This document shows positions 1 to 64,000 of a stretch of DNA of 64,000 nucleotides, one piece after another. Made by a program: the position numbers and the translations under genes. Source of the stretch: a bacterium. GTDB taxonomy: Bacteria > Hydrothermota > Tepidihabitantia > Tepidihabitantales > Tepidihabitantaceae. A model generated the notes under the pieces. It was given only the letters and a program-made list of their open reading frames with translations, searched no databases and was not told where the DNA came from. The DNA is taken from NCBI GenBank assembly GCA_035505375.1, contig DATJQV010000016.1, positions 32,556-96,555 on the forward strand. Reading direction: 5' to 3'. Positions within the stretch are counted from its first letter, which is position 1; each line of letters starts with the position of its first letter.

Positions 1-1
1 C

Positions 2-589
2 TGGCGCAGCGTCGCGCCCCACGGCGGCATCGAATTCGAACTCGTACCCAACACGCTCATCCCGCGCGTCGGCCTCGATGCGAACGAAGTCAGCGCGGGC
101 CTGGGGGTACACAGGGAATGGGGCAAGATGGCCCTTGGTGTCGACTACGCATTCCTCCTGCACTACCGTTCCGGCTACACCCTCCCTCCGACCCACAAGC
201 TCGGCGTCTTTCTGACGTTCGCCGGGTACCGCGTCTGGATCGACGCTCAGCCGGCTGTCTTCCGCCCTAACCCCGAAGACAAGGAAAACGTGCTCTGGAT
301 GGACGTCCGGCTCAACCAGCGGGCGAATCCCAAACGCTGGCAGGTTCTGGTGAAGAACCAGTATGGTGAGGTGGTTCGCACGTTCAGCGGCTGGGACGCC
401 CCGCCGCTGCGCATGACCTGGGACGGCCTCGACGACGCCGGCCGCCTGGTGTCAGATGGCCGCTACAGCTACGACATCGTGGTCGTGGACCAGCGCAACT
501 GGCCGCTCCATTTCTCCGGCTCGCTGACCGACATCCGGACCGGCGGGCCCCGAGGCAAGCTGGAAGTCAAACCCAGGCAGCAGCAATGA
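2..589 (+). CDS. Outer-membrane beta-barrel protein with C-terminal FlgD-like domain (5' end cut by window)
   Basis: The frame is open from base 2, so the gene begins left of the window; the ATG at 128 is internal. The visible part has the alternating pattern of barrel strands (GLGV, ALGVDYAF, HKLGVFLTF), as in PorV/UPF0164-type outer-membrane proteins. It is followed by a FlgD-like Ig module (WQVLVKN, GEVVRTFSG, MTWDGLDDAGR, DGRYSYDIVV) and a basic Gln-rich tail. The stop overlaps the start of the TPR gene (ATGA), so it belongs to the same operon. In this lineage such barrels probably sit in the outer membrane and help surface protein export; that role is inference. Barrel plus FlgD-like module is well supported, the exact family is not. 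Confidence 0.7.
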   Translation, partial: WRSVAPHGGIEFELVPNTLIPRVGLDANEVSAGLGVHREWGKMALGVDYAFLLHYRSGYTLPPTHKLGVFLTFAGYRVWIDAQPAVFRPNPEDKENVLWMDVRLNQRANPKRWQVLVKNQYGEVVRTFSGWDAPPLRMTWDGLDDAGRLVSDGRYSYDIVVVDQRNWPLHFSGSLTDIRTGGPRGKLEVKPRQQQ

Positions 590-3189
590 GAAACAGGATT
601 CAAAGGGTCCAGTGTTCGGACGCTGGAATACTCAATTCCTCGATTCCCAGAATCCTCCTTCTGGCGCTTGCGGCTTTTGGCCTGCTTAACGCCGGAGCGC
701 TGTCACCGAGAGAGTCACGCCAACTGGCCGAACGCTACAACGCGGCTCAGGTCGCGGTCAGTCAACACGACTACGTCAAAGCGGGCGCGAATCTGGAAGA
801 ATTGGTCCATGATTTCGGGACCAGCGAGTTCGGCGACGAGCTTCGCTACGCGCTGGCCGAGACGTACTTCAACCGCGGTCAGTACGAGCGTGCCGCCGAC
901 ATCTTCGGTGACCTGCTCGAGAACCCGCACCACTCCTATATCCGACCCGAAGCGATGTACGGCGTGGCAATCTCGGACATGATGCTGGGCAATTTCCGGC
1001 AGGCGCAGCTTGCGATTGAGAAACTGTCAAAGCAGCAGGGCTACGACAAGGACGACCGCACCAACTTCGCGATCGGTGTGCTGCACTACTTCCTGAAGGA
1101 CTACGACCAGGCGATCGCGAATCTCAGCGGTCTTGAGATACCGGAGGCGAAGTTCTTCCTGGGCAAGGCCTACGCGTTGACCGGTCGGCCCTTACCCGCC
1201 ATCCTCAAGTTCAAGGAAGTCACCGACACGGTCCCGAACACGGAACTGGCAACGATGGCCCAGTTCGCCGCCGGCCAGGCTCTGTTCATGAACCATGACT
1301 ACGATGGCGCGGAGGCCAAGTTCCGGTTCTTCGTTGACAACTACAGCTACTCGCCGCTGGCCGACTATGCCGGCTATTTCCTCGGCTGCGCCCTTATCGC
1401 CAAGAAGCAGTATTCCGCAGCGATCGAACGCCTCACGCCGCTCACGCGTAACGCCAACAACCTGCTGGCCGCACACGCCAACTACTTCATCGGCTATGCG
1501 GACTTGGCGTTGAACCAGGCCCAGCCTGCGGTCGAGCGTTTCCAGCGCATCCGCGCGAGCTACTCACGGACGCGTGTCGCCAACTACGCCGACCTGCAGC
1601 TTTCCCGTGCCATCCTCGCCAAGACGGACACGGCTCAGGCGCTGCTCGCCACCAGCCAGTTGGCGGCCGTGTTCAAGAGCGGTGACCTCTCAGGCATCGG
1701 CAACTACATGTCTGGGGTCATCTACTACCAGTTGGCACAGTACGACAACGCCACCCGGCAGTTCGAGGCCATCCTCGTCAGCCACGCCGCCACTGCCCTG
1801 CGCGAGCCGGCGTGCGCGATGCTGCTCCTGTCCCTGAACAACTCCGGCCAGTACGAAAAGGGAGTGGCGCTGGGCACGAAATACGTCGCCGACTACCCGA
1901 ACGACACCACCGAGTGGCGGGCCAAGACGCTCTACTTCCTGGCCGACGGCCTCTACTACGACCACAAATACAGCGACGCCGATGCCTACTACCAGCAGGC
2001 CTACGCTCATCCGGCGGCTTCCGATATCGCCGTCTATGCACGGCTCGGCCGCTGCTACAGCCTCTATCACCTCGGCCGGCTGGACGAAGCCATCCGCGGC
2101 TTCAAGGGACTGCTCACCGCGCGCCTTACCGACACGCTCTTCACCGTCAGCGCCTATCTCGGCTATGGCTATTCGCTCTTCAACCAGAAAGAGTACCTCA
2201 AGGCGCTCGACGTGTTCGAGCCGCTGTACAAGACCTTCCCGAAACAGGCAACCGCCGCGGTACCTGCCTATTTCTATGCCGGGTACAGCTACTACCAGCT
2301 CGGCTACTACGGACAGGCGGTAGACGCCTGGAGCGAACTCATCAACCGATTCCCGACCGACAGTGTCAAGACGCCGGAAGCGGCTTTCCGCACCGGCGAC
2401 ACGTATTTCAAGGCGCTTGACTACGACAAGGCGGTCGGCGTCTTCAACTTCGTCGTGGAGCGCTTCCCCTTCTCCCAGTTCGGTGCGCCTTCGCAAGCGT
2501 TAATCGCCCAGTGCTTCTACAACCGGAAGCAATACCTCGACGCGGTCCGCGAGTACCAAAAGTTCCTCGACCTCTACCCCACTGACGCGCAGGCCGTCAG
2601 CGTTCGCAAAGGCCTGGAGACGAGCTACTACCTCGCCGGCCAGGAAGACTCCGCGATCATGGAGGACTTCCTCAGGCGCTTCCCGCAGTCGGAAATGGCG
2701 GCGGATGGCGGGTACAGCAAGGGCAAATCGCTGTTCGACGCCGGCAAATACGAACAGGCCATCGCCGAACTCCAGAAGGTCGTGGTCAACTTCCCAGGGT
2801 CAACCACTGCCGCCGACGCCCAGCTCCTTACCGCCGAGGCCTACGCGGGAATGAAGCACTGGCCCGACGCGGTGCAGGCGTACCAGAAATTCCTCGACTA
2901 CTTCCCCAAACACGAACAGCGCGCCGGTGCCACCTTCAACCTTGCCACCGCCTTTTTCAACTCCGGCGACTACAAGCAGAGCATCAAATACTTCCAGCTC
3001 GTCATCGACTCATTCCCGCAATCCGAATACATTGAGAGTGCCCGCAAGAATGTAGACATCTGTCAGAAGCGACTCGGGGCGGACCAGTCGGAGGGTGGGA
3101 CGACGACACCACAGGCTGCCCAGCCTGCCCCGACGAGCCGGGCCGTTGCGCCGAAGCCGGCCCCAAACAAAGGAGACCAGAAGCAATGA
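586..3189 (+). CDS. Large tetratricopeptide-repeat periplasmic protein
   Basis: This 867-residue protein has an N-terminal hydrophobic signal (about residues 20-40, PRILLLALAAFGLL) and then continuous TPR-like helical repeats to about residue 820. Typical repeats contain Y-x-x-A or F-x-x-G spacing with FP and DY turns such as DYDQAIANL, YEQAIAEL and YKQSIKYFQLVI. The last 40 residues are rich in Pro, Ala, Thr and Lys. It resembles YbgF/CpoB or BamD-like TPR proteins in type but is far longer. It overlaps both neighbours by ATGA and lies directly upstream of a Tol/Exb motor, so a scaffold between inner and outer membrane is a reasonable inference. No catalytic motif is visible. Confidence 0.85.
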   Translation: MRNRIQRVQCSDAGILNSSIPRILLLALAAFGLLNAGALSPRESRQLAERYNAAQVAVSQHDYVKAGANLEELVHDFGTSEFGDELRYALAETYFNRGQYERAADIFGDLLENPHHSYIRPEAMYGVAISDMMLGNFRQAQLAIEKLSKQQGYDKDDRTNFAIGVLHYFLKDYDQAIANLSGLEIPEAKFFLGKAYALTGRPLPAILKFKEVTDTVPNTELATMAQFAAGQALFMNHDYDGAEAKFRFFVDNYSYSPLADYAGYFLGCALIAKKQYSAAIERLTPLTRNANNLLAAHANYFIGYADLALNQAQPAVERFQRIRASYSRTRVANYADLQLSRAILAKTDTAQALLATSQLAAVFKSGDLSGIGNYMSGVIYYQLAQYDNATRQFEAILVSHAATALREPACAMLLLSLNNSGQYEKGVALGTKYVADYPNDTTEWRAKTLYFLADGLYYDHKYSDADAYYQQAYAHPAASDIAVYARLGRCYSLYHLGRLDEAIRGFKGLLTARLTDTLFTVSAYLGYGYSLFNQKEYLKALDVFEPLYKTFPKQATAAVPAYFYAGYSYYQLGYYGQAVDAWSELINRFPTDSVKTPEAAFRTGDTYFKALDYDKAVGVFNFVVERFPFSQFGAPSQALIAQCFYNRKQYLDAVREYQKFLDLYPTDAQAVSVRKGLETSYYLAGQEDSAIMEDFLRRFPQSEMAADGGYSKGKSLFDAGKYEQAIAELQKVVVNFPGSTTAADAQLLTAEAYAGMKHWPDAVQAYQKFLDYFPKHEQRAGATFNLATAFFNSGDYKQSIKYFQLVIDSFPQSEYIESARKNVDICQKRLGADQSEGGTTTPQAAQPAPTSRAVAPKPAPNKGDQKQ

Positions 3190-3899
3190 TTCTCGGACAG
3201 AGCCTGATGACGATATTCCGACACAGTTGGGTCATGGTTACCCTGCTTATCGCCTCCATCGCTGCGCTGACTTTGATCGTCGAGCGCCTCTGGTATTTCT
3301 CCCGCAATCGCTTCAACTCCAGCAAAGGCTTGATTGAGCTACGCCGATTGCTGACCAGTTCTACGCCGGCCGATGCCCTGAACTGGGCGCACAGCCAAAA
3401 GAACCCGATGGGCCGACTGTTCACGGTCGCGCTCGAGAATGATACGCTACCCGGAGATGAACTGTCCGACCTCCTCTACAGCCTCATCCTAGAGGAACGT
3501 CTCCGGTTCGAGCGCCTGGTCGGCGGCGTGGGTTCACTGGCAAATGTCGCCACGTTGCTGGGTCTGCTCGGAACTGTCACCGGTCTCATTCGCTCGTTCG
3601 GCAATATCGCGGCCACCGGGTCGGGTGGACCTGCAGTGGTGTCGGGCGGCATCGCGGAAGCACTGGTGGCAACGGCATTCGGCCTGTCCATCGGCATCCC
3701 GACCCTGTTCATGTACAACTACTTCACCAAGAAGGCTGGTGATGTGACCATTGCCTTGGAGAGCACGTCGGATCGGCTGATTGTCATGTTCGCCCGTATG
3801 CGTGACCGTGCCGGTGCGGAAGCGCCGACCGCAGAGCCCACCGCGCCACGCTCGGGTCGGCCGAAGCCGACGACCGACGATTCATCCTGGAGATTCTGA
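3186..3899 (+). CDS. MotA/TolQ/ExbB proton channel family protein
   Basis: This 237-residue protein has the family layout: an N-terminal transmembrane helix (about 13-33, VMVTLLIASIAALTLIVERL), a cytoplasmic segment, and two later helices. The second is in the conserved stretch NVATLLGLLGTVTGLIRSF and the third is near GGIAEALVATAFGLSIGIP. These are hallmark ExbB/TolQ motifs. The C-terminal 30 residues are Pro/Arg-rich and cytoplasmic. ExbB/TolQ proteins form an inner-membrane pentamer that turns proton flow into force on TonB or TolA. Overlaps with the genes on both sides (ATGA, TGATG) and the two ExbD genes downstream support one motor operon. Confidence 0.93.
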   Translation: MILGQSLMTIFRHSWVMVTLLIASIAALTLIVERLWYFSRNRFNSSKGLIELRRLLTSSTPADALNWAHSQKNPMGRLFTVALENDTLPGDELSDLLYSLILEERLRFERLVGGVGSLANVATLLGLLGTVTGLIRSFGNIAATGSGGPAVVSGGIAEALVATAFGLSIGIPTLFMYNYFTKKAGDVTIALESTSDRLIVMFARMRDRAGAEAPTAEPTAPRSGRPKPTTDDSSWRF

Positions 3900-4312
3900 T
3901 GCGCAGGCGGCCCGAGCGACATCACTCCGGTGAGTTGATATTGACTTCGCTCGTGGACATAGCCCTGTGTCTCGTTCTCGGGTTTCTCATAGCGATGCCC
4001 CTCTTCTTCGAGACCGGCATCTTCGTGTCCGCGCCGGGCGTCGCGCTCGCCAGCAGCGGCGAGCAGGGTTCGGACATCAAGGCGCAGATCTTCCTGACGA
4101 ACGACGGGCGGGTCCTTCTCAATGAATCCGAGGTGTCTATGGCGCAGCTCACCGACCTGTTACCCAAACTGCTGGACCGAAGTCGGGAGAGACGCGTGGT
4201 CGTTGCCACCGAAGACCAGGTAGTATACGACAAGGTCATGCAGGTCCTGGACCTGGCCAAGCAGTCGGGCGCAGCCGACCTTGCCTTGTTGCGCACCCGG
4301 AGCGCACCGTGA
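3899..4312 (+). CDS. ExbD/TolR family protein, copy 1 (proton-carrying Asp present)
   Basis: At 137 residues this is standard ExbD/TolR size: a short basic cytoplasmic N-terminus, one transmembrane helix (about 15-37) and a periplasmic domain ending in VMQVLDLAKQSGAADLAL. The helix contains LTSLVDIALCLVLGF, whose Asp is at the position of the essential proton-accepting Asp of ExbD. The start overlaps the ExbB stop (TGATG). It works with the upstream channel protein at the inner membrane. The second ExbD gene downstream lacks this Asp, so this copy is probably the functional proton path. Confidence 0.9.
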   Translation: MRRRPERHHSGELILTSLVDIALCLVLGFLIAMPLFFETGIFVSAPGVALASSGEQGSDIKAQIFLTNDGRVLLNESEVSMAQLTDLLPKLLDRSRERRVVVATEDQVVYDKVMQVLDLAKQSGAADLALLRTRSAP

Positions 4313-4704
4313 AGGGCGTAGCCAACATCGATATCCTGCCGCTGGCGGCAGTGGCACTCGTGCTGGTGCTCATCATGATGGTGGTGTCACCGCTGGTCGT
4401 CTCCCGTAACAGCACCCCGGTAGACCTGCCGCAGACCCACACCTCCGAGCGCAAGGTGGAGAACGACCTTACGATCACCTATACGGTTGACGGAAGGCTG
4501 CTCGCTGACGACAAACCGGTCGCCTCCCTTTCCGAACTCGAGAACATAATCCAGGCGCAACTGGCCAGGGACCCCTACATTCTGGTAGTCATCCGTGCCG
4601 ACAAAGAATGCCTGCACGCCCGAGTGCTTGACATACTGGCCACGGCCCGGCATGCCGGCGCCCTGCGCATTGCCTGCGCGACCCGGAAGTACCGGGAAGG
4701 GTAG
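4309..4704 (+). CDS. ExbD/TolR family protein, copy 2 (lacks the conserved Asp)
   Basis: This 131-residue protein has the same architecture as copy 1: one N-terminal transmembrane helix and a periplasmic domain ending VLDILATARHAGALRIA. It starts at a GTG overlapping the previous stop. In the helix the usual P-L-V-D motif reads P-L-A-A (ILPLAAVALVLVLIMM), so the Asp needed for proton transfer in characterised ExbD/TolR proteins is Ala. It may be a structural partner that makes a heterodimer with copy 1. The fold assignment is firm; the partner role is inference. Confidence 0.87.
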   Translation: MKGVANIDILPLAAVALVLVLIMMVVSPLVVSRNSTPVDLPQTHTSERKVENDLTITYTVDGRLLADDKPVASLSELENIIQAQLARDPYILVVIRADKECLHARVLDILATARHAGALRIACATRKYREG

Positions 4705-4709
4705 CAGCC

Positions 4710-5648
4710 ATGTTCGAGGAACGGACTGTACTTCGGACCAACATGTCGCTTGTGATCGCGGTCGCCATCCACATCGCCGGGATACTGCTCCTGTCGCGAC
4801 CGGCGGCTCATGTCGATTCGGCCGCAGACCTACAAGAGGTCAGTTTCATGGACGTCACCTACCGCCCGGAAGTCGCAAAGGTACTCCCGAGGTCAGCGAT
4901 ACCGGGTGGCGGCGGGGGCGCAGCCCAAGGCGCCCCGGCGGATTTCGGAGCCGGCGCACCTGCCTACGGCTCAAGCAGTGGCGGAGAGTCCAGTCCCATC
5001 GACATGAGTGCGGCAATGGCAAGGGACAACTCCCAGGCGCAGATCAACATGAACCGTTATGACCTCGATCGCGGCTCTGGGATGGACGTGATCAGGCTGG
5101 GTGGAACCAGCACGACAAAGTCCACCGATGAGATCCTGGCGCAGCCGAAGGTTGAGCTGGCTCGCGGTTTGGCTCATGGCGGTGGAAGCGGAGGTGCAGG
5201 GGCATACGGATTACGCGGGATGCCCGGAGTGCCACAGCCTCAGGCAGAACTGACTATCGAACACCGCGAGCTTGCGAAGCCGGCCGCCGCCGCCCTGCCC
5301 GCAACCGCGGCCGAGGATTTGCCCAAAGTCACGGCGCCGATGTCCCGCGGCACGAACTTTGCGATTGCCGGCCCCATTTCCCAGCGTGCGATCACCCGAA
5401 AGGTCGTGCCGAACTATCCAAAGTGGGCGCTTGACCGTCGAGTGTCAGGTACAGTTGTCGTACGTGTCTGGGTACAACCCGACGGCCAGGTCAAGGGCGC
5501 GCCCACCGTCGAGTCGAGCTCGGGCTATCCGGACCTCGACGAAGTGGTTGTGGACGCCCTGCGCGGATGGGTGTTTGCGCCACTCGGCTCAGGAGTCACG
5601 GCTGAAGACCAGTGGGGAGTAATAACGTTCAAGTTCATGCTTGCCTAA
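4710..5648 (+). CDS. TonB-like energy transducer
   Basis: This 312-residue protein has one N-terminal membrane anchor (about 12-29, MSLVIAVAIHIAGILLL), a long flexible periplasmic part with two Gly-rich stretches (about 62-92 and 152-172), and a C-terminal TonB domain from about 225. That domain shows VPNYPKWALDRRVSGTVVV, VWVQPDGQVKG, SGYPDLDEVVVDALRGWVF and a final FKFML strand. TonB/TolA proteins carry force from ExbB/ExbD to outer-membrane partners. It begins 5 nt after the second exbD and ends inside the next gene. Whether its partner is a TonB-dependent receptor or a Tol/Pal-like protein cannot be told; no receptor gene is in the window. Confidence 0.88.
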   Translation: MFEERTVLRTNMSLVIAVAIHIAGILLLSRPAAHVDSAADLQEVSFMDVTYRPEVAKVLPRSAIPGGGGGAAQGAPADFGAGAPAYGSSSGGESSPIDMSAAMARDNSQAQINMNRYDLDRGSGMDVIRLGGTSTTKSTDEILAQPKVELARGLAHGGGSGGAGAYGLRGMPGVPQPQAELTIEHRELAKPAAAALPATAAEDLPKVTAPMSRGTNFAIAGPISQRAITRKVVPNYPKWALDRRVSGTVVVRVWVQPDGQVKGAPTVESSSGYPDLDEVVVDALRGWVFAPLGSGVTAEDQWGVITFKFMLA

Positions 5649-6579
5649 CATTATGTCGCTACTGATTGCCCTTCTGCTGTTTTCCCGAACGTTGGCTCCG
5701 GCACAAGCCGGTGCCGACGCGGCGGTCCAGCGGTCTGACACGACCGAGACCCGTCCGGCCAAGAACTCTGACCAGCATGCGATCGGCGAAGAGGTCATAA
5801 AGGGGCAGACCGCAGTCAATATCCAGGACGTGAAGCCCTACTTCCCGCCTCAGATTGACCCGTACTCGCCGGTCAACGAGCTACTGGTTCCGGCAAGCTA
5901 CGTGCTCGACGAAGGGCTCTACCATTCGGTCGACTCGGTCACCGTCCCCCGGCACTTCGCGCTCTCATCCTACCTGCGCGTCCCGACGGAGCGGGACTTC
6001 ATCTATGGCGACATGATGGTTTTCCTCCCGAACTTTGAGGATCGCGTCGTCAACTGGGACCTGGTCGTGTCGAACTCACTGGGCGAGACAGTGCGCCGTA
6101 TCGCCCGCAACGGCCAGCCGCCTGCGGTCCTCAACTGGGACGGCAAGACCGACGCGGGTGAGCCGATCGCTCCCGGGGAAGTATACAGCTTCACGTTCAA
6201 TGCCTATGACGCGCAAGGCAACCAAACGCGGATTCCCGGCACGCCTCAGCGCGTCAACGGCATCGTGCAACAGGTGGGCGATGAGTACGTCGTCTCGATC
6301 GCCGCCGACCAGATCTTCGCCGAGGATGGCGCGCAGTTGCTGGAACAGGCGGCCCCTCGCCTCGACGAAGCAGCCAACGTCGTCAAAGAGAAATTCCAGA
6401 AACAGGTTCTGGTCTATGTGTACAGCGAGCAGGAGCGACTCTCGGCTGACCGCTGCCGCGTGATCGAGTCCGAACTCGGCCGCCGGGTCGTGCTGCCGGC
6501 AGGAGCTCTCGATGTCGTCCCCAAATTCGTGCCGGGCCTGCAGCCGAAGCTCTCCAAAATCGAAATCCACGTCCTCTAG
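5641..6579 (+). CDS. Exported FlgD/OmpA-like protein at the end of the TonB operon
   Basis: The frame can start at TTG 5641, overlapping the tonB stop, or at ATG 5653; both keep the signal peptide (SLLIALLLFSRTLAPAQAG). Residues about 110-205 form a FlgD-like Ig module (NWDLVVSNSLGETVRRI, LNWDGKTDAGEPIAPGEVYS). The C-terminal 100 residues (FAEDGAQLLEQAAPRLDEAANVV, with QVLVYVYSE and PKLSKIEIHV strands) resemble a peptidoglycan-binding OmpA/Pal-type domain. By position it could take the place of Pal in a Tol-Pal arrangement; that is inference. The OmpA likeness is moderate, because the usual NxxLSxxRA motif is seen only as ERLSADRCRVIESEL. Confidence 0.75.
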   Translation: MPNIMSLLIALLLFSRTLAPAQAGADAAVQRSDTTETRPAKNSDQHAIGEEVIKGQTAVNIQDVKPYFPPQIDPYSPVNELLVPASYVLDEGLYHSVDSVTVPRHFALSSYLRVPTERDFIYGDMMVFLPNFEDRVVNWDLVVSNSLGETVRRIARNGQPPAVLNWDGKTDAGEPIAPGEVYSFTFNAYDAQGNQTRIPGTPQRVNGIVQQVGDEYVVSIAADQIFAEDGAQLLEQAAPRLDEAANVVKEKFQKQVLVYVYSEQERLSADRCRVIESELGRRVVLPAGALDVVPKFVPGLQPKLSKIEIHVL

Positions 6580-6629
6580 CCCGAACCGGGACGGACCGTA
6601 ATCCAGAAGTCGGTGTGTGCCCGCCTGAA

Positions 6630-6657
6630 TTGACGAATCGGCGCTCCCGACTATGAT
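6630..6657 (+). promoter_or_regulatory. Sigma70-type promoter of fabH
   Basis: The -35 is TTGACG at 6630-6635, the spacer is 16 nt and the -10 is TATGAT at 6652-6657. The ATG at 6653 lies inside the -10 box and cannot be the translation start from this promoter. The next in-frame ATG, at 6665, is 7 nt after the -10, which suggests a leaderless mRNA. Confidence 0.7.
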
Positions 6658-6664
6658 TAGCGGA

Positions 6665-7702
6665 ATGAACAAAACTGCGGCGCAAGAATCACCACTTGCT
6701 TCACCATGCCCGAGTCACCCGCTCTCAGCCGTCATCGCCGGTACCGGTTCCCACGTCCCGGAGCGCGTGCTGACGAACGCAGACCTTGAGAAGATGGTCG
6801 ACACGTCCGACCAGTGGATAACCGAACGCACCGGGATGAAGGAACGTCACATCGCCGCGCCCGGAGAGGCCGCGTCAGACCTTGCCATGGTCGCGTGCGA
6901 GAAAGCCCTGGCGGAAGCAAACGTCAAGCCCGAGGAAATTGACCTCATTGTCGTCGGTACCGTAACTGGAGACATGCCGTTTCCTTCGACTGCCTGCGTT
7001 CTGCAGCAGCGGCTCGGTGCGAGGCACGCCGCCGCGTTCGACGTGAGCGCCGGCTGCACCGGCTTCATCTATGCGATCAGCGTCGCCCGGCAGTTTGTGT
7101 CTACCGGCGTCTACCGAACAGTCCTGGTGGTTGGCGTCGAGGTGCTAAGCAAGATCACCGACTGGACCGACCGTTCCACCTGTGTCCTGTTCGGGGACGC
7201 GGCCGGCGCGGCCGTGCTGAAGGCCAGCGAAGAACCGGGCACCGGCATCCTTGGTACTTACCTGGCTGCCGATGGGACCGGAGGCGAGCACCTGTACATG
7301 CCGGGCGGGGGTTCGCGCAATCCGGCAACCGTAGAAACCGTGCAGCAGCGTCTGCACACCTGCAAGATGAACGGCAACGCCATCTTCAAAGTCGCAGTCC
7401 GCAGCATGGCGAAGACGGTCACCCAGTTGCTCCACCAGACCGGGCTGCATGCCGATGACCTGACGCTGCTCATCCCCCACCAGGCCAACCTGCGTATCAT
7501 TGAGGCGACCACCAAGCTGCTGAAGTTCCCGCCGGAACGTACGTTCGTCAACATCGCGAAGTACGGCAACACCTCGTCGGCTACCACCATTGTCGCTCTG
7601 GACGAGGCCCGCAAGGCCGGCAGGGTCCATCCCGGCGATGTTGTCATGCTGGTCGCATTCGGCGCCGGCCTCACCTGGGGCGGCGTCCTCATTCGCTTCT
7701 AG
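6665..7702 (+). CDS. fabH: Beta-ketoacyl-ACP synthase III
   Basis: FabH condenses acetyl-CoA with malonyl-ACP to start fatty acid synthesis. The catalytic triad is visible: Cys in VSAGCTGF (residue 131 from this start), His in LLIPHQANLRI (272) and Asn in KYGNTSSATT (302). The N-terminal AGTGSHVPERVLTN, the W in TSDQWITERTGM and the C-terminal GAGLTWGGVLIRF are also typical. I prefer ATG 6665 because ATG 6653 is inside the -10 box. Residues 1-20 are an extra stretch before the conserved fold. The gene stands alone, converging on the DUF2723 gene. Confidence 0.96.
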   Translation: MNKTAAQESPLASPCPSHPLSAVIAGTGSHVPERVLTNADLEKMVDTSDQWITERTGMKERHIAAPGEAASDLAMVACEKALAEANVKPEEIDLIVVGTVTGDMPFPSTACVLQQRLGARHAAAFDVSAGCTGFIYAISVARQFVSTGVYRTVLVVGVEVLSKITDWTDRSTCVLFGDAAGAAVLKASEEPGTGILGTYLAADGTGGEHLYMPGGGSRNPATVETVQQRLHTCKMNGNAIFKVAVRSMAKTVTQLLHQTGLHADDLTLLIPHQANLRIIEATTKLLKFPPERTFVNIAKYGNTSSATTIVALDEARKAGRVHPGDVVMLVAFGAGLTWGGVLIRF

Positions 7703-7720
7703 CGCACAAACAGAATCAGA

Positions 7721-7748
7721 GGACTCCGGCAATCCGGAGGTCCGGAGT
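7721..7748. terminator. Hairpin between converging fabH and DUF2723 genes
   Basis: GGACTCCGG at 7721-7729 can pair with CCGGAGGTCC at 7734-7743, or ACTCCGG with CCGGAGT at 7742-7748. There is no T run, so this is a weak, possibly bidirectional terminator. It also shares the CCGGA centre of the palindromic word repeats seen elsewhere in the window. Confidence 0.4.
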
Positions 7749-7791
7749 CATGACCAGGGTCGCGGATTCCCAACCCCCGCGCGTCTTCGTA

Positions 7792-9621
7792 TCAGCCCCG
7801 ACTGGTAAGCGGTGCAAGCCGGGCCACCGGCAAGGACTGATACCACTCGATCAGGGGCTGAATCTCGTCGCGGTGCCCGGACGCCGCCAGCGCAGCAGCC
7901 CGCCGCATGACGAAGAACCGGTAGCGCAACAGGATCTCCCGTGTCCGCGCGTCAGGTTCGCTGCGTGGCAGACGGACAGTGAGCTTCGTATAGTCGAATA
8001 CGGGCAGCGCCGAGCCAGCCGCAAGCCCGGAATCCGGGGCTTGAGGCTTGAGGCTTGAAGCTTGTATCTGGAACAGGAGCCCGACCGGGGCGCGCGGCAC
8101 ACCTGACAACATCTGACCGGCATCGGTCCCTGCGTCCACGTCAAAGGTCGTGTAGGCCGGTCGTTCCGGGCTGTGGGTAACGAAGCTCTCGAGTAGTCTG
8201 ATGTACCGGCGCTGTATCTCGGCCGGGTCTTTCAGGCGGTCGTGCTCAAACTCATCAAGGTACTGGCGGTAGCTGGCAATCTCCGTCTGCGACCGCTGAA
8301 CCAGCCAGGGGTAGGCGCGAGCGAGGTAATCGAAGTACCACGAACGCCGGAGAAGCTCCTTGTCGATGACGCAGACATCCGGTCGCACCTGCTCGACGTG
8401 CTGCAGGTAAAACAGCGGCGAGTAGACATCCCACCAATCGGTGATGATGGTCGCGTTATGCCCGGCTGAGACAAGTGTGTTCATTGCCTGGTCGTAGGCG
8501 ACGTAGTCGCCCTGCAAGCCGGCGACCTTGTAGTTCAGCACCAAGGCGGCAATCCCTAAGAGCCATGGCACCTGCCTGACGATGGTCCTGGCTGCTGGTC
8601 CGACATTCGACACTCGGCACTCGACACTCGTCACTAGCCCATCGAGTCCCACCATCCCGAATACTCCCAGTACAACCAAACAAGGTATGTAGTACGAGTC
8701 GATGTCAGGAATCGAATAGTTAATGGCATATAGGAACGCTGCGACGGCAGAAACCGTCAAGCCGATGGCCAGACTCCGCCTCTGGCGGAACAGCCGCGCC
8801 ACCCCGTACAGCACAACCGGGACAAGCACGTACAGGAAACCACGGGCCAGTATCGCTGTCCCGCGCCCGGCGTTGCGCATCACCTCACCGAATGGCTGAG
8901 AGAACATCCACACCTGGTACTGCCAGCCGGTCATGTGGCGTATGAGGTGAGTGATGTCTACGGGATTGTCCCATGCCAGCAAGGGCCCGGCCCTGGCGCG
9001 AAGCACCAGGAACAGATAAGGGGACATCCCAAACACGAACAGCAAGACCAACACCGGAATCCGGCGTACCAACTCGCGACGATACGCCAGTACGGCGGCC
9101 ATCGCCGCCCCCAGAACGGTGCTTGTCGCGGACATGTGGTTGGTCAGAGCAAGCCCCATGAGGTACGCCACAACCAGCAGCGGCCCTCCCCGCATCGACG
9201 CCTCAGCCGTCAGCCAGAGCAGCACAACCATGACGAGCGCGAGAGCATAGACCTCGACGTCGACCGCCGCGCTCCACACCGGGCACGAAAAACCCAGGAG
9301 CAGCGCACCGGTACCCGCCACTACCCTCGAAACTCCCAACCGGAGTCCCAGCAGTAGAAAGAACCCAACGCCGCACGCGGCCAGCACCGCGCTCAATACT
9401 GCCACGCGGTTGGCAACATTGGCTACAGGGATGAGGCTCACGATCCGACCAAGCATGGTGTACAATGGATATCCGGTCGGATGCAGGATATTCATGAGGT
9501 GACAGCCGGCCGCAAGTTCGCCCGAGTCAATCAGGCCCACGGTTGGCGAAAGAGTGAGAAGGTATACGACGAACGCCAGCGGGACGACAAGCCAGACGAG
9601 GTGGCGCGTCCTGGAACCCAA
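7792..9621 (-). CDS. DUF2723 family multi-spanning membrane protein (glycosyltransferase-like)
   Basis: The N-terminal signature LTLSPTVGLIDSGELAAG followed by HPTGYPLYTMLGRIVSLIP is diagnostic for DUF2723, a family that resembles GT-C glycosyltransferases. About ten hydrophobic helices follow in the first 390 residues, then a soluble domain with WWDVYSPLFYLQHVEQVRPDV. The substrate is unknown. No ATG or GTG precedes the conserved start, so translation probably begins at TTG 9621, which lies inside an AATTAGGAATTGGG word repeat. Two word repeats are carried in frame: about residues 329-340 (8601-8634) and 519-533 (8021-8064), both in regions that look like linkers. Confidence 0.85.
   Translation of the reverse strand: MGSRTRHLVWLVVPLAFVVYLLTLSPTVGLIDSGELAAGCHLMNILHPTGYPLYTMLGRIVSLIPVANVANRVAVLSAVLAACGVGFFLLLGLRLGVSRVVAGTGALLLGFSCPVWSAAVDVEVYALALVMVVLLWLTAEASMRGGPLLVVAYLMGLALTNHMSATSTVLGAAMAAVLAYRRELVRRIPVLVLLFVFGMSPYLFLVLRARAGPLLAWDNPVDITHLIRHMTGWQYQVWMFSQPFGEVMRNAGRGTAILARGFLYVLVPVVLYGVARLFRQRRSLAIGLTVSAVAAFLYAINYSIPDIDSYYIPCLVVLGVFGMVGLDGLVTSVECRVSNVGPAARTIVRQVPWLLGIAALVLNYKVAGLQGDYVAYDQAMNTLVSAGHNATIITDWWDVYSPLFYLQHVEQVRPDVCVIDKELLRRSWYFDYLARAYPWLVQRSQTEIASYRQYLDEFEHDRLKDPAEIQRRYIRLLESFVTHSPERPAYTTFDVDAGTDAGQMLSGVPRAPVGLLFQIQASSLKPQAPDSGLAAGSALPVFDYTKLTVRLPRSEPDARTREILLRYRFFVMRRAAALAASGHRDEIQPLIEWYQSLPVARLAPLTSRG
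8021..8064. repeat. Palindromic word repeat (AAGCCTCAAGC family) inside the DUF2723 gene
   Basis: GCAAGCCC is separated from GGGCTTGAGG and further GCTTGA words by the centre GGAATCCGG, giving an imperfect stem with tandem GCTTGAG units on one side. It is in frame and encodes QASSLKPQAPDSG. The same words recur in murC (37619-37676) and at the ftsI/murE junction (45430-45503). Confidence 0.7.
8601..8634. repeat. CGACATTCGACAC word repeat inside the DUF2723 gene
   Basis: This is a run of CGACATT, CGACACT, CGGCACT, CGACACT and CGTCACT words of 7-8 nt. It is translated as SVECRVSNV between two membrane helices. Near-identical words open the gene at 62150 (62169-62203). Confidence 0.65.
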
Positions 9622-9624
9622 TTC

Positions 9625-9771
9625 CTAATTCCTAATTCTCAATGACTAACGAATACCCAACCCCGAATGCTCGGGCAATACCGGAGGCCGCCTTGCGCTC
9701 CAACTGCTCACTGTCATCCTCCTGGTGCTTGATTGGCAATTGGTCATTGGCACTTGGTCATTTCCCCCATG
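9625..9771. repeat. AATTCCTAATTCC/AATTGGTCATTGG palindromic word repeat, livF-DUF2723 spacer
   Basis: The left arm has repeated AATTCCT and AATTCTCAATGAC words; the right arm (9731-9770) has TTGGCAATTGG, TCATTGGC and ACTTGGTCATT. Together they form a long imperfect inverted repeat with a GC-rich centre. The left arm supplies the TTG start and a possible AGGA ribosome site to the DUF2723 gene. Confidence 0.65.
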
Positions 9772-10518
9772 TCATTCTCCTAGATACGCTGCTTTGACCT
9801 TCGGGTCACGCAGCAACTCAGCCGCCGGGCCGGAAAGCACGACCTTGCCGGTCTCAAGCACGTAAGCCCGGTGTGCAATCTGCAGGGCCATGAACGCGTT
9901 CTGCTCCACCAGCAGAATCGCCGTCCCCTCGCGGTTGATCTCCCGGATTATGTCGAATATCTCGCGCACGAGTATCGGCGACAACCCCATCGAAGGCTCA
10001 TCGAGCATGAGCAGCTTGGGTCGCGCCATCAGGCCGCGTCCCATCGCCAGCATCTGCAACTCGCCGCCGGAGAGCGTTCCCGCGGTCTGGCCGAGCCGTT
10101 CCCGCAGCCTCGGGAACGACTTGAACACCCTGTCGAGAGACGAGGGACCAGGGACGCGGGACTGGGGTCCGGACCCTGACCCCTCGCCCCTCGCCCCACG
10201 CCCCCGGCTATATGCCCCGAGCAGCAGGTTCTCGCGTACCGACAGGTAAGCGAAGGCCTGCCTTCCCTCCGGTACGTGGGCAATTCCCGACTTCACGACC
10301 CGGTGCCCGGCCAGGCCGTCAATCCGTCTTCCTTCGAACTCTATCTCGCCCTCGGCCGGCTTCATCAGCCCGGAGATGGTGCGCAGCGTCGTGCTCTTGC
10401 CCGCACCGTTTGCCCCGACCAGGGTGACGATCTCACCCTCGCCTACCTCGAACGAGATGCAGTGCAGGGCTCGAATCGCGCCATAGTCAACCGACATGCC
10501 GCGGACGCTCAGGAGCAA
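9772..10518 (-). CDS. livF: Branched-chain amino acid ABC transporter ATP-binding protein LivF
   Basis: This is one of two ATPases energising uptake by LivHM. It has Walker A (GANGAGKST), the LivF-type HVPEGRQAFAYLSVREN, signature LSGGELQMLAMGRGL, Walker B with KLLMLDEPSMGLSP, and the H-loop region LLVEQNAFMAL. TTG 10518 is chosen because it gives LLLSVRGMSVDYGAIRAL at the usual N-terminus and has AGGGG 8 nt upstream; the frame stays open to TTG 10557 inside the spacer repeat. About 24 residues (roughly 104-128, Gly/Arg/Ser/Pro rich) encoded by a palindromic repeat interrupt the helical region just before the signature motif. It is last in the operon. Confidence 0.93.
   Translation of the reverse strand: MLLSVRGMSVDYGAIRALHCISFEVGEGEIVTLVGANGAGKSTTLRTISGLMKPAEGEIEFEGRRIDGLAGHRVVKSGIAHVPEGRQAFAYLSVRENLLLGAYSRGRGARGEGSGSGPQSRVPGPSSLDRVFKSFPRLRERLGQTAGTLSGGELQMLAMGRGLMARPKLLMLDEPSMGLSPILVREIFDIIREINREGTAILLVEQNAFMALQIAHRAYVLETGKVVLSGPAAELLRDPKVKAAYLGE
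10139..10208. repeat. GGGAC/CCCCTCGCCCC palindromic word repeat inside livF
   Basis: The left arm is built of GAGGGACCAGGGACGCGGGA words and the right arm of CCCTCGCCCCTCGCCCC. They meet at a perfect 12-bp palindrome, GGGTCCGGACCC, at 10165-10176. The insertion keeps the livF frame. murB (37169-37240) carries a close relative with the same kind of centre. Confidence 0.8.
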
Positions 10519-10631
10519 GAGACGACCCCTGTCACTGGCCAATTTCCCAATTGCCAATTACTAATGCCCAACGAAGTCCCGAATACGCCTGGGACGCAGC
10601 CATTCGTTGGGAATTGAGAATTAGTCATTGG
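10519..10631. repeat. AATTGCCAATTAC palindromic word repeat, livG-livF spacer
   Basis: AATTTCCCAATTGCCAATTA and AATGCCCAACGAAGTCCC on the left face ATTCGTTGGGAATTGAGAA and TTAGTCATTGGTCATT on the right. The arms CCCAACGAAG and CATTCGTTGGG pair best. The same family fills the other liv spacers. Confidence 0.7.
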
Positions 10632-11393
10632 TCATTTTCCCAGGTACGCCTCGATCACCTTCGGGTCCTTCTGAATCGCCTCGGGCGCGCCCTGGGCGAT
10701 GACCTCTCCGAAATCCATCACGACGACCCGGTCGCACACACCCATCACGACCTTCATCTGGTGTTCTATCAAGAGCACCGTCAGCTTGAACCGTTCCCGG
10801 ACGAACCGGATGAGTTCCATCAGTCTCCCGACCTCGAACGGATTCATCCCGGCCGCGGGCTCGTCCAGAAGCAGCAACTTCGGGTCGGACACCAGCGCCC
10901 GCGCGAGTTCGACCCGCCGCTGCTCGCCGTACGGCAGGTTCCGCGCCAGTTCGTCCCGCCTGCCTTCCAACCCAAGGATCGAGAGCAGTTCAACCGACCG
11001 TTCAGTTACCTGCCGTTCCTCGCGTTTGAACCCTGGCCCGCGCAGGATCGTGCTCACGAGCCCGGCCCCGCCCCGATGATGGTACGCGACCCGGACGTTG
11101 TCGAGCACCGAGAGTTCCCTGAAAAGACGGATGTTCTGGAACGTGCGCGCGATCCCTCGCTGGTAGATGCGGAAAGGCTGCATCCCGGCGATGTCGATGC
11201 CGTTGAAGCGTATGGCGCCCCCGGTCGGGACGTAGTTCCCTGTTATCAGATTGAAAACGGTCGTCTTGCCCGCGCCGTTCGGCCCAATCAGGCCGACCAG
11301 CTCGTGGTCGGCGATTGACATGGTGAAGTCGTGGACTGCGACCAGGCCGCCGAAGGCCTTGGTGAGCGATTTGGTTTCGAGGACAGGAGTCAT
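10632..11393 (-). CDS. livG: Branched-chain amino acid ABC transporter ATP-binding protein LivG
   Basis: Walker A (GPNGAGKTT), the LivG hallmark GIARTFQNIRLF, signature LPYGEQRRVELARAL, Walker B KLLLLDEPAAGMNP and the H-loop LLIEHQMKVVM are all present. ATG 11393 (MTPVLETKSLTKAFGGL) with GAGG 7 nt upstream fits the family N-terminus; the frame extends to 11462 but only through the spacer repeat. It sits between livM and livF and would pair with LivF under the LivHM permease in the inner membrane. Confidence 0.95.
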   Translation of the reverse strand: MTPVLETKSLTKAFGGLVAVHDFTMSIADHELVGLIGPNGAGKTTVFNLITGNYVPTGGAIRFNGIDIAGMQPFRIYQRGIARTFQNIRLFRELSVLDNVRVAYHHRGGAGLVSTILRGPGFKREERQVTERSVELLSILGLEGRRDELARNLPYGEQRRVELARALVSDPKLLLLDEPAAGMNPFEVGRLMELIRFVRERFKLTVLLIEHQMKVVMGVCDRVVVMDFGEVIAQGAPEAIQKDPKVIEAYLGK

Positions 11394-11439
11394 GACCTCG
11401 TTGCCGCCGTTTGTCCCACCACTGGATTCAGTGCCCCTG

Positions 11440-11545
11440 GCGCAGCAATTCCCAATTGCCAATTCCTAATGCCCAACGAAGTCCCAGTGCAAACTGTGAT
11501 TTGGTCATTCGTTAGGAATTGGGAATTAGACATTGGTCATTTCCT
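11440..11545. repeat. AATTCCCAATTGCC palindromic word repeat, livM-livG spacer
   Basis: The left half is AATTCCCAATTGCC, AATTCCTAATGCCC and AACGAAGTCCC. The right half is GGTCATTCGTTAGGAATTGG, GAATTAGACATTGG and TCATTT. The halves are imperfect reverse complements around a short AT-richer loop. The right half reaches the last codons of livM. Confidence 0.7.
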
Positions 11546-12511
11546 CGCGGATGGCTTCAGGAATCTGAACTCGGTCCCGGCAAAGATGCCGCCCGGCCGG
11601 ACCAGCATGAAGATGATAAGCAGCAGCGGGTAGATGACCCAGCGCCAGTCCTGAACCGACGGCGGCAGCAAAATGCGGAGCCCCTCCAGCAGGAACGTCC
11701 ACGCCACCGCAGCCACGATCGTACCGGAGATGCTGCCTAAGCCGCCCAGCACAACTACCAATAGCACGTCGATTGACTTCAGGAAGTCAAAGTTGGACGG
11801 GTGCAGGAACGTGAAAAGGTGCGCGTACAGGCCACCGGCCACCCCTGCATACATGCAGCCGATGACGAACCCCAGCGTCTTGTACCGAGTGCTGTCGATA
11901 CCCACCGCCTCGGCCGCCAGTTCGTCCTCGCGCACCGATATCAAAGCCCGGCCGATACCGGAGAAGACGATGTTGCGCAGCACCACGACCGCGGCCACTG
12001 CGAGGGGAAACACCCAAAGGAACGAGGTCAGCTTCGGAATCGCGCTCATACCCCGTGACCCGCCCATCATCGGGATTACCTTGTCCGCGTTGTCGAAAAG
12101 CACCTTCACGATTATCCCGAAACCGAGTGTCGCGATGCCGAGGTAGTCCGACTTGAGCCTGAGTATTGGCAGTCCGATGAGCAGGGCGACCAGTCCTGCC
12201 ACCAGCGCCCCGGCCACCAGTCCGACGAGCAGAATCGCGGGGCTCTGCCCGCCGATGCTGCGAGTGACGATCGCGGCAGTGTACGCGCCCATGCCGTAGA
12301 ACGCGGCGTGGCCCAGCGAGAACTGCCCGGTGTAACCGTAGATGAGGTTCAGCCCCAGCGCCGAGATGGTCACGATTCCGGCCAGACAGATTATCTGCTG
12401 CCAGTAAGGATTAAGCGCGCCCGCCAGTATCAGCGCTTCGATGCCGACGAATACGGCAACAGCGACTAGCAGCGCGACCACACCGGCACCAAGGCCCCTG
12501 CGTGTACTCAT
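11537..12511 (-). CDS. livM: Branched-chain amino acid ABC transporter permease LivM
   Basis: This 324-residue inner-membrane permease has about nine hydrophobic helices. It carries LivM motifs GLNLIYGYTGQFSLGHAAFYGMGAYT, GLPILRLKSDYLGIATLGFG, GRALISVREDELAAEAVGID and VVLGGLGSISGTIVAA. It starts at ATG 12511. The spacer before it, like the others in this operon, is a palindromic word repeat. With LivH it forms the transport pore; the amino acid or related substrate cannot be named because no binding protein is in the window. Confidence 0.94.
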   Translation of the reverse strand: MSTRRGLGAGVVALLVAVAVFVGIEALILAGALNPYWQQIICLAGIVTISALGLNLIYGYTGQFSLGHAAFYGMGAYTAAIVTRSIGGQSPAILLVGLVAGALVAGLVALLIGLPILRLKSDYLGIATLGFGIIVKVLFDNADKVIPMMGGSRGMSAIPKLTSFLWVFPLAVAAVVVLRNIVFSGIGRALISVREDELAAEAVGIDSTRYKTLGFVIGCMYAGVAGGLYAHLFTFLHPSNFDFLKSIDVLLVVVLGGLGSISGTIVAAVAWTFLLEGLRILLPPSVQDWRWVIYPLLLIIFMLVRPGGIFAGTEFRFLKPSARK

Positions 12512-12527
12512 GCTTCTCTATGACCAC

Positions 12528-12633
12528 CAATTCCCAATTGCCAATTCCCAACTAATGCACGAATGCCCAACATGCGCCTTGGCAATTCTATCACATGGAA
12601 CTTCGTTGGGAATTGAGAATTAGTCATTGGGAA
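12528..12633. repeat. AATTCCCAATTGCC palindromic word repeat, livH-livM spacer
   Basis: Left words AATTCCCAATTGCCAATTCC and AACTAATGCACGAATGCCC face right words CTTCGTTGGGAATTGAGAA and TTAGTCATTGGGAATTA. Almost the whole 128-nt space between livH and livM is this element. Confidence 0.7.
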
Positions 12634-12639
12634 TTATCG

Positions 12640-13530
12640 CTATACCTTTTCCCTTGTCGGCCTGCCCAGAATCCCGGACGGCCGCACCAGCAACACGATA
12701 ATCAAGATGCCGAATGCCACCGCGTCGCGGAAAGTCGATGAGATGTAGGCGGAAGTGAAAGTCTCGACTACGCCCATGATAAGCGAGCCGAGCATCGCCC
12801 CGGGAATCACGCCGATTCCACCCAGCACCGCTGCCACGAATGCCTTCAGCCCCGGCATCACGCCCATGAAAGGGTGTATCTGCGGGTAGGCGATACCGTA
12901 GAGCACGCCGCCGGCTCCGGCCAGCGCCGAGCCCACGCCGAACGTCACCGAGATAACCCAGTCGACGTCGATTCCCATCAGCCGCGCCGTGTTGTGGTCG
13001 TAGGACACCGCCCGCATCGCCAGGCCGGTCCGGGTCTTGTTCACGAACAGGGTCAGCGCTACCATCAGCAGGGTCGAGACCGCGAAGACTATTATCTGGA
13101 TGTTGCTGACCGACACGCCGCCGATGTGAAACGACGTGACGGCGAACGGTCTCGGGAAAGCCCGATAGTCTGGCCCGAACACGAACTTCAGACTGGTAAA
13201 ATACTCAAGGAACAGCGAGACGCCCATGGCGGTTATCAGCGCCGAGATGCGCGGAGCGTTCCGCAAGGGGCGGTAGGCGACGCGTTCGATGAACATGCCC
13301 AGAGCGGCGCACCCGACCATCGCGGCAACGATGGCGAGCGGCCAGGGCAGCTTCCAGCTCGCCAGCGCGAAGAACCCCACGTAGGCCCCGACCATGAAGA
13401 CGTCCCCGTGCGCGAAGTTGATGAGCCGCACGATGCCGTAGACCATGGTGTACCCGAGGGCAATCAGAGCATAGACGAAACCGAGCTGGAGGCCGTTTAT
13501 CAACTGCTGGAGGAAGTACGACACGCGCAA
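12640..13530 (-). CDS. livH: Branched-chain amino acid ABC transporter permease LivH
   Basis: This 296-residue permease shows the LivH signature GLQLGFVYALIALGYTMVYG followed by IVRLINFAHGDVFMVGAY, then TRTGLAMRAVSYDHNTARLM and FVAAVLGGIGVIPGAMLG. It is first in the livHMGF order. The start is TTG 13530 or GTG 13524; no strong ribosome site separates them. No livK gene for the periplasmic binding protein lies next to it, and upstream is a 330-bp word-repeat region. Confidence 0.94.
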   Translation of the reverse strand: MRVSYFLQQLINGLQLGFVYALIALGYTMVYGIVRLINFAHGDVFMVGAYVGFFALASWKLPWPLAIVAAMVGCAALGMFIERVAYRPLRNAPRISALITAMGVSLFLEYFTSLKFVFGPDYRAFPRPFAVTSFHIGGVSVSNIQIIVFAVSTLLMVALTLFVNKTRTGLAMRAVSYDHNTARLMGIDVDWVISVTFGVGSALAGAGGVLYGIAYPQIHPFMGVMPGLKAFVAAVLGGIGVIPGAMLGSLIMGVVETFTSAYISSTFRDAVAFGILIIVLLVRPSGILGRPTREKV

Positions 13531-13579
13531 TCAGAATCCCAAAACCCCATCGGAAGTCAAGCCGCGCAAGAGTGCTCGT

Positions 13580-13904
13580 TCATCGTCCATCGTCAATTCT
13601 GGTTTCTGATATCTGGTTTGTCCGTTTCTGGCCAATCTGTGTAATCTGCGTAATCTGCGGTTACTCGTCCTTTCGTTCATCTTCTCATCGTCCGTCGTCA
13701 ATTCTGGTTTCTGGTTTCTGAATTCTGCTCTATCCGAATCCTGAGTCTGCGGTTATCCGCCTCCGAGTTCTGGGGTTCCTACGTTCTGGTTTTGGAATCT
13801 GTGTAATCTGCGTAATCTGTGGATGTCCGCTCCTCTTCAGGTTTCTGCATTCTGGTTTCTGGATTCTGGTTTCTGAACTGTCCGCATCCTCACTCTGGCC
13901 TGCC
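13580..13904. repeat. Low-complexity word-repeat region (ATTCTGGTTTCTG and AATCTGCGTAATCTGCGG)
   Basis: This fills most of the 435-nt gap between livH and the next gene. It contains repeated GTTCATC/CATCGTC words, many ATTCTGGTTTCTG words, and two copies of AATCTGTGTAATCTGCGTAA (about 13634 and 13797). No open reading frame of note is present. The same word families recur at 16670-16710, 36489-36538, 33740-33780 and 54840-54910. Confidence 0.75.
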
Positions 13905-13933
13905 TTGACTTGGGGTCTGGGTCCGTCTAGAAT
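13905..13933 (+). promoter_or_regulatory. Sigma70-type promoter
   Basis: TTGACT at 13905-13910, a 17-nt spacer and TAGAAT at 13928-13933. It lies 32 nt before the GTG start of the secreted-protein gene, which has AAAGGAGG just upstream. Confidence 0.8.
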
Positions 13934-13965
13934 AACCCCTCAGGTTAGTTCAGAAAGGAGGCCGT

Positions 13966-15405
13966 GTGACCCGACTACATGTGCTCCTGTTCTTTTTCGC
14001 CGGGCTGGCCGCCTGGCTGCCCGCGCAGGATATGACAATTGACAGCCACGGAGTGCCATCAGTCATCGGCACCTATGGCAGGTTCAGGCAAAACAGTTCA
14101 GCCTTCACCTGGACCGCATTCGATTCGACCCGCACACATTGGGACCTGACTTCCTACCCCGGCGGCGAATGGTCAAGGGTAGGCATCGTCGACTGGACGA
14201 CCGGCAGTCCGCCTGCTCCTGAAACGACGCAGGCTGACGCGCCCGACCCGCAGGTGATGGAAGTCGACACGCTGGGCTCGGGCTCGGTCCAGGACATCTA
14301 CGAGTACCGAGACTCCTCCGCCCTGTACATTGACGGCATCGACTTCCAGCAGGGCGGCTACCGCTTCCTCGGCAACTTCCGACCGGACGCTGCCGTCTAC
14401 GCGACGCCGCTGCGCTCCGGTTCGAGTTGGGCGAGTTCCATCAACTGGCAGTGCGAAATCACCCCGGGCATCCCCTACACCGCGACCGAAACCCACACCA
14501 AGAGCGTTGTCGCCAGAGGCAAGGTCAAAGTGCCGATGTCCGGCGACTACTACTGGCCATGCCTCGTCGTGCGCGACCACATGACCTTCACCGACAACCT
14601 CGGCAGCAACGACGCGCGGTGGATATACGAGTGGCTCGTACCCGGCCATTTCAGCGGTGCCAACGGCGTGGCCGCGGCGATGAGCCCGAGCAACGACAAC
14701 CCGAACTTCACCACCGTCGCCGCCATGATGCAACTCTCATCCGCCTCCATCCCGAACTGGGACCTGCTCCCGCCCGAGTTCTCAAACGCGCGCGTCTGGC
14801 CGGATACGACCTTTGCCGGCCCCTACGTGGTCTGGACGGTGATACGGGACAACGACTCGGTCGCCGAGGAATCGCTCTTCTACCGGGTGGACTCGGGCGC
14901 GTGGGTCGGGTCGCAACGCGATTCCGCCAGAGCCGACACCTTCTACTTCACCATCCCGTCGGTCACGCACTCCTCCCGAATCGACTACTACTTCTGGGCA
15001 AGAGATCGCTTCTCCACCGACAACGACATCGACTTCTGGACCACGTGGCCGGTCTGCTCGCCGGAGAGCACCATGGTCACCTTCCACGTAGACTTCACCG
15101 GCGCGGCGGAACAGGAACCGGCGATTCCCGGCCGCATCGGGCTCTCGGCCGCCCCCAACCCGTTTGGCGGCTCCACCACCTTCTACTTCAACTACCCCAA
15201 TACGCGGCAGGCGACCATCAAGGTCTTCTCCAGCTCCGGCGAGCTCGTCCGCAACCTGGAGATGTCACCGGTCCCGACCCTCGGATTCCAGGCCCACTGG
15301 GATGGCAGAGACGAATCAGGCCAGCCGGTGCCGGACGGCACCTACCTCTACCGCGTAGAAAGCGGCGGGTACATCGAGACGCGCAAAGTGACTCTGACGA
15401 GGTAG
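13966..15405 (+). CDS. Secreted protein with C-terminal FlgD-like sorting domain
   Basis: The GTG start has a strong ribosome site (AAAGGAGG) and is followed by a signal peptide (LHVLLFFFAGLAAWLPAQ). The 479-residue protein has no domain I can name in residues 25-370. The last 95 residues are a FlgD-like Ig module (AAPNPFGGSTTFYFN, IKVFSSSGELVRNL, AHWDGRDESGQPVPDGTYLYRVE) ending in the tail KVTLTR. This kind of C-terminus marks exported, probably surface-attached proteins in FCB-type bacteria; the same tail style ends three other proteins here. It has its own promoter. Confidence 0.85.
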   Translation: MTRLHVLLFFFAGLAAWLPAQDMTIDSHGVPSVIGTYGRFRQNSSAFTWTAFDSTRTHWDLTSYPGGEWSRVGIVDWTTGSPPAPETTQADAPDPQVMEVDTLGSGSVQDIYEYRDSSALYIDGIDFQQGGYRFLGNFRPDAAVYATPLRSGSSWASSINWQCEITPGIPYTATETHTKSVVARGKVKVPMSGDYYWPCLVVRDHMTFTDNLGSNDARWIYEWLVPGHFSGANGVAAAMSPSNDNPNFTTVAAMMQLSSASIPNWDLLPPEFSNARVWPDTTFAGPYVVWTVIRDNDSVAEESLFYRVDSGAWVGSQRDSARADTFYFTIPSVTHSSRIDYYFWARDRFSTDNDIDFWTTWPVCSPESTMVTFHVDFTGAAEQEPAIPGRIGLSAAPNPFGGSTTFYFNYPNTRQATIKVFSSSGELVRNLEMSPVPTLGFQAHWDGRDESGQPVPDGTYLYRVESGGYIETRKVTLTR

Positions 15406-15534
15406 GAAGTGATCCAGTGGTCCAGTGATCGAGTGCAGGATCGTCACTTGGTGTTCCCTAACTGGTCACTTCCTGCCGCATGCACCTGGTCAGTTGAGCC
15501 CGCGAGAGCGCTGGCAGCAAGGAGTTGACCCAAC

Positions 15535-16017
15535 ATGGAACTAAGGCCAATAGCAATCGAACGTCCCGATGATACAAACGTCATCATCGGCCAGGCACAC
15601 TTCATCAAAACAGTGGAAGACATCCATGAACTGATGGTAACCACGGTGCCGGGCGTGAAGTTCGGGTTGGCCTTCAACGAAGCATCCGGCCCATGCCTTG
15701 TCCGACACTCGGGCACCGACCCTGAACTGGAGAAGCTGGCCGTGAAGAACTCGCAGGCAATCGGCGCCGGACATACCTTCACCCTCATCCTGCGCGGAGC
15801 CTACCCCATCAACGTCCTGTCGCAGCTCAAGGCGCTCTCCGAGGTCTGCTCCATCTTCTGCGCCACGGCCAACCCGGTCGCGGTCGTGGTAGCCGAGACC
15901 ACGAGCGGACGAGGCATCATGGGCGTGATTGACGGCGAGTCGCCTAAAGGCATCGAAGGCGACAAAGACATCGCCGACCGCAAAGCCTTCCTCCGCAAGA
16001 TAGGCTACAAGCAGTAG
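15535..16017 (+). CDS. Adenosine-specific kinase family protein
   Basis: This 160-residue protein matches the small adenosine-specific kinase family (formerly DUF355) along its length. Conserved stretches are NVIIGQAHFIKTVEDIHE, VKFGLAFNEASG, SGTDPELEKLAVKN, GAGHTFTLILRGAYPINVL, CATANPVAVVVAET and RGIMGVIDGESPKGIE. Archaeal members are reported to phosphorylate adenosine, though many bacterial copies are untested. The ATG has AAGGAG about 11 nt upstream. It is a single gene with its own terminator and no pathway partner nearby. Confidence 0.9.
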   Translation: MELRPIAIERPDDTNVIIGQAHFIKTVEDIHELMVTTVPGVKFGLAFNEASGPCLVRHSGTDPELEKLAVKNSQAIGAGHTFTLILRGAYPINVLSQLKALSEVCSIFCATANPVAVVVAETTSGRGIMGVIDGESPKGIEGDKDIADRKAFLRKIGYKQ

Positions 16018-16034
16018 AATCCACGCTCACCCTT

Positions 16035-16067
16035 CCCTCTCCACTGCAAAGGAGAGGGCTTGTTTTT
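16035..16067 (+). terminator. Rho-independent terminator after the adenosine kinase gene
   Basis: CCCTCTCC at 16035-16042 pairs perfectly with GGAGAGGG at 16051-16058, with an 8-nt loop, followed by CTTGTTTTT. It begins 17 nt after the stop codon. Confidence 0.85.
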
Positions 16068-16129
16068 CACCATCCGCTGTCCGCCAACCACCCCTTTCAG
16101 CCGGACGATCTTCAATCTCGAATCTAGAT

Positions 16130-16429
16130 TCCTAAATGCCCTTGAATGCTCCCTTAGAAGCTCGTCAGAAAGCTCGTTTCAGAGCTCGCCGGAAAGCACC
16201 TTAGAATGCATACTCAAGAGCTTACTCCATAGCATCTTCCATTGCTCAACTCAAAGCTCGTCACATCGCATCGCGCATCGCTCATCTCGAAGCTCAGCGC
16301 ATTGCTTCTCACATCGCTCGCTGCAAGGCTCGGTCGAAAGCTCGCGTCAAAGCACCTCCGAAAGCTCAGTTCAAAGCTCATTTCAAGGCTTGTTTCATGG
16401 CTTCTTCGAACGCTCCTTCGAAGGCTGGC
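16130..16429. repeat. 12-nt-period degenerate tandem array 1 (25 units)
   Basis: Twenty-five consecutive 12-nt units fit one register without gaps, for example CAGAAAGCTCGT, CTCAAAGCTCGT, TCGAAAGCTCGC, CCGAAAGCTCAG and TTCAAAGCTCAT. The core is AAAGCTC at fixed positions with variable flanks. One forward frame stays open across it and reads as four-residue units of the type E/Q/H-S-S-x, but that frame has no credible start signal because it opens inside the preceding terminator. I therefore do not call it a gene. Confidence 0.85.
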
Positions 16430-16669
16430 CCCCAGGCGACCCCTATATGCGGATTCTCCGCGGCCCGAAAGTGCTTAAATGACCGAGAGCAATTGAGTTA
16501 CGCTCGATTGGCGAGTGTCACCAGACCCTCAGTTCTTTTTGTCCTTTCGGTGAACCCGGGGTCCCTCCGCTCATCGTTCCATGTCCCGGGTTTCGGCTCT
16601 TGGCCTTTGGCTTTTGCCTTTTGACCTAGTCCCCGTCGTCGCGTCCCAACTCCTTTCCGCTAGTGCATT

Positions 16670-16710
16670 TCTGATTTCTGGTCTCTGAATTCTGGTTTCT
16701 GCATTGTCCG
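16670..16710. repeat. ATTTCTGGTCTCTGAATTCTGG word repeat between arrays 1 and 2
   Basis: Short TTTCTG and ATTCTG words, the same family as 13580-13904. The sequence between the two 12-nt arrays (16430-16739) holds this repeat, a CTTGGCCTTTGGCTTTTGCC run at about 16600 and no credible gene. Confidence 0.6.
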
Positions 16711-16739
16711 GTTTTCTCTATCCCCTGGACGGCTGGGGG

Positions 16740-17099
16740 AGTTCCTGCCCCTTGTGCGGTCCTCGTTCCTGCACCAGCTGCAACCGCCCCAACAATGCCG
16801 GCAACAGCAGCCGCTTCTGCGTCTTAAACAGCCACCGCTCCGGCCCGATGAACGGCCTTCGCTCCGACGTCCGCAACAGCGACTGTTCACGGTACTGCAC
16901 CTGCGCCCTGAACCGCACCCGGTCCCGGTATCGCAACGGCTGCCGGCCCTGGTGCCGCAACGACTCTCGTTTCTGCGCCGGTTCCCGGCCTCGGAATGGC
17001 ACCAGATCAACCTACAGCAACGACCCTCGCTCCGGCTCCTGCTTCGGGCCAACCAGCAGCCCTCGTACCGGCCTCGGCCCGGCCATGTCAGGAACCTGC
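16740..17099. repeat. 12-nt-period degenerate tandem array 2 (30 units)
   Basis: Thirty 12-nt units keep one register, such as CGCAACAGCGAC, CGCTCCGACGTC, CGCAACGGCTGC, CGCAACGACTCT and AGCAACGACCCT. CGCAAC and CGCTCC units often alternate, giving a 24-nt higher-order period. The sequence is unrelated to array 1, but period and length are similar. Several forward frames are open, as a 12-nt period permits; none has a ribosome site. Confidence 0.85.
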
Positions 17100-17119
17100 C
17101 GGGGCTCTGCAGATTAACA

Positions 17120-17232
17120 GGGCGGGCTTTCGCCCGCCCTTGACCTGTCTGCTGTCTACCGTCTGCTGTCTTCTTGCCGCTTACCTCGTCACTACCGCCT
17201 TCTTCACGTCCCGGAATCCCGGCGCGGCGAGA
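17120..17232. repeat. 113-bp direct repeat, left copy (flanks the toxin-antitoxin region)
   Basis: It aligns without gaps to 18787-18899. It contains the hairpin GGGCGGGCTTTCGCCCGCCC at 17120-17139, CTGTCTGCTGTCTACC words, and the reverse complement of a secreted-protein C-terminus. The two copies differ at about one base in eight. Confidence 0.85.
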
Positions 17233-17275
17233 TGACAGAAGTAGACGATCATCGCGTCCCTGCGCGCAAGGTCAA
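17181..17275 (-). pseudogene. Remnant of a secreted-protein gene (C-terminal end only)
   Basis: On the minus strand the last codons read MIVYFCHLAAPGFRDVKKAV then VTR and a TAA at 17181-17183. This matches the C-terminal tails of the secreted proteins in this window (compare the end of the 1742-residue protein, GIYFCTMKAGDY...KLIISR). An in-frame stop near 17280 cuts it off, so only about 30 codons survive. The GC-rich hairpin at 17120-17139 lies downstream as its terminator would. Confidence 0.7.
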
Positions 17276-17309
17276 TCCTCTAGCGTGTCCCTGGAACTGG
17301 ACCCCGAAA

Positions 17310-17400
17310 CCGACGTTGAACCGCCAAGAACGCCAAGGAAAAAGGAGAGAAGGACGTTCCTTGTCCGGACCCTCTTTGTGTCTTTGTGCCTTGGTGGTGA
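17310..17400. repeat. CCGCCAAGAACGCCAAGG / CTTTGTGCCTTGGTGG imperfect inverted repeat
   Basis: The left arm CCGCCAAGAACGCCAAGG and the right arm CTTTGTGTCTTTGTGCCTTG followed by GTGGT are made of short tandem words and partly complement each other across about 40 nt. It is another family of the palindromic word repeats. Confidence 0.6.
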
Positions 17401-17434
17401 GTTCCTGTTTCGGTTCTGGAGCCGGGAATGGCAC

Positions 17435-17462
17435 TTGACGCTCGGTAGTGTTCTGCTAGACT
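17435..17462 (+). promoter_or_regulatory. Sigma70-type promoter of the MNT/HEPN pair
   Basis: TTGACG at 17435-17440, a 16-nt spacer and TAGACT at 17457-17462. The ATG at 17468 comes 5 nt after the -10, so the transcript is probably leaderless. Confidence 0.7.
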
Positions 17463-17467
17463 GAAGC

Positions 17468-17770
17468 ATGAGTCCCCGAGTCCAACTCGATCGCGAGAAG
17501 CTGGCCGAGTTCTGCCGGCGTAACCACATCCGGAAACTCTCGCTGTTCGGGTCAGTGCTCACCGACCGTTTCGGCCCCGACAGCGACATAGATCTCCTCG
17601 TGGAGTTCGAGCCGCACAACGGTCCCGGCTATTTCGGCCTGGCACGGATGGAGCGGGAGCTTTCCGAGTTGGTCGGCCGCAAGGTTGACCTCAGGACACC
17701 TGCCGAACTCAGCCGATACTTCCGGGACGAGGTCTGTGCCGGTGCCCAGGTACAGTATTCCGCGGCCTGA
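17468..17770 (+). CDS. mntA: MNT-domain nucleotidyltransferase, antitoxin of an MntA-HepT type pair
   Basis: This 100-residue minimal nucleotidyltransferase has the complete active-site motif G-S-x10-D-x-D ([20 protein letters not shown]) and a later conserved VDLRTP. Proteins of this family neutralise the adjacent HEPN RNase, in studied cases by adding AMP groups to it. No ribosome site precedes the ATG, in line with the promoter 5 nt upstream. The 3' end overlaps the HEPN gene. The pair lies in an accessory segment bounded by direct repeats. Confidence 0.88.
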
Positions 17771-18119
17771 CGCAATCCGTCTGCGCCACATGCTCGACGC
17801 CGCCCGTGAGGCGCTGGAGTTCGTTCGGGGCAAGACCGAAGACAACATCGGCGAAGACCGCATGCTTGTTCTCGGCCTCGTCAAGGAAATCGAGATCATC
17901 GGCGAGGCTGCCGGGAAGGTGTCCGAACCCACCCGCCGTCATTTGTCGCAGATACCGTGGCAGGACGTAATTGACATGCGGAATCGCCTGATACACGTCT
18001 ACTTCGACATCGACGTCGGCGTGGTCTGGGACACAGTGTCCAAGGACCTCCGACCGTTGATTGCCGTTCTTGAGAGGGCACTGGCGCACACCCGGCTCTC
18101 CAGCCTGCCCCATAGTTGA
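17742..18119 (+). CDS. hepT: HEPN (DUF86) domain RNase toxin, HepT type
   Basis: The predicted 125-residue protein has the DUF86 layout [19 protein letters not shown]...[18 protein letters not shown]...[21 protein letters not shown]. The catalytic R-x4-H-x-Y motif is intact (RNRLIHVY). GTG 17742 or 17736 gives the usual N-terminal length and overlaps the MNT gene by 29-35 nt, implying coupled translation; the open frame to 17685 is just overlap. A toxin that cuts RNA and is silenced by its MNT partner is the expected role. Confidence 0.88.
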
Positions 18120-18143
18120 CACCTCCGCTGCCGCCGCTAGAGT
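18116..18143 (+). promoter_or_regulatory. Sigma70-type promoter of the PemK-type toxin-antitoxin pair
   Basis: TTGACA at 18116-18121, a 16-nt spacer and TAGAGT at 18138-18143. It overlaps the hepT stop. A ribosome site GGAGGA lies at 18152-18157, just after the expected transcription start, and the ATG is at 18161. Confidence 0.75.
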
Positions 18144-18160
18144 GTCCCATCGGAGGACGA

Positions 18161-18403
18161 ATGACCAGAACCGACATCCTTGAGGAGATCAACAAGCTGC
18201 CGGCTGACGAGCGACTCGGCATCGTCGAGTTAGCACTGCGTCAGTTGCGCGAGCAGTTCCTGGCAGGTCGGCTCGATGTGAACGCCGAGCGCCGGGAACG
18301 CCTGAGCATGGCGGCCGACTCGCTCAAGTCTGCCTACGAGACTGACGCCGAGCTCACTATATTCACGACCCTTGACCGCGACGACTTCCATGTTCCGCGG
18401 TGA
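18161..18403 (+). CDS. Antitoxin of a PemK/MazF-type pair
   Basis: This 80-residue protein begins at ATG 18161 (MTRTDILEEINKLPADERL) with ribosome site GGAGGA. The N-terminal helical region resembles small addiction-module antitoxins whose helix mentions processing of ELPADERLGIVE type. The C-terminus (YETDAELTIFTTLDRDDFH) is acidic, as expected for a segment that binds a basic toxin. It overlaps the toxin gene by 14 nt. The family assignment rests mostly on this context. Confidence 0.75.
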   Translation: MTRTDILEEINKLPADERLGIVELALRQLREQFLAGRLDVNAERRERLSMAADSLKSAYETDAELTIFTTLDRDDFHVPR

Positions 18404-18734
18404 AGTCTGGCTGATAAACCTCGACCCGACCATCGGGTCGGAAATCCGCAAGACACGTCCGGCCGTAATTGTGAATGACGACAGCGTGGGAACGCTGCCG
18501 CTCAAAGTGATCGTGCCCATCACCGAATGGAAGGAACGGTACGCCATCGCCCCCTGGCTGGTCCGGATCCCGCCATCGTCGGACAACGGGCTCGACAAGG
18601 AATCGACGGCCGACGCCTTCCAGGTGCGATCCGTGTCTCAGCAGCGGTTCGTCCGCCTACTCGGCAAGCTGGCCGGTCCGCAGATGACAGAAATAGCTCG
18701 ATCCTTGGCCGCTGTGCTCGCCATCGAGCAGTAG
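18390..18734 (+). CDS. PemK/MazF family mRNA interferase toxin
   Basis: The 114-residue product from ATG 18390 starts with the family signature FRGEVWLINLDPTIGSEIRK then TRPAVIVNDD, and has LPLKVIVPITEW and the C-terminal AFQVRSVSQQRFVRLLGKL. These are the conserved blocks of PemK/MazF endoribonucleases that cut mRNA at short sites. The Arg of K-x-RPAVIV and the Ser/Thr of the VP-IT block are present, so it is probably active. It is translationally coupled to the antitoxin upstream. Confidence 0.92.
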   Translation: MFRGEVWLINLDPTIGSEIRKTRPAVIVNDDSVGTLPLKVIVPITEWKERYAIAPWLVRIPPSSDNGLDKESTADAFQVRSVSQQRFVRLLGKLAGPQMTEIARSLAAVLAIEQ

Positions 18735-18786
18735 GCCCCGCAGCCCTCCGCAGTCCGTAGACCCCGCTTCTCCGTCTTAGACTCAG

Positions 18787-18899
18787 GGGCGGGCTTTCGC
18801 CCGCCCCTGCCCTGTCTACTGTCTACTGTCGCCTGCCTACTTGCCGCTCACCTCGCCACCACCGCCTTCTTCACGTCCCGGAACCCCGGCGCGTCGAGA
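18787..18899. repeat. 113-bp direct repeat, right copy
   Basis: Partner of 17120-17232. It begins with the identical 20-nt hairpin GGGCGGGCTTTCGCCCGCCC (18787-18806), then CTGTCTACTGTCTACTG words, then the reverse complement of a sorting-tail gene end. The unique DNA between the copies carries both toxin-antitoxin pairs. Confidence 0.85.
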
Positions 18900-18930
18900 T
18901 TGTGCACGTAGCCCGCAGGCGGACCTCCTT
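18848..18930 (-). pseudogene. Remnant of a second secreted-protein gene (C-terminal end only)
   Basis: On the minus strand the frame reads GYVHNLDAPGFRDVKKAVVA then R and TGA (18848-18850). It is homologous in sequence and position to the remnant at 17181-17275. Nothing coding remains upstream of about 27 codons. Confidence 0.7.
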
Positions 18931-18958
18931 TTCCCGTCTCTTTCGCCTGCTGAAAAGA

Positions 18959-18984
18959 GGCGGCGCGGGTCGCCCCGCGCCGCC
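18959..18984 (-). terminator. GC-rich hairpin terminator of the 1742-residue gene
   Basis: GGCGGCGCGGG at 18959-18969 pairs with CCCGCGCCGCC at 18974-18984 with a 4-nt loop. Read on the minus strand it follows the stop at 19001 and leads into CTCTTTTC. Confidence 0.7.
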
Positions 18985-19000
18985 ACAGGAGTTGCATCAG

Positions 19001-22000
19001 CTATCTGCTTATTATCAGCTTCCTCCCGGCCTTGTAGTCGCCAGCCTTCATCGTACAGAAGTAGATGCCGTTCGACGACACGCGACCGCGGTCGTCCCGT
19101 CCATCCCAGGTCAGAGTGTAGACTCCGGCGGGTCGCTCCGAGTCCAGAATCGTCTTTACTTTTCTGCCTGACGCGTCGTACATCTTCACAGTGACATGCG
19201 TCGGCCGCGGTATCTGGAACCGCAGCATTGTCCGGCCTCGGCTCGGACAAGGCGCAGCGTCATAGAGCATCGCCTTCATCGGAATCGGCTGGGTCAGTGC
19301 CATGACGCCTTCCCTCTGAATTCGGCGCGTGCTGAAAGCGTATAGCCTCAGTCCAGCGAGCGCCACTCGCTCTCCTGAGAGCCGGACCAGGCTGAACGGC
19401 AGGGTCGTGCCATTCTCGTAGCATCGCCTCGGGATAACGAGCCGCACGGTATCCGGTCTTCCCGGCCCGAATCGCAAGCGGGCTATCTCCTCGCCCCGCG
19501 AGCGGATCGATTGTTCGGATACCTGGCCGGGCGGTGCGATGAACTCCGCGAGATAGCCGTAGCTGGGGTTGATGTACCTTATCAGGTAGTTCAGCGAATC
19601 CTGGCCATAGTCGAACCTCGCCGCGCCGCTTGAGTCGAGTCCGCAGCGGTTCACACAGAACGGAGATGCTGCGGCATGCCCACAGACCACGTTGTGCGAG
19701 GGCGACATCCGCCACGAAGCCGCCTGCCCTCCCTGCAAGTCCAATCTGCGGAACCTGATGCTGTAAAGCGACGTGCCGACATTCTCCGTCCAGATACCGT
19801 AGATTGCATCCACCACCGGCACAGAGTCAATCAGTTCGGCTCGGACATCCATGTTGAGGTACTTAGAACTCACATTCGGTGACTCGCTCAGATTGCACGT
19901 GAGCGTGCACGTTTTGGCCCACACGTCGTCGACGCTGCTGGCGTCCCACTGCTGCCATCCCAAGGTGTTCGCCTTCGAGTACACGGGGTAGTCCCCGCTC
20001 GTTGAAGCTATGCTCGTTGCGTTCCATGTGCCACCGCTGACGGGACGACTGGCCATCTGAAGCTGGCCGGACCGCGAGTGGCGCCAAACGAGGTAGAAAT
20101 TGTCGCCGTATACCGTGATGAAGGGATGGATAGCAGAGTCGGCGACTTTCACGTAGCTCGGTGGTGTTCCATTACTGAACGTGGCGCACATGGCACAGTT
20201 GGCTCGCTGCCAGGCCACGCAGATTGGACCGTCCGGCGCACACGCGACGCTGACGAAACTATCTATGGACATGGCCGTCGTCTCAGCGATCGAAGACGAA
20301 GTGCCTCCAAGTGTATCCACCTTGACCAGCACGATCTTCGCCTTCCGTCTTCCCGCGTCGAAACTGGGAAAGGCGCAGTACGGATAGCTGGACGGAATGG
20401 CTGCCTGCACTCGGTCGACGGCCGGAGGCGTGGAACTGGCCGTGTTCAGCGTCATGGCCGTCCAAGTGCTATCGGTGCGCATCATCTTGCAGAGTATCCC
20501 GTTATTGCTGTAGACAATCGTCGGCAAGCCGGCAGCGTCGAGCGCGACGCTTGGGTAGTCGCCCTGGTCTATGGAAGTCGGAGTGCTCCACGTCTCGCCG
20601 CCGTCGTGCGAATAGGCGTACTTGATGGAGTCTCCCGCGTCATAGACGACGTGAACGCCCAAGCCATCAGGCTGGATGACGAGTTTCCTGCCGCTATTCG
20701 GCCAACTCGCGAGCGAATTCGACGTGGGCGGGAACTGATACCAAGGAAGCATAACCGACCCGGACACGAGAGTGTAGGGGCCAACTCCTTGAGTCGAGCT
20801 GGCTGAAGCAAACACACGCAGGCGGCTACCTGCGCAACCCTCAGGATAGCAGAGGTAGTAGTTTGAAGTGAATACAGTATCCTTGAACCAACAAGCGGAC
20901 TGTGTTCTCAGCGCGTACTGGATGTTCCCACGGGACTCAGGATAGTACTCGTAGACCAGCATAGGCAGGTTCAGCGGGTTGGCAACGAACTTGGGATGAG
21001 TGTAACTCAAGTCAACGCCACTGTCGGTCACGGTCTCCTTGCCCGGACTGGGTGCGTACCCAGACGTCCCCCTGATGAGCCGGCCAAACTCCAGCGAGTC
21101 ACCACCATTCACCCAAGCCAGAAGCACGTTTGAATCATTCTCAAGCGTCGCCGTGAGGCCGTAGACGAGGCCGCTATGCAGGTCTGTGTCACTGAAGCTG
21201 CTCTGACCAGCATCCATGTAGGAGATTCGAATGATGCTGTCATCCTCGGACCCGGCGTAAGCAGAGATGACCACTCTTCGGCCGGTTGTGTCCACAAGCA
21301 TCGTCGGACTGTTTGCGTTCGAATACGGCTCGATGCTGTCCAGTACGCCTACCCCCTCGCCTTTTGGATGTGCCTTAAGCAGGAATTGCGCGAAGTAAGT
21401 ACCTGGGTGGCACGGAGACACCGAATCCTTCCCAGCATAGTTGAGCGCTGCGCATCCTGAATCATGCCTGATACCGAACGATGCAGCGGGCGGTGATAAT
21501 TGTGGCGGGTTGCTGCTATTCGGGTAATTGAATCCGAATGTGAACGCCAAAGCGGGGCTGCTGTCATTGAACCATTGCCCGTACTGATTCCGAGATGACA
21601 CGAAGTAGCTCATACTCCACGGGTTGCCCGACTGCACTCGCCACCAACAGCCTGGCCAGAGGATGTATGGATTCCCGGCACTGTCCAGTGCGATAGCCGG
21701 TGACGCTCCCTCGGCCGCGGCATACTCGTAGCAACCAAGATCGACGCGCTCGGGCAGGTCCCAAGTCTTTCCCCCATCGGACGAATGCACATACATGACG
21801 CCCTGCGACTCAGTGTAGTAAGTCATGTGTACATCGTTGCCTCGGATGGCGACCTTCTCCTGGTTGTTGAAAGCCGTGAGCGGGAGAGAATCGGAGGAAA
21901 CGATGATGGCTACCTGCGCGTAGGGCGTTGTATCCGATTTCCAGCTGTCCCTTTCAGCCCACACCCGATACCGATACGTGTCTCCGAAGGCGACGTTGAC

Positions 22001-24229
22001 ATCCTCGTAGTGAATGGTGTTGGGCGGCAGCAAGCCCACTGATGGAATGTACGTCGGCAATGAGTGATTCACAGTCTTCTCAATCCGATACCCGTACTCG
22101 TAGGAGGAATTGTCCGTCCAGTTCAGCTCAACGGCGAGCGGGCCCGGGGTAGAGTTGCTCAGCGTCGCGGTCAGGCCGGTAGGGGGAGCCAAGTCGTACA
22201 GTCTGAGAACGTATGGCCAGAAATCTTGTGCTCCTGTCAATGGATTCTCATCAGGCATCCGCGTGCGAGTTGGGTCCCCGCTCTTCAAACGCTGCTGATA
22301 GAGTTGGTTCGCAGTGAAGTTGGAATCGGCTTGGTAGGCGAGACCATAGTCAGAGTCAAACATGAGGGTCCCGTCGCCAGAAGAAGAGTTGTTGGCGTAG
22401 ATGACGAAGGCCACCTGAGTAATGCCCTTCTGCAATTCAAAGCCAAGGGAATCGCGGCAAAGGAGGTATCGACAAGATTGGATTGTACGCTTCGCGAGGG
22501 TCTCGCACTGACCCGCGCGGTTCTTGCCCAGAACCTTGATAGTCACGAAGTCCGTGAAGGGTACGATGTCGTAGTGCAGATACGCGGCAGTGGGGTCGCC
22601 AAAGGGAATCTCAAATGGATAATAGAGCAGCGAGTTGCCGATTACGAAGCAGGCATTCGCAATACCCGGTTGCCGGAGGCTATCTCCTCCCAAGTACATG
22701 CCACCGACCAGACCGGCCTTGCGCGCCAGTCGATACACATCCGCTCCGGCCTGGTAGTGATAGTTCATAGAAGTCGCAAGGTAGTCGGGTCCCTGCTCCA
22801 GGTTCTGCTTCATTTCGTCGTATAGAGATGAAGCGACGTCTGCCTCATTGCGATACGTAGTCCGAAACCGAGGGTCGTAGCCCCCCTGCCCTCGGTAGGA
22901 CCCCTGCCACTTGTCCAAGTAATGCTCCTGCCTCTGTAGGCTCGTCTCTAGCCCAGACGGCATCGATTCCCCGTACAGTTGGTGTATTCGCTCTACTTCA
23001 TGTCGGTAGCTGTACAGCTCCGGCTGACTCTCGAAGTAGGTGTACCAAGGGTTACTCCCTACGCCGACTTCAGGCACGAAAGCCTGCAGCTCCAGTCGGA
23101 TGATGAGGCGCAGCGCGAGTTCTGCCAGGAAACGGTAGGCAGGGTTGTAAGCCTTGAGGGCGTCGAGTACCCAACTGTCCAGGTAATCGGCGCTCAGATT
23201 CCCAACGTAACTATTGATATCTGAGAAAGTCCAGTTAGGGTGCGAGTAAATGCCGCCGGCGCTATTAGCGTCCAGATGGTCATAGCCTGCCAGGAAGAAC
23301 CACGTGATAGCGTACCCGTGCAGATACGCCTTCAGCTTCCCGGGCGTAAGACCGTTCACATCGAAGTACGTGTTGGCGAGCTTGACAAAGCTGTCAATCG
23401 CGTAGAATCCTGTTGCTGTCTGCCATCCGGCCCAGTCTGGTGGGTCGTTGGTGTCATACTCGAACCAAAACTGCATGGGGTTCGGGCTTATTACGTACAC
23501 CGTCTGGCCGCCTACTTCCCAATCGCATATCTTTGAATACAGGAGTGAGCTCATCGAGGTCCAGTCTGCCTGACTGTAGTACGTCGGCTCGAACAGATTG
23601 GATTGCGTCTCGGCATCAGCTAGAACCTCCCAGTCATCCTTGGCGTCCTGGGTCTCTGCTAGGTAGTCCGACCCCCAAAGGGACGGCTGCTGCATAACAC
23701 CAGCTTGCAGGTCCTCCACGACGTGATAATAGGCGCCATAAATCAGACTCTTGGCAAATGGAGAGTAGTTGTGGGCTTTTGCATAATCTACCATTTCCTT
23801 CAGCTTGGCCAGATCGTAGTTGGGCGCATCGTTGTGCCAGTCGATACGATGGGTGCCCGAGTCGTTCATCACTGTGTCGTAAGTGGCATCCTGAATCTTC
23901 AGCGGGTCAACCAGCAGCCAGTTGAAGGGGGCATCGTGCAACCCCTCGATGACCTGCTTCGAGGCATCCAACCCGGTAGGATCTAGTAGATCTGGCAGCA
24001 TTGTTCCAATAAGATAGAATTTCCTCACCGAGTGCTGATAACGCGCGGCATAAGAGCCGGTATCGTATGTGGCTGTCAAACAAGTATAGAAGCTGCTGTC
24101 GAAGTCGCGCCACACGTCGAAAGTCTTGCTTGCGATAAGTGCGTGCTCTATTCCGGAGTATCCGCACGCCACTGCGGACGTCGCCAGAATCAGGAGCAGC
24201 GCTCTCCTGTACAGACGGTCTGTCTTCAC
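19001..24229 (-). CDS. Very large secreted protein: zinc phospholipase C-like domain, FN3, BNR/sialidase-like repeats, sorting tail
   Basis: The GTG start has a perfect ribosome site (AAAGGAGG, 4 nt upstream) and a signal peptide (LLLILATSAVACG). Residues about 25-330 resemble the zinc-dependent phospholipase C/S1-nuclease fold: GIEHALIASKTF near the N-terminus, FYLIGTMLPDLLDP, and a helix with AYYHVVEDLQAG, offering His, Asp and Glu ligands. About 690-785 is an FN3-like domain (PPTGLTATLS, ELNWTDNSSYEYGYRIEKT). About 800-1560 holds BNR/Asp-box-type motifs (SSDGGKTWDL near 816, SHDGGETWST near 1208). The end is a FlgD-like module with RPAGVYTLTWDGRDDRGR and the tail KLIISR. It is probably cell-surface or released; an enzymatic role for the first domain is inference. 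Confidence 0.85.
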   Translation of the reverse strand: MKTDRLYRRALLLILATSAVACGYSGIEHALIASKTFDVWRDFDSSFYTCLTATYDTGSYAARYQHSVRKFYLIGTMLPDLLDPTGLDASKQVIEGLHDAPFNWLLVDPLKIQDATYDTVMNDSGTHRIDWHNDAPNYDLAKLKEMVDYAKAHNYSPFAKSLIYGAYYHVVEDLQAGVMQQPSLWGSDYLAETQDAKDDWEVLADAETQSNLFEPTYYSQADWTSMSSLLYSKICDWEVGGQTVYVISPNPMQFWFEYDTNDPPDWAGWQTATGFYAIDSFVKLANTYFDVNGLTPGKLKAYLHGYAITWFFLAGYDHLDANSAGGIYSHPNWTFSDINSYVGNLSADYLDSWVLDALKAYNPAYRFLAELALRLIIRLELQAFVPEVGVGSNPWYTYFESQPELYSYRHEVERIHQLYGESMPSGLETSLQRQEHYLDKWQGSYRGQGGYDPRFRTTYRNEADVASSLYDEMKQNLEQGPDYLATSMNYHYQAGADVYRLARKAGLVGGMYLGGDSLRQPGIANACFVIGNSLLYYPFEIPFGDPTAAYLHYDIVPFTDFVTIKVLGKNRAGQCETLAKRTIQSCRYLLCRDSLGFELQKGITQVAFVIYANNSSSGDGTLMFDSDYGLAYQADSNFTANQLYQQRLKSGDPTRTRMPDENPLTGAQDFWPYVLRLYDLAPPTGLTATLSNSTPGPLAVELNWTDNSSYEYGYRIEKTVNHSLPTYIPSVGLLPPNTIHYEDVNVAFGDTYRYRVWAERDSWKSDTTPYAQVAIIVSSDSLPLTAFNNQEKVAIRGNDVHMTYYTESQGVMYVHSSDGGKTWDLPERVDLGCYEYAAAEGASPAIALDSAGNPYILWPGCWWRVQSGNPWSMSYFVSSRNQYGQWFNDSSPALAFTFGFNYPNSSNPPQLSPPAASFGIRHDSGCAALNYAGKDSVSPCHPGTYFAQFLLKAHPKGEGVGVLDSIEPYSNANSPTMLVDTTGRRVVISAYAGSEDDSIIRISYMDAGQSSFSDTDLHSGLVYGLTATLENDSNVLLAWVNGGDSLEFGRLIRGTSGYAPSPGKETVTDSGVDLSYTHPKFVANPLNLPMLVYEYYPESRGNIQYALRTQSACWFKDTVFTSNYYLCYPEGCAGSRLRVFASASSTQGVGPYTLVSGSVMLPWYQFPPTSNSLASWPNSGRKLVIQPDGLGVHVVYDAGDSIKYAYSHDGGETWSTPTSIDQGDYPSVALDAAGLPTIVYSNNGILCKMMRTDSTWTAMTLNTASSTPPAVDRVQAAIPSSYPYCAFPSFDAGRRKAKIVLVKVDTLGGTSSSIAETTAMSIDSFVSVACAPDGPICVAWQRANCAMCATFSNGTPPSYVKVADSAIHPFITVYGDNFYLVWRHSRSGQLQMASRPVSGGTWNATSIASTSGDYPVYSKANTLGWQQWDASSVDDVWAKTCTLTCNLSESPNVSSKYLNMDVRAELIDSVPVVDAIYGIWTENVGTSLYSIRFRRLDLQGGQAASWRMSPSHNVVCGHAAASPFCVNRCGLDSSGAARFDYGQDSLNYLIRYINPSYGYLAEFIAPPGQVSEQSIRSRGEEIARLRFGPGRPDTVRLVIPRRCYENGTTLPFSLVRLSGERVALAGLRLYAFSTRRIQREGVMALTQPIPMKAMLYDAAPCPSRGRTMLRFQIPRPTHVTVKMYDASGRKVKTILDSERPAGVYTLTWDGRDDRGRVSSNGIYFCTMKAGDYKAGRKLIISR

Positions 24230-24302
24230 GTTTCCTCCTTTTCTTTGTCGGGCTCTATCTCAGAGACCTGACGACTGCTGCCGTCGTGGGCCCCAATTCA
24301 GA

Positions 24303-25484
24303 TTACTTCTTCCACTTGATGCAGGCATAGTACACGTCAGGCCTGGCCGTGTAGAGAGTCCCTCGGCTATCCCAGACCACGTGGATGTTCCCGAGCCCGT
24401 CCGCAGCCGCACAGCAACGGCTGAAAGGGTTCAGTGTGTCTGACACCGTGACAACATCCCACCCGCCCGACTTGCGCGCTACTCTAAGCCCAGCCGGGAC
24501 GCCACCCCAGACCGCAACTGGGCACCCATCCGCATCAATCGTCAGGCCCAACGGGTTCACAGTACGGCTCGGGCAGCTTGTGTCCAGGTCTGACCAACCA
24601 GTTCCCCATTTGTAACGCATGAGCCCCAGCCCGCTTCCAGCTACCAGCGTGGAGAAGCCCAAATAGCAGTTCGAATCTCCACATGCAAGAGCCGGAAGGG
24701 ATTGCATCAGTCCTCTACCAGACACAAACTTTGAACTGGCCCACAGGCCATCTACTGGCTTCACGGAGTAGCAGAGAAAATCAGCCAGCGAATCTGCATC
24801 CACATTCCATGCTGCGTAACAGCGTCCCGCGGCGTCCACCGCCAGTTGGCCTTCGAAATAAGCCTTGTCCAGTACCTGTACCTGGGCCCAGGAGCTCTCC
24901 GGGGCCTTTGATGAGTAGCAGACCTCGTCCGATGACAAGTTCCAGAATAGCAAGTGAAGGCGACCGGCCCCATCAACTGCCAGCCGTGGCCTTGCGGAAA
25001 CGCCTCTTGAGATTGTCTCAGCGACGGTCCATTGCGACCCAATCCGCGATTGGCAGACGATGACCCATCCTCCGACCTCTCCTCGCGCTACGAACTGCGA
25101 CCATGCCAAGTGCAACGTCCCGTCGGGCCCGAATGCCGTCGATGGGTCGCGCGAAGGTTCAGAGGCCTTTGAAACATTGAAGGGTGCCGTCCATTCAGAA
25201 CCTGGAGAGGCCTTCTCGACCAGCCACACGTTCTCTTGACCCGAGGCAGAGTCAGACCACGCAATCACAACGTGTCCATCCTTAGTACATGTAATGCAGG
25301 GACTCTGACTGAAGGAGGCATTATTGGAGATGTTCTCGATCTCAAAGCTCGGCTCGGGTGCGTGACATAGAGAACCTGTCGCCAAGAACGAAACGGCTGC
25401 AAGCATAAGCAAGCGCACGACGCCAACGCGGAGGCATTTCGCGAGCTTCCCAACCCCCGAACGGACAAGAATCATGTAGTTCAT
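24303..25484 (-). CDS. Secreted BNR/sialidase-like repeat protein
   Basis: This 393-residue protein has a late hydrophobic signal (VVRLLMLAAVSFLATGSLC) and repeated beta-propeller-like units with W-S and D-x-x-G-x-hydrophobic patterns (DGHVVIAWSDSASGQENVWL, GPDGTLHLAWSQF, DGAGRLHLLFWNLS, DAAGRCYAAWNVD). This resembles the middle part of the large upstream gene, so the two may share origin. It ends at YYACIKWKK without the FlgD-like sorting tail of its neighbours. The start may be 25484 or the ATG at 25475; no clear ribosome site decides. Binding or enzymatic function is unknown. Confidence 0.78.
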   Translation of the reverse strand: MNYMILVRSGVGKLAKCLRVGVVRLLMLAAVSFLATGSLCHAPEPSFEIENISNNASFSQSPCITCTKDGHVVIAWSDSASGQENVWLVEKASPGSEWTAPFNVSKASEPSRDPSTAFGPDGTLHLAWSQFVARGEVGGWVIVCQSRIGSQWTVAETISRGVSARPRLAVDGAGRLHLLFWNLSSDEVCYSSKAPESSWAQVQVLDKAYFEGQLAVDAAGRCYAAWNVDADSLADFLCYSVKPVDGLWASSKFVSGRGLMQSLPALACGDSNCYLGFSTLVAGSGLGLMRYKWGTGWSDLDTSCPSRTVNPLGLTIDADGCPVAVWGGVPAGLRVARKSGGWDVVTVSDTLNPFSRCCAAADGLGNIHVVWDSRGTLYTARPDVYYACIKWKK

Positions 25485-25873
25485 GGACTCAAGTTACTCG
25501 GTCTTGAATCACGGTCAACAGTTGTGGCACCGAATGGGGCAGCCAGATTCTGGGTGCACGTGGCAGTGCCATGTGAAACGAGGCAATCGAAGCTAACCAG
25601 TCTTCGCGAAACCACGCGGGAGTTTAGCCGACGGACCCGCCTCGCGTCAACGTGCCCTGTAAACTCGCGGGGAGGGGTTGAACCTATCGTAGAATCAGCA
25701 CTTAGCCACCGACGTCAGGCAGGCTCACCCGTCTTTGGAGCTTACGGGCCGCAAGGGCCCCAGCACTGACGCTGTCGCGCACTAGAACATGAACGGCGGC
25801 CTGTAGGCCGCCGTTGTTCGACCTCTGACGATTCTCTAAATACTCCCGACTCTCCTCTCTCGATTCCCCTCGA
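25485..25873. other. Intergenic stretch, 389 nt
   Basis: Apart from the terminator hairpin at 25792-25815 I see no gene, array or palindromic word repeat here. The short forward frame 25524-25769 has no ribosome site or recognisable protein. Confidence 0.6.
25792..25815 (-). terminator. Hairpin terminator of the LVIVD-repeat gene
   Basis: AACGGCGGCC at 25792-25801 pairs perfectly with GGCCGCCGTT at 25806-25815 around a 4-nt loop. It lies 58 nt beyond the minus-strand stop at 25874. Confidence 0.8.
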
Positions 25874-27073
25874 CTATCTCGTCACCACGACCTTCCGGAC
25901 CGCTTGTGCTTGGGCTTCTCTCACAAAGTACACACCGGGTGCCAGACGGCTCACGTCATTCGCGCCGGCGTGCAGCACCGCGACATTCCGCCCCGATGCG
26001 TCCAGGAGTTCGGGCCGCAAGACGTTGGCTGTAAGCTGTTGGCCCATCATCAGCACTCCGCGCACGACTGTCGGCTCGCTCAGCACCGCTCGCACTTCGG
26101 CGTTCGGCGTTTCTTCCACGCCTCCACCGTAGTACTGGCATATCTGAAGACCGCGCGTATCGTCCGCTACGTAGATATAGCCTCCGCTAGCCGCTGCTCC
26201 AAAGGCCTGGCCTTGAGTGTTATAGTATCCCACCTGACTTGGGTGTGCCGGGTCAGCGACCGAGACAACACCCAAAGTCGGACCGCCTGTGCAGTACGCG
26301 TTGCCACCGTCCAGAACGATCTTTATGACACCTGGTGTGTTCAGGTGCCCGACTTCGGTCGGATGCGCCGGGTCTACGACCGAGACGACCCGCAGGCCGG
26401 CCCCATTGTCTGCAACGTACGCGTAGTCGCCGCTCACGGCCACTCCGTAGGGGTAGTCCGGCATGAATAACTGTCCGACCTCGACCGGGTGCGCCGGGTC
26501 CGAGATCGACATGACGCGCAGACCGAAAGTATCAACCACATAGGCGTAATTCCCCTGCACTGCCACGTCCTCGGCGCTGCCCGTCGTCGCGCAGTATCCT
26601 GCCTCGGCCGGGTGCGCCGGGTCTGAGATTGATATAACGCGCAGACCGGAACTGTCCCCGACGTAAGCGTAGCTACCGCTGACGGCTACGCCAAAAGCCC
26701 CATGAGTCTGGCAGTGGCCGACCTCGGTCGGGCTGGCCGGGTTAGAGACAGAGATGACATGCAGTCCTGATGAGAGGGCGGCCACGTAGGCGTAGCTGCC
26801 GCTCGCCGCGACCCAACCGGCCTGACTGGGCGTATCAACAGACCCAACCTCTGCGGGATGAGCAGGGTCGGCCACGGTGATGACTCGTAGCCCGGAGTTC
26901 CAGTCGGCAACGTAGGCGTAGCTGCCGGCCACGGCGACATCGGAGGCAGACCCCGGCGTATCGCAGTGACCGACCAGACGGACGCCAAGCGAGTCCGCCC
27001 GCGCCATGCCTACTAGCAGCAAGCTGAGCGCGAACATCAGTAGATTCCGAGAATGACGACTTACTTCGATCAT
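25874..27073 (-). CDS. Secreted LVIVD-repeat beta-propeller protein with sorting tail
   Basis: After a signal peptide (LLMFALSLLLVGMARA) this 399-residue protein consists of about seven LVIVD-type repeats of about 42 residues, each with SGSYAYVAD-x-SGLRVISVSDPAHP-x-EVG. The repeats are close in sequence, suggesting recent internal duplication. The C-terminal 70 residues are a shortened sorting domain (LDASGRNVAVLHAGAND, LAPGVYFVREA) with tail KVVVTR. The ribosome site AGAGGAGG precedes the ATG. LVIVD propellers are thought to bind other proteins or carbohydrates at the cell surface; no specific ligand can be inferred. Confidence 0.9.
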   Translation of the reverse strand: MIEVSRHSRNLLMFALSLLLVGMARADSLGVRLVGHCDTPGSASDVAVAGSYAYVADWNSGLRVITVADPAHPAEVGSVDTPSQAGWVAASGSYAYVAALSSGLHVISVSNPASPTEVGHCQTHGAFGVAVSGSYAYVGDSSGLRVISISDPAHPAEAGYCATTGSAEDVAVQGNYAYVVDTFGLRVMSISDPAHPVEVGQLFMPDYPYGVAVSGDYAYVADNGAGLRVVSVVDPAHPTEVGHLNTPGVIKIVLDGGNAYCTGGPTLGVVSVADPAHPSQVGYYNTQGQAFGAAASGGYIYVADDTRGLQICQYYGGGVEETPNAEVRAVLSEPTVVRGVLMMGQQLTANVLRPELLDASGRNVAVLHAGANDVSRLAPGVYFVREAQAQAVRKVVVTR

Positions 27074-27185
27074 GTCAGCCTCCTCTTTGCGTTACCATCT
27101 TGAAACCATTAGGATAACTTCCCGTGCCATTCCTGGTGAAGGTCTATTGCGGAACGGTCGCAAACGTAGCATGGTCGTTGCCATT

Positions 27186-27212
27186 AGTATAGTCTGTCTG
27201 TCCTAAAGTCAA
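27186..27212 (-). promoter_or_regulatory. Possible sigma70-type promoter of the LVIVD-repeat gene
   Basis: On the minus strand, TTGACT (27207-27212), a short 15-nt spacer and TATACT (27186-27191). It leaves a leader of about 105 nt before the ATG at 27073. Confidence 0.5.
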
Positions 27213-27246
27213 CAGGGATAGGTCGCCGTACATGCAATGAACCCAC

Positions 27247-27954
27247 TCAGCCTACGGGCTGAAGTCCGTCGCCGGGCACTTCGTGCCGGCCGTCAAACAG
27301 GCCCGCCCACCTGAGGCAGACGGACCGAACTCGCCGGCCGCACGCTTCCTCGACCCTGCGGACGAAGACAAATGGACCGAACGGTTTGCCGGTCCTGAGG
27401 CACAACTCCAAAGCTGCCACGAATCTTTCATCCTCGGGTGACGTGAGAAAGGCGCGCCAGCCGGGAGGACTCGGAATCCGCTCGACGTGCGCCGACAGCA
27501 GTCCACGCGACAGAACTCCCGCATGCTCGGCTGCGCTGTTCAAAGCGCACGGATCGAAGGGCCCAATTGAATCAGTCCGTGCCGTAGCCAGGTCTACATA
27601 GCGTAGGACCTGCCCTGCGACCTCATCGGCAAATGGACAGGCGTTGTACGGGCCCTCCCAGAAGGGAGCCACCCGGTGATGAATCTCATTGAACCTGCGG
27701 ACCAAGTTATGGTCGGCATTCATCAGTGCCAGACTGATATCATGCGGGTGCCTCGGGATCACGACGAGCAACACCCGGTCCGACATGATGTTGTATCCGC
27801 AGAGTTGTATGCCGTGCTTGTACAGGCTGGCATGGAGTGTAGCAAGAGCCAAGTAACGGTCATGGAACTCGAACGGGAATCGCAGGTCGTGCCGCACCCG
27901 CCGCTCCACAAGATGGAATATCCCCGGGACCTCGATACGAGAGACGTGGCTCAT
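27247..27954 (-). CDS. REP-associated (Y1/HUH-type) transposase-like protein lacking the HUH motif
   Basis: The 235-residue protein follows the RAYT/Y1-transposase plan: SRIEVPGIFHLVERRVRHD at the start, FHDRYLALATLHASLYKHGIQLCGYNIM, RRFNEIHHRVAPFWEGPYNACPF, VLRYVDLATARTDSI and LRTGKPFGPFVFVRRVEEACGRRVR at the end. In active relatives the strand after GY-x-(I/L)-M carries N-H-x-H; here it reads MSDRVLLVVIP, so both metal-binding His are missing. The Tyr region (RYVDLATAR) remains. It may be a dead or repurposed relative. It has no ribosome site, and a 14-bp perfect inverted repeat lies just upstream. Confidence 0.8.
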   Translation of the reverse strand: MSHVSRIEVPGIFHLVERRVRHDLRFPFEFHDRYLALATLHASLYKHGIQLCGYNIMSDRVLLVVIPRHPHDISLALMNADHNLVRRFNEIHHRVAPFWEGPYNACPFADEVAGQVLRYVDLATARTDSIGPFDPCALNSAAEHAGVLSRGLLSAHVERIPSPPGWRAFLTSPEDERFVAALELCLRTGKPFGPFVFVRRVEEACGRRVRSVCLRWAGLFDGRHEVPGDGLQPVG

Positions 27955-27994
27955 TGGCTAACTCATGCTGCTGCCGACCGAGACCTGTGCTTCA

Positions 27995-28057
27995 CGGGTG
28001 CGGGCCGCAACCCTTTACGCGCTGACGAATCGCTCATCATGTCGCGGCCCGCACCCG
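27995..28057. repeat. REP-like inverted repeat beside the transposase-like gene
   Basis: CGGGTGCGGGCCGC at 27995-28008 is the exact reverse complement of GCGGCCCGCACCCG at 28044-28057, with a 35-nt loop containing GACGAATCGCTCATCAT. It lies 41 nt upstream of the start at 27954. The rest of the 326-nt gap (27955-28280) shows no gene. Confidence 0.8.
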
Positions 28058-28280
28058 TCGTATCCGGCTCGGTCGGTTCGAGGAGGCAGGGTACGAAACG
28101 AACGACGTTCATATGCCTTCGGTCAGGACGATAAGCCCGTCCCCGACATCACCCTTCACTCGCCGCTCCCAATCGCCATCACCGTGCCGCGGGCGAACAA
28201 CTCAGACCCGCGACTGAAGCTGTTCACGCGAAACGCTGGGCAAGTCTTGGGGACAATCGCACCCTGCCCAATCGCACGTT

Positions 28281-29861
28281 TCATCGCAGTACCACCTTGA
28301 GCCTGGCTTGCTCCTTGCCCATATCGAGCAGCAGGAAGTAGGCCCCCGGGCTAAGCTGCGGACCTTTGCCGTCAGAGTTCCAGCTCAGTCTGTGGACTCC
28401 TGCCTGCTGCCGGCCGGCGTCGAGTACGCCGATCAACCTGCCGACCGCGTCGTGCAAAGTCGCACGAACGTGAGCTGATGCCGGGAGTTGGTACTCCACC
28501 TGGACGTCGTCATAGCGGCTTATGATGTGTGCTAGGCCAACTGCTCGACACGTCGTGCTGGTCTGACTGCCGTCCATCACAGACCCCGGTGGTTGAAGCC
28601 GGTAGAAACTGCTCCTTGGGTTCCCACTGTAGTCCGAACCAGCGATCAGGTAGATGTTCCTGTTGGTACCGTACACAAGGGAAGCGCCTGGTCCGAGTCT
28701 TGATGGAAACCGGGATCTGTAGCATGAATCCCGGCTCACCTGAGAGAAGTCCACCCAATGGGGCGAGTGCGCTGGGTCGAAGTAGTATGGGTCATCGGAA
28801 GTGTCCGACCCTCCGAATGCGGCCCACGGATAGAACCCGCTCGCTTCGGTCGCGTCGTGAGTGGTCAGAGACGTGCCGGGATTCTCGGGCAACGGCGCGG
28901 ATTCGAGCGTGTCCCACTTGTTGCAGGATATGTCGTACCCGTAGAAGCCCGTCGCATTACCGCCGACGAGCGCGAGTATTGCCGCATGTCCGAGTATGTC
29001 CGCATCGTAAGCGGTAGCCGCACCTGTGCCGACACTCTGAGGCACGCCGGCAAGTTGTTGCCAGCCGCTGTTTACCTCGAAGCTATGTACGCTGCTCCAC
29101 GACCAAAGGCCGCCCATGAGCGCGGCTGAACGCCAATAGTAAGACCCGTTGCTGAGGCTGAGACCGTTCTCCACGAATTCTTCATGCTCTGGAAGGCTCT
29201 TGAGTGTATCTATCACGGTGGTGTCGAAGCTGGGGTCTCTCGCGACCTGCAGCCGATACCGAGTCGTAATGGCGCTGCCCCACTGGAACAACGGCGTGCG
29301 ATCCGCAATCTGAGCGCCGTCCGGCGGGTAGATGCCGCCTGAGGGCGTCTCGGGCAGCGAGGTCGGAATCGAATAGCGCCAGAAATCGGTGCCGCCACCC
29401 GACACGCAATAGAGCCACCCGGGTACCGGACATGTCTGTCCGTCGTAGCTGACATTCGGCTGATACGTTACGCACGCGCCGGAACCAAGGCTGAACGGGA
29501 GACCTTCGCTGTGCCAGGAATTGTCGTAGAGAGAGTACCAGTATAGATACGGGTCTCCGTCCTCATTCCCGATGGCGAACAGAACGCCGTCCTCTTGCCA
29601 TTGGAACGTAAGGCCAGTGTGCTGCAAGGCATAATCGGGCGCGTCGCCGACCATGTGCCATGACCCGTCGCCGGGTTTGTAGTACCCGGCGTGAGTCTGG
29701 CCGTTGACTGCATCGGGGAACAGTCCCCAGACGCTGTCTTTGCCCCACGTAATGAGCGAGCCGGCTTCCTCGTCGGCACCGGCCGGGACGGAAGTCAGTC
29801 CCTGCCAGGCCAGCGCGGCGACCGCTGCGAGCATTACGCTGATTACTACCTTCCTTGCCAT
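28281..29861 (-). CDS. Secreted kelch-like repeat protein with sorting tail
   Basis: This 526-residue protein has ribosome site AAAGGAGG and a signal peptide (VISVMLAAVAALAWQGLTSVPAGA). Two blocks of kelch-like units (about 35-175 and 280-440, for example GLPFSLGSGACVTY, FYGYDISCNKWDTLESAPLP, GPGASLVYGTNRNIYLIAGS) flank an FN3/Ig-like segment at about 185-275 (PDGAQIADRTPLFQWGSA, YRLQVARDPSFDTTV). The end is a sorting domain (VRATLHDAVGRLIGVLDAG, VHRLSWNSDGKGPQLSPGAY) with tail LKVVLR. It is probably displayed on the cell surface. No catalytic motif is visible. Confidence 0.85.
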   Translation of the reverse strand: MARKVVISVMLAAVAALAWQGLTSVPAGADEEAGSLITWGKDSVWGLFPDAVNGQTHAGYYKPGDGSWHMVGDAPDYALQHTGLTFQWQEDGVLFAIGNEDGDPYLYWYSLYDNSWHSEGLPFSLGSGACVTYQPNVSYDGQTCPVPGWLYCVSGGGTDFWRYSIPTSLPETPSGGIYPPDGAQIADRTPLFQWGSAITTRYRLQVARDPSFDTTVIDTLKSLPEHEEFVENGLSLSNGSYYWRSAALMGGLWSWSSVHSFEVNSGWQQLAGVPQSVGTGAATAYDADILGHAAILALVGGNATGFYGYDISCNKWDTLESAPLPENPGTSLTTHDATEASGFYPWAAFGGSDTSDDPYYFDPAHSPHWVDFSQVSRDSCYRSRFPSRLGPGASLVYGTNRNIYLIAGSDYSGNPRSSFYRLQPPGSVMDGSQTSTTCRAVGLAHIISRYDDVQVEYQLPASAHVRATLHDAVGRLIGVLDAGRQQAGVHRLSWNSDGKGPQLSPGAYFLLLDMGKEQARLKVVLR

Positions 29862-29900
29862 TGCGCGCCTCCTTTGTTCAAACCTCAGTGCCTTCTCGGT

Positions 29901-30225
<325 letters not shown>

Positions 30226-30241
<16 letters not shown>

Positions 30242-30453
30242 CCCAGTCCCCTGATGGCGGGCCCTTCGTCGTGGAGATTGACCCTTTGCCAGGCTTCGCG
30301 TATGTACGGGGTGGCCGGATGATAGCGGAACTCGCTGGGATTGGCTGCCGTGGAGAAGTTGCCGGGAAGAAGAGCGATTGCGACCGGGACCCGACAACCG
30401 AGTTCCCGGGCCCTCGTGGCTACATCAATGAAGTCCTTAGTCTGAATCGACAT
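30226..30453 (-). CDS. Small hypothetical protein, possible 5' part of a frameshifted gene
   Basis: The 75-residue frame reads MSIQTKDFIDVATRARELGC then RVPVAIALLPGNFSTA and RYHPATPYIREAWQRVN, and ends at the word repeat. Composition looks coding, and the region upstream carries three operator-like palindromes (30557-30667). I do not recognise the family. Whether it is complete or the first half of a gene continued in 29901-30236 is open. Confidence 0.5.
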
Positions 30454-30753
30454 GCTGTCTCAGGAAGCATGAAGTGTGCTAGCAACCGGCAAGTGGCGTA
30501 AGCTAGCTCCAATCAGGTAGATGCGCTATTTCGGGCTTGTGGAATGGATGAGAACTGCTGCCACTCATGGCAGTGACTGGCAGGGCAGATTTGCAGGTAA
30601 GCCGAGCTTATGCAAGAAGTTAGGGCATGACTGCCATGAATGTCAGTGAACTGCCATTTGTGGCAGTAATTCGGGCCACCATCACCCCTCCCTCTCCCTC
30701 AAGGGAGAGGAATAGAAAGGAGGGGGTAAGCCGGGGACTATTCCCCGAGGATG
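30454..30753. promoter_or_regulatory. Intergenic region with three ACTGCCA-N4-TGGCAGT palindromes
   Basis: Palindromes lie at 30557-30574 (arms CTGCCA/TGGCAG), 30630-30647 (ACTGCCATGA/TGTCAGT, one mismatch) and 30650-30667 (ACTGCCA/TGGCAGT). The last two are 20 bp apart and the first is 73 bp away, about whole helical turns. They look like binding sites for a dimeric regulator. They lie upstream of the small gene at 30453 and just downstream of the activator gene. A CCTCTCCC/GGGAGAGG hairpin is at 30691-30710. No gene is seen. Confidence 0.6.
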
Positions 30754-33474
30754 TCAGTCGGGATGGCTGGTGAGGTGGTGTTTGCGGAGCAGACGATAGA
30801 AGTGCCTCTCGCTGAAGCCTGTTAGCCTGATAGCCTCAGACGTATTCCCCTTTGCCTGTCTCAAGGCCTCAATCAGCATGGCTCTTTCAGACTCATCCGT
30901 CTTTGCGTGAACTCTGCTACGCAGACCCTCCGGCGAGTGCTCGGTAAATCCGGCTTGGCGCTGCCTGAACTCAGGCGGAAGGTCGGTGGTCTGAAGTTCA
31001 TCGCCCTCGGAGATAATCACTGCCCTTTCGACCACGTGCTGAAGTTGACGGACGTTGCCGGGCCAGGGGAACGCGGCAAAGAGAGCCAAGACCTCGTCGC
31101 TCGCGCCGTGGACCGGCCGGTCGTATTCCTGAGCCGCGCGGGCGATGAAGAACAGCGTCAGCACAGGAATGTCTTCCGGCCGCTCGCGCAAGGGCGGCAC
31201 GACGAGTTGGACCGTGTTGAGCCGATAGAGCAGGTCACGTCGGAACAGGCCCTGGCGTTCGCGAAGTTCCAGGTCAATGTTCGTCGCCGCAACAACCCGA
31301 GCTTCTATCCGCGTATCCTTCGTTCCGCCGACGCGCACGACCGTCCTGCTGTCGATGGCCCGCAGCAGCTTTGCCTGCAAGTTCACAGCCATGTCTCCGA
31401 TTTCGTCAAGGAAGATAGTCCCTTTGCCGGCCAGCTCGAACTTGCCCGGGCGCGCCACGACGCCGGTTGCCGCTCCTGCTTCAATCCCGAAGAACTCGGC
31501 TTCAAGCAGGCTTTCCGGGACGGCCGCACAGTTGACCGTCACAAAGGGAAGGTCGGCGCGAGGGCCCGACTCGTGCAGGGCGCGGGCGATGAGTTCCTTG
31601 CCCGTGCCGCTTTCGCCGCGTATCAGCACCGGAACGCGGGGAGCAGCCGTTCGCGTAACGAGGCCGAGCACGTTCAGCACGCTGGGGTTTCGACCAACAA
31701 CGCCTTGGAAACGCAGCCCCGGAATCCGCTGCTGAGAGTCGGACTCGATGGCCCTGAGCTTCCCCAATTTCGCGAGCGCGGGCGCAAGCGTGCCGGCCAG
31801 AAGCTCCAGCGTTGCGGGACTGACGCGCGCCTCCAGAGACAGGGACCGCCTGAGCACGACGAGACCGACCACACCTTCGGCTTGTCTGACCGGCAGCAGC
31901 AGCTCAAGGTCGGTCTGATCCAGACCGGGGGCAGTTCCTCGTTCATCGTTCATCGTTCTGAGTTCATCGTTCAGCCGCGTAAGGTCCGGATTGCCGAGGG
32001 TCGCGACCGGCCTGCTGCCAACCAGCACGGCGCCCTGATTGAATCGCAGACTATCGCACAGCATCTTCAGAGCCTGCACGATGAACTGCTCGGGCGCCAG
32101 CCCAAGCGCGGTGATACCCAGCAGCGCCTGGAGCAGAGCGGTGTCGCGGTCGGTGCGCATCTCAATGCGGTAGAGCAGCCGACTCGCCTCTTGGCCTTCC
32201 GCTACAACGCCGAGCCGGCGGAACGTCCGGGCCGCGTCCTGCAGTACCGCCAGAGCCTCGTCCCACTGCCGAACTTCCAAGAACTGTCGGCCGCGCTGAA
32301 GTCGAGTGAGGGCAAGCTCGTATGTGTCACCGAGCGGTTTCAACGTAATCTCGGAGCGACTGAACAGCTCCAAAGCCTGGTCCGGGTCGTCGCGGGCAGC
32401 GGACAGGAGGGCGCGAACGCGCAACACGTCGCCCTGTTCTTTTGTCAATCTCAGGTCGACTGCGTGACGCTCAGCCTGATCCAGCAAGTCACCAGCAGCA
32501 TCGAGCCGGCCCCGTGCCAATGCGAGCTCAGCCCGACGGCAGCAGACGGTAGCCAACAAGCAGCGATCTCCGGCGGCCTCGCACAGCCGCGCAGCATCGT
32601 TTAGAACTTCCTCTGCCTGAGCCAGGTCTCCATTGCGGAAATGGGTCCAGCCCAGGTCAGAGAAAGCTTCCCGATACACTTGACCGGAACGCTGCTTGCC
32701 GCGTTCTCCTTCAATGACAGCGCGGAACATGAGTACGGCAGTTTCGTAGTCAGACCGCTTGAGCGACAACTCGCCGAGCGCCATTCGAGCCGAAGCCAGC
32801 GGGTCAGCGAATTCATGCTCCTCGCAAAGGGCGATTGACCGGTGAAAGCTCTGGGTCGCCTCGGTCCAGCGGCCCATAGCGGCAAGAGTCCAGCCGATGT
32901 TGTACAAGCTCATGGCCCGGCCACGCGCGTATCCGGCTTTAGTGTTCGCTGTCAGGCACTGCTGGTAGCAAGCGAGCGCCTCTCCAAATTCGCCCTGCAG
33001 ACCAAAGACGCCGCCGAGCTCATTCAGCGCAATCCGTTCTCCCTGCTCGGACTCGATTTCTCGGGAGGCCTCCAGGAGCTGCTTGAAGTAATCGAGGGCA
33101 GACTGAAGCTCGCCGTGCTCGCGGTGGATAATGCCGAGGAGGTTGAGTCCGCTGGCACGCACGCGACGGTCGGCGGTTGCATCCGCGACTTGGAACACTG
33201 TCTCGGCACAGCGCGCCGCGCCATCGAGGTCGCCGGCGCGGCGGAGCAGTTCGCCGAGCATGTACGCGGCCCTGCCCTTTTCCTTGAGGCGGGCGGCGGC
33301 ATCGGCTTCGGCCAGAACCTGTTCCAGCAAGGGTCTGGCCTCCACCGGGTCGCTGAGCCAGAGCGCCTCGGCAAGGAGCAGAGCAGCCTCGACCCGTTCT
33401 GCCGGCGTCGTGGCCGCGGCCAACTGTGCGCGCAGCGCCCGTACCTTGTCCGGTGCGTCAGTTGTGCCACTCAT
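30754..33474 (-). CDS. TPR-GAF-AAA+ sigma54-type transcriptional activator with Fis HTH
   Basis: The 906-residue protein has TPR repeats over about 1-430, a GAF-like sensor at about 440-585, an AAA+ sigma54-activator domain at about 595-830 and a Fis-type helix-turn-helix at the end (NTSEAIRLTGFSERHFYRLL). Walker A is GESGTGKE (near 620), Walker B is GTIFLDEIGDM and the Arg finger region is RRDLLYRLN. The sigma54-contacting GAFTGA loop reads GAATGV (near 666), so its contact with sigma54 may differ from the classic type. Residues about 501-512 (NDELRTMNDERG) come from a GTTCATC word repeat. It probably senses a signal through its TPR/GAF part; targets are unknown. Confidence 0.88.
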   Translation of the reverse strand: MSGTTDAPDKVRALRAQLAAATTPAERVEAALLLAEALWLSDPVEARPLLEQVLAEADAAARLKEKGRAAYMLGELLRRAGDLDGAARCAETVFQVADATADRRVRASGLNLLGIIHREHGELQSALDYFKQLLEASREIESEQGERIALNELGGVFGLQGEFGEALACYQQCLTANTKAGYARGRAMSLYNIGWTLAAMGRWTEATQSFHRSIALCEEHEFADPLASARMALGELSLKRSDYETAVLMFRAVIEGERGKQRSGQVYREAFSDLGWTHFRNGDLAQAEEVLNDAARLCEAAGDRCLLATVCCRRAELALARGRLDAAGDLLDQAERHAVDLRLTKEQGDVLRVRALLSAARDDPDQALELFSRSEITLKPLGDTYELALTRLQRGRQFLEVRQWDEALAVLQDAARTFRRLGVVAEGQEASRLLYRIEMRTDRDTALLQALLGITALGLAPEQFIVQALKMLCDSLRFNQGAVLVGSRPVATLGNPDLTRLNDELRTMNDERGTAPGLDQTDLELLLPVRQAEGVVGLVVLRRSLSLEARVSPATLELLAGTLAPALAKLGKLRAIESDSQQRIPGLRFQGVVGRNPSVLNVLGLVTRTAAPRVPVLIRGESGTGKELIARALHESGPRADLPFVTVNCAAVPESLLEAEFFGIEAGAATGVVARPGKFELAGKGTIFLDEIGDMAVNLQAKLLRAIDSRTVVRVGGTKDTRIEARVVAATNIDLELRERQGLFRRDLLYRLNTVQLVVPPLRERPEDIPVLTLFFIARAAQEYDRPVHGASDEVLALFAAFPWPGNVRQLQHVVERAVIISEGDELQTTDLPPEFRQRQAGFTEHSPEGLRSRVHAKTDESERAMLIEALRQAKGNTSEAIRLTGFSERHFYRLLRKHHLTSHPD
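31939..31972. repeat. GTTCATCGTTCATCG word repeat inside the activator gene
   Basis: Words GTTCATC, GTTCATC, GTTCTGA, GTTCATC and GTTCAGC are in tandem and in frame, adding a short linker in the GAF region. The same word is repeated between murC and murG (38930-38960). Confidence 0.7.
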
Positions 33475-33489
33475 GATGGAACAGTGGTC

Positions 33490-33517
33490 AGCATAGTCCT
33501 GACGTCCCCCAAGTCAA
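33490..33517 (-). promoter_or_regulatory. Sigma70-type promoter of the activator gene
   Basis: On the minus strand: TTGACT (33512-33517), a 16-nt spacer and TATGCT (33490-33495), ending 15 nt before the ATG at 33474. Confidence 0.7.
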
Positions 33518-33620
33518 GCCTGCTCGGGGTCCTGACAGAGGAACCGCAAGTCTGCCGCGCAGGCCTCCGAAATCCCTCCTTTCCGCGCCACACGCTCCCC
33601 GGTCCGGACCGGAAACGACA

Positions 33621-33642
33621 GGGGCGGCCTTGCGGCCGCCCC
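33621..33642 (-). terminator. Hairpin at the end of the division/cell wall operon
   Basis: GGGGCGGCC (33621-33629) and GGCCGCCCC (33634-33642) pair perfectly around TTGC. It lies about 270 nt beyond the ftsZ stop on the minus strand. There is no long T run, so strength is uncertain. Confidence 0.6.
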
Positions 33643-33689
33643 GTGTCTGGCAGGAGTGGAGGCGTTATCCCGGTACGGAAATCCTTAGG

Positions 33690-33905
33690 TCGAGCGCATT
33701 CGGAAGTCCGATGTCACAAGCCGGAAGTAGGATAGGCCCTGACTTCTGAGTTCCGAATTCTGCGCTCTGAGTTCTGCACTTGTCCGGACTGCACTTTCGC
33801 CCGTTCCGCTGACCTGACGGAAGCGTGGGCCGGATGCGCGAGTTCCGGTCTGCCCGTCTGCATTCTGCACCACGCATTCGGAATCCTGGAGTCGTCCGAG
33901 TCTGC
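33690..33905. repeat. TTCTGAGTTC and CATTCGGAAG word repeats after ftsZ
   Basis: This contains TTCTGAGTTCCGAATTCTGC, CTCTGAGTTCTGCACTTG, TCCGGAC and GTCTGCATTCTGCACC words plus GCATTCGGAAG in both orientations. With 33475-33689 it makes the gap between the activator gene and ftsZ; no credible gene is seen there. Confidence 0.6.
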
Positions 33906-33910
33906 TCATG

Positions 33911-35011
33911 TCAGTCCAGTTGCCGGCGGAGGAAGGCCGGTACGTCCAGATTGTGCTTGTCAACCGCCATCGTGACTTCCTTGCCCATCGTCCGCTTGAT
34001 GGACGGGAACAGGTCCATTTCGGCAAGCAGGTCGCTGACCTCGTCGACCTTGGGCAGCGGGTCGCTCAGGCCCGTGGCAATCATGGTGACCCTCATGCTG
34101 TCGCGCAGGTCTTTGCTGCGGGCCGCGCCCATCCGGACGTCGGCCTGGCCATTGGTCGCGTTGTAGACCGTGGTCGCAGCCTCGTCCACCTCTTTCAAAG
34201 TCATCGCGTCGTCGCCCGTGATGTTGAGCAGTATCTTGCGGGCGCTTTCCACCATCACGTCTTCGATCAGCGGGGATTGCAGGGCGCGATGGGCGGCTTC
34301 CGAGGCCCGGCCCGGGCCGGACGCGATGCCGACCGACATGATGGCGCCGCCGTGCTCCGACATCACCGCGCGCACGTCCGCGAAGTCGATGTTGATGAGC
34401 TGCTTGGTGATGACGACCTCGGCGATGCCACGGACCGCGTTGAGCAGTACGTCGTCGGCCAGCCGGAATGCCTCGAAGCACGGCTTCTCGCCGTATTCCG
34501 CCAGCACCCGCTGGTTCGGCAGCACGATGAGCGTGTCGACCTGCGGCCTGAGCGCCTCGATGCCCCGCAGTGCCCGCTGCTCGCGCTGTTTGCCTTCGAA
34601 CTGGAACGGTTTGGTGACCACGGCCACGACCAGCGCTCCGCTCCGCCTTGCGACCTCGGCCATGACCGGCGCCGCGCCGGTCCCGGTGCCGCCGCCCTCG
34701 CCGACCGCGAGGAACACCATGTCGAAGCCGGACAGGGCCTCGCGGAGTTGTTCAATCGACTCATCCGCCGCCTGTTTGCCGATGTTCGGGTCACCGCCCG
34801 AGCCCAGGCCGCCGGTGAGTTGGGCGCCGAGCTGTATCTTGTTGGGCGAGAGCGACATCCCCAGCGCCTGCAGGTCGGTATTGACTGCGTGCAGCTCGAC
34901 GCCGGATAGCCGGGCGTCGATCATGTGGTTTATCGCGTTGCATCCTGCTCCGCCGACGCCGAATACGCCGATCCGGGTCAGGCTCCTGTCTTCTCTTACC
35001 GGTTCGATCAT
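33911..35011 (-). CDS. ftsZ: Cell division protein FtsZ
   Basis: FtsZ is the tubulin-like GTPase that forms the division ring. Visible hallmarks are IGVFGVGGAGCNAINHMI, AVNTDLQALG, the GTP-binding GEGGGTGTGAAPV (about 105-117; Glu where Met is common) and the NxDFADVRAVM catalytic T7 region (INIDFADVRAVMSEHGGA). The C-terminal peptide NLDVPAFLRRQLD binds FtsA in relatives and is well kept. The linker between core and peptide is short, 366 residues in total. ATG 35011 has GGAGG upstream. It is the last gene of the cluster, after ftsA. Confidence 0.98.
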   Translation of the reverse strand: MIEPVREDRSLTRIGVFGVGGAGCNAINHMIDARLSGVELHAVNTDLQALGMSLSPNKIQLGAQLTGGLGSGGDPNIGKQAADESIEQLREALSGFDMVFLAVGEGGGTGTGAAPVMAEVARRSGALVVAVVTKPFQFEGKQREQRALRGIEALRPQVDTLIVLPNQRVLAEYGEKPCFEAFRLADDVLLNAVRGIAEVVITKQLINIDFADVRAVMSEHGGAIMSVGIASGPGRASEAAHRALQSPLIEDVMVESARKILLNITGDDAMTLKEVDEAATTVYNATNGQADVRMGAARSKDLRDSMRVTMIATGLSDPLPKVDEVSDLLAEMDLFPSIKRTMGKEVTMAVDKHNLDVPAFLRRQLD

Positions 35012-35029
35012 GCAGTGCCTCCGTTAGCA

Positions 35030-35145
35030 GATTTGCGATTTCCGATTTGCGATTTGCGATTTCCCGACATGGACCTCCGTACCAACTGCCGGGCAACACG
35101 ACAATCGTCACTCGTCATTCGTAACTCGACAATCACGAGAACCAG
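35030..35145. repeat. GATTTGCGATTTCC / TCGTCATTCGTAACTCG word repeat, ftsA-ftsZ spacer
   Basis: Words AGATTTGCGATTTCCGATTT and GCGATTTGCGATTTCCCG on one side and ACAATCGTCACTCGTCATTC and GTAACTCGACAATCACG on the other fill the spacer. It follows the same plan of short tandem words in two facing arms. Confidence 0.65.
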
Positions 35146-36353
35146 CCCCGGACTTCCTCGCCGACACCGGACCAGAATCCCGGTGCCGGAAACTGACTGG
35201 ACGTCTTGCCTTCGACCCCGCAGCGAATCAGTCCGACGGCCGTGGCAAAGGCCGGGTCCTTGGTCACCTCGGGCGGCCCGCTCACGCGGTCCGGCCGTCC
35301 CAATCTCACCGGCATGCCGAGTATCTGCTCGGCAACCAGGTCGATTCCACTCAGGCTCGCGCCGCCACCGGTAATCACCGCGCCGGCCGAAAGCCCTTCG
35401 CCGAAGCCCGATTTCCTGACCTCGGCGTCACACAACGTAATAATCTCCTCGGCGCGCGGCTGGATGACCGAGGCCAGCAATCGGCGCGAGACCGGTTTGG
35501 GCCCGCGGCCCGACGCGTCCTCAACCGATATCGCCTCGTCCTTCTCAATCTGGGTCGCCATGGCCGCGCCGTATTTCCGCTTAAGCTCCTCGGCCTGGCT
35601 GAACGTCGTGCGCAGGCCGATGACGATATCCTTGGTGATGTTCGTCGCTCCCACCGGCAGCAACTTGGTGAAGCGAATCTCGCCGTCCCGGTAGATGGAA
35701 ACGTCAGTGACGCCGCCCAGGTCAATCAGCACCACCCCGAGGTCTTTGTCCTCTTCGTCGCAGACCCCGTAGAGGCTGGCGATCGACTGGAGAACCAAGG
35801 CGCGGTTTCTCATTTCCAGCCGTTCCATGACGCGGTAGATGTTCTCGACCGCGGTCACCGCGCCTATGATGAGCAGGGCCTCGACCTCAAGCCTGACCCC
35901 GAACAGCCCGAGCGGGTTCCTTACGCCTTTCTGCCCGTCAACGATGAATTGGGTAGGAACCACGTGCAGTATCTGCTCGTCGTTGGGCAGCCGGACGGTC
36001 TGCGCCTGCTTGATGACGTCCTCCACGTCGCGCGGGCCGATGCCGCGCGCCGGCTTGCGTACCGGCACCGCCGCAGTTCCGGTCAGGTGCTTGATATGCT
36101 CGCCCGAGATGCCCACGAAGACCGGATACGACTTGAATTTCCCGCCTGCCATCGCTTCGCACTGCCGGGCTGCCGTCTCAACCGACTGCGCGGCCTTGTC
36201 GAGATTGACTACCACGCCGTGTTTGAACCCGTCGGGCGCGGCCGTGCCGTGGCCAACGATGTTCGTCTTTCCGGCATGGTCGGTCTCGGCCACAAGACAG
36301 GCAACCTTGGTGCTGCCGATGTCCACCGCCGCGGTCCGCCTCACTTTCGCCAT
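35133..36353 (-). CDS. ftsA: Cell division protein FtsA
   Basis: FtsA is an actin-like ATPase that ties FtsZ to the membrane. The 406-residue protein shows the phosphate-1 motif AAVDIGSTKVACLVAE, the 1C domain GISGEHIKHLTGTAAVPV, phosphate-2 VLIDLGGVTDVSIYRDG, connect-2 GAVITGGGASLSGI and the C-terminal amphipathic helix GFWSGVGEEVRGWFS. The ribosome site GAGGAGG precedes the ATG. It lies between murB and ftsZ; ftsQ, often found here, is absent. Confidence 0.97.
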   Translation of the reverse strand: MAKVRRTAAVDIGSTKVACLVAETDHAGKTNIVGHGTAAPDGFKHGVVVNLDKAAQSVETAARQCEAMAGGKFKSYPVFVGISGEHIKHLTGTAAVPVRKPARGIGPRDVEDVIKQAQTVRLPNDEQILHVVPTQFIVDGQKGVRNPLGLFGVRLEVEALLIIGAVTAVENIYRVMERLEMRNRALVLQSIASLYGVCDEEDKDLGVVLIDLGGVTDVSIYRDGEIRFTKLLPVGATNITKDIVIGLRTTFSQAEELKRKYGAAMATQIEKDEAISVEDASGRGPKPVSRRLLASVIQPRAEEIITLCDAEVRKSGFGEGLSAGAVITGGGASLSGIDLVAEQILGMPVRLGRPDRVSGPPEVTKDPAFATAVGLIRCGVEGKTSSQFPAPGFWSGVGEEVRGWFS

Positions 36354-36364
36354 ACTACCTCCTC

Positions 36365-36450
36365 AGAAAGGGGTCCAGGGGTCAAGGAACCAAGGATTCG
36401 AGTGTTCTTCACTTGACCCCTTGAATCCTGGAGTCCTGGAATCCTCTCCT
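36365..36450. repeat. GGGGTCCAGGGGTCAAGG / CTTGACCCC palindromic word repeat upstream of ftsA
   Basis: The left arm GGGGTCCAGGGGTCAAGG and GATTCGAGTG face CACTTGACCCCTTGAATCC and TGGAGTCCTGGAATCC. It occupies the murB-ftsA gap where ftsQ might be expected. Confidence 0.7.
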
Positions 36451-36461
36451 CAGCCCTGCCG

Positions 36462-37520
36462 CTACCTGCCATTCGCCACTCCGGTCTTGTTCTGGGAATT
36501 CTGCATTCTGAGTTCTGAATTCTGAATTCTGGTTTCTCCGGGTCCTGGAAGATACTGCACTTCCTCTTCGAGCAGAATCCCGGTCCGCTCTTCGACCGTC
36601 GCCTTCACAATCTGGGCCAGTTCGTAGACATCCGCGAACCGCGCCTTGCCGGTGTTCACCAGGAAGTTCGCGTGCTTCTCCGAGACCTTGGCGCCGCCGA
36701 CGGTCTTGCCTTTCAACCCACACTCCTCAATCAACTTGCCTGCCGGAACCCGTCCCCCGTCTCCGGTCTCAGGATTCCTGAAGAACGACCCGGCCGATGG
36801 CTCCTTCGGGTGCTTCTCCCAACGCTGCTTCCTGATTTCCTGTGCGGACTCGCCCCGCGCCCCCCGCCCCCCGCCCCCCGCCAATGCCATCGTCACTTCT
36901 ACCGCGACCAGGCCGCGGTCTATGATCGGCCGCCGATACTCTCGACGCAGTTGCGCACCGGTCAGCGTTTGCTCGTTACCGTCTAGGTCAATGGCAGTGA
37001 CGCTGGAGAGTACGTCGCCCAGAGAACGTCCGAGCGCGCCGGCATTAGTGCGAAGTCCGCCCCCGACCGTTCCCGGGATACCGGCGAGAAACTCAGCCCC
37101 GACAAGGCCTTCACGCTCAGCGATGGTCGCCACCTCGTCAAGGTTAGCACCAGCGCCGCAGACCAAGGATAGGGGTTGGGGATTAGGGTCTGGGGATTGG
37201 GGTTCGGACCCTAGCCCCTCGCCCCTAGCCCCTGGCCCCTTCATCTTTGCCAGCTCGCCGCCGAGCGTTATCACAACCCCGCGCAGGCCCTGATCGGACA
37301 CGAGCACGTTGGACCCCCGGCCCAGCAGCCACATCCGGACTCCGGTATCGCGGCACACCTGAACCACACGCGCGAGCGCCTGCCGGTCGTCAACGCGGAC
37401 CCATGCGTCGGCCAGGCCGCCGATGCGGAAGCTCGTGTGCTGAGCCAGCGGCTCAGCGAACTTGAGCTCCGCCGCGCAGCCGGCTAGAGCTTCGCCAAGA
37501 TTTCGTCGCCAATCGAGCAT
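36462..37520 (-). CDS. murB: UDP-N-acetylenolpyruvoylglucosamine reductase MurB
   Basis: MurB makes UDP-MurNAc using FAD and NADPH. Key motifs are LAQHTSFRIGGLADAWV, WLLGRGSNVLVSDQGLRGVV, LAGIPGTVGGGLRTNAGALG, the catalytic Ser in AGSFFRNPETGDGG and ECGLKGKTVGGAKVSEKHANFLVN. Residues about 93-117 (Gly/Pro/Ser rich) are encoded by a palindromic repeat placed in a loop, and the last 20 residues (IQNSELRMQNSQNKTGVANG) are read through an ATTCTG word repeat. Both are additions to the conserved fold. The start overlaps the murC end by 37 nt. Confidence 0.95.
   Translation of the reverse strand: MLDWRRNLGEALAGCAAELKFAEPLAQHTSFRIGGLADAWVRVDDRQALARVVQVCRDTGVRMWLLGRGSNVLVSDQGLRGVVITLGGELAKMKGPGARGEGLGSEPQSPDPNPQPLSLVCGAGANLDEVATIAEREGLVGAEFLAGIPGTVGGGLRTNAGALGRSLGDVLSSVTAIDLDGNEQTLTGAQLRREYRRPIIDRGLVAVEVTMALAGGGGRGARGESAQEIRKQRWEKHPKEPSAGSFFRNPETGDGGRVPAGKLIEECGLKGKTVGGAKVSEKHANFLVNTGKARFADVYELAQIVKATVEERTGILLEEEVQYLPGPGETRIQNSELRMQNSQNKTGVANGR
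36489..36538. repeat. ATTCTGAGTTCTGAATTCTG word repeat forming the murB 3' end
   Basis: Words ATTCTGC, ATTCTGA, GTTCTGA, ATTCTGA and ATTCTGG are in tandem. They provide the last codons of murB. Confidence 0.75.
37169..37240. repeat. GGGGATTGGGG / CCCCTAGCCCC palindromic word repeat inside murB
   Basis: Left words are GGGGTTGGGGATTAGGG and TCTGGGGATTGGGG. The centre GGGTTCGGACCC spans 37200-37211. Right words are CTAGCCCCTCGCCCC and TAGCCCCTGGCCCC. It is a close relative of the element in livF (10139-10208) and is inserted in frame. Confidence 0.85.
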
Positions 37521-38923
37521 ATGTTTCCTGCTCCGGCAATCAGGACCACGTCGCCTTTGCGCAGCCTGTCGGTGAGCACACCGGGGATGTCGGCCATGTC
37601 GGGGACATAGCTCCAGCCCGCAAGCCTCCAGCCTCCAGCCGGGACTCCGGACTCCGAAGCTTGTGGCTTGTGGTCTGATGCCGCTTCTACTGCCCTAAGA
37701 ATCAGGGTCGCGTCCACTCCCGGGATCTCGGGCTCGGACGCCGCGTATATCTTCGTCAGGATGAGTTCGTCAGCCGCGGCAAAGCACGTTCCGAACTCTT
37801 CGGCCAGCGCCCTGGTCCTCGTGTACCGGTGGGGCTGGAACACAATCAGGATGCGCCGGTCGGGAAATGCGTGGCGCAGTGCTTCGAGGGTAACCCTGAC
37901 CTCGGTTGGATGGTGTCCGTAGTCGTCGTACACCATGATCCCGTTCTTCTCCCCAAGCTTCTCAAGGCGGCGATGAACTCCGGAGAAGACGGCCAACGCC
38001 TGCGCCATTGCGTCAAAACCAATGCCGAGTTCGGTGCCGGTCGCGAGCGCCGCGAGGGCGTTCGCGACGTTGTGCGCACCGGGCACCGGCAGGTTGAATC
38101 GGCCAACCTCTTTGCCAGCATAGAGCAGCGTGAAAGCGCTTGAGAATCCGTACAACTGGACATCCTTCACGCGAAAGTCCCATCCCCCGTCGCCCGGCCC
38201 GCGCCCCTCGATTCCGTACGTCACGACTCTCCGCTTGGCCCGGTTCCTTATCGACCGGACCGCGGGCGAATCCATGCAGAGCACGACCGCGCCGTAAAAC
38301 GGAACCCGGTTCACGAACCTAGTGAACTCCCGCTTCATGTCGGCCAGGTCATGGTAGACGTCCAGATGTTCGCGCTCGATGTTGGTCACGACTGCGATGG
38401 TCGGGTAGAGGGCAAGGAACGAACGGTCGCTCTCGTCCGCCTCGGCGACGAGGTACTCGGACTGCCCGAGCCTTGCCCCGGCATCGGCCCCCATGACGCG
38501 GCCGCCGATGACGCTCGTCGGGTCGAGCCCGCCACGCTCCATCAGGTGCGCGACCATCGAAGTGACAGTCGTCTTACCGTGACTGCCGGATACGGCCACC
38601 GAGAACTTCATGCGCATCAGCTCGGCCAGCATCTCCGCCCGGCGGATGACCGGGATCTCCCTGGCGCGCGCGGCCTCCAGCTCCGGATTGTCGGACCGGA
38701 CGGCCGAAGAGTAGACCACGACCTGGGCGTCGGCGCAGTTCGCGGCGTCGTGACCTGTTGCAACCCGGATCCCGGCTTCGGCGAGCCGGTGCGTCGTGTC
38801 ACTCTCTTTCACATCGGAGCCCGTCACCTCGAAGCCCATGTTCCGGAGAACGAGCGCGATGCCGGACATCCCGATACCGCCGATGCCAACGAAGTGGACT
38901 CGCTTCAGGCGGCCGAACATCAC
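37484..38923 (-). CDS. murC: UDP-N-acetylmuramate-L-alanine ligase MurC
   Basis: MurC adds the first amino acid to UDP-MurNAc. It carries VHFVGIGGIGMSGIALVL, the ATP-binding VSGSHGKTTVTSMVAHL, EADESDRSFLAL, DDYGHHPTEVRVTLEAL, FQPHRYTRTRAL and a final LIAGAGNICSIGDEIL. Residues about 415-435 (SDHKPQASESGVPAGGWRLA) come from a palindromic word repeat in the C-terminal domain. The start is GTG 38923 or ATG 38920; AGGAAC upstream, supplied by a GTTCATC/GTTCCTC word repeat, acts as ribosome site. Confidence 0.97.
   Translation of the reverse strand: MMFGRLKRVHFVGIGGIGMSGIALVLRNMGFEVTGSDVKESDTTHRLAEAGIRVATGHDAANCADAQVVVYSSAVRSDNPELEAARAREIPVIRRAEMLAELMRMKFSVAVSGSHGKTTVTSMVAHLMERGGLDPTSVIGGRVMGADAGARLGQSEYLVAEADESDRSFLALYPTIAVVTNIEREHLDVYHDLADMKREFTRFVNRVPFYGAVVLCMDSPAVRSIRNRAKRRVVTYGIEGRGPGDGGWDFRVKDVQLYGFSSAFTLLYAGKEVGRFNLPVPGAHNVANALAALATGTELGIGFDAMAQALAVFSGVHRRLEKLGEKNGIMVYDDYGHHPTEVRVTLEALRHAFPDRRILIVFQPHRYTRTRALAEEFGTCFAAADELILTKIYAASEPEIPGVDATLILRAVEAASDHKPQASESGVPAGGWRLAGWSYVPDMADIPGVLTDRLRKGDVVLIAGAGNICSIGDEILAKL
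37619..37676. repeat. AAGCCTCCAGCC palindromic word repeat inside murC
   Basis: GCAAGCCTCCAGCCTCCAGC on the left and GAAGCTTGTGGCTTGTGG on the right surround GGGACTCCGGACTCC. It is in frame with murC and of the same family as 8021-8064 and 45430-45503. Confidence 0.8.
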
Positions 38924-38954
38924 CGTTCCTCGTTCATCGTTGTTCGTTCATCGT

Positions 38955-40076
38955 TCACCGCGTCTGTGCGTCCCCGGGTCTCGGCGCTTCTCTTTCCTGG
39001 GGCCGGGGATCGGGGGCCCTAGTCCCCAGTCCCTCGTCCCCAGTCCCTAGTCCCAGCTCCTCTGCTACTTTGCGGGCTATCGCCGATGCCGCGTCGGGCC
39101 TGGCGACGGAACGCGCTGCCGCCTCCATCCGGCGGCGACGGGGCTCGTCTTCCATCAGGGCAAGGACCAAGCCGGTAAGCCCGGACAGGCGGCTCTGGTC
39201 CAGCACTGAGGCCGCCCCGACCGACGCCAGGTACTCAGCGTTCGCGTCCTGGTGACGGTCGGTGGCATGGGGGAATGGAATGAGTATGGCGGGTATGCCG
39301 AAGGCAACCAGCTCGGAAAGGACCACGCCGCCTGCCCGGGAAACCGCAATGGTCGCCCTCCGGTAGAGTTCCTCCGGATGGTTGGTGAACTCCACTATCT
39401 CGCAGTTCTTCGAATGGACGCGGGACCGGACGAAGTCGTAGTCGCGCCGGCCCGCAAGGATCATGAAATTCAGGTTGGTCAACGCCGCTGCCGCATCAAT
39501 GGCGGCGGCATTGAGCGCCTGAGCCCCGAGGCTACCGCCGATGAAAAGCACGGTCCGGCCATCATCGCTCCGGATCCCCTGGTGGAAATCCCTCCGCAAC
39601 GGATTCCCGGTCACGCTGCTGGCTCCCGGAAACGACTTCGCGCTGGGAAAGGCGAGGAAAGACTCGCGCGCCTTCGACGCGAAGAAGCTCGTCACCCGGC
39701 CGGGGATGCAGTTCTGTTCGAGGAGGAAGTAGGGCGTGCCGGCGAACTCGGTCGCCGCGAGCAGGGCGGCGGTCGCGAATCCACCCGTGGCCACGACTCC
39801 GGACGGCCCGACCCGGCGCAGCAGACGGATGGCCTGCATCAGTCCCTGACCGAGCCGCCAGACGGCCTGGGCCTTCCGGCCGACGCCCTTGCCGTAGAAC
39901 CCGCCCGCGGCCAGTGGCTCGAAAGCGAAGCCGTGCTCATCCGCGACCCGGTTCTCAAGCTCTAATTCTCGCCCGGCCCACAGAACTTCGATTCCCAGGT
40001 CCCTCATCTCGATGGCAAGGGCAAGCGCCGGAAACACGTGGCCGCCTGTGCCGCCCGCGCCAAGTATGACCTTCAA
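38955..40076 (-). CDS. murG: UDP-GlcNAc:lipid I N-acetylglucosaminyltransferase MurG
   Basis: MurG converts lipid I to lipid II on the cytoplasmic membrane face. The N-terminal ILGAGGTGGHVFPALALA, VVATGGFATAALL, FIGGSLGAQALN and SRAGGVVLSELVAFGIPAIL motifs are intact. Translation starts at TTG 40076, whose T overlaps the ftsW TGA. The last 35 residues (from GLGTGDEGLGTRAPDPRPQE) are read from a GGGAC/CCCCAGTCCCTAG palindromic repeat and are not part of the usual protein. Confidence 0.96.
   Translation of the reverse strand: MKVILGAGGTGGHVFPALALAIEMRDLGIEVLWAGRELELENRVADEHGFAFEPLAAGGFYGKGVGRKAQAVWRLGQGLMQAIRLLRRVGPSGVVATGGFATAALLAATEFAGTPYFLLEQNCIPGRVTSFFASKARESFLAFPSAKSFPGASSVTGNPLRRDFHQGIRSDDGRTVLFIGGSLGAQALNAAAIDAAAALTNLNFMILAGRRDYDFVRSRVHSKNCEIVEFTNHPEELYRRATIAVSRAGGVVLSELVAFGIPAILIPFPHATDRHQDANAEYLASVGAASVLDQSRLSGLTGLVLALMEDEPRRRRMEAAARSVARPDAASAIARKVAEELGLGTGDEGLGTRAPDPRPQEREAPRPGDAQTR
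38996..39056. repeat. CCCAGTCCCTAGTCCC palindromic word repeat in the murG 3' end
   Basis: CCTGGGGCCGGGGATCGGGG faces AGTCCCCAGTCCCTCGTCCC and CAGTCCCTAGTCCC around GGGCCCTAG. It encodes the extra C-terminal tail of MurG. Confidence 0.8.
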
Positions 40077-41368
40077 GGAGATGCTCTACGCAACAGGCTG
40101 GACGCAGCACGCCGCGATGGAGCGTGGCGCACACTGTAATGCGCGTGGGACGTCGCTCCGGGGAGCTTCGCGCCGAATCCGCCAAACACCAGGACCTTGT
40201 GTCGGGCCGGGCTCGACTGCCGTCCGAAGCCGGCCGCCCGATAGCGCGACGCCGCAGGCATGTTCATGACTGTCCTCGACCGCTTGTACCGCGATATGTT
40301 CAGGAGCACGCCCGCCGCAAACAGGTTCGACAGCAGGGCCGAACCGCCGGACGATATGAAAGGCAACGGTTGGCCGGTCGTCGGAATAACTCCCAGGGTC
40401 ACGGCAACGTGCACGATGGCGTAGAGGAATATTGCGAAAGTGATTCCCGAAGCGAGAAACTGGCCGAAGGGCGCGGAACTCTCGTTGCTGACCCTCATGC
40501 CGTACAGGAACAGGATCAGATAGAGCAGACAGACGGCCGCACTGCCGATGAACCCGAACTCCTCCCCTATTTCGGCAAAGATGAAGTCGTTGTACATCTT
40601 GGGCAGGAACTGGTACTTCTGTCGACCCTCGCCCAGGCCACGGCCGAAGGGACCTCCGGAACCGATGGCGATCAGCGATTGCTCCTGCTGGTGGTGTTTG
40701 CCGCTTGTGAACCGTTCCCAGCGATCGTGCGCGTAGGATATGAAGCTTATCGCACCGACAAAGAGCACTACCGCGGCCACGACGGTCAACAGCACGTGCC
40801 ACCACCTCACACCGGCGATCACGAAGACCGCGAGGCTGACCACGGCGATGATGAAACTCGTTCCCACTGCCGGCTGGAGCAGAGTCAGCCCGACGACGCC
40901 GAACACCGCGGCACCGGGCACCAGCAACCCCCAGACCAGGCGTTTTTCGAGTCCCTTTCCCTTGGCCCAGTCGAAGTATCCGGCCAGCCACACCAGCAGT
41001 CCGTACTTGGCGAACTCGGCCGGCTGGAACGAGAACTTGTCGCCGCCGAGTGCGCGCTTGACGTCCTTGAACATGAGACCGGCCACGAGCGTGAGCATCA
41101 ACATCGCCACCGACCCGAAGAGCAGCCACCACTTGACTCTCCGGTTCCAGGTCGTATAACGCAGCTTTGCACCAAGGAACAGGACCAGCAACCCCGCCGC
41201 TGCCCTCAGCACTTGAGAACTGAGAAAAGCAACTCCCTTGTGGCAGGTCGTCGCGTAGACGAGCGTCACGCCGATCAGGACCAGCGTGACGACCACGAAG
41301 AGCAGCGTCGAGTTGATCGGCCCGGACGGCCGTTCCGGGCTCCCCGATTCCAACCTGAAGTTAGTCAA
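40073..41368 (-). CDS. ftsW: Lipid II polymerase FtsW (SEDS family)
   Basis: SEDS proteins polymerise lipid II with a partner PBP, here probably FtsI. The 431-residue protein has about ten membrane helices. Signature stretches are KFSFQPAEFAKYGLLVWLA, LTLLQPAVGTSFIIA, QSLIAIGSGGPFGRGLGEGR, FIFAEIGEEFGFIG and GQPLPFISSGGSALLSNL. About 55 residues after the last helix form an Arg/Ala-rich cytoplasmic tail not expected in the family. It overlaps murD (8 nt) and murG, consistent with tight co-expression. Confidence 0.96.
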   Translation of the reverse strand: MTNFRLESGSPERPSGPINSTLLFVVVTLVLIGVTLVYATTCHKGVAFLSSQVLRAAAGLLVLFLGAKLRYTTWNRRVKWWLLFGSVAMLMLTLVAGLMFKDVKRALGGDKFSFQPAEFAKYGLLVWLAGYFDWAKGKGLEKRLVWGLLVPGAAVFGVVGLTLLQPAVGTSFIIAVVSLAVFVIAGVRWWHVLLTVVAAVVLFVGAISFISYAHDRWERFTSGKHHQQEQSLIAIGSGGPFGRGLGEGRQKYQFLPKMYNDFIFAEIGEEFGFIGSAAVCLLYLILFLYGMRVSNESSAPFGQFLASGITFAIFLYAIVHVAVTLGVIPTTGQPLPFISSGGSALLSNLFAAGVLLNISRYKRSRTVMNMPAASRYRAAGFGRQSSPARHKVLVFGGFGAKLPGATSHAHYSVRHAPSRRAASSLLRRASP

Positions 41369-42866
41369 GTTTGCTCACCTCCCTCCGGAACGCCTCACCC
41401 CTTGCCGCGAAGTCCTGGAACAGGTCGAAGCTGGCGAAACCCGGTGCGAACAGCACCTTGTCACCGGCCCGCGCCTTGGCCCGGGCGGCGACCACGGCTG
41501 ACCCGAGATCAGGAAGCACGTCGTAACGCCGAAACCCGATGGCCTCCAGCTCGCGCGCGAGACGCGCGCTGCTCTCGCCGACCAGCAGGACCCAGCTCGC
41601 GTACTTCCTCATGGCCTTGACGTAGTCGTCCGTCGGCAGCGCTTTCTCTCTGCCGCCGGCAATGAGAATGACTCGACGGGGGACCGGGGACAGGGGACCG
41701 GCTCTCCGTCGTCCGTCCTCCGTCCGCCGTCCTCCGCCGAGGGCCACCGCCTCCAGCGAGCGGACGCCCGCGGCGGGGTTGGTCGTCATCGAGCTGTTGA
41801 TATAGTCAACGCCCTTGAGTCGGCGGACATGCTCCAGCCGGTGCGGCAGACCGGCAAATGTCCTGAGCGCGCGCCGGATCGGAGGCAGGCGCACTCCGAG
41901 CAGCCGTACCGCGGCGATGGCGGCAAGGCAATTCTGGATGTTGTGCAGCCCCGGAAGCCTGACCTGCTGAATCGGCAGCACATCCCGGCCCCCGGTCCAG
42001 AGGCACCCGTCCGCCACGTAGGCGTCGGCGCTGCGCCGCCGCAGGGAGAAGAAACGCTTCTGCCCCTCCCCGCGGTTCCGCGCCGCGTAGACCAGCGGGT
42101 CATCGTGGTTGAGGACGGCGTAGTCACACCGGGTTTGCCGGTCGAGGATTCTGAACTTGCAGTCGGCGTAGCGACGGATTGTCCCGTGACGATTGAGGTG
42201 GTCGGCGCTTATGTTCAGGACCACCGCGACCTTCGGCTCCAGCCAGCGCGCTCTTTCGAGCTGGAAACTGGATGCTTCGACCACGTAGTAGTCTTTGGAG
42301 CCGGCCAGCAGCGCCGCAGACAGCGGCTGCCCCGGAGCCAGATTGCCACCGCAGAACACGCGCTTGCCTGCATTCTCAAGCATCAGTGCGATCAGGGCAG
42401 TCGTGGTCGACTTGCCGTTCGTCCCGGTGATGGCGACAATCGGCCCACCGACAAATCTGCTCGCGAGGTCGAGTTCGTCGACAATCGGAATCGCCCGCTC
42501 GCGCAGAACGCGAACCAGGTCATTCGCGTCGCTGATGCCGGGACTCACCACCGCCCAGTCGACGCGCGCCGCTTCCGGCCGCCGGGTCGTCGTCATGCCC
42601 GCCTTACGAAGACGCGACACCGGTTCTGAATCCAGTGCGGCCGGGTTCTCGTCGCTCCCGATGACCTTCGCCCCGACCTTGAGCAGGAATCGGGCAACCG
42701 ACGTACCGGAGCGACCCAAGCCGACGACCAGAACCTTAGTACCACTCAAAGGGATCGAGGGATCAAGGGATCGAGGGATCAAGGGATCGAGTGCCGGGCA
42801 CTTTGTCCCTCTATCACTTTGTCCCTTCATCCCTGCTCTGAACCTCGACCTCGACCTCTGCCTCAT
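41361..42866 (-). CDS. murD: UDP-N-acetylmuramoylalanine-D-glutamate ligase MurD
   Basis: MurD adds D-Glu to the peptidoglycan precursor. The fold starts at about residue 43 with KVLVVGLGRSGTSVARFLL. GTNGKSTTTALIALML, NISADHLNRHG and GSMTTN-like NSMTTNPAAGV follow. The ATG overlaps the mraY stop (ATGA), so the extra 42 N-terminal residues are probably translated; most of them (LDPLIPRSLDPSIPLSG) come from a GGGATC word palindrome. A second in-frame repeat adds about residues 376-397 (Arg/Gly/Pro rich). It carries two repeat insertions, more than any other gene in the cluster. Confidence 0.96.
   Translation of the reverse strand: MRQRSRSRFRAGMKGQSDRGTKCPALDPLIPRSLDPSIPLSGTKVLVVGLGRSGTSVARFLLKVGAKVIGSDENPAALDSEPVSRLRKAGMTTTRRPEAARVDWAVVSPGISDANDLVRVLRERAIPIVDELDLASRFVGGPIVAITGTNGKSTTTALIALMLENAGKRVFCGGNLAPGQPLSAALLAGSKDYYVVEASSFQLERARWLEPKVAVVLNISADHLNRHGTIRRYADCKFRILDRQTRCDYAVLNHDDPLVYAARNRGEGQKRFFSLRRRSADAYVADGCLWTGGRDVLPIQQVRLPGLHNIQNCLAAIAAVRLLGVRLPPIRRALRTFAGLPHRLEHVRRLKGVDYINSSMTTNPAAGVRSLEAVALGGGRRTEDGRRRAGPLSPVPRRVILIAGGREKALPTDDYVKAMRKYASWVLLVGESSARLARELEAIGFRRYDVLPDLGSAVVAARAKARAGDKVLFAPGFASFDLFQDFAARGEAFRREVSKLD
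41676..41738. repeat. GGGGACC / GTCCGTCCTCC word repeat inside murD
   Basis: GGGGGACCGGGGACAGGGGA on one side and CCGTCGTCCGTCCTCCGTCC then GCCGTCCTCCGCC on the other. It is in frame with murD. Confidence 0.75.
42748..42836. repeat. GGGATCGAGGGATCAAG palindromic word repeat at the murD 5' end
   Basis: Five GGGATCGA/GGGATCAA words are followed by GTGCCGGGCAC (a near-perfect palindrome) and then CTTTGTCCCTCTATCACTTT and GTCCCTTCATCCCT. It encodes the extra N-terminal residues of MurD. Confidence 0.85.
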
Positions 42867-43951
42867 CTTATCTTCAGCGTCCCCAGCGCCGCCAACCCGA
42901 AGAGGACAGCAAGAATCATGAATCGAGTGACAACCTGCGGTTCCGACCAGCCCGCGAGCTCAAAGTGGTGATGAAGTGGGGCCATTCGGAACAGCCGCTT
43001 GCCCCCGGTGGCATGGAAATAGCCGATCTGCAGGAGTGTGGAGCCGGTCTCCATGACCAGTACGCCGCCGACTATCGGCAGCAGCATTTCGTGCTTGCAG
43101 AGTATTGCGGCGAGTCCGAGAATGCCGCCCAGCGGCAACGACCCGGTGTCGCCCATGAACACCTGCGCCGGCCAGGCGTTGAACCAGAGGAACCCGAGAC
43201 AAGCCCCGACCATGGCCAGGCAGAAGACGGTCATCTCGCCGCCGGTCGGCACGAACATGATATTAAGGTACTGAGCGGTCTTGAAGTTCCCGGCGACGTA
43301 GCTGAGCACGGCGTAGCTGCCAAGAGCTACGGTCACAAGCCCGGCCGCCAGGCCATCCAGGCCGTCCGCCAGATTCACGGCATTTGACGCCGATACGATG
43401 ACCAGCATCACAAACGGGATGTAGAACCACCCATACTGCACGACGATGTTCTTGAAGAGCAGCACGTTCGTCGTCGAGCGGTTGGCCGGGTCTACAGGGA
43501 TGAAGTAGAGCACGGCTCCGACGAAGAACGCGAGCGAAAACTGACCCACCAGCTTCACCGTCTTGCTCAAGCCGCGCGGCTTCCGCAGCTTGACCTTGAC
43601 GTAGTCGTCGACGAATCCAAGCAGACCAAGCCAGGTCACGACCAGCAGACCCAGTTGTATCTGCCGGTTCCTGAGGTCGGCCAGCAGGAGCACCGAGACA
43701 ATCCCCGCCGCCAGTATGAGAAGGCCGCCCATCGTCGGTGTACCGGCCTTGCCCTTGTGTCGCTCCGGCACTTCGTCGCGGATGTTCTGGCCGATGTTGA
43801 GCCGCCGCACCATCCGGATGAGCGGCTGCCCGAGCAGGAGGACGAGCATGATGGCCAGCCCGCCGGCAGCAGCCGCCCGGAACGTTATGTACCTTACGAT
43901 GTGGAGCGGACCGAATGACCCGCGCAACGACATCAGCAGAGAGTAGAGCAC
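42863..43951 (-). CDS. mraY: Phospho-N-acetylmuramoyl-pentapeptide-transferase MraY
   Basis: MraY moves phospho-MurNAc-pentapeptide onto undecaprenyl phosphate to give lipid I. The 362-residue, ten-helix protein shows KAGTPTMGGLLILA, GFVDDYVKV, NAVNLADGLDGLAAG, NAWPAQVFMGDTGSL and the family-specific PLHHHFELAGWSE. It starts at GTG 43951, directly next to the murE stop. murF, which makes its pentapeptide substrate and usually lies between murE and mraY, is absent here. Confidence 0.98.
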   Translation of the reverse strand: MLYSLLMSLRGSFGPLHIVRYITFRAAAAGGLAIMLVLLLGQPLIRMVRRLNIGQNIRDEVPERHKGKAGTPTMGGLLILAAGIVSVLLLADLRNRQIQLGLLVVTWLGLLGFVDDYVKVKLRKPRGLSKTVKLVGQFSLAFFVGAVLYFIPVDPANRSTTNVLLFKNIVVQYGWFYIPFVMLVIVSASNAVNLADGLDGLAAGLVTVALGSYAVLSYVAGNFKTAQYLNIMFVPTGGEMTVFCLAMVGACLGFLWFNAWPAQVFMGDTGSLPLGGILGLAAILCKHEMLLPIVGGVLVMETGSTLLQIGYFHATGGKRLFRMAPLHHHFELAGWSEPQVVTRFMILAVLFGLAALGTLKIR

Positions 43952-45418
43952 CTAGGCTGTACCTCGCAATAGATCGAGGATCGTCTCGCGGTCGTCGAAA
44001 TGCCTGCGCTCGGTGCCGACAATCTGATAGTCCTCGTGTCCCTTGCCGGCCACGACGACCGCGTCGTGCGGCTTCGCTTCGACCAGAGCGCGACGGATCG
44101 CCTCTCGCCGGTCCGGTTCCACGACTCTGGGCGCCGTACCCATCCCCCGCAGAATCTCGTCGATGATTGCCTGTGGTGACTCGCCGCGGGGGTTGTCGGA
44201 CGTGACGACCGGCACGTCGGCGAGTTGGACTGCCGCCTCGCCCATCAGCGGCCGCTTGCCCCGGTCGCGGTCGCCGCCGCACCCGAACACCACGATAACC
44301 CGGCCGGTGGTGAATTCCCTGACCGTCGAGAGTACGCGGCGCAGGGCGTCGGGCGTATGAGCGAAGTCCACGTAAACCCGGAATGGCTGCCCCGCATCCA
44401 CCGGTTCGAGACGGCCCGGAACGGCCGCAAGTGACTCTGCCCCCGCCGACATTGTCTCCGGGGTCCAGCCGAGGGCCTTGCCGGTGGCGACGGCAGCCAG
44501 CAGGTTGGACAGGTTGTGCCGGCCGAGGAGCTTGAGTCGCACCGGCCAGACATGGCCGTCGATACTCACCTCGCAATCGAGTCCGTCCGGTCGCACGCCA
44601 CTGACCCTGCCCCATACGTCCGGTACCGGCTCTAGGTCCGGTCTCGTCCCGTAGGTAATAACGCGGGCTCGGGTCTGGTGCGGGATGTCTCGTCCCAGCG
44701 CGTCATCGAGGTTGGTGACCGCGGCCGCGTTCGGCATCAACCCGGTGAAGAGCCTCATCTTTGCTTCACGGTATGCGTCCAGAGTGCGATGGAAGTCGAG
44801 GTGGTCCTGAGTCAGGTTCGTGAACGCGCCGACCTTGAAGTCCAGGTCAAACACACGGTCGAGCGCCAGCGAATGTGATGACACCTCGGCGATGCAGAGC
44901 GGAATCTGCCGCTCAGCCAGCCGGGCGAGCAGTCGCACGAAATCGAGGCTCTCCGGTGTCGTCTGTCCGGCCTTCAGCGTGTCGCTGCCGTCCCAATACT
45001 CGATTGTCCCGACGAATCCCGGTTCGATGCCCGCCTGCCTCGCCATCGCCCGCAGCATGAAAGCGGTCGTCGTCTTACCGTTGGTCCCGGTGATGCCGAC
45101 CAGGTTCAGCTTCCGGGCCGGGAAGTCGTAGAACCGGTTCGCCACCTGGGCGAGGAAACGTCGTGGGCTCTTGGTCTGGATTACCGCGACCCAGTTCCTG
45201 CGCACGCTGTTGACGTCGGCTGTGGCAACAGCGACCGCACCGCGGTTAACCGCCTCGTCGATGTATTCCTGCCCCGAGACCTTGAACCCTTCAATCGCAA
45301 CAAACAGGTAGCCCGGCTTCACCGCGGCCGAGTGGTAGGCAAGTCCCTTGATCTCCATTGCCGAGTTGCCCTGCACCGTGCACGGAACGCCCTTGGTCAG
45401 GTCGATGATGCGTTTCAT
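43952..45418 (-). CDS. murE: UDP-MurNAc-tripeptide synthetase MurE, meso-diaminopimelate type
   Basis: MurE adds the third stem amino acid. It has VGITGTNGKTTTAFMLRAMA, SSHSLALDRV, NLTQDHLDFHRTLDAY and VDFAHTPDALRRVL. The motif DNPR (VTSDNPRGESPQ) is the one associated with meso-diaminopimelate as substrate, so peptidoglycan is probably DAP-type. ATG 45418 (MKRIIDLTKG) overlaps the ftsI stop as ATGA; the longer frame to 45562 is only read-through of a word repeat and the ftsI end. Confidence 0.97.
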   Translation of the reverse strand: MKRIIDLTKGVPCTVQGNSAMEIKGLAYHSAAVKPGYLFVAIEGFKVSGQEYIDEAVNRGAVAVATADVNSVRRNWVAVIQTKSPRRFLAQVANRFYDFPARKLNLVGITGTNGKTTTAFMLRAMARQAGIEPGFVGTIEYWDGSDTLKAGQTTPESLDFVRLLARLAERQIPLCIAEVSSHSLALDRVFDLDFKVGAFTNLTQDHLDFHRTLDAYREAKMRLFTGLMPNAAAVTNLDDALGRDIPHQTRARVITYGTRPDLEPVPDVWGRVSGVRPDGLDCEVSIDGHVWPVRLKLLGRHNLSNLLAAVATGKALGWTPETMSAGAESLAAVPGRLEPVDAGQPFRVYVDFAHTPDALRRVLSTVREFTTGRVIVVFGCGGDRDRGKRPLMGEAAVQLADVPVVTSDNPRGESPQAIIDEILRGMGTAPRVVEPDRREAIRRALVEAKPHDAVVVAGKGHEDYQIVGTERRHFDDRETILDLLRGTA

Positions 45419-47241
45419 CGGTTGCTCCCCGCGGCAAGCTGGAAGCCGCAAACCCCATGCCCCGGAGTCCGGCTTGAAGCTTGAAGATCGAGGCCCGAAG
45501 CCCTGCTCCTCATCCGCTCGAGTAGAATCAGGCTCTCCCCAATCTGCTTGAAGACCGGGCACGCCGCGGTTCCGGCAAATCGCTCGGTCTTCGGTTCGTC
45601 AATCAGCACCGCAATCACGTACCGGGGCCGTTCCTTGGGAAAGAAACCGATGAATGTCATTCGGGACTTGGTCTTGGAGTAGCCGCCACCCGGCTCCACC
45701 TTCTGAGCGGTACCGGTCTTGCCGCAAACCGACACGCCGTCGATCTGTGCCAGCACCCCGGTCCCCTCGGTGACTACGCGTTCGAGAATATCCTTCATCC
45801 GGCGAGCCGTCTCCGGCCGGAGCGCTTGTCGCAGCCGGGCCGGGCCGAACTGCTGCACGATCCGTCCCGATGAAGCCCGAGGTCCGAGGAACGGGATCTG
45901 AAATGCGGCGCTGGAAGTTCCGGGCTGCCGAACCGACTCGATAAGATAAGGGCGAAGGTAGGTGCCATCATTCGCCACACACAGGTATGCCGCTGCCAGT
46001 TGCAGCAAGGTGACGGTCACGCCTTGACCGAAGACCACATTCGCGAAACGGAGCGTACTAAGTCGCTGCGGCGGGTCGATCCAGCCGCTTCCCTCGTTGG
46101 GTAGACCGATGCCCACCGAGTTGCCGAACCCGAACGCCCGCGCCAGTTCGTAGTACTTACCCGGGTTGAGCTGCATCGACAAGAGTGCGCAGCCCGGGTT
46201 CGATGACTCTATGAACAGACCGGAGAAGTCGAGAATACCGTGCCTGTGGGCGTCATGGATCTTGTACTTGCCGATCTGGATGAACCCGGAGGACACGTCA
46301 AACGTCTCGCGCGTCAACCGGTCCGCATCCGGACTCTCGAGCGCCGTAGCGCAGACGACAATTTTGAAAGAAGACCCCGGTTCGAACTGGTCTGAAATGG
46401 CCGCGGACTTGTACGATTCCCTGGGGAAAGCCTCGAAGCGATTCGGGTCATAACCGGGGTAGTCGGCCAGAGCCAGAATCGACCCCTTGGTTGCATCCAG
46501 CACTATCGCCGAGCCGCGCAGCGCCCCGCACTCCTGCACGCGTCGTTCCAGGGCGTCGTAGCAGATGTGCTGCACGTCGAGGTCCAGTGTCAGATTGATG
46601 TCCAGACCGGCGGTCGGCAACTTCGCCGGGAAGCTGGGATACGGAAACGCCCGGCCGATCGCGTCCTTCTGAAGCAGGACCCAGCCGTCGCTGCCGCGCA
46701 GCACCGAGTCGTACTCGAACTCCAGACCGGCAAGCCCGCAGGTATCGCCGGTGAAGCCGACGACGTTCGCGCACAGCTCGCCATGCGGGTATGCCCGGAC
46801 ATGCTCGTCGTCAACATACGTACAATTCCCGAATTGCCGCTGGATCAGCACCCGCCGCAACGAATCTCCGATGGCGTAGTCGACGTGACGCATGAACGAG
46901 AACAGGCACCTGCTTCCGTAAAGGTCCCTAGCTATGGCGCCGCGCTCGGCCAGACCGAATCCGGCCAGGATCCCGGCCAGGGTGTCCTTGTCACGCGCCC
47001 ACTGCGGCAGAATTCGAATGGAGCAACTGGAACGGTTGTACGTCAACGGCCTGCCTGCCGCATCGAAGACCCGGCCCCGCGCAGCATGCACGGCGAGAGT
47101 CTCGCTCTGCTGCCCGGCGGCCTCTCGCTCGTAAGACTTCCAGCGCCCAAGTTGAACGTAACCCAACAGGACAAGCAGGCCGATCCAGACCGCTATCGCC
47201 GCGGCAACCAGCACCTTCGTCCGACTAATGGGTTGGTGCAT
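45415..47241 (-). CDS. ftsI: Division-specific transpeptidase FtsI (penicillin-binding protein)
   Basis: FtsI crosslinks septal peptidoglycan. After one membrane helix (VLVAAAIAVWIGLLVLLGYV) come the pedestal domain and the transpeptidase domain with all three motifs: S-x-x-K in EPGSSFKIVV, S-x-N in IESSNPGCAL and KTG in VCGKTGTAQKV. ATG 47241 with AAGGGA upstream is chosen; it overlaps the ftsL end by 17 nt. The last about 30 residues (SGLDLQASSRTPGHGVCGFQ...) are encoded by a palindromic word repeat. No PASTA domains are present. Confidence 0.96.
   Translation of the reverse strand: MHQPISRTKVLVAAAIAVWIGLLVLLGYVQLGRWKSYEREAAGQQSETLAVHAARGRVFDAAGRPLTYNRSSCSIRILPQWARDKDTLAGILAGFGLAERGAIARDLYGSRCLFSFMRHVDYAIGDSLRRVLIQRQFGNCTYVDDEHVRAYPHGELCANVVGFTGDTCGLAGLEFEYDSVLRGSDGWVLLQKDAIGRAFPYPSFPAKLPTAGLDINLTLDLDVQHICYDALERRVQECGALRGSAIVLDATKGSILALADYPGYDPNRFEAFPRESYKSAAISDQFEPGSSFKIVVCATALESPDADRLTRETFDVSSGFIQIGKYKIHDAHRHGILDFSGLFIESSNPGCALLSMQLNPGKYYELARAFGFGNSVGIGLPNEGSGWIDPPQRLSTLRFANVVFGQGVTVTLLQLAAAYLCVANDGTYLRPYLIESVRQPGTSSAAFQIPFLGPRASSGRIVQQFGPARLRQALRPETARRMKDILERVVTEGTGVLAQIDGVSVCGKTGTAQKVEPGGGYSKTKSRMTFIGFFPKERPRYVIAVLIDEPKTERFAGTAACPVFKQIGESLILLERMRSRASGLDLQASSRTPGHGVCGFQLAAGSNR
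45430..45503. repeat. GCAAGCTGGAAGC / GCTTGAAGCTTGAAG palindromic word repeat at the ftsI 3' end
   Basis: CGGCAAGCTGGAAGCCGCAA and CTTGAAGCTTGAAGATCGAG surround CCCCGGAGTCCGG. It belongs to the family found in murC and the DUF2723 gene and encodes the FtsI tail. Confidence 0.8.
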
Positions 47242-47530
47242 CAATCCCTTGCTTTGCCAGCGCGACGGCTTGCCCCGCCGCAGGATTCGGCCAACCTGCC
47301 GGTGCCGGCGGGCGCCCCTGTGCAACCCAGAGCGACTCCATTCTCACGAACCCGGACAGCCGAACGATGTCGGCATTGACCTCGTCGAGTCTCTCCGATA
47401 GGAGTTGTCGCCGTGTTTCAAGTCGAGACAGGTTGCGCGTCAACCTCATGCTGTAGCTATGCTGGTAAAGGTACGCTACCGCCAGCGCGCACAGCACAAA
47501 CACCAGCAACATACGCCTGGCCATGCTCAC
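47225..47530 (-). CDS. ftsL: FtsL-like small division protein
   Basis: This 101-residue protein has one membrane helix near the N-terminus (MLLVFVLCALAVAYLYQ) followed by a coiled-coil-like stretch (LSRLETRRQLLSERLDEVNADI). That is the FtsL layout. Sequence identity in this family is always low, so the call rests on size, topology and its place between rsmH and ftsI. The GTG start overlaps the rsmH stop. The last 35 residues are Pro/Ala rich. FtsL normally acts with FtsB and FtsQ; neither is seen here. Confidence 0.8.
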   Translation of the reverse strand: MSMARRMLLVFVLCALAVAYLYQHSYSMRLTRNLSRLETRRQLLSERLDEVNADIVRLSGFVRMESLWVAQGRPPAPAGWPNPAAGQAVALAKQGIDAPTH

Positions 47531-48489
47531 GCGACCACCTCCGCGGCCCGGAGCCGCGCCGACCGCGAACGGGGATTGCCCGCCACTTCATCGGGCTGCG
47601 GCCGGACCGGCTTCGGCGTCAAGATGCGCAGCCTGCCGGAAATCCTTCCCGCCCGCAGGAACTGCTTCACTTCCTTGTCCTCAAGCGAATGATACGAAAG
47701 CGCGACCAGCCTGCCGGACGGAACCAGTACCTCCAGCGCTCCGGCCAGCCCGCGCCTGATGTTTTCGATCTCGTGATTAGTCACTATTCGAAGCGCCTGG
47801 AAAACCCGCGCCAGCGCCTTGCGGGCGAACCGCGCCGGGACCGCATCCCGCACCGCCCGAGCCAGGTCTCCGGTCGTCCGCAGCTCGCGCCGTCGCTCAT
47901 GAATCACGCGCGCGACACGACCGCTCATCGGCTCCTGGCCGAATGCCCGGAACCAGTCCCGTAAGGTCAACTCGGATGACCGGTGTATGATGTCCAAGGC
48001 CGTGGGCATCTCGGCGGTCTGGTCGAACCTCATGTCAATCGGGCCGTCAGCTTCTATGGCGAACCCCCTGGGTCCGGACGTAAGCTGGAACAGGCTCGCG
48101 CCGAAGTCGAACAGGACTCCGGTCACAGGCCCGAGGCCCAGCTCGCGCACAAGCGCGGGCAAGTCTGCGTAATTTGCATGAACTAACTCCACATTGCGGA
48201 AGCTACTGAGTTGCCCTCTCGCCGAGGCTATCGCCTCGGTGTCGCAGTCTATTCCTAACAGGCCGCGGGACCACCGGTCCGACCCGACCGGCTGGTCGCC
48301 CGCGTTGACGGCCGGCTCGTCGTTGCCGGCACGTCTCGTTCCGCTGTCTGTTCCCTCGGAACCCGCGGCGAGCGCATCGAGAATCGCCCGGGCGTGGCCG
48401 CCTCCACCGAGACAGGCGTCCACGATGACGCCGCTGACCGGCCTAAGGTACTGGAGTACCTCACGACTCAGTACCGGCTGGTGGTACAC
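47527..48489 (-). CDS. rsmH: 16S rRNA (cytosine(1402)-N(4))-methyltransferase RsmH
   Basis: RsmH methylates 16S rRNA and usually follows mraZ. The protein shows VYHQPVLSREVLQYL, the SAM motif VIVDACLGGGGHARAIL, VTGVLFDFGASLFQLTSGPRGF, RFARKALARVFQALRIVTN and VALSYHSLEDKEVKQFL. GTG 48489 gives the usual N-terminus and overlaps the mraZ end by 29 nt; the frame is open to 48549 but those residues are not conserved. The C-terminal RPQPDEVAGNPRSRSARLRAAE is typical. Confidence 0.96.
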   Translation of the reverse strand: MYHQPVLSREVLQYLRPVSGVIVDACLGGGGHARAILDALAAGSEGTDSGTRRAGNDEPAVNAGDQPVGSDRWSRGLLGIDCDTEAIASARGQLSSFRNVELVHANYADLPALVRELGLGPVTGVLFDFGASLFQLTSGPRGFAIEADGPIDMRFDQTAEMPTALDIIHRSSELTLRDWFRAFGQEPMSGRVARVIHERRRELRTTGDLARAVRDAVPARFARKALARVFQALRIVTNHEIENIRRGLAGALEVLVPSGRLVALSYHSLEDKEVKQFLRAGRISGRLRILTPKPVRPQPDEVAGNPRSRSARLRAAEVVA

Positions 48490-48997
48490 CGCGCTGATCC
48501 TGCCCGCCGCGTTCCACGGCCTTCTCCTCGACCGCCTGCCTGCCGTCAAGTCTGACCATCAGTTCGTCGTACAACGGCATGTTCTGAGCGACGAAATCAT
48601 CAAATCGCTGGGGGTTCCAAATCTCGAAGAAAGAACCCTGACCTATGAACCGTGCCTCTGTCCCGATGCCCGCCATCTCCATCAGCGCCTTCGGCAACAG
48701 CACGCGCATCTGGCCATCGAGCTCTATCTCATTCGTGCCCGAGAACAACAACCGACGCAGAACCAGATCTTCCTTGTTGTAACGACCAAGATTCCTGAAC
48801 CGCTGGGCGTACGACCGCCACTCAGGTCTTACGTGCGCCTCGATGCACCCGGTTGCTCCGCGCAGCAGGGCTATGTGGTCCTCGGTGCCGGTGGGGAAGT
48901 TGCGCCTGAAACTCGAGGGAATCGCGACCCGATTCTTGGTGTCTACCGCATGCGTGTAGTCACCAATGAAGAGAAAGTCGTAGTTATCGTCAGCCAC
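48461..48997 (-). CDS. mraZ: Transcriptional regulator MraZ
   Basis: MraZ is the AbrB-like regulator that opens division and cell wall clusters and controls them. Two AbrB-type units are visible: FIGDYTHAVDTKNRVAIPSSFRRN and RLLFSGTNEIELDGQMRVLLPKALMEMAG. At 178 residues it is about 30 longer than usual because of a charged C-terminal tail. The start is GTG 48997, with no ribosome site. Two AGTGG half-sites 10 bp apart overlap and precede this GTG and could be its own operator. Confidence 0.93.
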   Translation of the reverse strand: MADDNYDFLFIGDYTHAVDTKNRVAIPSSFRRNFPTGTEDHIALLRGATGCIEAHVRPEWRSYAQRFRNLGRYNKEDLVLRRLLFSGTNEIELDGQMRVLLPKALMEMAGIGTEARFIGQGSFFEIWNPQRFDDFVAQNMPLYDELMVRLDGRQAVEEKAVERGGQDQRGVPPAGTES

Positions 48998-49008
48998 TTT
49001 TTACCACT
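48994..49008 (-). promoter_or_regulatory. Possible MraZ operator (two AGTGG repeats, 10-bp spacing)
   Basis: On the minus strand AGTGG at 49004-49008 and AGTGG at 48994-48998 lie in the same orientation, 10 bp apart, separated by TAAAA. Known MraZ sites are short direct repeats containing GTGG spaced about one helical turn. The second repeat includes the GTG start codon. Confidence 0.55.
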
Positions 49009-49026
49009 TATCTTGAATCAACCTTG

Positions 49027-49055
49027 AGTCTACATTTATCAGTTCCCCACGTCAA
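49027..49055 (-). promoter_or_regulatory. Sigma70-type promoter of the division/cell wall operon
   Basis: On the minus strand: TTGACG (49050-49055), a 17-nt spacer and TAGACT (49027-49032). It lies 29 nt before the mraZ start and appears to be the only promoter before thirteen closely packed genes. Confidence 0.8.
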
Positions 49056-49753
49056 GCTAGAATTAACCCTGTGCGTCATCATAACAGGTTGAAACAGCGT
49101 TACTTAGTATTGTGTGGTTAGATTCAGGCCACGACTCGCGGTAAGGGGTGTGGAGGTAGAGCAAAAAGAGCCGATAGCTGCGCCTTCCGCACATCTTGAC
49201 AGATTCTCTCGTCCTGGCCGCACATCAAACCAGGACTCTCAGGCACGAGTCCGAAAGGTCCGGCGGAGATCGAGATCGAACGCCCCTGGGTGACGCGGGC
49301 GCCGGGGTGATTCTGGTGACACTCCGCCTCTATTGACCGGAATCTCGTCAATGCACGAGCTCGCCGCTGCGTTGGCTCTGCTCAGGCATCTACATGGCCA
49401 CACTCGACGCCGCGTAACAATCCGGCATTCCCAAGAATGTCAATGACGCTCGCTGAGTATCGCCCATCTATGCGGAGCCCGTCGACCGGCGCGAACACTT
49501 CCGCGGTCCCCTGAAGCCGGCCGCGACCAGACAGCAGGTTCGACTCGGCAAACTGCCAGGCATCCAGCCGGTCGCTCTGCTGCTGACAACCCCGCAAATG
49601 TGAACGCCGGTCTGACGCCGCTTCCCTGACTCCAGCCGGACCTGGGTTCATCCTCGCCGGAGGAAGTCGCTCGCAAAGGCATCTCGACATGTCGAATGAG
49701 CTTTCAGCCAGCCGCACATCTGAATACCGGATGACATTTGCCTCTGCCAATAG
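49056..49753. other. Intergenic stretch without a credible gene
   Basis: Two minus-strand frames (49124-49351 and 49382-49873) are open, but neither has a ribosome site, a recognisable family or typical composition, and the second runs into the 12-nt array. No terminator or IS remnant is evident. Confidence 0.5.
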
Positions 49754-50053
49754 GTCAGCGTCTACTAGACCAATCGATAGACCATCATTCGGACTATATA
49801 CTAGACAAATCACCGGCAGGTCATGTGGAACGTCTACCATAACGTGCAATGGAGGAACCCATACACTATCCATCGCACCAACATACAGTCATATCCCTGA
49901 ACCGACAGCATGACGGACTGATAGACATACCAACGGATGTACCACTACTCCGTCGATTAGACCAACCTACAGTCATACCTCTAGCCCATCTCATAGACCG
50001 TCTACCATACCGTCTACTAGACCGTCCGGGGGACGGTCTACCAAATGCCAGTA
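49754..50053. repeat. 12-nt-period degenerate tandem array 3 (25 units)
   Basis: Twenty-five 12-nt units stay in one register: TAGACCAATCGA, TAGACCATCATT, TAGACAAATCAC, TAGACATACCAA, TAGACCAACCTA, TAGACCGTCTAC, CATACCGTCTAC and others. CAGTCATATCCC and CAGTCATACCTC recur exactly seven units apart. Two adjacent units (50018-50040) form a perfect 10-bp-arm hairpin, TAGACCGTCC/GGACGGTCTA, around GGG. The sequence is unrelated to arrays 1 and 2, but period and length match. Confidence 0.85.
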
Positions 50054-50167
50054 TCAGAGCTAATCTCAGCAATATTCTATGCTGTAAATATCGTATTTGC
50101 GTAAGATAAGTCACTAATACTGGCCAGTTACCGGACTTGATGTTGAGTCGGAAGGCCAACACGGCCA

Positions 50168-50195
50168 TTGCGCGGCGCGGAATGTGGTGTATGAT
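50168..50195 (+). promoter_or_regulatory. Possible promoter of the 122-residue hypothetical gene
   Basis: TTGCGC at 50168-50173, a 16-nt spacer and TATGAT at 50190-50195. The -35 is poor. It leaves a leader of about 80 nt. Confidence 0.4.
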
Positions 50196-50279
50196 AGCTG
50201 TGGCTGACTTCGGTCTCGGCCGGCGGCTGCGGCTCGCACCGGACCGGAATCAGCAGCCCGAGATGAAAGGAGAATACAG

Positions 50280-50648
50280 ATGCCGGATAAGATGAAGCGA
50301 TTCACGAGTTGGAACGTGAAGTACAACACCGAGCGCATCAAAGCCACCCTCGATGAGATGCGGCCGGACATGCAGGCCAGATACCAGACGGCGATGACCG
50401 CCATGCTCGCCAATGATACCAAGGTCAAACAGGTCCTGAACGGCAAGTCGGTCAGTACGATCTTGTACGTCCCCTACCTGAGTTTCGGCCGGCAGCTTTG
50501 GAAGTACTCGCGCGAGCAGGATATCGACGGCCACAGCCTGCAGCTTGCGGCCGAGGTCCTGCGCAACAAATGGAAGGCCCGCGGCCTCGACGAAGACGTG
50601 CTCCTTGCGATCCAGCGGGAAGTCTGCAGCGTCCAGCCCGAGCCCTAG
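50280..50648 (+). CDS. Conserved-looking hypothetical protein, 122 residues
   Basis: The ATG has a strong ribosome site (AAAGGAG, 8 nt upstream). The protein is mostly helical and charged: WNVKYNTERIKATLDEMRPD, AMTAMLANDTKVKQVL, ISTILY-like VSTILYVPYLSFGRQLWKYS and LQLAAEVLRNKWKARGLDED. There is no signal peptide or membrane segment, so it is probably cytoplasmic. I do not recognise the family. It stands alone between array 3 and a VapBC pair. Confidence 0.72.
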   Translation: MPDKMKRFTSWNVKYNTERIKATLDEMRPDMQARYQTAMTAMLANDTKVKQVLNGKSVSTILYVPYLSFGRQLWKYSREQDIDGHSLQLAAEVLRNKWKARGLDEDVLLAIQREVCSVQPEP

Positions 50649-50730
50649 CGCCACCGGCCCGTCCGCAGGGACTCAAGCCGATCCTGCCCAGGAGTCGGCA
50701 TCGTGTCCCGAAGCGGATTGCAAAGCCGGC

Positions 50731-50759
50731 TTGACCGCGGTCGGTGTTGAGGCTATATT
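50731..50759 (+). promoter_or_regulatory. Sigma70-type promoter of the VapBC-like pair
   Basis: TTGACC at 50731-50736, a 17-nt spacer and TATATT at 50754-50759. Transcription should begin near 50766, which rules against the ATG at 50772 and favours 50784. Confidence 0.75.
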
Positions 50760-50783
50760 GATACTGCACACATGAGGCGAAAC

Positions 50784-51017
50784 ATGAGCACAGTTGATGA
50801 CACGGTCAAGTTGATAAGGGAGTTGCCCGACGATCTTCAGGCCGAGGTGGCCGACTTCGCTCGGTTCTTGAAGGAATCCAGAGCCCGACCGAAGCGCACC
50901 AAATTCCGCCTCGATTGGGCCGGCGCGGGCCGTCACTTGAAAGACAAGTTCACGTCAGTCGAGCTTCAGCACAAGACCCTCGACTGGTGGTCGGATGACA
51001 TACCTGCTCGACAGTAA
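50784..51017 (+). CDS. VapB-like antitoxin (DUF2281-like)
   Basis: From ATG 50784, with GAGGCG 6 nt upstream, the 77-residue product reads MSTVDDTVKLIRELPDDLQA then EVADFARFLKES. That is the start of many small antitoxins paired with PIN toxins. The C-terminal half (FRLDWAGAGRHLKDKFTSVE, ending DWWSDD) resembles the toxin-binding segment of DUF2281-type partners. It overlaps the toxin by 23 nt. Confidence 0.8.
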   Translation: MSTVDDTVKLIRELPDDLQAEVADFARFLKESRARPKRTKFRLDWAGAGRHLKDKFTSVELQHKTLDWWSDDIPARQ

Positions 51018-51459
51018 CGTCTGGCTCGAATTGCTGTTTGAGCAGGAACGGTCTGAGGATGTACGACGATTCCTTGAGACAGTACCGATGGCCCAAATCG
51101 CCATCAGCGAGTTCTCCGTGTACTCAATCGGCATAGCGCTCGCACGCAACGGGCTGGAGCTAGCCTTTGTCCAGTTCGTCTTGGATACTCTTGAGGGAAC
51201 AGCGCTTACCCGTATCCGACTCGACACAGCGGACCTCAAGGAGGTCATGGGCGTCAGGAAGCGCTTCCGACTCGACTTCGACGACGCCTACCAGTACGTA
51301 GCGGCCAAGAAGAACGACCTGACCCTCGTCAGCTTCGATGCCGACTTCGACCGAACCGACCGCGGCCGAAAGACTCCCGCGGACGTACTCGGTGAGCCAC
51401 CCGCTGCCCGCGACCAGCCGCCAACAAAGCCTGCCCGCCCCCGACACCGCAAGCGGTGA
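50995..51459 (+). CDS. PIN-domain RNase toxin (VapC type)
   Basis: The acidic PIN residues are visible: Asp in YLLDSNVWLELL, Glu in IAISEFSVYSIGIAL, and Asp residues in LDFDDAYQYVAAKKNDLTLVSFDADFD. VapC toxins cut RNA, often tRNA or rRNA. The last 25 residues (PPAARDQPPTKPARPRHRKR) are Pro/Arg rich and outside the normal domain. It is translationally coupled to the antitoxin. Confidence 0.88.
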   Translation: MTYLLDSNVWLELLFEQERSEDVRRFLETVPMAQIAISEFSVYSIGIALARNGLELAFVQFVLDTLEGTALTRIRLDTADLKEVMGVRKRFRLDFDDAYQYVAAKKNDLTLVSFDADFDRTDRGRKTPADVLGEPPAARDQPPTKPARPRHRKR

Positions 51460-51569
51460 CCCGAATGCTGCTAACGAGCGCCCCGCGATGCGATCCGAAC
51501 CAGCCCGGCCTTGACGGAAGCCAGAAATATGGGAAGTGCCCCCCGCCCACGAACCCTGACATGTCAGCG

Positions 51570-52064
51570 ATGAAGACTGGTGTTCTGCTGTCCGTCCTTG
51601 CGGCCGTCACGGTCGTCTGCGCGCACGACGGACTGCCCGGCCCGACCCACGGGAACCCGACACGAGCGTGGGCGAGCTACGGCGAAGGCCTGGGTTTGCT
51701 ACTAGCCGCCGGAGAAGTGAGCGCGAGTTTCCAGACCGGACATCGCCTGTTCACGGCCCGATGCGCCGCAACGGGATTCGGAGCGGTTGACATGGGCTGG
51801 GTCGTGATGAGTGATTACGGGTTCCTCTACGGGGTGAGCACGGCGGACAGGTACACCAACGCGTCGGCATCGGTCGGGTTGAGCTACGTATCGGGGCAAC
51901 TGGGCGACAGGAGAGTCCGGACCGTTGGCATTCCGCTTGAGGCCAACTTCACCGTGATCCCTTGTGCCTACTTCGGACTCGGCGCCGGCGTGTTCGGGAA
52001 TCTCAATTTCACATTGCCATTCTGCGGCGGCGTAGTCTTCCTCCGGCTGGGCAAGCTGCGCTGA
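51570..52064 (+). CDS. Hypothetical exported protein, Gly-rich beta-strand composition
   Basis: I place the start at ATG 51570, where a signal peptide begins (MKTGVLLSVLAAVTVVCAHD); the frame is open from 51456. The mature 145 residues alternate short hydrophobic strands and glycines (GEGLGLLLAAGEVSASFQTG, SVGLSYVSGQLGDRRVRTVG, CAYFGLGAGVFGNLNFTLPF), suggesting a small outer-membrane barrel. It resembles no family I can name. No ribosome site is clear. Confidence 0.6.
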   Translation: MKTGVLLSVLAAVTVVCAHDGLPGPTHGNPTRAWASYGEGLGLLLAAGEVSASFQTGHRLFTARCAATGFGAVDMGWVVMSDYGFLYGVSTADRYTNASASVGLSYVSGQLGDRRVRTVGIPLEANFTVIPCAYFGLGAGVFGNLNFTLPFCGGVVFLRLGKLR

Positions 52065-52144
52065 GCGTGCGCTCGGAGTTTCGCTTGCGGCCTTCTTCCT
52101 TTGCCCTGATTCTATACTTCCAACTTCGGAAGAATTAGGGACAG

Positions 52145-53713
52145 TGGGGCTGTTGAAAAAGTCTTGACATCTTTCTGACGGCTGGTGCGTCTAAGAGCAG
52201 TGATGCCCAACCGAAAGGACGCCACTGACAATGGTAGGTAATCAGGACCGCTGGCATGAGGACATCTTTGTCGCCTGCCCGCTCCGCGACCTGGTGCCGG
52301 ATGATCACATCCTGAAGCAGGTCGACCGAGTGCTGGATCTGTCCTGGCTGCGGGACGAGGTTTCGGACAGCTACTGCTCGAACAACGGTCGTCCTAGTAT
52401 CGACCCGGAAGCGGCGCTGCGCTTGATGTTGGCCGGGTATCTGGAAGGGATTGTGCATGACCGCGTGCTCATGCGGCAGGTCCAGGTAAACATCGCTATC
52501 CGCTGGTTTGCCGGTTACCGACTGCACGAGGTCCTGCCGGACCACAGCAGTCTGACGAAGCTACGGCAGCGGTGGGGCGAGGAGCGTTTCTGGCGTATCT
52601 TCAAACGGACCGTAGGTGAATGCGTACGTGCCGGGTTGGTAGACGGCAAGACGGTGCATGTCGATGCGACGCTCATCCGGGCCGACGTGAGCTGGGAAAG
52701 CCTGGTCGCAGAACATGTTGAGCAGGTGATAGCGGAGAACGAAGGCGTGGAGTCCAGTGGCGAGACGGAAAGTAAGCCTCGCCGGCGGCCGGGCCGGCCT
52801 CGGACCCGGCCGGAGCAGCGTAAGAAGCGGAGTAAGACCGACCCGGAAGCGACGATGGCGACCTCAAGTCACCGGCGGCGTATGGAGCCGTGCTTCAAAG
52901 ACCACATAGTGGTAGACGACAAGGCCGGAGTGATACTGGATGTGAAGGTGACGACGGGTGAGGCGAGTGAGTGCAAAGAACTCATGTCGCAGTTGGACCG
53001 GGTGGAAGCGCAGACTGGCGAGAAGGTAGAGGTGGTGACGGCCGATGCGGGCTATGGGCGGTCGGAGAACTACGCGGCGCTGGAAGAGCGGAGAGTGCAG
53101 GCGGCGGTGGTGCCGCAGCGTGAGGCCCGGACAGCAACGAAGCTGCCGTTGCGGCGGTTCAAGTACGACGCCAAGCACCAGTTAGTACGCTGCCCGGCCG
53201 GGAAGATACTGCACCGGCAGGGAGAGGCGCCGACCGCGAGAGGTTGGATCTACCGGGCGCGAGCGTGTGACTGTCGAGCGTGTCCGCTCAAAGGGCGGTG
53301 CGTGCCCAGGACGGCGTCGGTCCGGACAGTGCTGATTGTAGATGGGTATGAGGCGCTCTTGCGTGCGCGGCGGGCAAGGAGCCGGGGCTGGGACGAAGAG
53401 AAAAGAGAGTCATACCGGCGGCACCAGTGGTGGGTGGAGGGGCGGCACGGCGAGGCGAAGGTCCAGCATGGACTGGCCCGGGCGGTAAGACGGGGACGAT
53501 GGAACGTGGCGATTCAAGCGTATCTGACGGCCGCGGTGATCAATCTCAAGCGGCTGGCTGCGGCGCTTGCCGGGAACCCTCCATCAAGGCTGGTTTTCAG
53601 TGCGCTGACACGACTGGTTGGTAGTTTCTGTCGACGCCTTGGTCTAGACCTTGCTGCAGTCCGCACCGCTGTCGCTTGACGGCGCCCAAGACAGGGGTTT
53701 TTCAACAGCCCCA
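52145..53713 (+). mobile_element. IS1182-like insertion sequence, 1569 bp
   Basis: Perfect 16-bp terminal inverted repeats: TGGGGCTGTTGAAAAA at 52145-52160 and TTTTTCAACAGCCCCA at 53698-53713. Both ends are flanked by CAG, a possible 3-bp target duplication. One intact transposase gene fills it. Joining the flanks gives AATTAGGGACAG then TCGCCATATTTCTG, a REP-like sequence that the element seems to have entered. Confidence 0.9.
52231..53679 (+). CDS. IS1182 family DDE transposase
   Basis: This 482-residue transposase is complete. It has the IS1182/IS5-group N-terminal domain (DHILKQVDRVLDLSWL, RPSIDPEAALRLMLAGYLEG, SLTKLRQRWGEERFWRIF). The DDE residues lie in VHVDATLIRADVSW, VTADAGYGRSENYAAL and WWVEGRHGEAKVQHGLARAV. 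A Cys cluster (ACDCRACPLKGRC) and a basic linker (RRRPGRPRTRPEQRKKR) are typical. No frameshift or stop interrupts it, so recent activity is plausible. Confidence 0.96.
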   Translation: MVGNQDRWHEDIFVACPLRDLVPDDHILKQVDRVLDLSWLRDEVSDSYCSNNGRPSIDPEAALRLMLAGYLEGIVHDRVLMRQVQVNIAIRWFAGYRLHEVLPDHSSLTKLRQRWGEERFWRIFKRTVGECVRAGLVDGKTVHVDATLIRADVSWESLVAEHVEQVIAENEGVESSGETESKPRRRPGRPRTRPEQRKKRSKTDPEATMATSSHRRRMEPCFKDHIVVDDKAGVILDVKVTTGEASECKELMSQLDRVEAQTGEKVEVVTADAGYGRSENYAALEERRVQAAVVPQREARTATKLPLRRFKYDAKHQLVRCPAGKILHRQGEAPTARGWIYRARACDCRACPLKGRCVPRTASVRTVLIVDGYEALLRARRARSRGWDEEKRESYRRHQWWVEGRHGEAKVQHGLARAVRRGRWNVAIQAYLTAAVINLKRLAAALAGNPPSRLVFSALTRLVGSFCRRLGLDLAAVRTAVA

Positions 53714-53734
53714 CAGTCGCCATATTTCTGGGCG

Positions 53735-53917
53735 ATGTCAAGGCGCGGCGCGGCCGGTGGCCGCGAGTTACCAGTACCCAGGTTCCAGTTCCCAGTTGAG
53801 GACATCGGACGACGTTGCACGTTGTACCAGTCCGCCAACCAACGTGGCTGGTCGAGACCATGACGGCAGCCGACAGCCTGCAGCCTGCGGCTTGCGGCCG
53901 GGACCTGAGTCAGGGAG
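53735..53917. repeat. CCAGTTCCCAGTT and GCAGCCTGCAGCCTG word repeats
   Basis: TACCAGTACCCAGGTTCCAG and TTCCCAGTTG at about 53767-53798 and GCCTGCAGCCTGCGGCTTGC at about 53877-53896 repeat short words. No gene is present between the IS and the next toxin-antitoxin pair. Confidence 0.55.
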
Positions 53918-53945
53918 TTGACTCGCGTCCGGAGGGCAGTAGGAT
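53918..53945 (+). promoter_or_regulatory. Sigma70-type promoter of the ParE-type pair
   Basis: TTGACT at 53918-53923, a 16-nt spacer and TAGGAT at 53940-53945, followed after 7 nt by ATG 53953. The mRNA is probably leaderless. Confidence 0.65.
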
Positions 53946-53952
53946 TTGAGTG

Positions 53953-54180
53953 ATGGCAAAGAAAGACAGCATCATTGACGAGATACTTCAACTTCCCCGC
54001 GAATCCCGGGCGCTTCTTGCCGAGAAGCTTCTGGAGAGCCTGGACTATGAGGAAGGCTTCGAAGTCAGTCCGGAATGGATGGACGAGATCAGGCGACGCT
54101 GCCGGGAGATCGACGACGGAGCAGTAACGCTTTCCTCAAGCGAAAAGGTATTCGAGGAACTCGACAGTAAGCTCGCATGA
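53953..54180 (+). CDS. Addiction-module antitoxin (PF09720-like)
   Basis: This 75-residue protein has the addiction module component pattern: IIDEILQLPRESRALLAEKL then LESL, and VSPEWMDEIRRRCREIDDGA near the C-terminus. Such proteins are partners of ParE/RelE-type toxins. GTG 53950 directly precedes the ATG and could also serve. Its TGA overlaps the toxin ATG. Confidence 0.85.
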   Translation: MAKKDSIIDEILQLPRESRALLAEKLLESLDYEEGFEVSPEWMDEIRRRCREIDDGAVTLSSSEKVFEELDSKLA

Positions 54181-54479
54181 GTCCGGTCGAGTTCCATCCG
54201 GCAGCACGCGAGGAGCTCGTACAGGCTGCACAGTACTATCAGGCCCATAATCCCGGTCTCGGACGGCGCTTCGCCTTGGCCGTGCGCGATGCGGTCCACC
54301 GGATACAAGAGTTCCCGTTGCTATACCCGGTTCTCGAAGGCGACATACGTCGTTGTCGGGTTCTCCGTTTTCCCTACGGTGTCGCATACCGCGCCAAGCA
54401 GGAGCGGATAGAGGTCCTGGCAGTCATGCATCTGCACCGGCGACCCGGGTACTGGAAGTCCCGAACCGGGCAGGACTGA
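54177..54479 (+). CDS. ParE/RelE family toxin
   Basis: The 100-residue protein follows the ParE plan: VEFHPAAREELVQAAQYYQA, GLGRRFALAVRDAVHRIQEFP, RRCRVLRFPYGVAYRAKQER and a final VLAVMHLHRRPGYWKSR. ParE toxins inhibit gyrase and RelE toxins cut mRNA; sequence alone does not decide. It is coupled by ATGA to its antitoxin. This is the fourth toxin-antitoxin pair in the window. Confidence 0.9.
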   Translation: MSPVEFHPAAREELVQAAQYYQAHNPGLGRRFALAVRDAVHRIQEFPLLYPVLEGDIRRCRVLRFPYGVAYRAKQERIEVLAVMHLHRRPGYWKSRTGQD

Positions 54480-54969
54480 GACCAACGAGCAACCAGGGGC
54501 AATTCCCACTTCTCTGAGCGACTCCCAAGGCGCGCCATGACAGGATGGTCGTCCACGCGGAGAGTGATGAGCGATAAGCGATGAGTGATGAGTGCGGAGC
54601 GACCAACGAGGGGCGGGAACAGTGAACGACAAGCGTGGAACGATGAGTGCCGGGCGCGACGGAATTGCGGGCTGGTCGAGGCGATGCAGCCGACGGCTAA
54701 CCGCTAGCGTCTGACAGCTTGCCGCTCACAGCTCACGGCCCGCCGACCACAGTCAGACAATAGGCGGTTGAGTCAACCTGCTGGCCAGAGGCACCGCCGG
54801 ATTGGGTTCTGACAGAGGACTGGCATTCTCCAACTCGGGACTCGTCTTCGTAATCTGCGGCCTACTTGAGGTATCTGCGTCATCTGCGACATCTGCGGTT
54901 ACATCCGGTTTGGTTGCGGGCTCCGAGGCCGCGCCGGGAACTCTGTGGTTCTCAGAGAGGCGGAATCGC
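54480..54969. repeat. Intergenic word-repeat region (GAGTGATGAGCGATAAGCGATG; ATCTGCGTCATCTGCG)
   Basis: At 54564-54600 GAGTGATGAGCGATAAGCGA and TGAGTGATGAGTGCGG words run in tandem. About 54700-54740 has CAGCTTGCCGCTCACAGCTC. About 54848-54900 has TAATCTGCGG, GTATCTGCGTCATCTGCGAC and ATCTGCGGTT. No gene is visible. Confidence 0.6.
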
Positions 54970-54998
54970 TTGACATGCCGCCCGATTCCTGATTGAAT
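54970..54998 (+). promoter_or_regulatory. Sigma70-type promoter of the polyamine gene pair
   Basis: TTGACA at 54970-54975, a 17-nt spacer and TTGAAT at 54993-54998. The ATG at 54997 is inside the -10, so translation starts further on. Confidence 0.65.
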
Positions 54999-55053
54999 GG
55001 CACATGCACTCAGGCACATTTGCCGCTCGTACAAAATGAAAGGGCAGTCGAAG

Positions 55054-56184
55054 ATGACCACCGCGGCCTATCTGCGCGAATTGCGCAAGACGTTCCCGAA
55101 GTTGGCGAAGAAACACGGGACTCCTTTGTTCATCGTGAGCAAGACGCTGTTGCTCGAACAGGTCGCGCGGTTCCGCAAGCTTCTGCCTCGCGTCGAGCCG
55201 TTCTATGCGGTCAAGGCTAACCCCAATCCTGACGTACTGAAGGTACTGGCCCAGGCCGGGCTCGGGTTCGACGTCGCGTCGCCGCAGGAAATCGACTGGG
55301 TCCTGAATGCCGGAGCGACTCCGGACAAACTGGTCTACGCCAACACCATGAAGCGCAACGAGTCCATCACGTTCGCCTGCAAGCGTAAGGTGAACCTGAT
55401 GACGTTCGACTCGGAGTATGAGCTGACCAAGATCGCCCGCTACGCTCCCGGCGCTTCGGTGATGGTCCGCATCAAAGTCCCGAATGTCGGCTCGATCATC
55501 GAACTGTCGCTCAAGTTCGGCGCCGACCCCCAGGACGCGGTCCCGCTGTTGCTCAAGGCTGCTCGGCTCGGGCTCAAACCGGTCGGCGTCAGCTTCCACG
55601 TTGGCTCACAGTGCACCCACGGCGACAATTACCTCGAGGCCTTTGAGCTGTGCAAGATAATCGTCAACGATGCGATGCTCAAGCAGCTCCCGCTCCAGAT
55701 GCTCGACATCGGCGGCGGGTTCCCGATTCGTCACTTCGACACCGACGAGGACTGGTTCGCCAACATGGCCCCGGCGATGAACATGGAGATGGAGCGATTA
55801 TTCGACCGGAGCATCAGGATCATCGCCGAGCCGGGCCGGGCTATGGTCGGCCCGGCGTGCATGCTCCTGCTTAGCGTCGTGGGCAAGTCAATCCGTAACA
55901 ACAAGCACTGGTACTTCCTTGACGATGGCGTGTACGGGGCTCTGTCCGGAATAATATTCGACCACTGCAAGTACGAGTTCAACGTCCTCAAGAAGGGGCC
56001 GAGCCAGCTCACGACGCTGGCCGGACCGACGTGCGATTCACTCGACATCATCTCCGGCGCCGAGGAGCTTCCCGAACTCGACTTCGGCGACCTGGTCTAC
56101 GCTCGAAACATCGGCGCCTATTCGCTGGCCAGCGCCACGACCTTTAACGGTATACCTCCGGCCAAGCCGATCCTCGTGCCATGA
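55054..56184 (+). CDS. PLP-dependent ornithine/lysine decarboxylase-like enzyme (alanine racemase-fold, group IV)
   Basis: The enzyme removes CO2 from a basic amino acid, most likely ornithine to putrescine. Motifs: [20 protein letters not shown] with the PLP-binding Lys, [63 protein letters not shown] and the active-site Cys region [14 protein letters not shown] 55054 is chosen (AAGGG about 10 nt upstream); earlier ATGs at 55036 and 54997 exist, the latter within the promoter. It overlaps the deoxyhypusine-synthase-like gene by ATGA, so the two probably form a polyamine pathway. Confidence 0.9.
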
Positions 56185-57425
56185 AGAAGAGTGCTCAAGT
56201 GATCAAGAGGTCTAGTGGTCAAGTGAAGAAACCCCGCACTGGACCACTGGACCACTCGACCACTCGGTCACCTCGGGTCCGCGCGGACCTCACCGAGGTG
56301 CCGGAATGGCTGCGCAAGCGCGAGTGCCCGCATAAGGAAAAGTACATGAGCGGCAAGCGCATAATGCCGACCGGCATCACCGGCCGGGAAAGGCTGCCCG
56401 GCCTGATGGAGGGCACTTTCCTTGCTTACAACGCGGCACGACTGCGGCAGGGCTGCGAGCTCTTCACCGAGAAGATGCTCACGCAGGACACCTTTGTCGG
56501 CATGAGCCTAGCCGGAGCGCTTACGCCTGCCGGTCTCGGCTGCTCGGCGATTGTCCCGCTCATCAAGGCCGGATTCGTAGACTGGATCGTCGCGACCGGC
56601 GCCAACATGTACCACGACCTGCACTTCGCGTTCAACCTGCCGCTCCATGTCGGCTCGCACGTGGTGGACGACACCGACCTCCGCCGCAACGACGTTGTCC
56701 GCATCTACGATGTGTTCCTCGGCTATACCGACTGCCTGATGGCGACCGACAAGATTCTACGTTCCATCCTGGTTCGGCCGGAGTTCCAGAAGGAAATGGG
56801 CACGGCCGAGTTCTACCATCTGCTGGGACGATATGCGGCTGAGTGGGAAAGGAAGACCGGCAACAAGGACGTTTCAGTTCTGGCCGCAGCATATCGCGCG
56901 GGTGTACCCATCCACACCAGCTCGCCCGGAGATTCGACCATCGGCATGAACATCGCGGGCCTGGAACTCAAGGGCCTGAAGCTGCGCATCAACCCTTCAA
57001 CCGACGTCAACGAGACAACGTCCTACGTGCTCCACGCCAAGCGCTCAGGCGGGAAGTCGGCCGTCCTGCTCATTGGCGGCGGCAGCCCCAAGAATTTCAC
57101 GCTCCAGACCGAGCCGCAGATACAGGAAGTTCTGATGATCAAGGAGCTCGGTCAGGACTACTTCTTCCAGATAACCGACGCGCGGCCCGATACCGGCGGT
57201 CTGTCCGGCGCCACGCCGCACGAAGCCGTGTCGTGGGGCAAGGTTGACCCGGAGAAGCTGCCGGATGCTCTGGTCTGCTACACCGACGTGACGATCGCGC
57301 TACCGATGCTCGTGCACTACGCGCTCGCGACGCATCCTCGGCGCAAGCTGCGCCGTCTCTACGACAAGCGTTCCAGGTTGATGGAAGATCTCACTCGCGA
57401 GTTCTTTGCACACACGCATTTCTGA
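56181..57425 (+). CDS. Deoxyhypusine synthase-like protein, probable homospermidine synthase
   Basis: The core from about residue 55 is DHS-like: [87 protein letters not shown] with the catalytic-type Lys, and [14 protein letters not shown]. Bacteria lack the eukaryotic target eIF5A. Bacterial relatives can transfer an aminobutyl group to putrescine, giving homospermidine; the decarboxylase gene in front supports this. The first about 30 residues ([20 protein letters not shown]...) are encoded by a word repeat and are not part of the family. Confidence 0.88.
56192..56275. repeat. AGTGGTCAAGTG / CCACTGGACCACTCG palindromic word repeat at a gene's 5' end
   Basis: CAAGTGATCAAGAGG, TCTAGTGGTCAAGTG on the left and CACTGGACCACTGGACCACT, CGACCACTCGGTCACC on the right face each other around AAGAAACCCCG. 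It is translated as the N-terminus of the DHS-like protein. Related words (ATCCAGTGGTCCAGTGATCG) lie at 15412-15432. Confidence 0.75.
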
Positions 57426-57445
57426 ATAGGACCTATAGGTCCTAT
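57426..57445. terminator. Perfect 20-bp palindrome between converging genes
   Basis: ATAGGACCTATAGGTCCTAT is its own reverse complement. It lies directly after the stop of the DHS-like gene and 14 nt before the stop of the ABC gene on the other strand. Possible bidirectional terminator or another word-repeat family (AGGACCTAT). Confidence 0.55.
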
Positions 57446-57458
57446 ACGACCTAATCCG

Positions 57459-59222
57459 CTACAGCTTTTCCAGCTCATCGCTGATCAACTGCCGCTGGTA
57501 CAACTTCCAATAGAGCCCCTGCGCTGCCAGCAGGTCATCGTGCTTCCCCTGCTCCTTCACCCTGCCCGCATCCAGCACGTAGACCCAGTCGCAGACGCTC
57601 AGCACCGAGAGCCGGTGCGAAACGATGATTACCGTGACGCCGGGCAACTGATTCATCATCCGGTTGACCAGTTCCTTCTCGGTCTCGGCATCGAGCGCCG
57701 AGGTCGCGTCATCGAAGACCATGACCGGCGGGCGCCCGACCAGCGCCCGGGCAATCGCCACGCGCTCCTTCTGGCCGCCTGATAGCCGAGTCCCGCGTTC
57801 GCCCAGCATCTCATCCAGTCCTTTGGGGAATCCGGCGACTTCTTCTGAAAGCTCGGAGCCGGCCACGACCGCCTGCAACTGCTCGTCGGTCACGTTCTCC
57901 CGGCCGAACGCGATATTCCCTTTGACCGAGTCGGAGAACAACTGCGCCTCCTGCGGCGCATAGCCAAAGAGCTGCCGGTAGGCGTCCAGGTCAAGCTCCT
58001 TGACGTCCTGACCGGAAAGCGTAACCCTGCCCTGCTGCGGGTCGGCTTCCCGGAAGAGCAGCCTGAAGATCGTGCTCTTGCCCGAGCCAATCGTTCCGGC
58101 AATCCCGACTTTCCGGCCCGGAGGAAAGGTCAGGTCCGCGTTCTCAAGCACAATCCTCGTGCCGTAGGAAAAAGAGACGTGGTCCAGCTTCAACTCGCCG
58201 GGTTTGGGCTGCTTCGGATTTGCCGGCGGCTCGACTTCGGTCGGGTGGGTCCTGAGCGAACCGATGCGCTCCGCAGCGCCCTGCGCTCTCCGGCCAGACA
58301 CGAAGACGTTGCCGATGTCGTACATCGGGCCGAGCAGCATCAGGATATAGGCGTTGAACGCCACGAACTCGCCCAGGGTCAGGTGCGCGTGCACGACCAG
58401 CATGCCGCCGATCCAGAGCACCAGCAGCGTAGCGAACTCGCCGATGGCATTGTAGAGTATGCCGATCTTCGCCTCGGTTCTCGCCTCGCCCATCGCCACC
58501 GCGATACGGTCGTTGAGCGTGCCCCGGAACTTGTGGCCGAGCTTCTCCTCCATGGCGTAGGACTTCACCAGCCTGATGCCCGTGAAAGCTGACTCAAGCT
58601 GGTTGTTGATTTCTGATATCTTCTGCCGCCACTTCATGAACCAGGAATAGACCAGCGGGCCCAGCCGCAGCCAGACGTACACGCCCAGCCCAATGGGAAC
58701 GACAGTCACGAGTGTCAGCATCGGGTTCATGTGCAGCATGATGGCGAGCGCGAACAGCACCGTGAACGCGGCGGACACGAACCGGAACATACCCGAGCAG
58801 GCGAACCAGGACAGCTCGCCCATGTCGTGGTCGAGCCGTTCCATCACGTCCCCGGTTGGGAACTGAGCGCTGAAAGTGTGGCCCATGTCGAGCACTCGGC
58901 GGAAAATGGCGGTCCTGACTTTCCACGCGTAGAGCTCGTTAATCCGGCCGCGCGAGAACGGCAACAGCACGTCTCCGATGACCCGCAGGAAGCCGAACCC
59001 GAAAAGGAACAGGACGTACCTCACCAGTTCTCGCTGGGAAATGCCCCGCTTGATACCGTCGATTATCATTCGCAGGAAGTACGGGAAAACCATCGAGATC
59101 GCGGTAACCACGATAGTGGCGAGCACGAGCGTAACCGACCAGCCCGGCCGCTCGCGCCAGAAGTCGAACACAACAGACATGGGCCGAGGTTGAGACTGAG
59201 GTTGAGATTCGGAAGGAGTCAT
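57459..59222 (-). CDS. ABC exporter half-transporter, NBD with Asp in place of catalytic Glu
   Basis: This MsbA-type protein has six membrane helices (about 20-310) and an ATPase domain. Walker A is IAGTIGSGKST, the signature is RLSGGQKERVAIARAL and the H-loop is IIVSHRLSVLS. Walker B reads VMVFDDATSALD, where the second acidic residue, usually Glu, is Asp; that is typical for one partner of heterodimeric exporters. ATG 59222 (MTPSESQPQSQPRP) lies 14 nt after the upstream gene; the frame extends to 59312 without conserved sequence. Substrate unknown, perhaps lipid or drug. Confidence 0.9.
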   Translation of the reverse strand: MTPSESQPQSQPRPMSVVFDFWRERPGWSVTLVLATIVVTAISMVFPYFLRMIIDGIKRGISQRELVRYVLFLFGFGFLRVIGDVLLPFSRGRINELYAWKVRTAIFRRVLDMGHTFSAQFPTGDVMERLDHDMGELSWFACSGMFRFVSAAFTVLFALAIMLHMNPMLTLVTVVPIGLGVYVWLRLGPLVYSWFMKWRQKISEINNQLESAFTGIRLVKSYAMEEKLGHKFRGTLNDRIAVAMGEARTEAKIGILYNAIGEFATLLVLWIGGMLVVHAHLTLGEFVAFNAYILMLLGPMYDIGNVFVSGRRAQGAAERIGSLRTHPTEVEPPANPKQPKPGELKLDHVSFSYGTRIVLENADLTFPPGRKVGIAGTIGSGKSTIFRLLFREADPQQGRVTLSGQDVKELDLDAYRQLFGYAPQEAQLFSDSVKGNIAFGRENVTDEQLQAVVAGSELSEEVAGFPKGLDEMLGERGTRLSGGQKERVAIARALVGRPPVMVFDDATSALDAETEKELVNRMMNQLPGVTVIIVSHRLSVLSVCDWVYVLDAGRVKEQGKHDDLLAAQGLYWKLYQRQLISDELEKL

Positions 59223-59235
59223 TCCCATCTTGACC

Positions 59236-61056
59236 TTAGCCTTGACCCATGCCCACGTATTGCAGCCGGTAAAGTCGCGAGTAGATGCCGTCGCGAGCCA
59301 GGAGCTCATCATGTGTGCCCTGCTCCGTGATTCTCCCCTTGTGAACCACCAGCACTCGGTCCGCCATCCGAATCGTGGCCAGGCGGTGCGCGACGATGAT
59401 CGCGGTCCGACCCTTGAGCAGTTCCTCGAGCCCTTCCTGAATCAGGTGCTCGGTGTGCGGGTCGACCGAAGACGTGGCCTCGTCAAGAATCAGGATTTCC
59501 GGGTCGCGCACCATGGCCCGGGCAAACGCCAGGAGTTGCCGCTCGCCCAGGGAGAAATTGCCGCCGCCCTCAGTCAGTACCGTGTCGAAACCTTGCGGGA
59601 ATCTCGCAATCGCATCGTGAATCCGCGCGCGCTTCGCGGCCTGTACTACCTGGTCACGCGATATAGTCTCGTCGAACAGCCGCAGGTTGTCGAGCACCGA
59701 ACCCGGGAACATCACCACTTCCTGCGGGACGAACCCGACCGCCGACCGAATCCGGTGCTTGTCCATCTGGGCGACATCCTCTGAATCGCAGAGAATCCGA
59801 CCCGACTGCGCCAGGTAGAACTTCATCAGCAGATTGACAATCGAGGTCTTGCCGCCGCCGGTTTCACCCACCAACGCGACCTTCTCCCCCCTGCGCACGA
59901 CCAGGTTGATGTCCTTCAGCACCATGTTCTGGCCGTCGTAGGCGAAATTGACGTTCTCGCACCTTATCGCCTCTTTGAGTCTCAGCGGCCCGGCCCCGGT
60001 CTTGCCGGCGGGCTCCGGCGCCTGGTCGAGTATGCCGAATGCCCGCTCAGCCGACGCGAAGGCGCGCTGCATGACGTTGATCTGGTCCGAAATCGCCCGC
60101 AGCGGCCCAAACAGCCGCGTGATGTACGACACGAACAGGAACAAAGTGCCGATGGTCAACTGCCCCCTGAGCGCCCACACCCCGCCGAAGCCAAGCACGA
60201 GCCCGGTTCCCAGTATTTCGCCGAAATCCACCAGCATCCACACCGACGACCAGAGTATCGAGGCTTTCAGCTCGCCCTTGTACTTCAGCCGGTTCAGGTC
60301 ATCCATCCGCTGGGCAAAGCGCCGCTGCTGGCAGAAGACCTGGATTACGGGCAATCCCTTCAACGTCTCGCTCACGAGGTTATTGGTCTCGGCCACGGTC
60401 TTGCGCACCTGCATGTACACCGGCCGCACCCTTTTCTGGAACAGCCAGAAGGCAACCACAAAAGGCGGCAGCAGCACCAGCACCAGTGAGAACAACTTGA
60501 AGCTCGTCACTCCCATGATGACGCACATCCCGACGAGCATGAGGACGCTCTGCAGCAGCACGACCGACGTATTCGTAAAGAGCATCTTCAGCGCTTCGGT
60601 GTCACTCTCCACCCGTGAAATGAGCTTGCCGGCCGGCATCTTGTCGAAGAACGACATCGGCAGGTCGAGCACGTGCTGGAACAGCGCCTGCTTCAGGTCG
60701 GCCGCTCCTCGCTCGCCCACCAGGGCGAGCCAGACCCTTTCAAAGTAGGCGGCGCTCAGAATGAACGCCTGGATGGCGAGATATGTCAGCGAAGTTACGG
60801 CGAGGCCGCGCAGGTCACCGTGCCCGATGTTGACATCGATTGCCCGCTTGAGCAGCACTGGCCCCAGCAGGCCCAGTCCGGTCGTCACCAGAAGCAGCGA
60901 GCCGGCCGCGAGCACGAGCCTGAGGTAACGGCGGAAGAACGGCCAGAGCCGCCGGATGTACGTCCCGGCCTTGCCGGTCGGCTTGCTCTCATCGAGTTCG
61001 CTGTCGATGTCGTGCCAGTGCATGAAGCCGGTATTATTGCGGGAGAATCGCCCCAT
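59236..61056 (-). CDS. ABC exporter half-transporter (canonical catalytic Glu)
   Basis: Partner of the downstream gene. After a charged N-terminus come six membrane helices and an NBD with Walker A LVGETGGGKTS, signature FSLGERQLLAFARAM (variant of LSGGQ), Walker B ILILDEATSSVD with Glu, and IIVAHRLATIRMADRV. Together the pair gives one complete and one altered ATP site, as in heterodimeric exporters. The start is uncertain: 61056 (MGRFSRNN) and 61023 (MHWHDIDSE) are both possible, and no clear ribosome site is seen. Confidence 0.9.
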   Translation of the reverse strand: MGRFSRNNTGFMHWHDIDSELDESKPTGKAGTYIRRLWPFFRRYLRLVLAAGSLLLVTTGLGLLGPVLLKRAIDVNIGHGDLRGLAVTSLTYLAIQAFILSAAYFERVWLALVGERGAADLKQALFQHVLDLPMSFFDKMPAGKLISRVESDTEALKMLFTNTSVVLLQSVLMLVGMCVIMGVTSFKLFSLVLVLLPPFVVAFWLFQKRVRPVYMQVRKTVAETNNLVSETLKGLPVIQVFCQQRRFAQRMDDLNRLKYKGELKASILWSSVWMLVDFGEILGTGLVLGFGGVWALRGQLTIGTLFLFVSYITRLFGPLRAISDQINVMQRAFASAERAFGILDQAPEPAGKTGAGPLRLKEAIRCENVNFAYDGQNMVLKDINLVVRRGEKVALVGETGGGKTSIVNLLMKFYLAQSGRILCDSEDVAQMDKHRIRSAVGFVPQEVVMFPGSVLDNLRLFDETISRDQVVQAAKRARIHDAIARFPQGFDTVLTEGGGNFSLGERQLLAFARAMVRDPEILILDEATSSVDPHTEHLIQEGLEELLKGRTAIIVAHRLATIRMADRVLVVHKGRITEQGTHDELLARDGIYSRLYRLQYVGMGQG

Positions 61057-61149
61057 GTAAAGGACGGAGGCGCTCTGAGGAAAATGCCCATTACCAGATC
61101 GCAATGACCAGTCGCTTTGAGAAACCCCAAGCACCAGTCACCTCGGTCC

Positions 61150-61217
61150 TTGGACCGGGTCATTCGGGGATTCTGGCTTGATTGGTAATTGGGGTTTGGC
61201 CACCGGGATTTTGCCCT
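61150..61217. repeat. GGGATTCTGG / TTGGTAATTGGGG word repeat between divergent genes
   Basis: GGGGATTCTGGCTTGATTGG, TAATTGGGGTTTGG and CCACCGGGATTTTG words precede the mutM promoter. They are related to the AATTGG words of the liv spacers. Confidence 0.5.
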
Positions 61218-61245
61218 TTGACTTGTCCCAGTTATCTCCTATCTT
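61218..61245 (+). promoter_or_regulatory. Sigma70-type promoter of mutM
   Basis: TTGACT at 61218-61223, a 16-nt spacer and TATCTT at 61240-61245. The GTG start at 61251 lies only 5 nt after the -10, so the mRNA should be leaderless. Confidence 0.75.
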
Positions 61246-61250
61246 CAATT

Positions 61251-62153
61251 GTGCCCGAGTTGCCCGAACTGGAAGTAACCAAGGACCGGCTTCGCCTTGC
61301 GCTGGCCGGACGGCTCGTTGCCGGTGCGACGGTGCACTCACCGGTCGCGCTCAAGACCGTCACCCCGCCGCTTGAGGCCCTTACGGGCAAGCACGTCCGC
61401 TCGGTCACCCGCCTCGGCAAGGTCATCTGCATCACCTTCGCTGGTTCCGCACAGAGCTCGCCGCCTCCCTCGCCCCCTTCGTCATTTCCCCTTGCCACTT
61501 CTCCCCTTCATTTGTGCATTCACCTCATGCTCTCGGGCCGGTTCGCGTTTGGGCCGACTCACGCGCCCCTGAACCGTCTTCACGCCTTTGCCCTCCACCT
61601 TGACGGCGACGAAGACCTGCGCGTCATTGAGGATACAACTCATCACCGCCTGAGCGTCTACCTGGTCAATGACCCGCAGCAGATTGACATCATCGCCCGG
61701 CTTGGGCCCGACCCGCTCAGCCCGGAGTTCACCCTCGCCCGATTCCGGCAGGCGTTGGGCCGGCGCAGTCGGACGCTCAAGCGGTTCCTGACCGACCAGT
61801 CGGCTGTCGCCGGCATCGGCAACTGCTTCTCCGACGAGATTCTCTTCGAGGCGCGGCTCTCACCCTTCGCGCTCTCGACCGCTATCAAGCCCGAGGCGAC
61901 AATCCGCCTCTACACGGCCACGAAGAAAGTGCTGCAGGACGCCATCCTGCACCTGCGTTCGCTGAATCGTCTGCCCGAAAGGAAGGACCGCACGTTCCTG
62001 CGCGTCCACGACCGGCTGGACCAACCCTGCCCGGTCTGCGCCACGCCGGTCAAACGCGTGAGCTTCCAGGAATCCACGCTCTACTACTGCCCCACCTGTC
62101 AGACGGATGGCCGCGAACTCGCTGACCGCCGCTTCTCCAAGTTCCTCAAATGA
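61251..62153 (+). CDS. mutM: DNA-formamidopyrimidine glycosylase family protein (MutM/Fpg or Nei type)
   Basis: The glycosylase removes oxidised bases. GTG 61251 gives the invariant start PELPELEV; Pro after the initiator and the following Glu are catalytic. The H2TH region reads LKRFLTDQSAVAGIGNCFSD then EILFEARLSP, and the C-terminal zinc finger has four Cys (CPVCATPVKR... YYCPTCQ). The protein is close to normal size. Residues about 72-88 (SAQSSPPPSPPSSFPLATSP) form a Ser/Pro insertion encoded by TTCCCCTT words in the N-terminal domain. Fpg versus Nei specificity is not certain. It is the first gene of a three-gene overlap. Confidence 0.9.
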   Translation: MPELPELEVTKDRLRLALAGRLVAGATVHSPVALKTVTPPLEALTGKHVRSVTRLGKVICITFAGSAQSSPPPSPPSSFPLATSPLHLCIHLMLSGRFAFGPTHAPLNRLHAFALHLDGDEDLRVIEDTTHHRLSVYLVNDPQQIDIIARLGPDPLSPEFTLARFRQALGRRSRTLKRFLTDQSAVAGIGNCFSDEILFEARLSPFALSTAIKPEATIRLYTATKKVLQDAILHLRSLNRLPERKDRTFLRVHDRLDQPCPVCATPVKRVSFQESTLYYCPTCQTDGRELADRRFSKFLK

Positions 62154-63325
62154 GCGCGTCCGCCTCCGGCATTCGACATTCGTCATTCGACATTCGACAT
62201 TCTCGTTTGGTCTCGGTCTGCTCCGAAATCGGCCGCGGGCATCCATCCTACCTCGATTCGGTCCTCGCGGTGCTTTCTCGCCGTTGCGACGACCGCGTCG
62301 ATTGTCACACGATACCCGAGCTGTGTGCCGGAGTTTCCGGCCTGGCCTGGCGGCTGGCGGGAACCGCATACCGCATCGGCGGTCGAGGCGGCCTGTCGAC
62401 GTCCCTGTACAACAGCCTGCGTCCGACTGACGGCAAACCTTCGGCAATGCAGATTTCGCTGCTCGGCCGCGGTCTGAGGAAACGGTTGTCCGGCTATGAA
62501 GGCATCTGCATGGTTGACCACCCGCTGCTTGCACACATCCTGGCTCCGGTCTGCCGCGTCGCCTACGTCCACGGCGAGATTGCCGCGCCCAGGATCGCGG
62601 CGGTACCCGGTGCATGGCGCACGTTTGTACCGCTTGAGGCCACAAGCCTCAAGCTGCGAGCCTTCGGAGTGAAACCGGAAGCGACTTCGGTCGTCGGCTT
62701 GATGATTGAGCCCGACCTCGTGGCTGCAGCGGAAGCGTCCTACCAAGCGAGGCAGTTGCGTCTCGGCTCAGAGCGACCTTTGGTCGTCGGCCTGTTCCTA
62801 TCCGGCGCACGACCCCGACCCCATGTCGCCCGTCTGACCGCCTGCGTCGAGTCTCTAGCCAAGTCCGGCCACAGGGCCTTCGTATTCCCGGGCCCGGGAG
62901 CGCCAAACGCTGCCGAGATGCGGTCGGAGCTTAGTCGTCGCGGCATTCCGGATGATGCGTTCCATGTCATCTCGACCCGTGGCCGCAGCGATGAGACCAG
63001 GCGCACGGCCGAGCTGCTGCCGAGCATTGACGTGATGATCGCAGCCGCTCACGAACGCACCAATTGGGCAGTCGGACTTGGTCTGCCGATGTTCGCGCTC
63101 CTCCCTCACATCGGTCCCTTTGCCCGAGAGAACTTCGAGTTCGCCGTTGCCCAGGGCGTCTGCCTGCCTCTGACCACGCAGCGGGACGCAGCCGAGATCG
63201 GCCCCGCGCTCGACGCCCTTCACCGGGACGGCGGGCTTTCAGGCATGAGTCGGGCCGGCTGGGGCAAACACGCCATTACCGGCGCTGCGAAATGCGCCCG
63301 CCTGTTGCTCAATGAAACCGAATGA
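62150..63325 (+). CDS. GT-B-like glycosyltransferase or related protein (hypothetical)
   Basis: The ATG overlaps the mutM stop (ATGA). Residues 8-20 (IRHSSFDIRHSRL) are read from a word repeat, after which SVCSEIGRGHPSYLDSVLAV looks like the start of a MurG/MGDG-synthase-type GT-B fold. Other features are CMVDHPLLAHILAPVCRVAY, VVGLFLSGARPRPHV, FVFPGPGAPNAAEM and a C-terminal LGLPMFALLPHIGPFARENF resembling the nucleotide-sugar side of such enzymes. No signal peptide or membrane helix is evident. Function remains uncertain. Confidence 0.7.
   Translation: MSASASGIRHSSFDIRHSRLVSVCSEIGRGHPSYLDSVLAVLSRRCDDRVDCHTIPELCAGVSGLAWRLAGTAYRIGGRGGLSTSLYNSLRPTDGKPSAMQISLLGRGLRKRLSGYEGICMVDHPLLAHILAPVCRVAYVHGEIAAPRIAAVPGAWRTFVPLEATSLKLRAFGVKPEATSVVGLMIEPDLVAAAEASYQARQLRLGSERPLVVGLFLSGARPRPHVARLTACVESLAKSGHRAFVFPGPGAPNAAEMRSELSRRGIPDDAFHVISTRGRSDETRRTAELLPSIDVMIAAAHERTNWAVGLGLPMFALLPHIGPFARENFEFAVAQGVCLPLTTQRDAAEIGPALDALHRDGGLSGMSRAGWGKHAITGAAKCARLLLNETE
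62169..62203. repeat. CATTCGACATTCGTCATTCG word repeat at a gene's 5' end
   Basis: Words CATTCGA, CATTCGT, CATTCGA, CATTCGA and CATTCTC in tandem, translated in frame in the GT-B-like gene. It matches the family at 8601-8634. Confidence 0.75.
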
Positions 63326-63917
63326 GACCGGCCGCCGCTACGACCGTATTGCCGAATGGTGGGATGCGCAGATGGTCGGCAAGACAGTGGGTATCGCCTA
63401 CCTCCACCGCGCCATCGGACTTGCGCGGACGCACGGCTCAGCGCTCGACGTCGGTTGTGGTGTGGGGCGACTGAGCCGCCTTCTGGCTGAAGCCGGATTG
63501 ACCGTCACCGGCGTCGACGTCTCAGCCAAGATGATCCGTATCGCCGCCGGCCGTCTCCCCGGCATTCGCTTCATACGCGCCGACTTCCTTACCTGGCAGC
63601 GCCCCGTCGAATACGACCTTGTGGTTGCCTGGGACAGTCTCTTCCACGTGGCGCCTGACGGCCAGGTCGAGGCAACTGACCGGCTCTGCGACGCAGTCGC
63701 GCCCGACGGCATCCTGCTCTTCACCTGCGGTGGCATCGGCGGCCGTAAAGGGCGCCGCGGCTTCATGAACGGAGTGGAATTCCACTATGGGTCGCTCGCG
63801 GAACCGGAGTACCTTGACATCCTAAAGAAGCACTGCTGCGACTGCCTGGCGGCCGAACGCGACCAGCTTCCCTACGACCACCTCGTCATCCTCGCCCGCA
63901 AGACAGCCGCTGTCTGA
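63312..63917 (+). CDS. Class I SAM-dependent methyltransferase
   Basis: The 201-residue protein has the class I motif I (ALDVGCGVGRLSRLLAEAG), the acidic residue of motif II (VTGVDVSAKMIRIA), motif IV region YDLVVAWDSLFHV and post-motif GILLFTCGG. It starts at ATG 63312, overlapping the previous gene by 14 nt. The small-molecule or lipid substrate cannot be inferred. The remaining 83 nt to the window edge show no gene start. Confidence 0.9.
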   Translation: MKPNETGRRYDRIAEWWDAQMVGKTVGIAYLHRAIGLARTHGSALDVGCGVGRLSRLLAEAGLTVTGVDVSAKMIRIAAGRLPGIRFIRADFLTWQRPVEYDLVVAWDSLFHVAPDGQVEATDRLCDAVAPDGILLFTCGGIGGRKGRRGFMNGVEFHYGSLAEPEYLDILKKHCCDCLAAERDQLPYDHLVILARKTAAV

Positions 63918-64000
63918 TTCCTCGAAGGGGGCTCGCCGGACCTCAGTGTTGGCCGGCGTACGGCGGGACCGGCCACGTTTGCCAGCCCCGCCGGGCAATT

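Follow-up and report, generated by a model that had tools for sequence, protein, structure and literature searches.

RPE are palindromic repeats of 105-146 bp (or 100-150 bp) in Rickettsia and Wolbachia which, in the parts of the reports drawn on here, lie in frame in conserved protein genes and in spacers, with different groups occupying one site in different species in some cases (PMC2229807, PMC3767692); a CGTC tag is described for R. conorii RPE (PMC3733652). REP and REPIN sequences are presented as short inverted doublets dispersed through genomes, some of them within genes (PMC3733652, PMC3116915), and some other genomes are described as carrying Y1 genes with unrelated terminal repeats (PMC3733652). 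Most bacterial MITEs are described as ending in 5'TA3'. The heptamer repeats of Xanthomonas (GGGAATC) and Nostoc (GGGGA(C/T)T) are mostly intergenic, with 70 and 75 inverted neighbouring heptamer pairs in two Xanthomonas genomes, and the cited sections of that study follow one word type per organism (PMC4692102). The TAACTGA heptamer arrays of marine Beggiatoaceae, for which mobility has been considered, are described as direct repeats of a single word with stops in all three forward frames, one of them at the extreme end of a MurG frame (PMC4679880). Borg tandem repeats, from archaeal extrachromosomal elements, are in frame and encode disordered protein stretches, the units within genes being divisible by three in the account cited (PMC9879509). 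Within the open-licence literature we found no paper on palindromic repeats of candidate division WOR-3, and none on the heptanucleotide repeat, the palindrome and the bacterial genome taken together.

The repeats described here lie in a stretch of 64,000 nucleotides (the window) of contig DATJQV010000016.1, from a candidate division WOR-3 bacterium with a draft genome of 90 contigs (G000), which together with the congeners G001, G002, G003, G004 and G005 makes up the six genomes compared within the genus. They resemble RPE, as far as the cited accounts go, in their in-frame presence in conserved protein genes and in the variation of site families between species, but the copies of the two families that we aligned (a and b) are about 75-100 nt long, are built of tandem 8-base words, stand beside many other word families, lack a CGTC end and belong to a WOR-3 genus. 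Genome-wide short inverted doublets, also within genes, recall REP and REPIN as described; however, families a and b have no GTAG tag, and the Y1 genes of this host, where their ends are visible, have unrelated terminal repeats. Neither family has TA ends, a difference from the MITE pattern as given above. A tandem 7-base unit and intergenic over-representation are shared with the Xanthomonas and Nostoc heptamers of the sections cited, from which our arrays differ by their many words (89 consensus words across 136 arrays in a 544 kb sample of G000), by arms of unlike words, by octamer units and by being often translated as parts of protein loops. Heptamer arrays reach the end of MurG here too, but two-armed hairpins are present, unlike the TAACTGA direct repeats of one word, and the likeness to Borg repeats in giving disordered stretches in frame does not extend to facing-arm word families, none being described for Borgs in the account cited. 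The proposal in the first-pass annotation of an undescribed class is too strong, because both in-frame palindromes (RPE, REP) and tandem heptamers that occur as inverted pairs have been published; the elements are a further variety of these and do not make a class of their own.

Tandem segments of period 7 occur at 35.9 per 100 kb in the window and 1.7 in loci of other phyla, and those of period 8 at 7.8 and 0.7 respectively, with none of either kind in shuffles. Arms are built of unlike words, and the units are not near-identical copies of one word. G-quadruplex potential is a trait of heptamer simple sequence repeats; here many of the words, on inspection, are not G-rich. Intergenic arrays number 76 of the 136, with 19.6 expected on the gene calls of our home-made caller, a 3.9-fold excess. 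With a score cut-off of 11, 35 of the 136 arrays have an inverted partner and 17 a direct one; the inverted count falls to 1.2 when the flanks are shuffled and to 4 when they are swapped. As the remaining 101 have no clear inverted partner at this threshold, the copying of hairpins cannot be the whole story.

The host genes were checked against NCBIfam and Pfam. MurB, MurC, MurD, MraY and MurE exceed the curated NCBIfam cut-offs, and MurG falls slightly below its own (241.6 versus 250.25) with both Pfam domains present; the FtsI-like PBP has spoVD_pbp as its top NCBIfam model, at a score below the cut-off, and FtsA and FtsW are identified via Pfam. The first-pass annotation had named murB, murC, murG, murD and ftsI, together with the murG-murC spacer, as sites of repeats, and had put the translated ones into loops or at the ends of the proteins. 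These observations are borne out; the periodicity is far above that of shuffles and other phyla, and lengths within genes mostly keep the frame.

Coordinates are positions in the window, with (-) for the minus strand; elements without this mark carry no strand. A two-armed octamer-word hairpin fills the murB-ftsA spacer (36366..36448; arms 36366-36404 and 36410-36448, 72% complementary; fold z -3.87). Within murB there are a single heptamer array of GAATTCT words in frame at the C-terminus (36496..36537 (-), fold z -1.7), a weak array (36749-36773), a G-rich heptamer array (CGCCCCC) in loop 2 (36851..36882 (-)) and, in frame in loop 1, a two-armed heptamer hairpin of AGGGGNN words (37170..37240 (-)). 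MurC has a two-armed element near its C-terminus (37614..37677 (-), fold z -2.71). The murG-murC spacer contains a single heptamer array (TCATCGT; 38920..38960) with no stable hairpin (fold z -0.14), and a translated C-terminal extension of MurG contains CCCTAGT words together with a facing GGGGCCGGGG stretch (38997..39054 (-), array 39017-39054). A two-armed heptamer element lies in frame in a MurD loop (41675..41736 (-), fold z -2.10), and the mraY-murD junction is occupied by a two-armed octamer hairpin of family b (GGGATCRA / GTCCCTYT; 42749..42834) that reads open as a MurD N-terminal linker. The element at the FtsI C-terminus, immediately upstream of murE (45435..45503 (-)), has 14-nt facing arms and folds no more strongly than shuffles (z -0.85). 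The description of the elements as palindromic thus applies to part of them, with fold z from -1.4 to -3.9 in 8 of the 12 stretches tested against shuffles, but not to the murG-murC spacer, the sigma-54 activator array (fold z 0.57) or the ftsI/murE element.

Relatives of these elements occur in other genes of the window. A gene for an ABC-transporter ATPase (livF-like, PF00005/PF12399) contains, in frame, a relative of the murB loop 1 element (10134..10204 (-)), and a TMEM260-like gene (PF11028) contains one that is related to the elements of murC and ftsI (8018..8064 (-)). Elsewhere in the window, family a is represented at 56190..56266 by a two-armed octamer hairpin with AGTGGTCA words, and a two-armed spacer element of GATTTGC words lies downstream of ftsA at 35030..35134. 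The cross-gene kinships named in the first-pass annotation all exceed the maximum of 200 shuffles, with pair scores of 62 versus 28 for the murB loop and the livF-like ATPase, 37 versus 26 for murC and the TMEM260-like gene, 44 versus 26 for ftsI and the same gene, 26 versus 23 for murC and ftsI, and 48 versus 31 for the murG-murC spacer and the sigma-54 activator. A kinship of the murD loop with the murG end was rejected (28 versus 33).

Searches with family a, family b and the murB loop 1 element give copy numbers that are lower bounds. Family b has at least 26 copies at at least 21 sites and family a at least 25 copies at at least 18 sites, in both cases with unrelated flanks; the five family-a places in the G000 sample include cross-matches to octamer elements of the family b type, and L251, L233 and L234 were left out of the alignments as repeats of copies already included. 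In both families the whole hairpin recurs with the same arm asymmetry across sites. Their profiles, built in part from copies within the searched G000 sample, were also run against DNA of kin outside the genus (755 kb) and of other phyla (1409 kb) and gave no match at E 0.001. Beside the mraY-murD junction of G000, family b is found at both mraY junctions of G003, at the murE-mraY junction of G005 and within murB of G003. No element occupies the murE-mraY junction in G000, G001, G002, G007, G010 and G011, and G004 has a different hairpin there. The mean number of open frames out of six is 3.3 versus 2.4 in shuffles for family b and 1.8 versus 2.1 for family a, and with one family above and the other below its shuffles there is no general bias towards openness. 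L230 is a clean chimera in which an arm of AGGG words faces an arm of CACT words, where its counterpart L220 has AGTG/CACT words, and several further copies have mixed arms by a crude count of dominant four-letter words. Arms contain neighbouring words that are identical.

Comparing the congeners for presence and absence, much as the first-pass annotation had proposed for strains, gives 41 cases without an array, 21 with other words and 18 with the same words among 80 comparisons of orthologous sites in the five congeners, at an array threshold that misses degenerate hairpins visible by eye (for example G001 and G003 at 36366). G002 and G003 share the words of the MurB C-terminal array; in G004 the words are different, and G001 has no array above threshold. 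The murC site exceeds that of G001 and that of G002 by a net 51 nt; these two lack the loop insert, as do 8 kin outside the genus. In this comparison we ignored the rows of G004, G005, G010 and G014 as paralogs (MurD/MurE), and G003 and G008 provide no usable loop. The MurD loop of G004 and G005 holds elements unlike that of G000. The ABC ATPase site is a net 42 nt shorter and has no array in 4 of 4 congeners compared (G001, G003, G004, G005), and at the TMEM260-like site G001, G002 and G004 fall short by a net 42 nt and G003 by 15 nt. We read the murC and ABC ATPase inserts as gains. At 56190..56266 the words are the same in G001 and different in G004 and G005, with no array in G002 and G003, and at 35030..35134 G003 has GGGAT-type words; other words at the same site are also seen in L240 versus L269 and in L221 versus its G004 counterpart in L224. 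A nonzero length difference is divisible by three in 23 of 27 comparisons within genes and in 19 of 39 outside, several comparisons sharing an element. Insertions fixed at the same positions across the phylum, which the first-pass annotation named as a refutation, are not what we observe: the loop inserts of murC and murD and the long insert of murB loop 1 are all absent from the comparable kin outside the genus. In G006 and G012 MurB loop 1 is 6 residues longer, and G015 has its own word repeats in MurB loop 2.

Two MurB proteins with cores 95.4% identical have loops of different families, and among 65 homologs (the first 65 of the 120 listed, out of 160 found), with loop families assigned from protein patterns, we count 33 family changes on a weak tree (35 of 62 inner branches open) versus 36.5 with shuffled labels (minimum 31 in 200). 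The loop families are spread nearly like chance, almost without phylogenetic signal. In the AlphaFold2 model of MurB 282 of 352 residues reach pLDDT 90, and the loop 1 insert is of low confidence, with a mean pLDDT of 54 at residues 101-110; the structure alignment used 36 of the 120 homologs listed. The repeat pattern is also seen in MurB proteins of several public sources.

The candidates examined as mobilising enzymes, Y1 transposases and reverse transcriptase, did not include one that fits. Five Y1 genes of G000 were read by eye with their flanks, and none has the repeats at its borders as a cognate RAYT gene would; the visible ends are of GGGGACACAATACTTA and similar types, not array words. 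Across 47 genomes array density correlates with Y1 gene number (Spearman 0.46) and likewise with G+C (0.48), and several genomes of the class that are rich in Y1 genes, such as G039 with 12, have no array in samples of 13-20 kb. We rejected a RAYT on these three grounds, and also a reverse transcriptase (PF00078; 4 of 6 genomes of the genus, 12 of 61 overall), the occurrence of which shows no consistent link. In the sites and family alignments compared by eye, neither target duplications nor end motifs recur consistently; the ends are fuzzy and the congeners diverged.

Because of the site variability together with the whole-hairpin copies and the turnover in MurB, the reading of these elements as mobile, translated linkers is largely supported: they are interspersed, in frame in loops and at ends, related to copies in other genes and variable between species, but several are single arrays that form no hairpin, and we found neither a mobilising enzyme nor target duplications nor selection on pairing. 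The explanation that we favour, with some reserve, is that they are likely non-autonomous mobile repeats that are copied as whole hairpins into permissive places and later probably exchange arms or words with other copies. A change of family at a standing site would then be arm-wise conversion or replacement, as the chimera L230 and the mixed-arm copies suggest, and inserts in essential genes would survive because flexible loops and ends are hit and the frame stays open. New copies would arise by copying and not by slippage in place. A rival is that repeats with units of 7 and 8 bases expand and contract where they stand under weak selection, with facing arms arising by template switching at local quasi-palindromes. 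By the account cited (MacGregor 2015), an earlier survey had heptamers as the commonest category between 5 and 11 nt in most of its genomes, with polymerase slippage put forward, and both the majority of arrays without a facing partner and the identical adjacent words would be expected from it; we nevertheless consider it rather unlikely, as the same asymmetric hairpin stands between unrelated flanks at so many sites in both families and the family profiles match nothing outside the genus in the DNA searched.

If instead the inserts were old and the differences at one site came from recombination of murB alleles between strains, the near absence of phylogenetic signal would follow, but neither the presence of one family in murB, at gene junctions and elsewhere nor the arm chimeras would be explained, and this seems improbable to us. 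Functional RNA hairpins, selected in mRNA for stability, pausing or coupling with the coding cases as side effects, would account for the intergenic excess, for the several stretches that fold more strongly than shuffles and for the facing arms that by eye are retained at 36366 and 35030 despite word differences between species. Other stretches fold no better than shuffles, presence across species is erratic, and compensatory changes affect 2 of the 18 pairs of family b and 1 of the 9 of family a; with almost no covariation in the two families we rejected RNA structure under selection, and consider such hairpins very improbable as the general explanation. The genomes are drafts, but the chance that assembly or coincidence made the repeats is negligible, as the same pattern is present in six congeneric assemblies, in public MurB proteins and, thinly, in the single contig (3.26 Mb) of G007, with two period-7 segments in 20 kb, and shuffles give none at this threshold.

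If non-autonomous mobile hairpins are the correct explanation, mobile palindromes rewrite essential enzymes at permissive loops while the remainder of each protein diverges more slowly, and provide a natural insertion screen for tolerant protein sites; how such small palindromes spread, a question of long standing, would become testable for single arms. A bolder version, which we offer only tentatively and think rather unlikely, is that the word-hairpins are self-renewing selfish DNA with the arm of tandem words as the replicating unit, arms being copied between dispersed elements and sites staying occupied while the family changes, so that essential proteins across the genus receive ever-new disordered linkers. 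Two-armed heptamer elements are found scattered near mraY in Nitrospinae, Gemmatimonadetes and further phyla, and on this version would belong to the same class.

Tandem arrays of 7- and 8-base words are frequent in the window. With a simple local score of matches at fixed distance we see, per 100 kb, 35.9 segments of period 7 and 7.8 of period 8, zero segments at periods 4, 5, 10, 11, 13 and 15, and, in 192 kb of shuffled sequence, zero at every tested period; a slightly lower threshold gives 36 merged elements in the window. The window is denser in arrays than the source genome at large (G000; 3.6 Mb, 90 contigs, 98% completeness), because the rates over 544 kb of that genome, window included, are lower (21.0 and 4.2 per 100 kb). 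These 544 kb hold 136 arrays with 89 different consensus words. The comparison set comprised five congeners (G001–G005) and many more distant kin. For both periods combined the six genus members have 12.6–41.5 segments per 100 kb, and small samples of three other genomes, G015, G014 and G007, have 23.7, 10.8 and 10.0; 31 of 38 other sampled genomes have no segment and seven have a single one. Eighty loci from other phyla (1409 kb) give 1.7 period-7 and 0.7 period-8 segments per 100 kb. The named relatives of the window MurB (P0033, P0094) are from candidate division WOR-3. Period 12 has an excess of its own in G000 (6.1 per 100 kb), and long degenerate arrays of about that period adjoin, by eye, the Y1 transposase genes of loci L156 and L157 and were located by a repeat finder at window 16240–16430.

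A home-made gene caller puts 76 of the 136 arrays between genes, where 19.6 are expected, 44 within genes (93.1 expected) and 16 close to a gene end (23.3 expected). Where a site differs in length from that of a congener, the difference is a multiple of three in 23 of 27 comparisons inside genes vs 19 of 39 outside. MurB inserts leave the invariant columns untouched; the insert in loop 1, the first of two insert-bearing MurB loops, has a mean pLDDT of 54 (residues 101–110) in a protein of which 282 of 352 residues reach 90, and 4pyt, the nearest solved MurB chain, shows a 19-residue gap at its position.

The same site was recovered from at least one congener for 25 of the 36 window elements. 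In 80 orthologous-site comparisons, at an array threshold passed by 1.6% of shuffled stretches, 41 sites were without an array, 21 had other words and 18 the same words. Owing to its insert, the murC site is 51 nt longer in G000 than in G001 and G002, and this insert is absent from eight kin outside the genus. In MurD, the loops of G000, G004 and G005 carry elements unlike one another.

Two octamer hairpins, that at 56190–56266 (family a) and that at the mraY–murD junction, 42749–42834 (family b), were used as queries across the six genomes. The full-length copies that were aligned come from 18 and 21 sites respectively, with no flanks in common among sites, and have one consensus per family, arms included. 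Profiles of both families had zero matches in the searched sequence of kin outside the genus and of other phyla. In G003, mraY has a family b copy on either side, in G005 only before it and in G000 only after it. G000, G001, G002, G007, G010 and G011 have no element before mraY, where G004 has a different hairpin and G008 and G015 have other spacers of greater length. Family b is also present, in frame, in murB loop 1 of G003, and this copy is a DNA-level link between the murD linker and murB. A G+C-rich 24-nt palindrome, CCTGCCCGCGCANCAGCAGGCGGG (up to 3 mismatches), was found at three separate places of the searched sequence: L305 1544–1567 (G003 murB loop 1), L132 11302 (the same copy as L219 683) and L229 1389 (G004). 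In L305 (G003) and L132 (G004) it is nested within word elements. It was found neither in 622 kb of G000 nor in the searched loci outside the genus.

Of 65 MurB homologs, 60 have a loop 1 insert that belongs to one of five recognisable families, two have unclassified sequence there and three have no insert; 33 of the 65 lack an insert in loop 2. On a masked-core tree, itself weak and read with families assigned from protein patterns, loop 1 family changes 33 times (mean 36.5, minimum 31 in 200 label shuffles); median core identity is alike for like-family (0.807) and unlike-family pairs (0.808), and two proteins with cores 95.4% identical have different loop 1 families. Exchange of alleles between strains could produce this outcome as well.

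The first-pass annotation described the elements as palindromic, which holds for a part of them: 35 of 136 arrays have an inverted partner within 75 nt (1.2 in shuffled and 4 in swapped controls at the same score), and the rest stand alone or are too degenerate. Direct partners reaching this score accompany 17 of the 136. Facing arms are directly visible around the murB–ftsA spacer (39 nt) and at the mraY–murD junction (38 nt). Base pairs are conserved among copies of the two aligned families but almost never by double change (2 of 18 pairs in family b, 1 of 9 in family a), which gives no indication that selection acts on RNA pairing. At one site shared by G002 (L240) and G003 (L269), both arms consist of AGTG words in the former and AGGG words in the latter, and L221 (G001) differs from its G004 counterpart in the same way. 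In L230 (G003) one arm has AGGG and the other CACT words, the G005 counterpart, L220, having AGTG and CACT words; by a crude count, unlike words dominate the two arms in 7 of 51 aligned copies. These patterns suggest that words at standing sites may change by arm-wise conversion or replacement.

As spreaders, the Y1 transposases of G000 were not adopted: their terminal repeats differ from the words, and G+C follows array density at least as closely as the number of Y1 genes does. A reverse transcriptase is present in four of the six genus genomes. The Y1 genes of L155–L159 (G000) and L160–L164 have terminal repeats, several of type GGGGACACAATACTTA, with a doubled end in L157. Larger dispersed repeats occur at window 16105–16982 (at least 25 relatives of about 240–840 nt elsewhere in G000) and 25842–26174 (many relatives of about 65–255 nt, in all six genus genomes among the matches listed). 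Short ones of about 50–160 nt lie at 54845–54952 and 53694–53904, with many copies, G000, G003, G004, G005 and others being among the matches listed.

According to excerpts of the respective papers, RPEs are in-frame palindromes whose families differ at shared sites (PMC2229807, PMC3767692), REPs, which likewise enter genes, are marked by GTAG or CGTC tags (PMC3733652), and REPINs are inverted REP doublets (PMC3116915). The excerpts further describe GGGAATC heptamers forming 70 and 75 inverted pairs in two Xanthomonas genomes (PMC4692102), TAACTGA heptamers with one at a MurG end (PMC4679880), and Borg repeats giving disordered stretches (PMC9879509). Because the word elements combine traits of all of these, as described there, and every tag or transposase criterion tested on them gave a negative result, we regard them as a variant of known repeat kinds. 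Facing heptamer or octamer arrays of other words are seen in mraY loci of four genomes outside the genus, from Desulfobacterales (L020 2585–2739), Gemmatimonadetes (L042 10066–10168), Nitrospinae (L033 20130–20190) and Deltaproteobacteria (L029 2775–2923). The mraY frame of L117 (G015) contains an internal TGA.
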